Shown: positions 1 to 27,066 of the stretch, piece by piece
Layout of the letters: each line of letters begins with the position of its first letter
Numbering within the stretch: position 1 is the stretch's first letter
IMG/VR virus record: IMGVR_UViG_3300031539_000262
Location: 1-27,066 of that record
From: a virus
Length of the DNA: 27,066 nucleotides
Strand: one strand, 5' to 3'
Program-made: the position numbers and the translations under genes
Notes under the pieces: generated by a model
Database searches by the model: none
What the model saw: the letters and a program-made list of their open reading frames with translations, nothing else
What the model was told of the DNA's origin: nothing

Positions 1-471
1 GATATACAGCGCTACGCCTTTGCCCCCGTCGATATCGTGAAAGGCGATCCGGCCGCCGGCACGGACTAATCGGCCGAACGCAACGTAATCGCAGATCGCC
101 CGGCTGCAGCGATGGTCGCCGTCGATCAGGAGAAAATCGATCGGCGCCGGCACCGCAGACCAGTCCAGCCACGGACTTGCCGCGGCGATAAGATTGACGT
201 TGTCCCGCAGGCCGAGCTGCTCGATATTCGCCGACCACTTGGCTTTCGGGTAAGGCTCGATACAGGTCAGCATCCCCCCGTTATCTTTTGCCACCCGGCC
301 TAAGACCATCGATGAGCAGCCGTCCATCGAGCCGATCTCGACGATCGTCTTTGCCCCGATTTCCCTGGCCGTCCTGTCCAGCAATTCGAGATCGTTTACC
401 GTCATCCTCCGATTGCCGCGGATGCTAATCTCCTGATAGTCCGGCCGAGTCTCTTCAGTCGTTTGCTCCAT
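1..471 (-). CDS. Class I SAM-dependent methyltransferase (partial, runs off left edge)
   Basis: An open frame of 157 codons starts at ATG 471 and continues past base 1, so the C-terminus is missing. It has a Rossmann methyltransferase signature: VEIGSMDGCSS (motif I, SAM-binding glycine loop), then CIEPYP at the end of the next strand and the acidic FLLIDGDHRCS block typical of Methyltransf_24-like enzymes, followed by GGRIAFHDID. A good Shine-Dalgarno (AAAGGAT) lies 6 bases before the ATG, and the start overlaps the end of the upstream gene by 17 bp. It is the last visible gene of the late operon. Enzymes of this family often methylate sugars or small molecules, but the substrate here is unknown; modification of a virion or cell-surface glycan is only a guess. 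The fold is fairly sure, the role is not. Confidence 0.8.
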   Translation of the reverse strand, partial: MEQTTEETRPDYQEISIRGNRRMTVNDLELLDRTAREIGAKTIVEIGSMDGCSSMVLGRVAKDNGGMLTCIEPYPKAKWSANIEQLGLRDNVNLIAAASPWLDWSAVPAPIDFLLIDGDHRCSRAICDYVAFGRLVRAGGRIAFHDIDGGKGVALYI

Positions 472-661
472 TTTTTGATCCTTTCGCTTGCCGCGGGGGC
501 TTATTATTGATTTTTTCTTCGAACGCCTTTCGAAGCTCGTGTATCGCTATTTCAATATCGTTTATGGCCACAAAGGCCGCAGCGTTTTTCTTGCAGTGGC
601 CGTGCTGCTGGATCCGGTGTGTTTCCCGCAGCAGCCGTCTTATATGATTGATCGGTCTCAT
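455..661 (-). CDS. Small basic protein of unknown function, late operon
   Basis: I choose ATG 661, giving 68 residues (MRPINHIRRLLRETHR...), because it overlaps the stop of the holin-like gene in an ATGA junction, the coupling used repeatedly in this operon. The frame is open further upstream, but that part lies wholly within the preceding gene. The protein has a basic N-terminal stretch, a predicted helical middle (NDIEIAIHELRKAFEEKI) and a lysine-rich tail; no membrane segment or signal peptide is visible. I do not recognise a family. Its place between a holin-like gene and the methyltransferase allows a lysis accessory or a small DNA- or RNA-binding protein, without proof. Confidence 0.6.
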   Translation of the reverse strand: MRPINHIRRLLRETHRIQQHGHCKKNAAAFVAINDIEIAIHELRKAFEEKINNKPPRQAKGSKNGAND

Positions 662-882
662 TTTACCGCTCCCGAAAACCTGATAATCATCCCGGCAAAC
701 GTCAGCGCGCTTCCGGTCAGGCCGCTCATTACCATCAATACAATCGCCACCCACACAGGTACGAGTCGCGGCAGAGCCGCCTCAATTTTATTGATATGAT
801 TCCACTGGTCAGTATCGCTTTTCTCAAGGTTCTCGATGGATTTTTCAAAGCCGCTGTGTGCATCGCATTTTTCTTTAGGCAT
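658..882 (-). CDS. Small membrane protein, candidate holin (XhlA-like layout)
   Basis: This 74-residue protein has an N-terminal charged helical part (about 8-38, FEKSIENLEKSDTDQWNHINKIE) followed by one hydrophobic segment (about 41-67, VPVWVAIVLMVMSGLTGSALTFAGM) and a very short tail. A cytoplasmic coiled part plus one membrane span in about 75 residues resembles XhlA-type haemolysin/holin accessory proteins. The Shine-Dalgarno AAGAGGA stands 7 bases before the ATG, and the gene starts 13 bases after the glycine-rich gene ends. The position after the fibre genes fits the start of a lysis module, but no endolysin is inside the window. It could be another small phage membrane protein. Confidence 0.6.
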   Translation of the reverse strand: MPKEKCDAHSGFEKSIENLEKSDTDQWNHINKIEAALPRLVPVWVAIVLMVMSGLTGSALTFAGMIIRFSGAVK

Positions 883-895
883 TTTTTTCCTCTTG

Positions 896-1594
896 TCACT
901 CTGTCCGGTATCCGTATTCCCTGAAATTAAAGTCGTAATTCGAGCCGGCGATGTTCTCCCACGATATCTTCATATACCCGCCGTTACCGCCGCCGCTGGT
1001 TTCCGCTTTGGTGGCCCCGCCGCCGCCGCCGCCGTAATCCTCGCCCGGATTGCCCGGCTCTGATGACCCGATCCCGCCATCGCCGCCGGCCCCGCCGTTG
1101 GAGTCCTTGGCCGCTCCGCCCGTTGATGTACTCGCGCTGTTGCCCGTCCCTGTTGAGCCGGCCCCTCCTCCGCCTCCGCCACCGTATCCCTCCCCCGAAT
1201 CGGCGCCGCTACCGCCTGCGTAAACCGTATCGCCGATTCCGTTTTCAGTTGATCCTTGCCCGCCGGTCCCACCGTTATCGTAACATAGCCCTCCGGCCCC
1301 GCCCTTGGCCTTGACAACCGTGCCGGCAAATGTAGTATCGTAACCGGCGGGACCATCGGTATCGGTGCCCACACCGACCCGATCGGCCGCGACCGAATAA
1401 GCGTAATTGGTCCCCTTTTCGACCGTGACAACTTTTTTCGCATACTGGCCGCCGGCCCCGCCGCCTCCGCCCTCGCCATTGCCGGATCCGCCGCCGCCGC
1501 CGCCGCCGCCGCCCCAACATTCGACCAGGCATTCGCCCGCAAAAGGTGCCGTCCATTTGCCTGATTGTCCCGGTGTATATAATTGCTGTCCCAT
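896..1594 (-). CDS. Glycine-rich tail-tip or adhesin-like protein
   Basis: The protein has 232 residues. After a short N-terminus (QLYTPGQSGKWTAPFAGECLVECWGG) it has long glycine blocks at about 28-49, 100-116, 125-146 and 163-200, with G8-G9 runs, and ends in a non-repetitive strand (GGYMKISWENI). This W-x-A-P-x-G ... VECWGGGGGG layout is typical of the glycine-rich domain of phage tail proteins. In the adhesins of T4-like phages, comparable glycine runs fold into packed polyglycine-II helices and carry the receptor loops. Here the variable segments between the runs (for example DRVGVGTDTDGPAGYD) could be such loops. It lies next to the fibre gene at the operon end. No Shine-Dalgarno is visible; the ATG directly follows an AAAGT word array. 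Confidence 0.75.
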   Translation of the reverse strand: MGQQLYTPGQSGKWTAPFAGECLVECWGGGGGGGGGSGNGEGGGGGAGGQYAKKVVTVEKGTNYAYSVAADRVGVGTDTDGPAGYDTTFAGTVVKAKGGAGGLCYDNGGTGGQGSTENGIGDTVYAGGSGADSGEGYGGGGGGGAGSTGTGNSASTSTGGAAKDSNGGAGGDGGIGSSEPGNPGEDYGGGGGGATKAETSGGGNGGYMKISWENIAGSNYDFNFREYGYRTE

Positions 1595-1596
1595 AT

Positions 1597-1632
1597 TAAA
1601 CTTTAGTCACTTTAGTTCACTTTTAACTTTAG
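1597..1632 (-). repeat. ACTTTAG-type intergenic word array
   Basis: On the plus strand the ACTTTAG / CACTTTAG word occurs three to four times in about 36 bases. It fills the whole space between the fibre gene's stop and the start of the glycine-rich gene. The same word is used at 3536-3577. Confidence 0.75.
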
Positions 1633-3122
1633 CTATCATACCAGTTGCTGCCATCGTGCCTCAGCATCGTCCCGGCCTCGTAATTGTCATCACCATCGGA
1701 ATTAACGACCCATTCCGGCTCCGATACGCCTTCCTCGTAACTGTCGTAAGTCGCCTCGATGACATACTTGGTCTCCGCTTCGAGATCGTAGCCCTCGCCC
1801 AGGTCCGCCGAGTGAAAGTCGCCATGGAGTTCGAATTCGTAAACTGTTAAATTCGTACCACTGTTATCGCACACAAAATATGTATTGCCCTTCGCTTTTG
1901 TAAAGCAGCCTGTGGGCGATGTCATAATACCGGAAATGTCTATCTCTAAAGAAGCCTTTGACTCCCCTGAAAGATTAAAAGCGCTTGATAAATTCCAGAA
2001 TAATATTTTATGGTTCTGCCCATCAATAACCTGCATCGTAAGTCCATCATTACTAAAAGCTACACCTTTGCAAGCATTGGTGTATGCTGAAATATCAGTT
2101 GACTGACTTGGCGTTGATGATATCGTCGTTATATCCCAAGGGGACGACATATTGTATTGAAATATCGAATCATTAAGGTTGTCTGCGGTAAATAATCTGG
2201 TTCCCGTGGGATTGAACCAACATGAATATTGGGCTTTAGTTGCAAATAAATCTCTTGATATGTGTGGAGTTGCAGCAGTTATATAATATGGAGTGTCCAA
2301 ATCAATTCGCCAGACATAACTGCCGTAACCTGCAAGATTGCCTACAATATATATTCTCGTTCCATCCGGCTTCAAATATATCCCAGAATAATCACTCGCA
2401 AAAAAGTACATAGGTTCATGGTCCCATTGATCTAACTCGTGTGATTCATTAAGCGTTGCGGTTGTTATGTCCCAAGCCGCCGATAAAATATAATGATGAA
2501 TCCCCCAATAAGACCATGACGTATTGTAACTAATACTATACATGTGCAGGCCATCTGTCGAAAAGCAAACTTCCTGCAAATATCCAGTTCCGCCTGTATT
2601 ACTTCGATAAACACCATCATAAGTATGAGCAGGATTCAGATCGGCCGCGTCGATTGTCCCGCTCGCTAGCGCATCACCCGTCGGCAGGCCGCCCGAGGTC
2701 GCCTTGATCTCGACCGTGATATCGCCTGTTATGCCATCGCCCTGGTTATCGAACAATTCCAGTTCCACCCGCGATATCTGGTGCGATATATCGGGCGTGA
2801 ATGTCTGGGCCAGAGTTACAGAATAACTCGTCCGGCCGATCGTGTATGATAAACCGCCGCCCGTCTCGTGATGCTCGAACAGCTCCTCCTGCGGTGCCTC
2901 GCTGCTGGAGCTCATACTGCTTGAACTGGATGAGCTGGATATTTGCCTGGCATAGACCCGCATATCCTCTATCCGCCGGGCGATCTCCAGATTATCCACC
3001 TCCTGGATTATACTGCCGCCCAGAACACCGCCGACATAACCCCTGTACTGAATATCGGGATTCATATCGTCCCCGTCGAAGATGTCCCGGTCGTATTCAA
3101 TTAAAGTCAGTTTACATGCCAT
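1629..3122 (-). CDS. Fibre/receptor-binding protein: head domain, Ser linker, beta-sandwich with inserted propeller-like repeats
   Basis: This 497-residue protein is modular. Residues 1-61 are paralogous to the start of the next upstream gene (shared LTLIEY, DGDD, ALGG/VLGG pattern). Residues 62-74 are a serine linker with one Met. Residues about 90-160 look like the first half of a beta-sandwich (AQTFTPDISHQISRVELELF, TVEIKATSGGLPTGDALASG), whose second half appears at about 438-497 (AETKYVIEATYD). Between them, residues about 165-435 hold five loosely repeated units of 40-50 residues with DG-x-x-(M/I)Y and (S/T)PWDITT motifs, similar to YVTN-like propeller repeats of phage tail proteins. 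The insert is visibly AT-richer than its flanks. No Shine-Dalgarno is seen; the leader is an AT-rich word. Receptor binding is inferred from position and architecture. Confidence 0.7.
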   Translation of the reverse strand: MACKLTLIEYDRDIFDGDDMNPDIQYRGYVGGVLGGSIIQEVDNLEIARRIEDMRVYARQISSSSSSSSMSSSSEAPQEELFEHHETGGGLSYTIGRTSYSVTLAQTFTPDISHQISRVELELFDNQGDGITGDITVEIKATSGGLPTGDALASGTIDAADLNPAHTYDGVYRSNTGGTGYLQEVCFSTDGLHMYSISYNTSWSYWGIHHYILSAAWDITTATLNESHELDQWDHEPMYFFASDYSGIYLKPDGTRIYIVGNLAGYGSYVWRIDLDTPYYITAATPHISRDLFATKAQYSCWFNPTGTRLFTADNLNDSIFQYNMSSPWDITTISSTPSQSTDISAYTNACKGVAFSNDGLTMQVIDGQNHKILFWNLSSAFNLSGESKASLEIDISGIMTSPTGCFTKAKGNTYFVCDNSGTNLTVYEFELHGDFHSADLGEGYDLEAETKYVIEATYDSYEEGVSEPEWVVNSDGDDNYEAGTMLRHDGSNWYDS

Positions 3123-3162
3123 TGTTAATTTTCTATTTACTATTTATTATTGACTATTTCCT
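3123..3162 (-). repeat. AT-rich TATTTATTA intergenic word array
   Basis: Intergenic spacer composed of CTATTTACTATTTATTATTG-like words. The same vocabulary recurs at 11953-11991, 13366-13393 and 21250-21281. It forms the complete leader of the downstream fibre gene, which has no recognisable Shine-Dalgarno. Confidence 0.7.
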
Positions 3163-3540
3163 TTATGCCGAAGAGCTGCTTGACGATTCGCTGCTGCTCG
3201 AACTGCTGGAGGATTCGCTGCTTGACGACTCGCTGCTGGACGACTCGCTGCTGGACGATTCACTGCTGGACGATTCGCTGCTGGACGATTCGCTGCTGGA
3301 TGATGAGCTGCTCGAAGATGAGCTCGAGCTGGATATCCCGATCAAATAATTATGAAGGTCCGAAAGCTGGGTATTGATCATTATATCGATCCTGTCCTCT
3401 TCGGTCTGCTCACCGACGGCGACCGCCGAATCCCCGCCGAGAGCCGAATTGTAATAATCCCGATACTCTAAATCGGCAGTGGTATCATCTCCATCGTAGA
3501 TGTCCTCATTGTATTCGATTAGCGTCAGTCGATAGCCCAC
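3163..3540 (-). CDS. Short fibre-associated protein ending in a 56-residue Ser/Glu tail
   Basis: The protein has 125 residues. Residues 1-69 form an acidic domain (LTLIEYNEDIYDGDD, DLEYRDYYNSALGG) matching the N-terminus of the following 497-residue protein, so the two genes are tandem paralogues. Residues 70-125 are almost only serine with single Glu residues in SSSSE units. The neighbour has the same head domain, a short Ser stretch and then a large C-terminal module; this gene looks like the version without a module. The only in-frame start is GTG 3540, itself part of an AAAGTG word array, with no Shine-Dalgarno. I do not recognise the head domain. Position after the I/J fusion suggests a structural tail-tip component. 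Confidence 0.65.
   Translation of the reverse strand: MGYRLTLIEYNEDIYDGDDTTADLEYRDYYNSALGGDSAVAVGEQTEEDRIDIMINTQLSDLHNYLIGISSSSSSSSSSSSSSESSSSESSSSESSSSESSSSESSSSESSSSSSSSESSSSSSA
3166..3333 (-). repeat. 15-bp tandem repeat encoding SSESS
   Basis: The serine tail is made of a 15-bp unit (AGCAGCGAATCGTCC on the coding strand) repeated about six times with few changes, plus 12-bp relatives. Codons of both serine families (AGC and TCN) alternate, so it is not a single-codon run. Confidence 0.85.
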
Positions 3541-3577
3541 TTTAGCTCACTTTTTACTTTAGGCACTTTAGTCACTT
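3536..3577 (-). repeat. ACTTTAG-type word array overlapping a stop and a start codon
   Basis: Second array of the ACTTTAG / TCACTT word (four copies). On the coding strand it supplies both the TAA of the upstream I/J-like gene (AGTGACTAAAGTG) and the GTG start of the short Ser-tail gene (CTAAAGTGGG). Confidence 0.7.
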
Positions 3578-5787
3578 ATCTGGTTAATCCCGACCACCCG
3601 GAACTTTTTGATAATGTCCGCCGTCGGCCCGAAAGCATAAAGATCATCTTTTTTCGGATTTACAGACCAGGTATCGGTAATCGTGACCTCCGTGCCGTCA
3701 ACGGATAATACGGTATGTGTCTCGATGGTCTCCGCCCCGGTATCGGGATGATTGACTCGAACGGCAATAGTATCGGCCGCCGATGTATTCGGCGCCGAAT
3801 CCAAAACAACCTTATTGCCGGCAAGGCTGCTGACTACGCGACCGCCCAGCCGCCACGGCTCGACTACCAGGACGATATCGCCTTTCCTGCAGGCGATGGC
3901 ATCGACTTCCGCCTCGAACTGCACCATGTACTTGAGCAGCCTGTTCTTGGCGAGCTCGTAATATAACAATCGCCAGGCCTGGGTCGCCCTCGTGACGCCG
4001 AATCCCTCGATAATCTTAGGCGCCCCGCTGTCAATCCCCGTATCGACGTGCAGCATGGGCGTCATTTCGTAGTCAAGGTCCTGGTCCTGGTAATCGATCT
4101 CCAGCTCGCCCGCCCTGTCCTCGAGGTCGATGTAATTTTTTCGATAAGTCCCCGGCTTGATATTGCCTGCCGAAAAAAGCTGGACCGGATTGCCGTCGTA
4201 AGGCTTGTCCACGAGGATCGTATAATTGCGCCCGATTTGAATCACCTCGCACCGGGCCATCGCGCAGACCTTGTTTACCGACTCCCATACGGTAATCGAT
4301 TCATCGAAAACACCGTTGAATATTATTCTCTTTTGTGTCCCACCCTCGCCGTCGAGTATCAGATCATCGTAATAGCCCGCCGCTTCGTACCATTCATCCA
4401 GATACGGAGTCAGCCTGGCAGGGTCGATTCCATCGTATCGTTCGATAGCATAGGCCGTACCGGCGCCATCTCCGGAGATGACCGGCCTGGTCATAATATC
4501 CCATATCACCCAGACCGGATTGTCCGACCATTGCAGGGACCAGGAGCTGCCGTTATAAACATTGACGATCCGGCCCTTCCTTTTGCACGATATCTGCAGA
4601 GCGCCGCTGAGATCCTCGGTAGCCAGGGCCGATATCCCGAGAAGTGCAAGGCCCGGATAGGCAAAAGCAGTATTGATCACCTCCCGATCCGTTGAAAAAT
4701 ACAGATATCTCGACATTCTGTTTTCGTGGAACAACCGGCCTGGGTTCGTTTTGGTTATCTTGATATCGCAGTGGGTCCCTTTGGTAATGCTCACGGGCGA
4801 GCCGCCCTGGTATGTTCCGTTGGAAACATAGTTTTTCTGCTTCATCGTTGACGATGAGCAGATCAGGGACTCATTAACCAAAGTGTACCAGGTCTCCGCC
4901 CCGTGCTCGGATATTTCTATCTTTACGTCGACATTTTGAACGTCCACCCCACCATCAGAGTGCACGTAATGGCCGGAATACTTGACCGCTATCTCCAGCC
5001 AGTCGAAGTCGCTGTCCGGCGTCGTCCAGGTAACCGGCCCGCCGCTATCGTCAGTATGAAGAACCTCAATCTCCGGCTGATATTCGCATTTGAGAATGCT
5101 GAAAATCGCAGTCTGGCCCATCGTTCCATTTCGCTCGTATATAGTGACATTGTCGAAATTGTCCGCAGGCTGATTATTTATATAGAGCGTATCGGCGACC
5201 ATCCCCCCATCCGGGCCATCGTTAAATGCTATAAGCATACTCAACGTCTCATTCAAACCATCAGGGGCCCGCCAGGCTGCGATGATATTGCCGTACATTT
5301 TATTGGTGCCGTATGCCCTTGGTATGGCGATCCCCTGCCTCTGGGTCGTTATGGGCGACCAGCTATACGATGGACTGCTGTCGAGCTTGGCATCATCCGG
5401 GGCCGAGCCTATTGCCCGGATAAGATATGCGATCCCGATTGATATGCCGATATTGACGGCGACCGCCCAGAGCATCGCCGAGACGGTCGCGTATCCGAGA
5501 GATGTCGCCACCCACAAAGAGACGGCATAAATGCCGCTAATGACATCCTTAATCGCCGGAATGATGACAATCTCATCACCCGCCTTCAGGGGGCATTGAT
5601 ACTGCTCTTTTTCAACTGCAGGCAGGCATTTCTGGTTCAGATAAACAATAACGTACTGCTGATCGAAGGCGTATTGACTGATTATGTCACTGAGCTGCTG
5701 GCCCGTATAAGGTATGGACTCGACGATCCTGTCCTTCTGGACCTCTAACGGATTTTTTACAACCGTTATTTTCAAATAATCATTCAT
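3568..5787 (-). CDS. Tail-tip host-specificity protein J-like, with gpI-like N-terminal domain
   Basis: I choose ATG 5787 (739 residues, MNDYLKITVVKNPLEVQ...), which overlaps the stop of the K-like gene by 8 bp; a longer upstream frame would lie inside that gene. Residues about 1-80 resemble the beta-grasp (MoaD/ThiS-like) part of tail assembly protein I (VYLNQKCLP ... AGDEIVIIPAI). Two hydrophobic stretches follow (about 82-125), then the J-type region beginning SYSWSPITTQRQGIAIPRAYG, with many beta-rich segments and the typical late part (AKNRLLKYMVQFEAEVDAIACRKGDIVLV). In lambda, I and J are separate; here they are one chain, as in many siphophages of this type. It should form the tail tip that contacts the receptor. 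It is shorter than lambda J (1132 residues), so binding may be shared with the following fibre genes. Confidence 0.85.
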   Translation of the reverse strand: MNDYLKITVVKNPLEVQKDRIVESIPYTGQQLSDIISQYAFDQQYVIVYLNQKCLPAVEKEQYQCPLKAGDEIVIIPAIKDVISGIYAVSLWVATSLGYATVSAMLWAVAVNIGISIGIAYLIRAIGSAPDDAKLDSSPSYSWSPITTQRQGIAIPRAYGTNKMYGNIIAAWRAPDGLNETLSMLIAFNDGPDGGMVADTLYINNQPADNFDNVTIYERNGTMGQTAIFSILKCEYQPEIEVLHTDDSGGPVTWTTPDSDFDWLEIAVKYSGHYVHSDGGVDVQNVDVKIEISEHGAETWYTLVNESLICSSSTMKQKNYVSNGTYQGGSPVSITKGTHCDIKITKTNPGRLFHENRMSRYLYFSTDREVINTAFAYPGLALLGISALATEDLSGALQISCKRKGRIVNVYNGSSWSLQWSDNPVWVIWDIMTRPVISGDGAGTAYAIERYDGIDPARLTPYLDEWYEAAGYYDDLILDGEGGTQKRIIFNGVFDESITVWESVNKVCAMARCEVIQIGRNYTILVDKPYDGNPVQLFSAGNIKPGTYRKNYIDLEDRAGELEIDYQDQDLDYEMTPMLHVDTGIDSGAPKIIEGFGVTRATQAWRLLYYELAKNRLLKYMVQFEAEVDAIACRKGDIVLVVEPWRLGGRVVSSLAGNKVVLDSAPNTSAADTIAVRVNHPDTGAETIETHTVLSVDGTEVTITDTWSVNPKKDDLYAFGPTADIIKKFRVVGINQISD

Positions 5788-6187
5788 GGTCTTTCGGCTG
5801 ATATCTATAATATCCTTCGATATGCAGCTTCCATTTGGGATCATCAAGAAAGCCGATATTGACGCCCATCTTCCCTGTTGTATGGATAAATCTCCTGCCA
5901 TTTTTCAGAACAAATCCGATATGCCATCTGATTTTGCCCGTATCATCGATGATCCGAAACAGGACAAGACAGTAAGGCTGCGGGCAATCGAGCCTTATAA
6001 AGCCCGTTTTTTTCTGCTCGGAAATAACCTCTCCCCTTTCCCTGTTGTCCGCAGGGACATTTATATCAGGCAGCTTAACTCCGGCCCTTTTGGCGACCTC
6101 TAAAACAAGGCCCCAGCAGTCGAAATCCGCAGGTCCTCTCGATCCTTCTTTATATGGTTTTCCGATCAGGTCATTCAGTTCCATCAT
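5780..6187 (-). CDS. NlpC/P60-type tail assembly protein, gpK-like
   Basis: ATG 6187 gives 135 residues (MMELNDLIGKPYKEG...) and overlaps the L-like gene's stop in an ATGA junction; a second ATG follows directly. The chain has the NlpC/P60 cysteine peptidase layout: catalytic Cys24 in FDCWGL, His89 in WHIGFV and a third polar residue probably His102 in FIHTT. It corresponds to the peptidase half of lambda gpK and lacks the JAB/Mov34 N-terminal domain present in lambda. It should be a tail-tip component that cuts peptidoglycan or processes a tail protein. Order L-K-(I/J) is the lambda order. Confidence 0.85.
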   Translation of the reverse strand: MMELNDLIGKPYKEGSRGPADFDCWGLVLEVAKRAGVKLPDINVPADNRERGEVISEQKKTGFIRLDCPQPYCLVLFRIIDDTGKIRWHIGFVLKNGRRFIHTTGKMGVNIGFLDDPKWKLHIEGYYRYQPKDHE

Positions 6188-6810
6188 GCAAATCTCACCG
6201 TATTGCTCCTGAGTCCAAGCTGGCCCCCGAACCGCGACAGATTGTTTTTGTCCTCGCAATCTTCAGGCGTGCCGTTGCAGGCCGTATCGGCCCCGGAATA
6301 TCCGCACTCGACGCGCTTGAATTTCCCGACATACCTGCAGTACTGGCCGAAATATCTTTTATCCGGAAATCTCCTGTTAAGCGGGCTCGGCGCTCCTAAG
6401 ACAAACGCGATCCATTCCTCGCCGGCAGAGCATCCGGTAACTATAAACTCCTCGGCCTTGGCCGACATGTCGATACTGAGATATTTCGAGTTGACGGGCG
6501 TTCTGGTTATATTGCGGCCTATCAGGCCATCGTAATCCTCGACAAAAGGAAGGACAAAATGGATCAAGTCGGCATTCGTAATACTTAGATTCAGAGTAGA
6601 TAACCTGCCCGGCTCCGATTTTTTATACGAATCCATCTGGAAATTGCATTTGTAATAAACCGTCCCCATATAAGTGACGTTCTCGATATTATCAACGAGA
6701 TGCAGCGTCTCTTCGCCTTCGATTTCAATATCGAGCAGCCACAGCCAGGCCCCTTCGCTCGAAAGTTTGTTCTTTTCTACCGCAATATATTTATCAATAT
6801 CTTCCGGCAT
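6184..6810 (-). CDS. Minor tail protein L-like (Cys4, probable Fe-S binding)
   Basis: The protein has 208 residues. The N-terminal part is beta-rich; the C-terminal part carries four cysteines, Cys158, Cys169, Cys178 and Cys185, with CGYSGAD after the second. Lambda gpL binds a 4Fe-4S cluster through four C-terminal cysteines in a similar CGYxG context and with the same last spacing (C-x6-C), so a cluster is likely here. The RFGG motif after the last Cys also fits the family. It starts two bases after the M-like gene, with GGGAG before the ATG, and ends in an ATGA overlap with the K-like gene. Role: initiator of tail-tip assembly together with M, K and I/J. Confidence 0.85.
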   Translation of the reverse strand: MPEDIDKYIAVEKNKLSSEGAWLWLLDIEIEGEETLHLVDNIENVTYMGTVYYKCNFQMDSYKKSEPGRLSTLNLSITNADLIHFVLPFVEDYDGLIGRNITRTPVNSKYLSIDMSAKAEEFIVTGCSAGEEWIAFVLGAPSPLNRRFPDKRYFGQYCRYVGKFKRVECGYSGADTACNGTPEDCEDKNNLSRFGGQLGLRSNTVRFA

Positions 6811-6812
6811 AT

Positions 6813-7283
6813 TTATGCTCCCGCACTGGATGAACTGCTCGATGAGCTGGACGATTCGGACGAGGACGATTCGGACGAGGACGATGAAGATGAGCTCGAT
6901 GACATACTGGATGAACTCGATGAGCCTGTCGTACCGAACATCTCGATATTTGCGAAATACTTATCGATACAACGTGGCTCTAAGCCGAACCGGATCGGCC
7001 TGTTGAGTCTCATTACCCACATCGTATCCGTTAATATATTGGTCCAGTTAAATGTTACCGCTCCCACCTTGATCAGGGCCTGAAAATTTTCCAAAAGGAC
7101 CTTGTCCGCCGCCGAAATATGATGATAGGTCACCGAATACAAGTCGGGTATCGTCCCGCTGAATCTCGGCCTGGTGCTTATAGCGCCTGATGCGAAATCG
7201 GCCCTTATAGTCGGATCCATTAGTTTTGTTTCGGTAAATCCCCTGTGAGATACCGCACGTGTTAATGTTGGAAACGATGCCAT
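6813..7283 (-). CDS. Minor tail protein M-like with C-terminal Ser/Glu tail
   Basis: The protein has 156 residues. Residues 1-120 match the size and place of lambda gpM (about 109 residues), directly after the tape measure and before L; the pattern of SFPTL ... PRFSG ... FNWTNI ... VMRLNRPIRF is typical of small distal-tail proteins. Residues 121-156 are a tail of serines with two Glu and one Met, ending SAGA. Such a tail is absent from lambda gpM. The start shares one base with the tape-measure stop (TAATG), so translation is coupled. The Ser tail probably projects from the tail tip, where it would be on the outside. Confidence 0.8.
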   Translation of the reverse strand: MASFPTLTRAVSHRGFTETKLMDPTIRADFASGAISTRPRFSGTIPDLYSVTYHHISAADKVLLENFQALIKVGAVTFNWTNILTDTMWVMRLNRPIRFGLEPRCIDKYFANIEMFGTTGSSSSSSMSSSSSSSSSSESSSSESSSSSSSSSSAGA

Positions 7284-9592
7284 TATTTCAACATCTTTTG
7301 CAGACTGCCTCCCTGCTTATAGTTTTGCGCTATTAACGAGATCACCCAGCTCTCACCGTCAAATTCGGGCTCACTTTTCTTCTGGATCGGCTGTCCCGAT
7401 TCGTTATAAATAATAATACTCGGTGCTGAACCGCCGCCGGCCGATCTGACTACCTTGTCCGCCGGCGCCAGCAGCTCATCTTTCTCGATAATCGCCGCCA
7501 TCTCGTTCGATTTCAGACCCCGCCCCCTCTGAAAGCTCGGGACACCATCCGGGACCCAGCCGGTGTGCCGGACAGGTACGGTCGCAAGGCCGTAAGGATT
7601 ACTCGGCGTAAACGCCTGGCCGCCGGCCCCGACGGCAGCACCCGGGCCGAACAGACTGCCGAGCGCACCGCTCAGACCGCTCATCAACGGCGCGATTGCG
7701 GCATTCTGTATCGCTCTGGCCGCCATGTCGGCCAGCATCTTCGCGAATGAATCCTGGATCGAAGTAAATACATTGACCATGAACGAACGGAAGTTCGATC
7801 CTTTCTCCCGCAGGCTCAAAAACGCGCTGCTAAGCCCGCTCTCGATAGACCGGGATGCCTCGGCGAATTTATCCGATATATAAAGTGCCGTATTCTCCAT
7901 GTCCTCCCGCAGCTCGGCTATATAGACCTCCATCGCATCCTGCCGGCTCGATATGAGCGATATAATCTCGGCGGTAAGAAGTTTCTCCTGTTCGGTCACT
8001 CCGGCCATCGTATAGCCGTGCTCGGCCATGTACGACTTGAGGTTCTCGATCTTCTCCATCCGCGTCATCGTATCGAGCGCCCGGATCGATGCCAATTTCT
8101 CGCGGGTATCGGCGACGATCTGCGCGTTGGTCCTGGCACTTACCGCCGCATCATCGGCGGCTATTGTTGTCGGCTCCGGCGGGCCCACGAACGACAGGGC
8201 CTTTGCCCGCTCGGCCATCTTCCGCATGTACTCGGCCCGCTCGGCCGGAATATTCAAGTGACCTGGCGGAAGTCTCTCCGGCTGGTAACCATTGAGCCCG
8301 AATCCTTCGTATTCACTGAAATCCAGGCCGAATCCGCCGGCCGTATCGGCCCGTTTTCGTTTTGTCGCGGCGCCGAGTTGCTTGTTCATTTCAGCCATCT
8401 TGAGCGCCCGGTATGCCCAGAAAATCGGCAGGACATTCTTGATCATACCGGCACCTTCGACCACATTGTTGGCCCAGCGAATAATCCCCGCGCGATTCTC
8501 CTCCATGGTTTCGGTCAGTGACTTTAACGCCGCCGTCTGGATCGGCGACGTGACCTCACCTAACATTATCTTAAAATTGCTCCATCGCTGCGTGGACTGC
8601 CCGATGGAATAACTGTCCGTCGCCGCCGCCTTGGCGAAGTTCGTCTGCATCCGGCCGGCCGAATCGAGATTGAGCGAGTAATCCCGGGCCAGGCCGCCTG
8701 CGTTTTTGAGCATACCTGCAAATCCGGCCACGCCTCTCATCGACGGCATAAGGACTTCGAGGTGACGGGCCTGTGCCTTGGAAAGTTTTTCCATTATCGT
8801 AATCAGCCCGCGGCCCTGTATAGACGTCTCATCCAGCGCAAAGCCCAGCTCCATCGCGACGTCACGGGACGCCTGGGTCGGATACTTGAACTGGTTGAAT
8901 ACATTCTTGAGCGCCGTGACGGCCTCGTCCGCCGTCAGTCCGGACCTGGTCATCGCCGCGATGGATGCCCCGACCGCTTCGAAATCGACCTTGAGGAACG
9001 AGGCCAGGCCGAGCACTTTGCCGATCGATTCGGCAAAATCGTTAAAGGTCATAATGCCCTGCTTGACCGAGCCGTGCATGATATCGTTGATCCGCGTCAC
9101 ATCCGAAGCCGCCATGCCGTATGCCATCATTACCCGCGCCGACGCCTTGGTAGTCACGGCCGCATCGGTGAATCCGCCCTTTGCCGATTTGACCGTCGTG
9201 GTCAGAAACTTCATCGCCTCGGCCGGTGCAATCGTGGCCGAGAGTATATCGAACATCGCTTCGGTCAGGGCGGTCTTGGACTCACCGTATGCCGCAGACA
9301 TCTTCATCAACTCTTTTCGATACGTCGGCAGATAGTGCATGGTCGCCGCATCGAGCTGTGTGGATATCTTGGCCATGCCCGTCTCGAATCCGCCGAACTC
9401 CTGACGCGAGGCCCGCAATACGTTGCCGAGTAAATAAAATCCGCCGCCGACGCCGGCAAGTCTTAGAAGGCTGCCGCCGAGCCTTTGGACGCTCCGGCCG
9501 GTAATCGTGAGATTACTGTTAAAAGAATTGATCCCCGCACGCGATTTGTCGCGTGCGATAAACTCCATTCCGACCTGGGTCATTAGTGACAT
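7283..9592 (-). CDS. Tape measure protein
   Basis: This 769-residue protein is the longest in the tail module, predicted mainly helical and alanine-rich. Residues about 85-330 match the TP901-type tape-measure core (FGGFETGMAKISTQLD, MKMSAAYGESKTALTEAMFDIL, TKASARVMMAYGMAASDVTRINDIMHG in overlapping stretches). Hydrophobic segments occur near 40-60 and about 625-660 (AIAPLMSGLSGALGSLFG), as expected for a protein that leaves the tail and helps DNA through the envelope. By the usual 1.5 angstroms per residue the tail would be roughly 115 nm. It follows the G/GT cassette as in lambda H. No Ser tract is present, fitting its place inside the tube. Confidence 0.92.
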   Translation of the reverse strand: MSLMTQVGMEFIARDKSRAGINSFNSNLTITGRSVQRLGGSLLRLAGVGGGFYLLGNVLRASRQEFGGFETGMAKISTQLDAATMHYLPTYRKELMKMSAAYGESKTALTEAMFDILSATIAPAEAMKFLTTTVKSAKGGFTDAAVTTKASARVMMAYGMAASDVTRINDIMHGSVKQGIMTFNDFAESIGKVLGLASFLKVDFEAVGASIAAMTRSGLTADEAVTALKNVFNQFKYPTQASRDVAMELGFALDETSIQGRGLITIMEKLSKAQARHLEVLMPSMRGVAGFAGMLKNAGGLARDYSLNLDSAGRMQTNFAKAAATDSYSIGQSTQRWSNFKIMLGEVTSPIQTAALKSLTETMEENRAGIIRWANNVVEGAGMIKNVLPIFWAYRALKMAEMNKQLGAATKRKRADTAGGFGLDFSEYEGFGLNGYQPERLPPGHLNIPAERAEYMRKMAERAKALSFVGPPEPTTIAADDAAVSARTNAQIVADTREKLASIRALDTMTRMEKIENLKSYMAEHGYTMAGVTEQEKLLTAEIISLISSRQDAMEVYIAELREDMENTALYISDKFAEASRSIESGLSSAFLSLREKGSNFRSFMVNVFTSIQDSFAKMLADMAARAIQNAAIAPLMSGLSGALGSLFGPGAAVGAGGQAFTPSNPYGLATVPVRHTGWVPDGVPSFQRGRGLKSNEMAAIIEKDELLAPADKVVRSAGGGSAPSIIIYNESGQPIQKKSEPEFDGESWVISLIAQNYKQGGSLQKMLK

Positions 9593-9613
9593 TGATTATA
9601 CCTATGGCATAAA

Positions 9614-9692
9614 TTTTCTATCATGTACCACGTGGGGTACATGACCGTGAACCCAACGCGGTTCATGGTTGACTATTGTTTTTTTATCTGCG
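9614..9692. repeat. 79-bp double-hairpin repeat, copy A
   Basis: Near-identical to 18397-18475 with three differences by my reading. It holds two hairpins in a row: ATGTACC/GGTACAT and CCGTGAACC/GGTTCATGG. On the coding strand its edge includes the last codons and TAA of the T frame. Confidence 0.85.
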
Positions 9693-10330
9693 GTCAAACA
9701 TTTCTTCGATATCTTCATCCGCCTGCTCTTCGGCCGGCTCGAAATCGAATTCCTTTAAGATGCCCTTGATCTTGCCGCCCCGCATCGCCTGGATTATTTT
9801 CGCCGCCCGGTAGTCGGCCCTCTTCTGGCCCCAGGGATCGATCTGCTCGAGCAGCTCTAACTGCTTTTCTTCGAAGGCGCTGAGCCGCTGTTTTACTTCG
9901 GCTACTGACCAGCCCCTGGCTTCTGCGATCCGGAACCGGAGTCGCTCTCTTCGGCCCCGCTCTCCGGAGAGTCCGAGTTTTTTACCAGCTCCTCGATTTC
10001 GCCTGTCGCCATGCCGGAAAGCTTGCGGGCGATATCGAGGATCGGATCAGAGACCTTCGCCGGCACCATACAGAGCCGGCCGATGTCCTTCTCGCCGAAC
10101 AGCCGCTTGCCATGCTGATCGTGGATGGTTAGCTGCATCAGTACCGCCCGGGCGTTCGTCAATTTGACCTGCCTGGTCCCGGCCTTTACCGAAACGACGT
10201 TATTCTCGTACTCATCTTTCTGACCGGAAGTCAGGCCGTAGATCCAGATATCGCCTAACTGAGGGACCGTCTTTCTCTCGCGCGGGACCGGGCACTTGAA
10301 GAACCCTTCCTTTGTCGCCCAAGTTTCCAT
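9684..10330 (-). CDS. Tail assembly chaperone GT-like, made by -1 frameshift
   Basis: The G frame (10330 to 9902) continues in the -1 frame from base 9977 to the TAA at 9684-9686, adding 97 residues for a product of about 215. The T part (WSVAEVKQRLSAFEEKQLELLEQIDPWGQKRADYRAAKI...) has no usable start of its own, stays open through the overlap and has a helical, acidic-ended composition like lambda gpT. The slip site is A AAA AAC read as GTA AAA AAC, with a CTCTCCGGAGAG stem-loop five bases beyond. As in lambda, G and GT should bind the tape measure and recruit tail-tube subunits in a fixed ratio. Position between tube and tape measure agrees. Confidence 0.85.
9902..10330 (-). CDS. Tail assembly chaperone G-like (unshifted product)
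   Basis: This is the 142-residue product made when no frameshift occurs. It begins METWATKEGFFKCPVP after a strong Shine-Dalgarno (AAAGGAG, eight bases before ATG). The beta-rich first half and the helical segment at 94-118 (DPILDIARKLSGMATGEIEELV) fit lambda gpG and related chaperones. Residues after 118 are acidic, Ser/Gly/Pro-rich low complexity and probably unimportant for fold, since the frame is left at this point in the longer product. It lies just after the tail tube gene and two GC-rich hairpins. Confidence 0.8.
   Translation of the reverse strand: METWATKEGFFKCPVPRERKTVPQLGDIWIYGLTSGQKDEYENNVVSVKAGTRQVKLTNARAVLMQLTIHDQHGKRLFGEKDIGRLCMVPAKVSDPILDIARKLSGMATGEIEELVKNSDSPESGAEESDSGSGSQKPGAGQ
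9960..9983 (-). promoter_or_regulatory. Programmed -1 ribosomal frameshift site
   Basis: Coding-strand heptamer A AAA AAC (9983-9977) lies in the right phase of the G frame (GTA AAA AAC, residues 116-118). After a five-base spacer comes CTCTCCGGAGAG (9971-9960), which can fold into a short GC-containing stem-loop. Slip site, spacer and structure are the standard parts of a bacterial -1 frameshift signal. Confidence 0.85.
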
Positions 10331-10362
10331 TTGAAAATTCTCCTTTCGTTATAAAATATTAG

Positions 10363-10414
10363 CCCCCTGCATCGCAGGGGGTTTTCGTCCTATTGATCCC
10401 CGACAGTGCCGGGG
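10363..10414. other. Two GC-rich hairpins between tail tube and chaperone genes
   Basis: The first hairpin is CCCCCTGC-ATC-GCAGGGGG (10363-10381), an eight-pair stem; the second is CCCCG/CGGGG (10398-10414). The first has a T-run only on the plus-strand side (GGGGGTTTT); in the direction of transcription it is followed by weakly U-rich TAATATTTTAT. It may attenuate the transcript or protect its ends rather than terminate it fully. Confidence 0.55.
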
Positions 10415-10431
10415 TTTAAAAGATATCCCCC

Positions 10432-10866
10432 CTATGAGCTCGAGGAGCTGCTGCTCGATGAGCTGCTTGATGAGCTGCTCGATGAGCTGCTGTTGAAGCC
10501 CGGCATACCGCTGCATCGGATCTCGATCGGGTGCGTGGCCGCCGTGCGCAAAGGCATCTCAAGCGATGCCGACCTGATATGTCCGCTCACATTCAGTACC
10601 TTGGTGTCTTTGACAAGCTTCCACGTCTGATTTGCGCCTGCGAAGGCGTCGAGGATCGTTTCGAACAGGGTCGGCTGAAACAGCAGGGTCGCAGTAATCA
10701 CGCCGGGGTCCTTGAACCCGCCTTCGTACTCGTTCCACTGACCGGGCGAGTCGGCGTTAGTGACATCGATCTCGTCTTCGGTCAGTCCGTTCCATGTAAA
10801 ATTCGTCAGCTCACCTATTACACCGCTCACCGAGCCGGTCAATACCCATCCGTATAAAGTAGCCAT
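10432..10866 (-). CDS. Major tail tube protein, V-like, with C-terminal poly-Ser
   Basis: I choose ATG 10866 (144 residues, MATLYGWVLTGSVSG...) because CGGAGA lies 8 bases before it; the longer open frame upstream only translates a CCGCGTAATC repeat word. Residues 1-125 are beta-rich with the pattern of small tail tube proteins (DEIDVTNADSPGQW, EYEGGFKDPGVITATLLFQP, SASLEMPLRTAATHPIEI). The last 19 residues are all serine. Lambda gpV carries an Ig-like domain on the outside of the tube at the same end; here the serine tail takes that place. Position between U-like and G-like genes agrees with lambda order. Each tube has many copies, so the tail surface would be studded with serine. Confidence 0.85.
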   Translation of the reverse strand: MATLYGWVLTGSVSGVIGELTNFTWNGLTEDEIDVTNADSPGQWNEYEGGFKDPGVITATLLFQPTLFETILDAFAGANQTWKLVKDTKVLNVSGHIRSASLEMPLRTAATHPIEIRCSGMPGFNSSSSSSSSSSSSSSSSSSS

Positions 10867-10897
10867 TTTTTTTCTCCGATCATATTTGCTAATTTTG

Positions 10898-10926
10898 AAT
10901 CCGCGTAATCTGCGCAATCCGCGGTT
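10898..10926 (-). repeat. CCGCGTAATC word array
   Basis: Words AATCCGCGTAATCTGCGCAA and TCCGCGG stand between the U-like stop and the tail tube Shine-Dalgarno. Same vocabulary as 11992-12027. Translated by chance, it would add MRRLRGF to the tail tube. Confidence 0.7.
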
Positions 10927-10932
10927 AAATTC

Positions 10933-11400
10933 CTAACTTTGCGAATACGGATCCGTTTTATTGACTTCGTAAAGAACATCTATATTGACCGCGATGCCCG
11001 CAACCTGCGGATCCGCGATGAACTTCGTGGCACTTTTCAGCAGTATCTCGCCCAGCCCATCCAGCTCCCAGTTGTCGCCGGTCATCAGCTTCTTTTCGAT
11101 ATCACTCCGGACCTGGTTGAGCCTGGTATCTATGGCGGTCGTCGCATCGTCCGAATCGATTACCAGGGCCTGAAGCGTGAACGGCTGACGCCAGAGCACC
11201 ACCGTATTCGAATCGGTCTCGATGACCGCATCCTCTTCCTGCTCGACTATCACCGTCCCGTCCGTATTGATGTCACTTTCAAGATGGATCCGCTTTGGCC
11301 GAACGGCCGTAAGGGTCTGGTTGAAGCCCGCCGCGACAGTGATCTCATCGACTAAGGCCGCTATCTTTACCGCGATCTGTTCTACGATCGGTACGCTCAT
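10933..11400 (-). CDS. Tail terminator-like protein (U position)
   Basis: The protein has 155 residues starting MSVPIVEQIAVKIAALVDEIT. Its start overlaps the Z-like stop by four bases (ATGA), as expected for coupled tail genes. The alternating helix-strand pattern with VLWRQPFTLQALVID, RLNQVRSDIEKKLM and a C-terminal NIDVLYEVNKTDPY is typical of tail terminators that cap the tube and join it to the head. Sequence similarity to lambda gpU is weak to my eye, and I rely on order (Z, this gene, tube). No Ser tract. Alternative: another head-tail connector of similar size. Confidence 0.65.
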   Translation of the reverse strand: MSVPIVEQIAVKIAALVDEITVAAGFNQTLTAVRPKRIHLESDINTDGTVIVEQEEDAVIETDSNTVVLWRQPFTLQALVIDSDDATTAIDTRLNQVRSDIEKKLMTGDNWELDGLGEILLKSATKFIADPQVAGIAVNIDVLYEVNKTDPYSQS

Positions 11401-11951
11401 GCCGGCAGCCTCGCTTTCAGAATGAGCCTGACCTGGTCGTGGATGTTCTTACTGAGTCGCTGCATGGATTCGCGGTAGATTGCATCCGCCTGCCCCTGGG
11501 CACTGACAAAGACCTGGCCGAGTGACGGCCCTCTCAGCTCCGATATGGGAAGCCTGCCGCTTAGTTTTCGCTTGAATACGCCGGTATGCCCGCTTTTCAT
11601 CGTCGCTACAAATGCGTGCCGGATAAGGACCCGCTCACCGGCCTTTTTGTACGTAATGCCCTTTTTTGTCTGGCGTGCTCCGAATCGAATAAGAGGGATC
11701 CGCTTGCGGCTGATCTTTACGACCGACTGCCAGTTCCTGTAGCTCGCCCTGGTGAGCGTGACACGCTCGCGAATATCCTTGACCTTCAGGCCGAGCTTCT
11801 GTGAAAATACCCGGCTGACCTTCGTCCTCGCCTCGGTCCCCGTCCGGTTCAGGGCCCGGCTCATTACCTTCGGAAGTGAATTCTTAGGAAAGCCTCTAAG
11901 CTCGCGCTCGAGCCGCTTGATCTTGTCGTTGTCGTAGCGAATCTCAATCAT
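11397..11951 (-). CDS. Minor tail protein Z-like
   Basis: This 184-residue protein is strongly basic. The N-terminal ALNRTGTEARTKVSRVFSQ segment and the phrase about KVKDIRERVTLTRAS match the Phage_tail_Z (GPZ) family, which completes the tail end that meets the head. A conserved-looking GHTGVFKR and SELRGPSLGQVF follow in the second half, also typical of the family. The ATG at 11951 has no Shine-Dalgarno; its leader is an AT-rich word array followed by a CCGCGTAAT array. The stop overlaps the U-like start. Order FII-Z-U is the lambda order. Confidence 0.88.
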   Translation of the reverse strand: MIEIRYDNDKIKRLERELRGFPKNSLPKVMSRALNRTGTEARTKVSRVFSQKLGLKVKDIRERVTLTRASYRNWQSVVKISRKRIPLIRFGARQTKKGITYKKAGERVLIRHAFVATMKSGHTGVFKRKLSGRLPISELRGPSLGQVFVSAQGQADAIYRESMQRLSKNIHDQVRLILKARLPA

Positions 11952-11952
11952 C

Positions 11953-12027
11953 GTACATTTATTATTTACTATTTATTATTTACTATTTTTTTAATCCGCG
12001 TAATCCGCGTAATCCGCGTAATCCGCG
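11953..12027 (-). repeat. Composite word array: ATTATTTACT words then four TAATCCGCG copies
   Basis: Bases 11953-11991 repeat TTATTATTTACTATT-like words; 11992-12027 is four perfect head-to-tail copies of the nine-base TAATCCGCG. Together they make up the whole leader of the Z-like gene. Confidence 0.9.
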
Positions 12028-12029
12028 GT

Positions 12030-12353
12030 TCAACTTGCCGCCAGCAATATCAGCCCGGCATCCTGATTGAGTATCTCGGTGATCCTCAGCTTTTTCGGCT
12101 TTTCGCCGATCCTTTTGGCACATTCGATCTTATCGCCGCCGGTATCGACTTCGTCGCTGGCGATCCCTTCGCAAGAACTGTTCATTACCAGGGCGTTGAC
12201 GACCGGCATCCTGCCCGGCTCCGAGCGAGTGATAACGGCACTTATCCGCCTGCCCGATCCGTTGACAGGAAAATAAGTCACCGTCTCGGCGCCGGGCAGC
12301 AGGAAAAAATTTCCCGCCGCCGCGGCTAATGTGTCGTCAAATACATCCGACAT
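12030..12353 (-). CDS. Head-tail joining protein FII-like
   Basis: The protein has 107 residues. It lies between the E-type capsid and Z-like genes, the place of lambda FI/FII. The pattern FFLLPGAETVTYFPVNGSGRRISAVITR in overlapping parts, and the C-terminal RITEILNQDAGLILLAA, matches the small beta-barrel head-tail joining proteins that bind the completed head and receive the tail. Length is close to lambda gpFII (117). The leader is a CAGATCTCAAATTTCAGATC-type word array, and no clear Shine-Dalgarno is present. Its stop is three bases beyond a TAATCCGCG array. Confidence 0.75.
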   Translation of the reverse strand: MSDVFDDTLAAAAGNFFLLPGAETVTYFPVNGSGRRISAVITRSEPGRMPVVNALVMNSSCEGIASDEVDTGGDKIECAKRIGEKPKKLRITEILNQDAGLILLAAS

Positions 12354-12384
12354 TCTCAGATCTCAAATTTCAGATCACTTTTGT

Positions 12385-13344
12385 TTAGGCGTCGATCAAT
12401 AACAGGTGCGCAAAGTAGGGATCGAACACCTTTTCCTGCACATACTGCTCGACCCGGATGATTTCGCTCTTCGTCTGCTCTTCCCGGTAGCTCTCGACGT
12501 ACTCCAGGTCGCTGATATATGCATCCCATCGCATAGTCCGGCCCAACTGCGGTTCGGTCATCGGCAGGCCCTCGGATCCCAGGACAGCGACCATCGCGTA
12601 ATCGTCCGGCCAGATCTCCGCGCCGGTGAAATCCTGGCCCTCATCCGCCGAGTTATAGACCGCCTGGCCGACGATCAGGTCCTGAATACCCAGGATGGAC
12701 GCCATCGCCGCACGCAGCATCGCCTCGGTGAGCACGGTTACGCCGGGGAACTTCGCCAGGATCTGGGTATTGTTCATTAAATTAATCATGGACGATTCCG
12801 AGATGATCAGAGCGTTCGGCGGCAGACCGCAGTTCAACCTGACTATTTCCCTGACTGTTTGAATCTGCTTGATAACCTCGCTGCCGACGGCGTCCCACGG
12901 TGCCCCGGAATAATCCGTGTACAGGGCTGCCGTACCCGATGGCCAGGTCGTGGTATTAAAGATCGCCTGCTTTACACGAAGTTCGCGGGCAAGTCTCATC
13001 TTAATCTTAATGGCTTGCGTCTTCTCGACCTCCGCGTCGAAATCGTCGACGTAGTTCTCGACGTCTTCGTCGGTGACCTTACCCTCGAGCCCATGATCGA
13101 CACAGAGATAATCCATATCGTCCATGTAGAGATCTACGCGATTGAATGTCGCTCCGTTGGCATGCGCCGTATCCGGGATGGTCAGGTTTTTGCGCTTGCA
13201 AACGCTCATCGTCGCCGATTTTTTCCGAACGCCCTTAACCGGCAGTATCTCGTCGGCGATAAAACGCATTCGGTCCGTCGAATACTCGTGGAAGGCTGCT
13301 CCCAGGTCCATTCGAGGTATTGCATGTGTGCTTTTCTGAATCAT
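12385..13344 (-). CDS. Major capsid protein, lambda gpE family
   Basis: The protein has 319 residues, close to lambda gpE (341). N-terminal FIADEILPVKGVRKKSATM, the middle AELRV-like LARELRVKQAIFNTTTW, PPNALIISESSMINLMNN, and the C-terminal TEPQLGRTMRWDAYISDLEYVESYREEQTKSEI parts follow the Phage_cap_E pattern, including the region around the P-domain and the final dimer-forming segment. A clear Shine-Dalgarno (GGGAG) stands nine bases before ATG 13344. No Ser tail is present, unlike the decoration proteins next to it. The capsid is built from several hundred copies after the protease has cut the scaffold. Confidence 0.92.
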   Translation of the reverse strand: MIQKSTHAIPRMDLGAAFHEYSTDRMRFIADEILPVKGVRKKSATMSVCKRKNLTIPDTAHANGATFNRVDLYMDDMDYLCVDHGLEGKVTDEDVENYVDDFDAEVEKTQAIKIKMRLARELRVKQAIFNTTTWPSGTAALYTDYSGAPWDAVGSEVIKQIQTVREIVRLNCGLPPNALIISESSMINLMNNTQILAKFPGVTVLTEAMLRAAMASILGIQDLIVGQAVYNSADEGQDFTGAEIWPDDYAMVAVLGSEGLPMTEPQLGRTMRWDAYISDLEYVESYREEQTKSEIIRVEQYVQEKVFDPYFAHLLLIDA

Positions 13345-13394
13345 TTTTCGACTCCCTAATTCAATTGTCTATTAACTATTTTCAAATCTCAAAC

Positions 13395-13913
13395 CTACGA
13401 GCTGCTCGATGAGCTGCTGGACGATTCGCTGCTGGACGAACTGCTGGACGATTCGCTGCTGCTCGATGAACTGCTGCTCGATGAGCTGCTCGATGATTCG
13501 CTGCTGGATGAGCTGCTCGATGAGCTGCTGGACGATGAGCTGCTCGATGAGCTCGACTGCTGGTATCCGGGATGCGGAAGGACCTCGATGACACTGCCGT
13601 CCCCGGATGCGGCGTCTAAGGCCGTGCCGATCACTTTGGTCCCCGTCGCCGCGATCTTGCCGCTTGCCGCCGCGTAAACCCTGCGGCCGGCTATGATCGC
13701 CCCGGATGCCGTCATTTTGGAAGAGCCGCCGTGCCTGTCCAGGCGGACGGCGACGGATTCGCCATCGTCCGAGTCCTTCTGCGTCACGCCGATCCCGTAA
13801 TCGACGGCGTCGGCCAGCATTACCGTGCCATCGTTCGAAATTACGACTCGCAGGAATGCATCCATGTCCTCGCCCGCCTCGAATGTTTTTGGGCTGTTTG
13901 ACTGTATTGTCAT
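13395..13913 (-). CDS. Capsid decoration protein, DUF2190-like, copy 2, with 53-residue Ser/Glu tail
   Basis: The 172-residue protein is a tandem duplicate of the next upstream gene; residues 1-119 differ at only about a dozen places. The body (KTFEAGEDMDAFLRVVISNDG, ADYGIGVTQKDSDDGE, IIAGRRVYAAASGKI, GTALDAASGDGSVIEVL) has the DUF2190 / gpD-like pattern of small trimeric capsid-stabilising proteins. Residues 120-172 are serine with three Glu. A good Shine-Dalgarno (AGGAGA) lies five bases before ATG 13913. The tail follows the last body strand and would point outward. Sequence decay between copies is slight, which suggests a recent duplication, while the tail lengths differ greatly (53 against 11). 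Confidence 0.8.
   Translation of the reverse strand: MTIQSNSPKTFEAGEDMDAFLRVVISNDGTVMLADAVDYGIGVTQKDSDDGESVAVRLDRHGGSSKMTASGAIIAGRRVYAAASGKIAATGTKVIGTALDAASGDGSVIEVLPHPGYQQSSSSSSSSSSSSSSSSSSSESSSSSSSSSSSSSSESSSSSSSSESSSSSSSSS
13398..13556 (-). repeat. 12/15-bp tandem repeats encoding the decoration-protein Ser tail
   Basis: Coding-strand units AGCAGCTCATCG (SSSS) and AGCAGCGAATCGTCC (SSESS) alternate through 159 bp. Both serine codon families are mixed. It is not a CRISPR array: there are no spacers, and it is in frame. Confidence 0.85.
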
Positions 13914-13952
13914 GATTATCTCCTGTATTTTGTTTTCCGGCGGCGATTTTTA

Positions 13953-14345
13953 CTAAGTGCTCGATGAACTCGAGCTCGAGCTGCTCGATTGCTGGCAGCT
14001 TACGTGCGGAAGGACCTCGATGACACTGCCGTCCCCGGTTGCGGCGTCTAAGGCCGTGCCGATCACTTTGGTCCCCGTCGCCGCGATCTTGCCGCTTGCC
14101 GCCGCGTAAACCCTGCGGCCGGCTATGATCGTCCCGGATGCCGTCATTTTGGAAGAGCCGCCGTGGCTGTCCAGCCGGATTGCGACGGATTCACCATCGT
14201 CCGAGTCCTTCTGCGTCACGCCGATCCCGTAATCGGCGGCGTCGGCCAGCATGACCGTGCCATCGTTCGAAATTACGACTCGCAGGAATGCATCCATGTC
14301 CTCGCCGGCTTCGAATGTTTTCGGACTGTCACTTTGAGTTGTCAT
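13953..14345 (-). CDS. Capsid decoration protein, DUF2190-like, copy 1, short Ser tail
   Basis: This 130-residue protein shares its first 119 residues almost fully with the downstream copy, with D/N, A/V and S/R differences. It ends VSCQQ plus ten serines and one threonine. Its place directly after the protease/scaffold gene and before the capsid gene is that of lambda gpD. A strong Shine-Dalgarno (AGGAGA) is present. The extra Cys116 is not in copy 2. With two versions that differ mainly in tail length, the virion could carry a mixed coat. The DUF2190 assignment is by pattern only. Confidence 0.8.
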   Translation of the reverse strand: MTTQSDSPKTFEAGEDMDAFLRVVISNDGTVMLADAADYGIGVTQKDSDDGESVAIRLDSHGGSSKMTASGTIIAGRRVYAAASGKIAATGTKVIGTALDAATGDGSVIEVLPHVSCQQSSSSSSSSSST

Positions 14346-14387
14346 TTGGGTTTTCTCCTATCGAGAAAATTACTGTCAATTGTTTAT

Positions 14388-14840
14388 TTATGCCGATTCG
14401 GCGTACATCGACTTGCCCTGAGTCTCGCACTTTGATAGAAACGCCTGGTGAAGGGCCGGCTTCATGCGGGCCAGTTTCTTCATCGCCGCGGTAACCGGGA
14501 TATTCTTCGTCTCGGCCAGTTCCCGCGCCTCGGCCAGGAAATCGCCGCTTCCTGCATCGTCCGTATCGCCGGTGACGATCGGGTCGGTGCCTTCGACCCG
14601 CTCAGTCGCCGCGGGGGCTTTTGCCGCCTGCGTTTTGAGCTTCTCGCGAAGGACATCGCAGTACTCAGCCTTGGCCTCGTCTACCGATTGACCTTTGACG
14701 AACTGATCCATCGCAAACTCCGGATCATCTTTGAATTCGTTCCCAAGCGCAAGCATCCTTCCTCTCTCGAGCTTTGTATTCGTCTCGACAAGCATATCAA
14801 TGTCGACCTGCTCTGCTTTTATTTCCTCTTCTGTTTTCAT
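14388..14840 (-). CDS. Nested in-frame scaffold protein (Nu3-like)
   Basis: Within the protease gene, ATG 14840 is preceded by AAAGGAGA with eight bases between, one of the best ribosome binding sites in the window, although it is inside another gene. Starting there gives 150 residues (MKTEEEIKAEQVDIDMLVETNTK...), charged and predicted mainly helical, with an Ala/Pro/Thr-rich low-complexity break (KTQAAKAPAATERVEGTD). Lambda makes its scaffold Nu3 in the same way from inside gene C. The full-length protease should carry the same C-terminus and so enter the prohead with the scaffold. Confidence 0.75.
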   Translation of the reverse strand: MKTEEEIKAEQVDIDMLVETNTKLERGRMLALGNEFKDDPEFAMDQFVKGQSVDEAKAEYCDVLREKLKTQAAKAPAATERVEGTDPIVTGDTDDAGSGDFLAEARELAETKNIPVTAAMKKLARMKPALHQAFLSKCETQGKSMYAESA

Positions 14841-15665
14841 AACGGTTTCTCCTTTAATGTCACTTTGACTTGTTTGGTTGGTTTGAACTGTCACTATATC
14901 GATAAGACCCAGTTCGCGGGCCTTAGCCGCTATCCATAACTGACCGGTCGCCAGTTCGCTTATCTTTTCGGTATCGGCCCCGCGGCCCCGGGCCACCGCA
15001 TTGATAAAATTGCCTGCAATCGAATCGATGTTTTCCTGGACCGCGGCGATTTGATTTTCCGTCACGCCATCGATCCCCATCCCCTTATGCTCGCCCGAAC
15101 GAATGACGATTACCTTGATTCCGATCTTCTCTTCGAGTTTCGTCCAGTCGGCGTAAACGGTATAGACCCCGATCGACCCGATCTCTGTATTTAGCTCATC
15201 GGTATCGATTGTTTCGGCCTGGCTCGCGAGCCAGTATGCGGCACTGGCGCCGAGACTGTTGATCGTCGCGGTCAGCGGCTTTTCCTGGCGGGCCTGGTAG
15301 ATTAGATCTGCCGTTTTCTCCAGATCGTCGATTATCCCGCCCGGTGAATCGATGACAAGATGAATGCCCGTCACGGCCTTACTGGCTAAGGCCGCCGATA
15401 CCTGCTCGCGAATCTCATCGTACCCGGTCGCATTCAGTCCCCACAGTCGCAGCCAGCCCGGTACGCTCTTGAGCAATACCCCGCTGATATTTATTACCGC
15501 CCGCCCATTATCGATACGCAGCTCTTTAGGCTGCCTGGCTATCGCAATAGTAGATAATATCCCGCTGCCGTCTATCATCGCCATCTGCTCTGCCAGGACT
15601 TTTAGCGCCCGAGGCTCCATCGCCCAGGGCCGGGATTTCAACGCAGTCACCAGCTCGTTACTCAT
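14388..15665 (-). CDS. Capsid maturation protease (S49, SppA-like, gpC-like) with C-terminal scaffold
   Basis: The protein has 425 residues. The peptidase region holds VIDSPGG (105-110), the nucleophile Ser141 in LGASAAYW, GSIGV (163-167) and Lys194 in GEHKG. Ser and Lys are 53 apart, as in Bacillus SppA (Ser147/Lys199), so a Ser-Lys dyad is likely. After about residue 275 the chain becomes charged and helical, ending in a scaffold-like region. The gene starts inside the portal end (8-bp overlap) after AAGGAG. In lambda, gpC digests the scaffold and itself in the prohead. The nested start is listed separately. Confidence 0.9.
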   Translation of the reverse strand: MSNELVTALKSRPWAMEPRALKVLAEQMAMIDGSGILSTIAIARQPKELRIDNGRAVINISGVLLKSVPGWLRLWGLNATGYDEIREQVSAALASKAVTGIHLVIDSPGGIIDDLEKTADLIYQARQEKPLTATINSLGASAAYWLASQAETIDTDELNTEIGSIGVYTVYADWTKLEEKIGIKVIVIRSGEHKGMGIDGVTENQIAAVQENIDSIAGNFINAVARGRGADTEKISELATGQLWIAAKARELGLIDIVTVQTNQTSQSDIKGETVMKTEEEIKAEQVDIDMLVETNTKLERGRMLALGNEFKDDPEFAMDQFVKGQSVDEAKAEYCDVLREKLKTQAAKAPAATERVEGTDPIVTGDTDDAGSGDFLAEARELAETKNIPVTAAMKKLARMKPALHQAFLSKCETQGKSMYAESA

Positions 15666-17166
15666 CGTCTTGCTCCTTCTTGTCCTCTTTTTCCTCTGTG
15701 TCCTCTGTGGCTTGCATATCCTTCGCGGTTTCCTTGACCTTCGGCGGCTCTAAGCCGGCGAAGATCTGCCACGGTACTTTTACCTCGGTATCGGCCTCGA
15801 TCTTTTTCGACCTTTCGATCGCATCGCGGACCTCTACTTCCCGCTGGTCGATCACCTCATCGCGATCGGTTTTCAAGCTCTTGCAGACCTGGCGGTGAGT
15901 GACGAAGCCGCGATCGACCTTAAGGGCCTGGGCCTGGCCCTCTTTTGTCGGATCTATCCACGGGAAAGTCGGTGTGATCCAGCTCGCCTCGATCTTCGCG
16001 TTTTTCGATACCAGCCCCGCCGCCTGCCAGGCGGCTAATCGCCATACGAAGAGCGGGGCAAAAAAGAAATCGATCAGCTTCTTCTGCCAGCCGACAAAGT
16101 TCTCGTAAGCCTGCTCGAGTACCGCCCGTGATTGCGAGTAATTGCTCTTCGTCCAGTCCAATAGCGCCAGCTCTAAGGGACATCCGATCGGCAGGCCCAA
16201 TAACCGAAGGAACATGCGAACCGATTCGGAGAAATTCTTGCCGGGAATGTTCCGCTCGATACCGGTGATCTTCTCGCCCGGCTGGGCGTGGAACAGAAGG
16301 GCGTAACCTAATTCGGTCATCCTTGTCGCCAGGTCACCTTCGGTATCGGCGGTCGTCTTGTTCGGGTCGGCCTTCGATTCGGTAAATCCTACCAGCGGTC
16401 CGCCCTCTCTTTCTATCGAAACAGCCAGTCTCGATAATAGCTGCCACGCGATCGCCTCGGAATCGCAGATATCGTTTACCCGGTGCAGCATGGCAAACGA
16501 TGCCTGGCACGCGGGTACGCCGCGCACGGCCGAGGGCCGCTCGGGATTTGTCAGGAAAAGGACTTCGGACGCCATGACGCCCTTCCCGTTCCTCTTATCG
16601 ATCCCGCTCGCCTTCCACGGGCACAAATGGAACATTACAGGAGCGCCGTACCTGTTTTTCTTTATCCCGTTGTGATATGACTTGTCACCATCTATCTGCT
16701 CGGCCTCGAACAATTGGATGAGCGATTTGTTCGTCTTGAGCGCCAGGGTATCGCCGGCGACAAAAAGCTCCCTGACGATCATCTTCGAGACCTCAGCGCC
16801 CGACAGCAGATTGCGGACCTCCGGTTTTTTGAACCAGTCCTTCCACAGCTTCTCGACCTTTGTCACCGCCGCCTTCGGCCCGGTCGCCTGCAGCTCGAAC
16901 CCGTTGCCGGCGATATAAGAGCACATCCTTTCGATCATGCCCTTATAGATCGCGTTATTGCGCATAAAATCCCGCGACTGGGCTATCAGCCTGACCCTGT
17001 CACGCTCATCGTGCGCCGAACCGGGATAGGAATGATAGCCGCGGCCCTCCGATGCCGCGATCCTGGCCGAGCGGTACCCGAGCGCACCGTAGACGCCTCG
17101 AAAGCCGTCGATCTTGATCGTCCGCTCGGAAGATGCCGATCTTTTAGGCGTTCGGACCTCGCTCAT
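15658..17166 (-). CDS. Portal protein, lambda gpB family
   Basis: ATG 17166 (502 residues, MSEVRTPKRSASS...) is chosen because GGGAGGA stands seven bases before it and it overlaps the W-like stop by ATGA; an open extension upstream lies inside the W-like gene. The length matches lambda gpB (533). Family features are the RDFMRNNAIYKGMIERMCSYIAGNGFE start of the clip/wing region, the long alternating centre and LLDWTKSNYSQSRAVLEQAYENF, which matches the NYS-x-x-R motif of Phage_portal_2. The last 45 residues are Lys/Glu/Asp-rich. It forms the twelve-subunit ring through which TerL packs DNA. Confidence 0.92.
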   Translation of the reverse strand: MSEVRTPKRSASSERTIKIDGFRGVYGALGYRSARIAASEGRGYHSYPGSAHDERDRVRLIAQSRDFMRNNAIYKGMIERMCSYIAGNGFELQATGPKAAVTKVEKLWKDWFKKPEVRNLLSGAEVSKMIVRELFVAGDTLALKTNKSLIQLFEAEQIDGDKSYHNGIKKNRYGAPVMFHLCPWKASGIDKRNGKGVMASEVLFLTNPERPSAVRGVPACQASFAMLHRVNDICDSEAIAWQLLSRLAVSIEREGGPLVGFTESKADPNKTTADTEGDLATRMTELGYALLFHAQPGEKITGIERNIPGKNFSESVRMFLRLLGLPIGCPLELALLDWTKSNYSQSRAVLEQAYENFVGWQKKLIDFFFAPLFVWRLAAWQAAGLVSKNAKIEASWITPTFPWIDPTKEGQAQALKVDRGFVTHRQVCKSLKTDRDEVIDQREVEVRDAIERSKKIEADTEVKVPWQIFAGLEPPKVKETAKDMQATEDTEEKEDKKEQDDE

Positions 17167-17432
17167 GTCCGCATCCTCCCGCGCACGAAGCTGGCCCGAT
17201 TGACATTCGATGAGAAGCTGCCGACGAACTTTTCGAGCTTGCCCTGCTCGGCCGCCAGCAGTTCGAAGCCGATATTCCGATCGTTTGTAGCGATGATCTT
17301 CGGCCGATTGACAAGGATCCAACGAATGGCCGCAAGCGCTGCGGTGGCCTTGGTAATATTACCGTCCCAGGAAAGGTTGTCGTTATACTGAGCCAGCGCA
17401 TCATCGAGAGTCGAAGTCGAATCGAGTGACAT
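17163..17432 (-). CDS. Small head protein in gpW position
   Basis: ATG 17432 gives 89 residues (MSLDSTSTLDDALAQYNDN...); a TTG two codons earlier would add only MI. It lies between the packaging genes and portal, where lambda has W, and is of similar size (lambda gpW 68). The sequence is predicted as helix-helix with short strands (LDDALAQYNDNLSWDG, KATAALAAIRWIL) and ends basic (SNVNRASFVRGRMRT). I do not see clear gpW motifs, so head-tail joining is inferred by position only. It starts directly downstream of a terminator, so it may be first in the head transcription unit or expressed by readthrough. Confidence 0.6.
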   Translation of the reverse strand: MSLDSTSTLDDALAQYNDNLSWDGNITKATAALAAIRWILVNRPKIIATNDRNIGFELLAAEQGKLEKFVGSFSSNVNRASFVRGRMRT

Positions 17433-17502
17433 AATCAATTTCCAATTTACGATTGACTGTTGATTAATCCCCGCTCAAACGCCGCGGGGGCTTGACAGCG
17501 GG

Positions 17503-17548
17503 CAAATAAAAAACGGCAAGAAGGTGAGTTGGCACCAACTTGCCGTTT
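17503..17548 (-). terminator. Rho-independent terminator
   Basis: On the minus strand a ten-pair stem, AAACGGCAAG paired with CTTGCCGTTT, with an inner GTTGG/CCAAC pairing, is followed at once by TTTTTTATTTG. This is a classical terminator for transcripts coming from the packaging genes. Confidence 0.85.
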
Positions 17549-17567
17549 AATATTCTTTAGAACAGAA

Positions 17568-17585
17568 AACCGCCCGTCGGCGATT
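17568..17585 (-). terminator. Weak hairpin with T-rich tail
   Basis: Minus strand AATCGCC-GACG-GGCGGTT can pair over seven positions with one wobble and is followed by TTCTGTTCT. It may be a helper to the stronger terminator 20 bases downstream or part of a small RNA. Confidence 0.4.
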
Positions 17586-17727
17586 TACTGTTTGCCCTTT
17601 ATACGGTTGTTACTTCATTTTTCCGTCCTCTGAAATATCAAATTCCAAATTCCTTTATGTATCTATTCGACTACCTGCACTCGATATGAACAACACAAAA
17701 AGACGTAATTTCGCCCCCCGGATGAAG

Positions 17728-17751
17728 ATTCTTTACAATGTTGTAAAGAAT
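17728..17751. promoter_or_regulatory. Perfect 24-bp palindrome, candidate operator
   Basis: Arms ATTCTTTACAA and TTGTAAAGAAT are exact inverted copies separated by TG. It lies in the 364-bp gap, is AT-rich and has no T-run of terminator type, so a dimeric repressor or activator site is more likely than a terminator. The regulator is not known. Confidence 0.65.
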
Positions 17752-17802
17752 TTTAATTTTAGACAGGATTTACATGATTATCCTGTTATCCTGTCGAAAA
17801 AA

Positions 17803-18189
17803 TCAATGCCATCCATCCCCTTCGACCTCGGCGTTCGGCATTTCCTTCGCCGCGAAATCGTTGGCGATATGACGCAGGCTCGGCAGTACATCGTTCGCCA
17901 TGAAATGCTGTCTTTGCCAGAAGTGCTGCAGATCGTTCGGATCGTCCGGCTTGTATTTCTTCTGAAAACTCAGCGTAATAAAGAACCGGTCAGTCTCCAG
18001 AGCCTCAATCAGCTTGTCCCGCAGCCCCGGCTGATTCGACAGCATCGCTGTTATTCTTTCATCCTGCGTCGCCGGCCGAATCCTCGGCATCAGAAACGGC
18101 AGATTGTTCGTTTTGGCCGGTGTTATCGATTCCGGCTTCACTGTTTCCGGCTTCGTTGATCCTGACTTCGTTTTTTGTGTTTTCGACAT
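17803..18189 (-). CDS. Hypothetical protein in packaging region
   Basis: The protein has 128 residues. The first 35 are Lys/Thr/Pro/Ser-rich (SKTQKTKSGSTKPETVKPES) and probably flexible; the rest (about 45-120) looks folded and helical (ERITAMLSNQPGLRDKLIEALETDRFFITLSFQ, LQHFWQRQHFMANDVLPSLRHIANDF in parts). The GAAAGGAG Shine-Dalgarno is seven bases before ATG 18189, strong evidence for this start. Its first 131 bp overlap the end of the zinc-ribbon gene in another frame. I do not recognise a family. It is the last gene before the terminator. Confidence 0.75.
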   Translation of the reverse strand: MSKTQKTKSGSTKPETVKPESITPAKTNNLPFLMPRIRPATQDERITAMLSNQPGLRDKLIEALETDRFFITLSFQKKYKPDDPNDLQHFWQRQHFMANDVLPSLRHIANDFAAKEMPNAEVEGDGWH

Positions 18190-18370
18190 CGTTTTTCTCC
18201 TTTCGTTTTTTCACTTTCGTTCCGATTACAGTATACCGATTCCGGCAAATCGGGGCCAGGCACTTTCTATACTGGATATTGCCCTGCGTCGATACCGCCC
18301 GCGTCTGGGTCCCCCGGCATCGAGGGCACACGCTGACTGTCGGGAATGAATAATGTTTTTTTGAAGCCAT
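18059..18370 (-). CDS. Small zinc-ribbon protein
   Basis: The protein has 103 residues. Cys15 and Cys18 (CPRC), and Cys37 and Cys42 (CLAPIC) make a C-x2-C ... C-x4-C zinc ribbon, with the QYRKC pattern seen in small nucleic-acid-binding or transcription-factor zinc proteins. After residue 50 the chain is Lys-, then Asn/Glu/Ala-rich and probably disordered; this part is the one that overlaps the next gene by 131 bp. AAAGGAT before ATG 18370 supports the start. Its leader is the 79-bp double-hairpin repeat and an AT-rich word. A regulatory role for late genes is conceivable but not shown. Confidence 0.75.
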   Translation of the reverse strand: MASKKHYSFPTVSVCPRCRGTQTRAVSTQGNIQYRKCLAPICRNRYTVIGTKVKKRKEKNDVENTKNEVRINEAGNSEAGIDNTGQNEQSAVSDAEDSAGDAG

Positions 18371-18396
18371 TTTGAATCCTTTCTTTACATTGATTA

Positions 18397-18475
18397 TTTT
18401 CTATCATGTACCACATGGGGTACATGACCGTGAACCCAACGCGGTTCACGGTTGACTATTGTTTTTTCATCTGCG
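18397..18475. repeat. 79-bp double-hairpin repeat, copy B
   Basis: Second copy of the element at 9614-9692. The two hairpins are ATGTACC/GGTACAT and CCGTGAACC/GGTTCACGG, the latter perfect here. It lies between the TerL stop and the zinc-ribbon gene. Confidence 0.85.
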
Positions 18476-18496
18476 TTCATCTGCGTTCATCTGCGG
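18467..18496 (-). repeat. Three TTCATCTGCG copies
   Basis: Three perfect head-to-tail copies of a ten-base word overlap the end of repeat copy B and end exactly at the TerL stop codon. Confidence 0.85.
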
Positions 18497-20407
18497 TTAA
18501 TACTTCGTCCGAATCGGACGCGGCTTGACCGGCCGGCCGATCGGTATTACCTCCTGTTTCGGCTTCGAAGGATCGCCCAATGTCCACATGCCGGCGATAT
18601 CCGCAGCCGCGCGGGCGTAGTCATCGCAGTCCCAGTAGTGATTCAGCCGACAGGGCGTTTTGACGACCCAGCCGATCCACTTGATGCGGTCGCCGTGACG
18701 CTCGATGATCTTCTTTTCCGAAGTCAAATGCTCCAGGACAATGTACTCGGTGTCACTGTGAAGGTGCCCGTACCCGGCGCCCGGAACGGTCGCCTCGAAA
18801 TAAGCCCGGTGCAGGGCATCCTTGTACGCGGTGACATTCAGCCGGTAGAGCTTCAGTCGGCCCCCGGCCGTCTTTCCCACCGCCCAGGACTGCTTGGAAA
18901 GCTTGTCATCGCCGGCCACCGGGATAATCGGCGCGACCCCCGCGCAGCGGACGCAGAAGGCATCGACGGCATCGGCGTTGTACTGCCTGTCGATCGCCGA
19001 TAAGACTATCCGCTTGACCTTATCGGGATCCTCCATCAGCTCGAACCGCATCGCCAGGTACGGAATCAATTTTTCCAGATTCTCGACCCGCTCGGTCGGA
19101 CCCGTCTCTATCCTGGCCTCGAAGATCGACCAGAACTCGCCTAAATAGCCCCAGCCTAAGACCCGCAGATATACGTGATCTAACTGCACATCGAGACCCG
19201 CCGTCAGCATCTGGCAGCCGACAGGGACTTTTCCCTTCGGGTACCGGCCTATATGCTTTCTCAGGACCTCGATATCGGTAGTCGCCCGCTCCTCCTTCCA
19301 CGGCCGGGCGAGCTGTGAGTTCCAGAAGTCCTTCAAGAGCTGGATATTGCCGGCCTCCTTGGCCCGCTGGGCCCGAACGAACTCGACTGCCAGGCTGCTT
19401 ACCGTCTCGACCATCGGGTGCAGCATAACCGCGTGGATCCGGCAGCTCCGGTAGCTGGTCGGCTTTACCTTTCCGACCAAATGACCGGCATCATCCAGGC
19501 TGCAATCGCCCGGTACGAACTTGCCGCCGCTGACCGCCTGCCAGCGGTCCTCTTCCGACCATGCGGACCCGCACTTCGGGCATACGTACCGGGCCCGCCC
19601 GCCCCGGGCGTAAGCGCTCTCGGCGTACCACTGCTTATCGGCCTTCCGGTCGATTTTGACGTTCTCCCATTCGATCTGGTGCCATTTCCGGCAGTGCGGG
19701 CAACAGACCCACCACTGGCAGCAGTCGCCCCGAGACCACTCCTGATCGCTCATATCATCGGCCGTCACCGGTGTCGTCATGCCCAATAGTTTCGATCGGC
19801 CCTTGAACCACCGCTGCCTTTTGCGCATAAGCGATATCGGGTCGGCCTCAGCGCCCACGAACGGTGGATATTTGCCCGTCTCATCGGCGATGATATAACA
19901 GCACGGCTTATCCGCTAAGGCCTGCGGCGTAGTCGGCCAGCCGATGTACTGGATCATATTGTCGAATACCGTCTGCTTGCCGATATAGATATTCCGCACC
20001 CGGCCGCCCACATGGCGAAGCAGGTCCTCGTTGGCGGCGAACATCGGCCGGATCCTCGCCTCGACGCGGTTCTTTACATCATCCTTCGACGGCATGATCA
20101 AAAGCGTCGGGCCCGGGCAGCACTCGACTATATAACCGTTCGCCCCGGTCCCGAAAGTCGTCTTGCCCGACTGCGCGCAGGCGTAAATCCAGATCTCCCG
20201 CGTAGTCGTATCGCTGAACCACTCGGCTATCGGCAGAAAATAAGGTGTATATTCCCTCGACCACGGACCCTCGATCGCCGATGTCCCGCCGACCAGCATG
20301 TAATTACTCTCCATCCATTCGGTCAACGCCGGCCGGGCGCGGGGCCGCAATACATCGCGCTCTTCCGCCTGGATTGCCAATACTCGTATTTCGTTAATCG
20401 CTACCAT
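18497..20407 (-). CDS. Terminase large subunit, lambda gpA family
   Basis: The protein has 636 residues (lambda gpA 641). Walker A-like ACAQSGKT is at 76-83 and Walker B YIIADET at 171-177, giving the packaging ATPase. A CCPHC ... CPKC zinc pair follows in the middle, as in GpA proteins. AGLDVQLDHVYLRVLGWG and LSAIDRQYNADAVDAF fit the C-terminal nuclease that cuts concatemers. Residues 12-50 (AEERDVLRPRARPALTEW ... GGTSAIEGPWS) are repeated in a fragment 1 kb upstream (21263-21454), so this 5' end may be a replacement. No Shine-Dalgarno is seen; the leader is an ATTGATTATTG word array. Confidence 0.95.
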   Translation of the reverse strand: MVAINEIRVLAIQAEERDVLRPRARPALTEWMESNYMLVGGTSAIEGPWSREYTPYFLPIAEWFSDTTTREIWIYACAQSGKTTFGTGANGYIVECCPGPTLLIMPSKDDVKNRVEARIRPMFAANEDLLRHVGGRVRNIYIGKQTVFDNMIQYIGWPTTPQALADKPCCYIIADETGKYPPFVGAEADPISLMRKRQRWFKGRSKLLGMTTPVTADDMSDQEWSRGDCCQWWVCCPHCRKWHQIEWENVKIDRKADKQWYAESAYARGGRARYVCPKCGSAWSEEDRWQAVSGGKFVPGDCSLDDAGHLVGKVKPTSYRSCRIHAVMLHPMVETVSSLAVEFVRAQRAKEAGNIQLLKDFWNSQLARPWKEERATTDIEVLRKHIGRYPKGKVPVGCQMLTAGLDVQLDHVYLRVLGWGYLGEFWSIFEARIETGPTERVENLEKLIPYLAMRFELMEDPDKVKRIVLSAIDRQYNADAVDAFCVRCAGVAPIIPVAGDDKLSKQSWAVGKTAGGRLKLYRLNVTAYKDALHRAYFEATVPGAGYGHLHSDTEYIVLEHLTSEKKIIERHGDRIKWIGWVVKTPCRLNHYWDCDDYARAAADIAGMWTLGDPSKPKQEVIPIGRPVKPRPIRTKY

Positions 20408-20445
20408 CTTGTAATTGATTAATGATTATTGATTATTGCTTCTTT
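20408..20445 (-). repeat. ATTGATTATTGATTATT word array
   Basis: Spacer of short AT-rich words between the second zinc-protein stop and TerL. It marks the left edge of the suspected cassette; a related AT-rich array (21238-21281) marks the right edge. Confidence 0.65.
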
Positions 20446-20700
20446 TTATGCAGCTCCGTCAAAATCAATTTCTTCTCTTTTGTCCCCACGATGAATCCTC
20501 CACGTTTGCCGCCATCCTTTACGTAAAAGATGACCAAATAATTCTTCTGTACATTTTTCGCAAAACCAGTAAATCACGCCACGATTACCCTCGGTATCTA
20601 TTGCAGTCAAAATTTCTCCCTCATCAAACTTTCTGTCGCATTCGACGCACGGTTTCCATTCCCTTCCGGTTGCTATAATTCTCCTATGAATCTTCATCAT
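20446..20700 (-). CDS. Small zinc-binding protein in terL cassette
   Basis: The protein has 84 residues (MMKIHRRIIATGREWKPCVEC...). Cys18/Cys21 and Cys47/Cys50 form a CxxC-x25-CxxC zinc ribbon. The rest is charged and basic (RKGWRQTWRIHRGDKREEIDFDG). Its start lies 17 bp inside the upstream gene, in a GATGATGAAG context, so translation is coupled. I do not recognise the family. With the next gene it forms the two-gene insert between a TerL N-terminal fragment and complete TerL; a nucleic-acid-binding role is the simplest idea. No nuclease motif is visible to me. Confidence 0.7.
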   Translation of the reverse strand: MMKIHRRIIATGREWKPCVECDRKFDEGEILTAIDTEGNRGVIYWFCEKCTEELFGHLLRKGWRQTWRIHRGDKREEIDFDGAA

Positions 20701-21220
20701 CGAATCCTTTTCTCAAAAATGGTACTACTTCTTCTAAAAACATTTTTTCAGCATCTTCTAATTTTTGCTGCTGGCTCCGAGGGTCCTCGATCTGTTGCCT
20801 CAGAAAATGTTCTCTTCTCGCTTCTTCTTCTGGCTCTCTGGCAAGGTCCTCATCATTCATCGGATTCATCGAGCTTCTCTTGACTTTGTTTGGAAAAGGC
20901 AAATCCCATTTGTCGATAATTAGCCGCCAGTTAATCTCACTTGATTTGGCATCCGAAAATCCGCTTCTCAATATGACGGCGAACTGCTGCTGTAAATGTG
21001 GTAAAAGCAAACATTCGGGATTTCTCATTCCTGCCAATAGCATATTGACCGGATAAGTATTTCTGAGAAAATCATGGACAGCGCAGTTTATGCACAGCCC
21101 CTTCGGCACTTTGCTCCGCTTGAGTATTTTAGCTCGCGAACCGTGCAGGGGATCGACCTTGCACTTTGCCCCGCATCGCTCGCAATTACATCCCGTTTGG
21201 CTGCCGAACAATGTATCCAT
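20684..21220 (-). CDS. Cysteine-rich protein in terL cassette
   Basis: ATG 21220 gives 178 residues (MDTLFGSQTGCNCERCGAKC...). A GTG six codons earlier would translate the ribosome binding site itself (AAAGGCGGCGA), so I reject it. Cys11, 13, 16 and 20 together with Cys43 and Cys46 (GLCINCAVHDF) form one or two zinc sites. The middle is hydrophobic-helical (NMLLAGMRNPECLLLPHLQQQFAVIL) and the C-terminus is a charged coiled part (EEEARREHFLRQQIEDPRSQQQ). I do not recognise a homing endonuclease or other known family. It is the first gene of the suspected cassette. Confidence 0.75.
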   Translation of the reverse strand: MDTLFGSQTGCNCERCGAKCKVDPLHGSRAKILKRSKVPKGLCINCAVHDFLRNTYPVNMLLAGMRNPECLLLPHLQQQFAVILRSGFSDAKSSEINWRLIIDKWDLPFPNKVKRSSMNPMNDEDLAREPEEEARREHFLRQQIEDPRSQQQKLEDAEKMFLEEVVPFLRKGFDDEDS

Positions 21221-21237
21221 AATGTCGCCGCCTTTCA

Positions 21238-21281
21238 CTTTACATTGATTATTTTCTATTTATTATTTACTATTTTTTCGG
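21238..21281 (-). repeat. AT-rich word array at the truncation point
   Basis: It starts with a 22-base segment identical to 18383-18404 and goes on as TATTTATTATTTACTATT words. The TerL-like similarity of the upstream fragment ends exactly where this array begins. Confidence 0.75.
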
Positions 21282-21454
21282 TTCCAGTAACCCTCGATAG
21301 CCGCCGTCCCCCCGGCCAGCATATAATTATTGCTCAGCCAGTCGATCAAAGCCGGCCGGGCGCGGGGACGGAGAATGTCGCGCTCTTCCGCCTGCAGCGG
21401 AAGCACGCGAAATTGACTATTTTCGATTTGCGATTGTCGATTTTCTGCGATCAT
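21263..21454 (-). pseudogene. Truncated duplicate of the TerL N-terminus
   Basis: This 63-codon frame has residues 19-59 (LPLQAEERDILRPRARPAL ... NYMLAGGTAAIEGYWNR) matching TerL residues 10-51 at about 30 of 41 positions; the DNA is roughly three-quarters identical. It then stops within an AT-rich word. The start overlaps the stop of the upstream small gene by ATGA, exactly as expected for the original terL start, while complete TerL downstream has no such coupling. The first 15 codons (MIAENRQSQIEN) translate a CGATTGTCGATTTT word. Most likely it is the remaining 5' end of an older terL allele; a functional short peptide is possible but unlikely. Confidence 0.85.
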
Positions 21455-21639
21455 GGATTTTTTATACTCGCCTTAACTAATTCCAGTGCCTGCTCGGGCG
21501 TAAATTCGACCTTGATATAAGCGTCATAGAGCGCCTTGTGCCATTTGGCGATTTCATTGTGCAATCCACCGACTATCATATTTCTTGATTGCTCCTGAAG
21601 CTTTCTCAATTTAACAGCTTCGTTTTCATTTCCTGCCAT
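21451..21639 (-). CDS. Small helical protein before terL
   Basis: ATG 21639 gives 62 residues (MAGNENEAVKLRKLQEQSRN...), following AAAAGCGGTGACATT, a variant of the repeated ribosome binding motif. The upstream in-frame ATG would translate this site. The protein is predicted as helix-helix with an alanine-rich centre (HNEIAKWHKALYDAYIKVEF) and TPEQALELVKASI at the end, a pattern often seen in small phage proteins of unknown function. It lies between TerS and the TerL fragment, to which it is coupled through ATGA. No function can be named. Confidence 0.7.
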   Translation of the reverse strand: MAGNENEAVKLRKLQEQSRNMIVGGLHNEIAKWHKALYDAYIKVEFTPEQALELVKASIKNP

Positions 21640-21672
21640 AATGTCACCGCTTTTCAAATCGTAAATCATAAT

Positions 21673-22632
21673 TCATAAATTGCTGCCCAGCAGCTCAAAG
21701 CATTCACCCAGCTTTTCCAACGCCGCCTCCGGCAGCTCCAGGAACTCCGGGACCTCGAGCTGCTGCCGCTGCAGGTCCTCGAAGAACCGGCCTAAGATAT
21801 CCTCGATATTCTCGATCGTCTGGTTATGGACCATATTGGCCAGTTCACGCCTCTTGTAATTGAACGCCCCGACCATGAGCTGGCACCTGGCGACCAGGCC
21901 GGCGATGACCTCCTCGCGATCGAGCAGCTTATGCCGGCGCTGGGCCAAGTCCAGCCTCTTCTCCTCGGCCTTCAGATCGCGGAGAGTATCGGCCGGCAGC
22001 ATCCTTCCCGTCGATTTGCTCTTAACGAATTCACCGTACCACTTAATGACCTCGTACAGATTGTAGCTGCCGTCCGCATTACGCGGGCATTTGTGCTTGT
22101 TCGTCCAGTCGTTTACCGTTATCCTCGTGACGTCGAATAAATCCGCGATCTCCTTCTGTATCAGCCTGGTCAGATCGGACCCGGCGGGCCTGGTCTTTTC
22201 TTCATCTTTGAGATAGTTCTCGACTACCGTAATCGCCCGCTGATTGCCCTCTTCGGCCGCCGCCAGTAAGGCCTCGCGAACCCGAACACGGGTATCCAGC
22301 CTGGTCTGATACCAGATGTCCGCGGCCTCCGGGTCCGTATCGAGAATGTCCCGAAGCTCCTGGCCGGAAGATAATTTCAGGGCCGCTGCGGCCTCCGAGA
22401 CCGTATCGACCACACCGGCCTTGGCCTTGAGATTACGCAAAAACCGGCCCCGCTCGAACGAAGCCGACAGCTTGTCATCCCTCTTTAGAAACTCGGCCAG
22501 AGGCCTGGCCAACGCCGCCGCCAGATCGGCCTCGGCAAGATCCTCGCACTCAAAACCCAGACGACGAACGGAGGTCTGCGAAATAAAGTATTTCGATTTA
22601 CGATTGTCGATTTTCGATTGACGATTTCTCAT
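21673..22632 (-). CDS. Terminase small subunit, Nu1-like, with an added N-terminal module
   Basis: The 319-residue frame has two DNA-binding-like parts. Residues about 75-142 (VSEAAAALKLSSGQELRDIL ... REALLAAAEEGNQRAITVVENYL) resemble helix-turn-helix TerS domains. Residues about 157-205 (LIQKEIADLFDVTRITVNDW ... DGSYNLYEVIKWYGEFV) match the winged-helix of lambda Nu1, followed by the ADTLRDLKAEEKRLDLAQRR helix. Lambda Nu1 has 181 residues, so the N-terminal half is extra. The first 16 residues (MRNRQSKIDNRKSKYF) translate an intergenic word, so the true start may be further in; I keep the long one with low certainty. It should recognise the cos/pac site and recruit TerL. Confidence 0.8.
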   Translation of the reverse strand: MRNRQSKIDNRKSKYFISQTSVRRLGFECEDLAEADLAAALARPLAEFLKRDDKLSASFERGRFLRNLKAKAGVVDTVSEAAAALKLSSGQELRDILDTDPEAADIWYQTRLDTRVRVREALLAAAEEGNQRAITVVENYLKDEEKTRPAGSDLTRLIQKEIADLFDVTRITVNDWTNKHKCPRNADGSYNLYEVIKWYGEFVKSKSTGRMLPADTLRDLKAEEKRLDLAQRRHKLLDREEVIAGLVARCQLMVGAFNYKRRELANMVHNQTIENIEDILGRFFEDLQRQQLEVPEFLELPEAALEKLGECFELLGSNL

Positions 22633-22713
22633 TTTCTTTTGACAGGATTACAGGATTTACCTGTTTTATCCCGTTATCCCGTCCGAAACCTTCTGACTCC
22701 TGATTTCTGTTTT
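22587..22713 (-). repeat. Composite word array (CGATTGTCGATTT, ACAGGATTACAGGATTT and CTGATTTCTGTTTTCT)
   Basis: Three different word families stand in a row in the gap between the ParB-like stop and the TerS body: CGATTTTCGATTGACGATTT (22587-22626), GACAGGATTACAGGATTTAC (22639-22658) and CCTGATTTCTGTTTTCT near 22695. The first is inside the TerS reading frame as given here. Confidence 0.75.
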
Positions 22714-24480
22714 CTATTTTTTAACCGCCATGACCTCGCAACTCGAGCAAAGATCATCCTCTACCCAGTGACATGGTTCGCCGGTTTTTTTGTCAATACA
22801 GGGGTTCGTGTCCGTGCACCCGCATATTCGGCAGCTTTGAACATCATCTTTTTTGCCGGCCTTTTTGGTCTTTGCCCTCTTGGCCCTTTCTTTCTTCTCT
22901 GATTTATTTTTCTTTATAGGTTTTGCTTTCTTTGGAGTGCCATCTTCTTTGAGCCCCGCCCATGACTTAGGCACGGCGAAGCCTTTCCGGCTCGAAACCT
23001 CCTTGAGCATAGCCTTGACATCGATGCATATAAGCTTGGCAATCCATTCAGCCCTTATGATATATTCCTTCGATGTCTGCGTGATCGGCCCGTTGTATGT
23101 CAGCAGATCGTCCAGCGTCGGCCCGAACGTCTCCCATAGCGTCTCGAGGACCTTTTTCCTGCCGGCCTTAATAAGCTCTTCGGCGGATTTATATTTAACG
23201 TCGGCCCTGGCGTGGTATGAAATCTTATTGCCGTACAAAGCCACCAGTGCCATCAGGCCGGTCGCCTTATCGTCGAAACAGATCTCAGTCACCTTCGTCG
23301 CCGCGACCTTCTCACGCAAATCGATAAGCAACTGGGCCCAGCGCTTCGCATCGAGCATCGCCCGTCGCTGTTTGAGCGGCGTCGGCACACCTTTAGCCTT
23401 ACCCGCCCGGCCGGATCCGGTGTCGCTCAGCTTGATATACGTCAGCTTGCCGGCGCCTTTGCCGTTAATATACATCGCCGGTAAAGCTCCCTTGGCCGAC
23501 TTCGGGCATGTCTTGTAATCCCACTTTGAAATATACCCGCCGAGATTCTCACTGATCTGCCTCGCCTCGTTACTGTTCGGATGATCGCTTGCGGCATATA
23601 CCAGCTCCGGATGCTTGGCCCGCAGCCCAGCCGCCGTCCGCTGCAGCAGGGCCATTTCCTTCGCCTGATAACAGTGGCCGTCCAGGCACTGGTCCCCGGC
23701 TTCGACCTGCTCATCCGAATCGAACCACAACAAAGGCTGATGGCCCGAGCGCTTCTCGCATTTCGAGCATGCCCCGGCCTTCGGCAGCAGCGTTTCGTCG
23801 GCTAATTCCCACTTGGCCCCACTGAGCAGCTTCAATTCCTTGCCGATATATTCTTTCAGGTCGGCTGCCGAACATTCCTCCGGCTCAAAATAGTAATCGG
23901 TCGCATCGACCAGCAGTTGTTTCTGCCGGGCCGCCGGCAGCCGGGCGATCAGTGTAAGATGCTTAACGGACCACGATCTGAATGATGGGTGTTTATCGAG
24001 ATTCTCGAAGATCGATTTCCATTCCTTGATAAGCTTGGCGTTGATATTCGCCCGCAGCCGGACCCACCGCTCTTTTTTGCCGATCCTGCCGGCTATCGCC
24101 CTGACATCACCGCCGAACCGCTCGATCAATAGCGCTACCTCCGCCGCCTCCTCCATCGGCTTGAGGTCCTTGCGGAACTTGTTCTCGATGTAAGTCAGGT
24201 CCATCGCCTCGGCATCGGACAGCCCGGTATATATGATCGCGGTTATAATTTCGGCGCCCGCCGCCTTGGCCGCCCGGTACCGCCGCTCGCCGGCCCGCAG
24301 CTCGTACTTGCCTTTCTTGTCCGGATGCGGCCAGACCTGGACCGGCTGGCGGACCCCGCCGCCCTTGATACTGGCGATGAGCTCGTCAAAGCCCTCGGAT
24401 TTCTCGATGTTCTTGCGCTGGTTGTCACTGGTCGGAAAAATGTCGCCGACCGCGATCTGCTGTAATTGTGGCGTGTTCAT
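22714..24480 (-). CDS. ParB/Spo0J-like protein with zinc motifs
   Basis: The protein has 588 residues, about twice the usual ParB length. The N-terminal ParB domain has GVRQPVQVWP (42-51), GERRYRA (64-70, the CTP-binding box) and ENKFRKDLKPMEEA (99-112), followed by a helix-turn-helix (AIAGRIGKKERWVRLR). The middle holds a CSKC ... CLDGHC cysteine set and the end a Lys-rich linker and CRICGC ... CSSC zinc motif (from about 550). These extra zinc parts are common in phage ParB-like proteins. No ParA is in the window, so plasmid-type partition is not shown; regulation or DNA modification is possible. AAAGGAG precedes ATG 24480. Confidence 0.85.
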   Translation of the reverse strand: MNTPQLQQIAVGDIFPTSDNQRKNIEKSEGFDELIASIKGGGVRQPVQVWPHPDKKGKYELRAGERRYRAAKAAGAEIITAIIYTGLSDAEAMDLTYIENKFRKDLKPMEEAAEVALLIERFGGDVRAIAGRIGKKERWVRLRANINAKLIKEWKSIFENLDKHPSFRSWSVKHLTLIARLPAARQKQLLVDATDYYFEPEECSAADLKEYIGKELKLLSGAKWELADETLLPKAGACSKCEKRSGHQPLLWFDSDEQVEAGDQCLDGHCYQAKEMALLQRTAAGLRAKHPELVYAASDHPNSNEARQISENLGGYISKWDYKTCPKSAKGALPAMYINGKGAGKLTYIKLSDTGSGRAGKAKGVPTPLKQRRAMLDAKRWAQLLIDLREKVAATKVTEICFDDKATGLMALVALYGNKISYHARADVKYKSAEELIKAGRKKVLETLWETFGPTLDDLLTYNGPITQTSKEYIIRAEWIAKLICIDVKAMLKEVSSRKGFAVPKSWAGLKEDGTPKKAKPIKKNKSEKKERAKRAKTKKAGKKDDVQSCRICGCTDTNPCIDKKTGEPCHWVEDDLCSSCEVMAVKK

Positions 24481-24515
24481 AATTTTCTCCTTTCGATTTA
24501 TGTTTCAATTCGTGG

Positions 24516-24737
24516 TTAATTTCCGACAGGATTACAGGATATTCCTTTATTCCAGTCCGGGTCCTGATCGTAATAATCCAAATCGTCAAACGGATCCTCT
24601 TCGTAATTGTCATCGATGTGGTAATCATCGTAATCTTTATCAGTATAAATTTCGCAAGCGTGTTCGCAATCCTCGTCGAGCAGCTCGATGTCCGCCGAGC
24701 AATCGCATTCTTCTCCGCAGTCAGGGCAAAAGTGCAT
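24516..24737 (-). CDS. Small acidic cysteine-rich protein
   Basis: The protein has 73 residues. Cys4, Cys7, Cys11 and Cys13 (CPDCGEECDC), with Cys24 and Cys28, suggest a zinc site; the rest is very acidic and tyrosine-rich (YTDKDYDDYHIDDNYEEDPFD in overlapping parts). The AAAGGCGGTGA motif stands three bases before ATG 24737. I do not recognise a family. The strongly negative surface could mimic DNA, as in some phage anti-restriction proteins, but nothing beyond charge supports that. Confidence 0.7.
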   Translation of the reverse strand: MHFCPDCGEECDCSADIELLDEDCEHACEIYTDKDYDDYHIDDNYEEDPFDDLDYYDQDPDWNKGISCNPVGN

Positions 24738-24756
24738 CTGTCACCGCCTTTCACTT

Positions 24757-25137
24757 TCAGGACTTGCTTAATCCAAACGGCAAACAACCGCAACGCCTTT
24801 CATAGAATGTAACGTCTTTTTGAAATTTCTCGGTTTTGCCAGAAATATCTACGACTTCATAATCTTCGGGAATATAGTCATACCACTCTGCCGGATATAA
24901 CCATATTTTCTCATCCCATTGACCCAGCCCTATATCTTCAAGAATGTTTTCTGGGGCGTTCTTCAGCGCATCATATTCGGCAACTGTTGTCGGGACATAG
25001 GTAATCGTTTTGCCATCAATTCTTTCAAATTGCGGCAATACACAGCCCACTTCATCGAAGTCTCCAATGCCGAGAAAATCTCTTATCTTTTTTGCTATCG
25101 GGTTTGTATCGCCAAACGCTAATAGTTCTTCGCTCAT
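24757..25137 (-). CDS. Hypothetical phage protein
   Basis: The protein has 126 residues (MSEELLAFGDTNPIAKKIRD...). It is acidic, with many aromatic residues in the second half (WDEKIWLYPAEWYDYIPEDYEVVDI). The C-terminal SKS codons and stop are part of a repeated AGCAAGYCCTGAAAG junction sequence. A good Shine-Dalgarno (AAAGGAGA) is eight bases before ATG 25137. I do not recognise a family. It belongs to the right-hand array of small genes. Confidence 0.7.
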   Translation of the reverse strand: MSEELLAFGDTNPIAKKIRDFLGIGDFDEVGCVLPQFERIDGKTITYVPTTVAEYDALKNAPENILEDIGLGQWDEKIWLYPAEWYDYIPEDYEVVDISGKTEKFQKDVTFYERRCGCLPFGLSKS

Positions 25138-25160
25138 ATCATTCTCCTTTCAGGGCTTGC

Positions 25161-25541
25161 TCAATGTCTCAACTCAACAAAATTCTTTCCACCGATATTT
25201 AGATTGACACAAGTTCCCCTGTAAGTCGTATCCACTTTAGTAATCACCTTCGGCTCTGATTTTTTGAGTTCGGCTTTGAACTTTTTTTCTACCTCGTCTA
25301 AATAGTCCAGAGATAGGTCGTATAGGGCGTCCTTTAAGACGGCCATTAAATCTACTCCTGGCATCTTTGCTATCTTGGCCGCAAGGTCACTTACTCTCTT
25401 GTCGTAATCTTCAAGTTCTATCTCTTGGTAAGTTATTACGGTTCCCTTGTGACTTTTGGCCTTAAAAATGGAATGACCTCTTTTCAACATGGCCTTGTAT
25501 GGTGAGCCATCTGTCATAGTAAATTTCTCTGGTTTTGTCAT
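25161..25541 (-). CDS. Hypothetical phage protein
   Basis: The protein has 126 residues (MTKPEKFTMTDGSPYKAMLKRG...). It is lysine-rich, beta-like at the start (GTVITYQEIELED) and then helical (DLMAVLKDALYDLSLDYLDEVEKKF). AAAGGCGA lies before ATG 25541 as a degenerate version of the common site, and the upstream stop is one base away. A GCAAGCCCTGAAAGG junction follows its stop. No family is recognised. Confidence 0.7.
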   Translation of the reverse strand: MTKPEKFTMTDGSPYKAMLKRGHSIFKAKSHKGTVITYQEIELEDYDKRVSDLAAKIAKMPGVDLMAVLKDALYDLSLDYLDEVEKKFKAELKKSEPKVITKVDTTYRGTCVNLNIGGKNFVELRH

Positions 25542-25542
25542 A

Positions 25543-25809
25543 TTATTCGCCTTTCAGGGCTTGCAACTTCTCGCCTTTAACCAATATTTTATTTTGGTTA
25601 CAAAGCATTCCTTTATTAAATCTGACTTCATATACAATCGAAGTTAGACTTGGGGTTTTTAGAAACCTAGAATTTATTTTTTGTATTATTCCTTTTCCGT
25701 CTGTAGTAATTCTTGACTTAGGAACATAACTAAAATCAGATAGGTCAACCTTAACTCTTTGCCCTACGTAAAACTTTCCCTTAAAATTCTTTTCATTGTT
25801 TCTCATCAT
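25543..25809 (-). CDS. Hypothetical basic protein, possibly SH3-like
   Basis: The protein has 88 residues. Its pattern GQRVKVDLSD ... GKGIIQKINSRF ... VYEVRFNKGM ... KILVKGEKLQAL is that of a small beta-barrel such as KOW/SH3-like domains, with strands alternating and a lysine-rich surface. The start (MMRNNEK) overlaps the DUF4031 gene by ATGA and uses the AAAGGCGGTGA site encoded in that gene's end. Its own end, LKGE plus TAA, again encodes the next ribosome binding site. The DNA is visibly AT-richer than the head genes. Function unknown. Confidence 0.7.
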   Translation of the reverse strand: MMRNNEKNFKGKFYVGQRVKVDLSDFSYVPKSRITTDGKGIIQKINSRFLKTPSLTSIVYEVRFNKGMLCNQNKILVKGEKLQALKGE

Positions 25810-26081
25810 TCACCGCCTTTCCTCTGTTCTCGTATAATTTCAACTAAACGCTTGTCGGTAATCGCAAGTGCTCCCAAACGCAACGCCTGTTTTCTCTTAT
25901 TCTCAGTCAAGTCATAATGGGGAAGGGTGCCTGGCTGAAACCAGCTACGCCTCAAGCTCAGTCTCCGCGCAAACACGTGCAGCTCCGAGACTGTATCGGC
26001 TACCAAGTGACAGGCTTTGTCATAGGGCCAGTTTCTGCTTTTTATGACCGGATGCAAATCATCAACATAGGCTCCCATCAT
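25806..26081 (-). CDS. DUF4031 family protein
   Basis: The protein has 91 residues with the full DUF4031 pattern: AYVDDLHPV near the start, KACHLVADTVSELHVFARRL (23-42), SWFQPGTLPHYDLTENKR and ALRLGALAI. The family is widespread in bacteria and phages, and its function is not known to me. The C-terminal KGGE and TGA form the AAAGGCGGTGATG-like junction with the next gene (ATGA overlap). It is also preceded by the same site. It is the only family I can name in the right-hand small-gene array besides ParB. Confidence 0.88.
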   Translation of the reverse strand: MMGAYVDDLHPVIKSRNWPYDKACHLVADTVSELHVFARRLSLRRSWFQPGTLPHYDLTENKRKQALRLGALAITDKRLVEIIREQRKGGE

Positions 26082-26104
26082 TCACCGCCTTTCAGGGTTG
26101 CCCC

Positions 26105-26284
26105 TTAATTGTTTGGATAACCAGAACCATGTTCCTGAACCCAACTGCATACCACATAGTGAAAATGCCTATGCATCTCATCTATTGCAAATACTTGATT
26201 GGTTGTTAGTTTAAATTTCTCAAGTTCTAACTTTTCCATCAACGCCTTAATGTCTTTTTCTTCAACTGCTATTATCCGCATCAT
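26105..26284 (-). CDS. Small hypothetical protein, 59 residues
   Basis: An open frame of 59 codons (MMRIIAVEEKDIKALMEKLE...) starts with ATGATG at 26284 and ends TAA at 26105-26107. AAAAGGCGGTGA lies two bases before the first ATG, and the start overlaps the preceding 25-codon gene by ATGA. The N-terminus is helical and charged; the second half has HRHFHYVVCSWVQEHGSG, with one Cys and three His. It is typical of the small-gene array and easily missed because of its length. No family is recognised. Confidence 0.7.
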   Translation of the reverse strand: MMRIIAVEEKDIKALMEKLELEKFKLTTNQVFAIDEMHRHFHYVVCSWVQEHGSGYPNN

Positions 26285-26358
26285 TCACCGCCTTTTTTAT
26301 AGCCTTCCCAAAATTCCCGTTTTTCTTCTGTAGATTCCTTAGTACCTGGACATTTCAT
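26281..26358 (-). CDS. Very small gene, 25 residues
   Basis: The frame MKCPGTKESTEEKREFWEGY + KKGGE starts at ATG 26358, four bases after AAGGCGGTGA. Its last codons AAA GGC GGT GAA TGA are the ribosome binding site and ATGA overlap of the next gene. It may be a real micro-protein or a translated leader that couples neighbouring genes. The motif at both ends is the main support. Confidence 0.5.
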   Translation of the reverse strand: MKCPGTKESTEEKREFWEGYKKGGE

Positions 26359-26392
26359 AAGTCACCGCCTTAAAAATAGTCAATGGCCACAG

Positions 26393-26599
26393 TCACCGCC
26401 TTTCTTCCGGCGGGATCTCGAACAGATTCAAGAGCTCGCCGAGATTCGAGCCCCGCCACCATCGATATTGCGCCTGCACCGAGCTGATCGCCGCCCGCTG
26501 CAAACGGTTCGGCTCGAGCTTATCGAGCCTCTCAAGCTCAGCTCCCAGCCGAGACGACAGCTCCCAGATCCCCAGCAGCCTTTCCTTCGGATCAATCAT
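26393..26599 (-). CDS. Small hypothetical protein
   Basis: The protein has 68 residues (MIDPKERLLGIWELSSRLGAELERL...). It is predicted mainly helical, with a Leu-rich start and a QAQYRWWRGSNLGELLNLF segment. It starts two bases after the upstream stop (TAATAATG), without its own Shine-Dalgarno, so it depends on coupling. Its last codons GAA GAA AGG CGG TGA contain the common AAAGGCGGTGA motif in another phase. No family is recognised. Confidence 0.65.
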   Translation of the reverse strand: MIDPKERLLGIWELSSRLGAELERLDKLEPNRLQRAAISSVQAQYRWWRGSNLGELLNLFEIPPEERR

Positions 26600-26601
26600 T
26601 A

Positions 26602-26922
26602 TTACGCTGGAGCCACTTTGACTTTTTTGAACTTCATCATGCTCATTTCGACCGCCGGGAACATATTGCCTTCAAGAACTTCATCGAACGATTCGTGGTT
26701 ATATTTCAGCATGATCGCATCCCGATCCGGTGCCGCCATGATAAACACCAGCTCGGCATCCTCCGGAATGCCTTCGATGACCGGCACATAAACATATTGC
26801 CCATCCCCATCCCCGGGCCCGGATTTCATCCGGCCGCCGAGTATCAGCTCGATGAAACTGATCGGCACGTACACGATTCGCCCGCGTTTGCGTTTAGCAA
26901 CAACTGTCCTCTGCTCTTCCAT
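26602..26922 (-). CDS. Hypothetical protein at the right end
   Basis: The protein has 106 residues (MEEQRTVVAKRKRGRIVYVP...). A basic N-terminus leads into strands (RIVYVPISFIELILGG, QYVYVPVIEG, AELVFIMAAP) and a mixed C-terminal part ending FKKVKVAPA. It is probably a small beta-rich protein. AAAGGAG lies nine bases before ATG 26922. I do not recognise a family. It is the first gene visible on the transcript. Confidence 0.65.
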   Translation of the reverse strand: MEEQRTVVAKRKRGRIVYVPISFIELILGGRMKSGPGDGDGQYVYVPVIEGIPEDAELVFIMAAPDRDAIMLKYNHESFDEVLEGNMFPAVEMSMMKFKKVKVAPA

Positions 26923-27066
26923 AACAAAAACTCCTTTCGATTGACCGTCAAAATAATGTCACCATGTCGTTTTTAACGCCCATAACCCCAACAAAACCAA
27001 AACCTTACGTATGTAAAGTCACAAAAAAAATTTCAAAAACCACACCCTTTCCGCCATTCTTTGATC
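26923..27066 (-). other. Leader or intergenic region at right edge
   Basis: I see no gene in these 144 bases. They hold the Shine-Dalgarno of the first gene, an eight-T run and an imperfect inverted repeat ACCTTAC/GTAAAGT around 27000-27017. No promoter can be named with confidence. Confidence 0.4.

Follow-up and report, generated by a model that had tools for sequence, protein, structure and literature searches.

Serine tails on the head and tail proteins of an uncultured phage and sugar-transfer genes in its relatives suggest a particle probably built for a sugar coat

The phage analysed here probably builds a particle made for a sugar coat, as judged from runs of serine on virion proteins that presumably face outward and from matching sugar-transfer genes in its relatives. 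Its poly-Ser tails are likely to be O-linked glycosylation acceptor arms for the phage's own particle, which together would form a glycan coat. With somewhat more caution, we also favour the fuller proposal of a dedicated, Ser-specific system for virion O-glycosylation in this uncultured lineage, in which a TibC-like GT9 cassette would be matched by concerted Ser acceptor tails on unrelated head, tube and fibre proteins to give a whole-particle glycan brush.

The window, that is, the whole 27,066-base virus record analysed, carries its late operon on the minus strand, which was translated to read the tracts. Six virion genes contain poly-Ser tracts, comprising terminal tails of 53, 11, 19, 36 and 56 residues and one internal tract, all at the genes and with the lengths given in an earlier note on this DNA. 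The relevant features are as follows.

1..471, minus strand: Methyltransf_24 gene, cut by the window end (Pfam, 66 bits, cut-off 26.3)
1629..3122, minus strand: receptor/fibre protein with anchor N-terminus, internal Ser tract of 13 residues (2901-2939) and large C-terminal region (sequence; relatives L001, L004, L016, L024)
3163..3540, minus strand: anchor-only protein with 'LTLIEYN' N-terminus and 56-residue Ser/Glu tail (sequence)
3169-3333, minus strand: Ser tract of the anchor-only protein (sequence)
6813..7283, minus strand: M-like minor tail protein with 36-residue C-terminal tail (sequence, position)
6825-6923, minus strand: Ser run of the M-like protein (sequence)
10432..10866, minus strand: major tail tube protein with a lambda gpV-N-like core (family PF16460 matches, cultured annotations)
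10435-10491, minus strand: 19-Ser tail of the tail tube (sequence)
12385..13344, minus strand: major capsid protein (MCP) without Ser tract, marker gene for relatives (MCP alignment and tree; cultured relatives annotated as capsid protein)
13395..13913, minus strand: cement protein B, PF09956 Phage_cement_2/DUF2190 (Pfam, 36.0 bits, cut-off 24; profile matches phi29 gp8.5-N)
13398-13556, minus strand: Ser/Glu tail of cement protein B (sequence)
13953..14345, minus strand: cement protein A, paralogue of B (Pfam, 33.9 bits, cut-off 24)
13959-13988, minus strand: short Ser tail of cement protein A, plus Thr (sequence)

The tail of cement protein B consists of 50 Ser and 3 Glu, that of cement protein A of 10 Ser followed by Thr, and that of the tail tube of 19 Ser, while the M-like protein ends in a 33-residue Ser run plus AGA and the anchor protein in a 55-residue tract plus Ala. 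A chance origin is ruled out by shuffling of the pooled proteome, since 12-residue windows with at least 9 Ser were found in none of 500 shuffles (maximum 8). No Ser tract is present in TerL, the portal, the protease, the capsid protein, the tape measure or the L-like and J-like proteins, the last two and the tape measure being clearly identified in the window. The window tail tube scores 21.4 bits against PF16460, below the cut-off of 28.4; this family is matched by 20 of 24 members of the tube family (E ≤0.01), homologues in cultured Streptomyces phages are annotated as major tail protein, and the gene order agrees. When the tube profile was searched against PDB sequences, all matches were driven by Ser.

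Relatives were collected by capsid-protein scans of IMG/VR and GTDB contigs, giving 87 capsid sequences in the tree. In the genome contigs, the scan with the single MCP found no match and that with the MCP profile found one contig from a Phycisphaerae metagenome-assembled genome (MAG); this contig has no obvious cellular genes, so a Phycisphaerae host is only a lead. Among cultured phages no close relative was found: the window capsid protein is at most 26% identical to that of any cultured phage, and for the cement protein there is a single match among cultured phages, at 39.5%.

In the capsid tree, 43 sequences come from loci with a poly-Ser ORF (Ser+) and 44 from loci without, and the Ser label needs five changes, of which two or more fall on branches with good support. 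The tracts in Ser+ loci fall on the cement protein (46/54), the tail tube (30/32), the M-like protein (15/17), the anchor/receptor proteins (11/11) and the tail terminator (3/36), and none occurs on TerS, TerL, portal, protease, capsid protein, chaperone, tape measure, L or J. The earlier note's observation that the tape measure, protease, portal, TerL and capsid are free of tracts thus holds both in the window and in these loci. When head and tail tracts were scored in the same locus, 37 of the 55 scorable loci had both, 18 had neither and none was discordant. Every independent switch is concordant as well, with two supported and four in all, too few for significance; as the Ser+ phages are kin, the association is not phylogenetically independent.

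A second scan with the tube core gave 39 loci, in which all 37 tubes with an intact C-terminus keep 11-24 Ser, down to 29% identity; of the other two, L185 is a tail-less ORF that is truncated or frameshifted, and L186 runs off the end of its contig. Distant tubes from cultured phages and other Phycisphaerae genomes stop just past the same core without Ser, so the tube tail is an addition and not part of the fold. A Planctomycetota-wide poly-Ser habit is unsupported, the distant tubes of other Phycisphaerae being tail-less, with no poly-Ser ORF in the stretches examined. The set of tract-bearing genes is consistent across loci, contrary to the outcome that the earlier note had named as refuting. 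Together with the head-tail concordance and the retention of the tube tail, this supports the view that the tracts are one coordinated, conserved trait of outward-facing virion proteins.

The codons of the tracts bear on how they arose. All six window tracts are in frame, with 67 AGC and 11 AGT against 92 TCN codons and many switches between TCN and AGY; across 116 distinct tracts there are 3191 Ser codons (36% AGY), and the longest run of an identical codon is 5. An assembly or frameshift artefact, which the earlier note had considered, is ruled out by the in-frame position, the mixed codon families and the recurrence of the tracts at the corresponding genes of relatives that were assembled independently. 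Functionless slippage of DNA repeats would fit the tandem units of 12, 15 and 27 bp found within several tracts (TRF) and the differences in tract length among close relatives, and such slippage probably alters tract length. As the whole origin it is refuted and has practically no probability, because the two Ser codon families, which are not interchangeable by single silent changes, are mixed in runs of at most five, because the same genes keep their tails across deep divergence, and because about a dozen other families have no tract; slippage may still set how long a tract is. The composition also makes a role as adhesive or ion-binding arms, or phosphorylation of the tails by host kinases, highly unlikely: Glu recurs periodically in some tails but is rare overall (39 Glu and 53 Thr against 3191 Ser). 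Phosphorylation, which the earlier note had offered next to O-glycosylation, is unsupported, and no candidate phage kinase was noticed in passing near the tails.

That the tails leave the particle outward, as the earlier note expected, is supported for the head by homology. Searched as a profile, the cement core finds the phi29 capsid fibre protein, whose structure is solved, together with a capsid stabilisation protein. In phi29 gp8.5, the base that binds the capsid spans residues 1-110 and the outward fibre residues 117-280 (PMC6542822), and the cement Ser tail begins at about residue 120. At this site the cement proteins of Ser-negative relatives often have some 120-260 further C-terminal residues, in some cases similar to beta-helix (DUF1565) or weakly to LamG, and those of L027-L031, also Ser-negative, carry nothing there. 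The start of the phi29 fibre and the globular domains of relatives at the same site indicate that the Ser tail occupies the display site of the head, supporting an outward exit of the cement tails. For the tail tube, an outward exit is suggested by analogy with lambda, in which gpV has a C-terminal Ig-like domain outside the tube. Ig-like and other display domains are known from phage heads and tails (survey cited in PMC7602432), and the Ser tails resemble them in that one kind of appendage recurs at the exposed ends of several virion proteins; the cement core is homologous to the gp8.5 base. Unlike Ig-like domains or the gp8.5 fibre, the appendage is here a Ser homopolymer, which is expected to be disordered and not a folded domain.

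In some proteins the tracts act as joints between domains, as in the LamG-Ser-M arrangement of L015 and the anchor-Ser-domain order of the window receptor protein and of L006, which has an extra domain past its tract. Poly-Ser tracts are also reported to be frequent as linkers in bacterial polysaccharide-binding enzymes (PMC6821194), where, as in L015, long Ser tracts adjoin carbohydrate-binding domains; unlike these linkers of cellular enzymes, the phage tracts belong to virion proteins and are for the most part terminal. Both observations would suit an unmodified hydration layer or linker, a cheap disordered polymer for solubility and domain spacing to which the cassette described below would be unrelated. 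Most cement and tube tails, however, have nothing C-terminal of them, and the tight link of the tracts to one glycosyltransferase cassette would be left unexplained, which makes this reading rather unlikely.

Glycosylation of the tails is favoured by that cassette, which in long Ser+ contigs lies directly downstream of the tail genes. It comprises Methyltransf_24 methyltransferases, an NAD-dependent (NDP-sugar) epimerase, a small protein in which a DSD/DGD motif is conserved (DXD protein), GT9a, and GT9b, a fusion of GT9 and GT4 domains. The window carries only its first gene, the methyltransferase at 1-471, which shares 44-47% identity with the methyltransferases in the cassettes of L118 and L100. 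In the near relative L118, which shares a contig with L001 (83% capsid-protein identity), the sequence runs on through the complete cassette. The cassette of L026 is without the epimerase and GT9a that other cassettes have, and the Phycisphaerae MAG contig has GT9b, methyltransferases and other glycosyltransferase-like genes, with epimerase and GT9a not seen. For the DXD protein Pfam gave no match, and its AlphaFold2 model (pLDDT 51) is too poor for use, so its GT-A nature rests on the motif and the context. Among 20 records, GT2 (PF00535) occurs only in the two cellular genomes and in none of the viral ones.

The cassette enzymes track the Ser tracts across IMG/VR. The DXD protein was found on 7 contigs, every one of them from a phage with Ser-rich proteins, and GT9a on 14, of which 13 come from Ser+ phages or from a single phage type, L129-L131, that encodes a Ser-rich protein, the 14th being a distant 24% match. 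In L129 the cassette occurs in a phage with a different structural module, again with a Ser-rich protein. Full-length GT9b is present on 14 contigs, all with Ser-rich ORFs, whereas only 2 of 16 further contigs with just the distant GT9 half have poly-Ser (Fisher p 8e-7, kinship ignored). By record, GT9b occurs in 10 of 16 Ser+ cases, the six without it being contigs of 18-31 kb, and in 0 of 19 Ser-negative cases, four of them 36-44 kb. Finger-type GT9 homologues also occur in phages of 100-200 kb, with no poly-Ser tracts within the stretches examined; searches of cultured phages with GT9a and GT9b gave no match.

In these cassettes of relatives, GT9a and GT9b match PF01075 with 34.8 and 33.7 bits (cut-off 22). 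The AlphaFold2 model of the first 300 residues of GT9b (pLDDT 88.7) has a GT-B fold of the GT9 type, and its nearest solved structures are 3tov (Z 23.9), WaaF (22.1) and TibC (21.6), with WaaC also near. Residues G13 and D14, invariant in 20 sequences, align with the GD of WaaF, WaaC and 3tov (N-lobe motif with the catalytic Asp). The sequence matches to the LPS enzymes end before a four-cysteine insertion, and the TibC match alone runs through the iron finger; all four Cys are invariant in the 20 phage sequences. TibC needs its N-terminal beta-barrel. This barrel (TibC residues 1-97) is absent from the phage GT9, in which model residue 1 aligns to TibC 97, and the first finger Cys is not at the spacing seen in TibC, so GT9b is not classed with TibC and AAH among the bacterial autotransporter heptosyltransferases (BAHT), which glycosylate proteins. 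The iron-finger cysteines of TibC are 339, 342, 358 and 370, and TibC modifies Ser, not Thr (PMC4358343), a specificity that fits the preponderance of Ser over Thr in the tracts. On the basis of the model and the sequence matches, GT9b plausibly works like TibC.

The presence of LPS heptosyltransferases, which are known GT9 enzymes, among the nearest structures might instead suggest that the cassette alters the host surface (LPS, exclusion of other phages) or the phage DNA, the Ser tails being merely co-inherited in a lineage of related phages. The position directly after the tail genes, the presence in L129 with another structural module, and the four-Cys finger where the protein-glycosylating TibC has its own all argue against this, and we regard it as improbable. 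Of the purposes offered in the earlier note, O-glycosylation is thus the one with strong circumstantial support, coming from a linked cassette that extends beyond the window's first gene.

If the tails are glycosylated, the phage cassette would make a modified sugar or short glycan late in infection, through the epimerase, the GT9-type transferases (including a fusion whose four-cysteine finger is TibC-like), the small DXD protein and the sugar-type methyltransferases. We infer that it would act on the Ser tails, attaching the sugar to Ser of the cement proteins, tail tube, M-like protein and fibre anchors and producing a brush-like glycan coat across head and tail, with the tracts serving as linkers wherever a display domain follows. 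Such a coat might act in shielding, surface or matrix interaction, or stability.

The closest precedent, by analogy, is found in mycobacteriophages Che8, Corndog and Myrna, in which phage-made glycans are described on the C-termini of capsid and tail tube proteins (Freeman et al. 2023, as cited in PMC12363180 and PMC12619734). In both cases glycosyltransferases are phage-encoded, known here from the genes of relatives' cassettes. Unlike in mycobacteriophages, sugars would presumably be accepted by long homopolymeric Ser tails, which are also on cement, M-like and fibre-anchor proteins, and the enzymes are of the GT9 type with a cysteine finger. With TibC and AAH (BAHT), GT9b shares the GT9 fold, an apparently similar four-Cys C-lobe insertion and an implied multi-site Ser modification, and differs in having no beta-barrel, in its fusion to a GT4 domain and in its presumed substrates, the virion tails. 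A connection between poly-Ser tracts and finger-type GT9 enzymes was not found in the literature searched. If the proposal is right, one appendage is coordinated across unrelated structural proteins and paired with its own modifying enzymes, a Ser tail is a genetically simple acceptor for sugar-coating a nanoparticle, and phage virion glycosylation gains a sequence signature that can be searched in metagenomes and an acceptor specificity that is directly testable by co-expression. On the assumptions that the head is T=7 and that the tape measure determines how long the tube is, the tail serines exposed per particle would number in the order of 16,000.

In a few relatives the tail terminator carries a Ser tail too (7133-7696 in locus L009 and 11907-12431 in locus L026). 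In L015 (16114-18860) and L017 (14910-16154), the M-like domain is preceded by a relocated Ser tract, and the L015 protein additionally has a lectin-like LamG domain joined to this tract and the M-like domain. L059 and L053, the nearest sisters without poly-Ser tracts of the Ser-bearing phages L040, L049, L052 and L069, encode cement proteins with a beta-helix C-terminal domain (L059, 2296-3435) and an unnamed C-terminal domain (L053, 8699-9829), respectively.

Immediately after the sugar-transfer cassette that follows the tail genes in Ser-bearing relatives, L100 encodes a 1154-aa protein (7080-10541) in which residues 170-1038 form a Ser-rich stretch; its smaller counterpart in L096 (9883-10935) has ~350 aa, with Ser at 33-235. 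GT9 proteins sharing the four-Cys finger are also encoded by large phages, many of 100-200 kb (L154-L169), in which poly-Ser is nearly absent from the stretches read. The L214 genome, from the same class as the Phycisphaerae metagenome-assembled genome with one contig carrying a Ser-bearing relative, contains a finger-type GT9 gene (8883-9785) and, ~3.4 kb from it, a 1644-aa frame from 13163 with Ser-rich stretches.

In the window, a 63-aa ORF at 21263-21454, upstream of TerL (18497-20407), is a copy of the TerL N-terminus and represents a partial duplication of this gene. Two short tandem repeat arrays lie between two late genes:

Within 11957-12027, array 1, 14-bp unit ATTTATTATTTACT, 2.3 copies
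Within 11957-12027, array 2, 9-bp unit TAATCCGCG, 4 copies

Follow-up and report, generated by a model that had tools for sequence, protein, structure and literature searches.

The complete large terminase gene (terL) of a viral contig is preceded by a second, truncated terL 5′ end, and this locus is probably the scar left where two related phages recombined illegitimately at an AT-rich array with a 7-bp period. Our best reading is that the locus, known from one contig, is a case of ordinary phage mosaicism. The sequence analyzed is a 27,066-base metagenome assembly contig of a virus (IMG/VR record IMGVR_UViG_3300031539_000262, positions 1 to 27,066), the whole of which is referred to here as the window.

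A truncated terL 5′ end upstream of the complete gene

The genes concerned all lie on the minus strand and run from parB through terS, the small gene, the terL stub, c184 and c84 to terL; the features of the region are as follows.

22714-24480, minus strand: parB
22590-22628, minus strand: 7-bp-period AT array of AATCGxA words, spanning the terS start
21673-22632, minus strand: terS, small terminase with an HTH
21656-21680, minus strand: short 7-bp array and SD-like leader GAAAAGCGGTGACATTATG, at the boundary of terS and the small gene
21451-21669 or 21451-21639 (62 aa), minus strand: small gene
21263-21454, minus strand: terL 5′ stub, 63 codons
21248-21278, minus strand: array at the stub end
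20684-21220, minus strand: c184, 178 aa from the ATG at 21220, with an N-terminal zinc-binding CxxC/CxxC
20446-20700, minus strand: c84, a small zinc-binding protein
20409-20447, minus strand: 7-bp-period AT array directly 5′ of the intact terL start
18497-20407, minus strand: complete GpA-type terL, with ATPase and nuclease domains
11992-12027, 10898-10929, 22641-22667 and 24525-24551, at gene boundaries: TAATCCGCG- or ACAGGATT-type repeats

The terL gene at 18497-20407 is a GpA-type large terminase that passes the curated cut-offs of PF05876 and PF20454 (166 bits against 25.6 and 145 bits against 22.5, respectively). The preliminary description had read the frame at 21263-21454 as a repeat of the terL 5′ end and as coupled to the upstream small gene through ATGA; both points were borne out. 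The stub aligns to TerL residues 5-52 with 31 of 42 core residues identical, the DNA repeat shared by the stub and the terL start covers 105 nt at 81% (20267-20371 against 21290-21394), and an ATGA overlap joins the stub to the small gene (21451-21669). In a tblastn search of the window with the stub, the terL start was matched at E=3e-20, and the likeness is therefore not due to chance. The reading frame of the stub runs across all 63 codons with no stop and no frameshift and ends ahead of the Walker A region. Array words (NRQSQIEN) make up its N-terminal residues, which is also true of the TerL of other members; its last codons (YWNRK) are unlike those of the orthologs, and its homology to terL stops at TGGAACCGA, the left edge of an array unit.

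The TerL has relatives at 59-82% identity in about 30 viral contigs and in one contig of a Phycisphaerae metagenome-assembled genome (MAG; 76% identity); the TerLs of INPHARED phages are distant, all under 60% identity. The MAG contig suggests Phycisphaerae (Planctomycetota) as the host group, which is no proof for this particular phage. Among the roughly 31 loci, no second terL 5′ copy was found beyond the window, the stub matching the terL start alone in the available flanks. Within the core, the stub is 74% identical in amino acids and 75% in nucleotides to the TerL of the window and 69-81% identical in amino acids to those of the three closest relatives, L006, L007 and L009, of which L007 gives the 81%; ortholog pairs among these four phages share 71-79% of amino acids and 71-75% of nucleotides. 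The dN/dS values of the stub against orthologs were 0.09-0.29, within the range of the ortholog pairs. Against the terL of the window, dN/dS was 0.29 and dS 0.69, the lowest dS among the stub's pairs, and the nucleotide identity of this pair (75%) ranked second. Because dN/dS is ortholog-like, most of the stub's divergence probably arose under constraint, inside a full terL. Judged by these values, the stub shows no relaxed constraint and is as distant from the window TerL as orthologs are from one another, and in the simplest account it looks like the terL 5′ end of another lineage, captured recently. The 42-codon core yields a tree with 18 of its 25 inner branches open, in which the stub cannot be placed.

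It had also been noted that the complete terL starts uncoupled, which is correct but normal for the group: in the window an AT array is followed by ATGGTAGC, with an uncoupled start, and the terL genes of L006, L007, L009 and L062 likewise follow an array with an uncoupled ATGGT(A/C)GC start. The core of the window terL diverges from the L006, L007 and L009 cores as much as these diverge from one another. In every pair compared, conservation is lower in the core than in the terL body, and the core of the window is, relative to the body, no more diverged than in other ortholog pairs. Given that both the core divergence and the upstream flank are typical of the group, the intact terL shows no sign of a repair 5′ end, and the proposal that terL carries an imported replacement 5′ end was rejected. 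Sliding identity along terL revealed no breakpoint that stood out as a second crossover, in a comparison of low power; the three profiles run in parallel, a pattern expected from conservation. A plain two-parent join could not be told apart from one to which another, homologous crossover farther along terL had later been added.

The terS-terL interval and the c184-c84 gene pair

The distance from terS to terL in the relatives ranges from 10 bp (L008, L022) to 2948 bp (L018), and the interval genes of the four closest phages (the window, L006, L007 and L009) are unrelated, with no BLASTP hit among them. The variable length and the unrelated genes together identify the terS-terL interval as a cassette site. 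Two marks of mosaicism are present here: close relatives carry unrelated genes where the flanks are conserved, and short sequence is shared at the seam, in the form of arrays that bound the cassette on either side and recur in the equivalent places of L006, L007, L009 and L062. Side observations in other contigs include a gene that is TnpB-like by eye between terS and terL (L018:2109-3578) and terL genes split into two matches by a frameshift or missing stretch, real or from assembly (L038:4466-6354 and L042:1366-3103).

The terS of the window is 47-66% identical to the terS of relatives, L039 (37%) being the exception, and the first bases past terS match L009. The longer version of the small gene, starting at 21669, consists at its start of translated array words; an inner ATG lies at 21639, preceded by an SD-like leader of the same kind as that before the c184 ATG. 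The small gene matches phrog_26408 weakly and, used as query, found no relatives among the viral contigs.

Translation of c184 probably starts at the ATG at 21220 and not at the listed GTG (21238), as the SD-like stretch GAAAGGCGGCGACATT precedes this ATG; a leader of this kind, with the look of a ribosome-binding site, is also found before the cassette genes of L009 and L007. The two genes downstream of the stub had been called zinc-binding, in agreement with the two CxxC pairs found in each of c184 and c84, which are invariant among relatives. There are 27 relatives of c184 in viral contigs and none in INPHARED phages, and matches occur in 5 of 298 genomes of the class of the Phycisphaerae MAG, where c184 and terL share one contig. 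In 9 of the 27 other contigs c84 follows c184 (8 distinct sequences with near-identical contigs merged). When c84 itself was used as the viral-contig query no relatives were returned; its relatives emerged beside c184. The relatives of c184 lie in an accessory region, often close to parB and terS, with orders such as parB followed by c184 and c84 (L065), c184, parB and terS (L086 and L043), c184 followed by terS (L019), and c184, c84 and parB (L076).

The preliminary description had proposed that these two genes form a mobile cassette, perhaps of a new element type, that had split terL. Sequence up- and downstream of c184(-c84) was compared at the 23 loci with enough flank, the window excluded, and none of them (0/23) had duplicated or split flanks, with related sequence on either side, as the window does; c184-c84 therefore does not behave like a gene-splitting or gene-duplicating element. 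The absence of a nuclease motif, also claimed earlier, was confirmed by both sequence and fold, neither of which matched c184 or c84 to a nuclease, recombinase or transposase. Comparison of c184 with Pfam, PHROG and PDB sequences gave nothing above noise, and its predicted structure (pLDDT 72) has no fold match in the PDB; the c84 model (pLDDT 64) shows a weak likeness to the PARP-1 Zn1 zinc finger at E 0.016, a low-confidence match on which we do not rely. From its distribution, c184-c84 is an ordinary accessory phage gene pair.

Some relatives have further neighbors of note. In L085 (3995-5038) a c184-like N-terminal domain is apparently fused, by eye, to a DNA methyltransferase-like part, from which the c184 domain may bind DNA. 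Genes 3′ of c184(-c84) resemble HNH-type homing endonucleases by eye in L010 (5828-6715) and L012 (5716-6537), and that at L011:6454-7062 resembles an AP2-domain protein.

AT arrays at gene edges

As the preliminary description had stated, AT-rich arrays lie at both edges of the cassette, and both have a 7-bp period (21248-21278 and 20409-20447). A detector of AT-rich stretches with 7-bp periodicity, run on the window and on local shuffles, found eight arrays in the window against 0.02 in the shuffles. All eight touch a gene edge, whereas positions no more than 30 bp from an edge make up 12.5% of the genome. Simple multiplication of the chances gives about 6e-8, a value that ignores a possible array intolerance of coding sequence, and such intolerance alone may explain the edge location. 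Four of the eight arrays fall within 20409-22628 and a fifth is at 22690-22723. The array at the stub end (21248-21278) has a 95% copy over 38 nt at 11954-11991, free-standing and upstream of another gene, and the homology of the stub stops where the array unit with this free-standing copy starts, which supports the idea of the array as a seam. In many relatives the TerL N-terminus is translated through array words (NRQSQIEN, NRKSSIVN). Separate boundary repeat families, made of TAATCCGCG and ACAGGATT units, are distinct from the 7-bp arrays.

The arrays resemble the heptamer satellites and short tandem repeats of prokaryote genomes (PMC6749651) in that 7-bp tandem units are dispersed between genes; unlike those, their units vary from copy to copy and sit at gene starts in phage genomes. 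Both array types have matching families in the genome of the Phycisphaerae MAG, at 22 and 14 places with at most two mismatches, the reversed control giving 1 and 0. A search of the literature on 7-bp arrays in planctomycete phages returned nothing.

Origin of the locus

In the mosaic reading, one parent would have supplied terS (or the region just past it), the small gene and about 57 first terL codons, and the other the array, c184, c84, a second array and the complete terL. The two would have been joined end to end, illegitimately or guided by microhomology, in or beside the 7-bp-repeat AT array at a gene boundary, after which the complete terL would be kept by selection. The stub would be a relic with no required function, although its translation by coupling perhaps persists. 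Since the order terS, small gene, terL of the presumed parent, which the preliminary description had proposed to look for, was found in no phage, the small gene having no detectable relative, and the junction string is absent from all other viral contigs, we infer the parents; known parental arrangements are evidence for mosaicism and not its condition.

The geometry of stub, cassette and complete gene, with arrays at both cassette edges, would also fit a c184-c84 mobile element that entered terL after about 45-57 codons and brought a gene-restoring 5′ end with it. Some homing endonucleases and intron-like elements in or beside terL leave split or duplicated gene parts. Unlike these, c184 and c84 have no counterpart among nuclease families or folds, and at the loci compared their relatives are not found in split genes, for which reasons a mobile element with a hidden nuclease was rejected; the pair occurs elsewhere with no stub, and the terL 5′ end is not foreign to its body and has a normal upstream flank for the group. 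We consider an origin of this kind very improbable. An old tandem duplication within the lineage, with the cassette between the copies and the upstream copy drifting, would agree with the dS and nucleotide identity of the stub-terL pair, the lowest and second highest among the stub's pairs. Against it stand the dN/dS of this pair (0.29), which is far from a free-drift value, the 63 codons free of stops and frameshifts, and a stub protein that resembles L007 (81%) more than the TerL of its own genome (74%). Given the lack of resolution in the core tree, these points make an old duplication unlikely and no more.

An assembly chimera, in which strain variants that differ in their terS-terL cassette were misjoined at a low-complexity array, is improbable. 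In its favor, the junction is known from one contig, the arrays are short, repeated and AT-rich, and the contig has the 38-nt copy at 95% in another place. However, the stub ends inside terL at a point where the orthologs have no array, so reads must span a junction that neither parent has, and the exactly shared repeats would be shorter than usual assembly k-mers. Finally, the stub might be a working, coupled, free-standing TerL N-terminal domain that binds TerS and tunes or blocks packaging, for example against a co-infecting relative. The N-terminus of lambda gpA contacts the small subunit gpNu1, which makes such a role conceivable, and the intact frame, the translational coupling, the protein-level constraint no weaker than that of orthologs and the end before the Walker A region would all suit it. 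However, the stub is absent from all the other roughly 31 loci, its final codons differ from those of the orthologs, and a young relic would give the same picture. Nothing in the sequence comparisons favors a functional stub over a young relic, and we give the idea little credence.

The mosaic reading places the locus within a well-described process. In phage mosaicism, as in mycobacteriophages, short boundary sequences and illegitimate exchange have both been discussed (PMC3029335). The window shares with that system unrelated genes swapped between conserved neighbors, junctions near gene boundaries and short conserved sequences at the seams; it differs in that the seams are host-type 7-bp-period AT arrays, with no single fixed boundary sequence, and in that a partial duplicate of an essential gene remains (PMC3029335). 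The small extra genes between terS and terL are also reminiscent of morons, single-gene cassettes between conserved phage genes, as several interval genes have their own leader and are unrelated among close relatives. The locus offers a clear snapshot of how the shuffling of phage modules can scar an essential gene, and as a single relic it alters nothing known about terminases. The arrays may act as guides of exchange, and in phages whose hosts are uncultured Planctomycetota, host-type 7-bp arrays at gene edges may serve as seams where cassettes are exchanged; should they truly guide exchange, this phage group would be a good setting for studying homology-light recombination.

Other repeats were seen in the window. 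Five structural-region proteins have serine-rich tails with SSSSES words (13395-13913, 13953-14345, 3163-3540, 6813-7283 and 10432-10917), and two of them, those of 13395-13913 and 13953-14345, are encoded by near-duplicate genes (93% over 300 nt). In addition, an 84-nt repeat with an inverted-repeat core occurs at 95% identity in two intergenic sites, 9613-9696 and 18396-18479.
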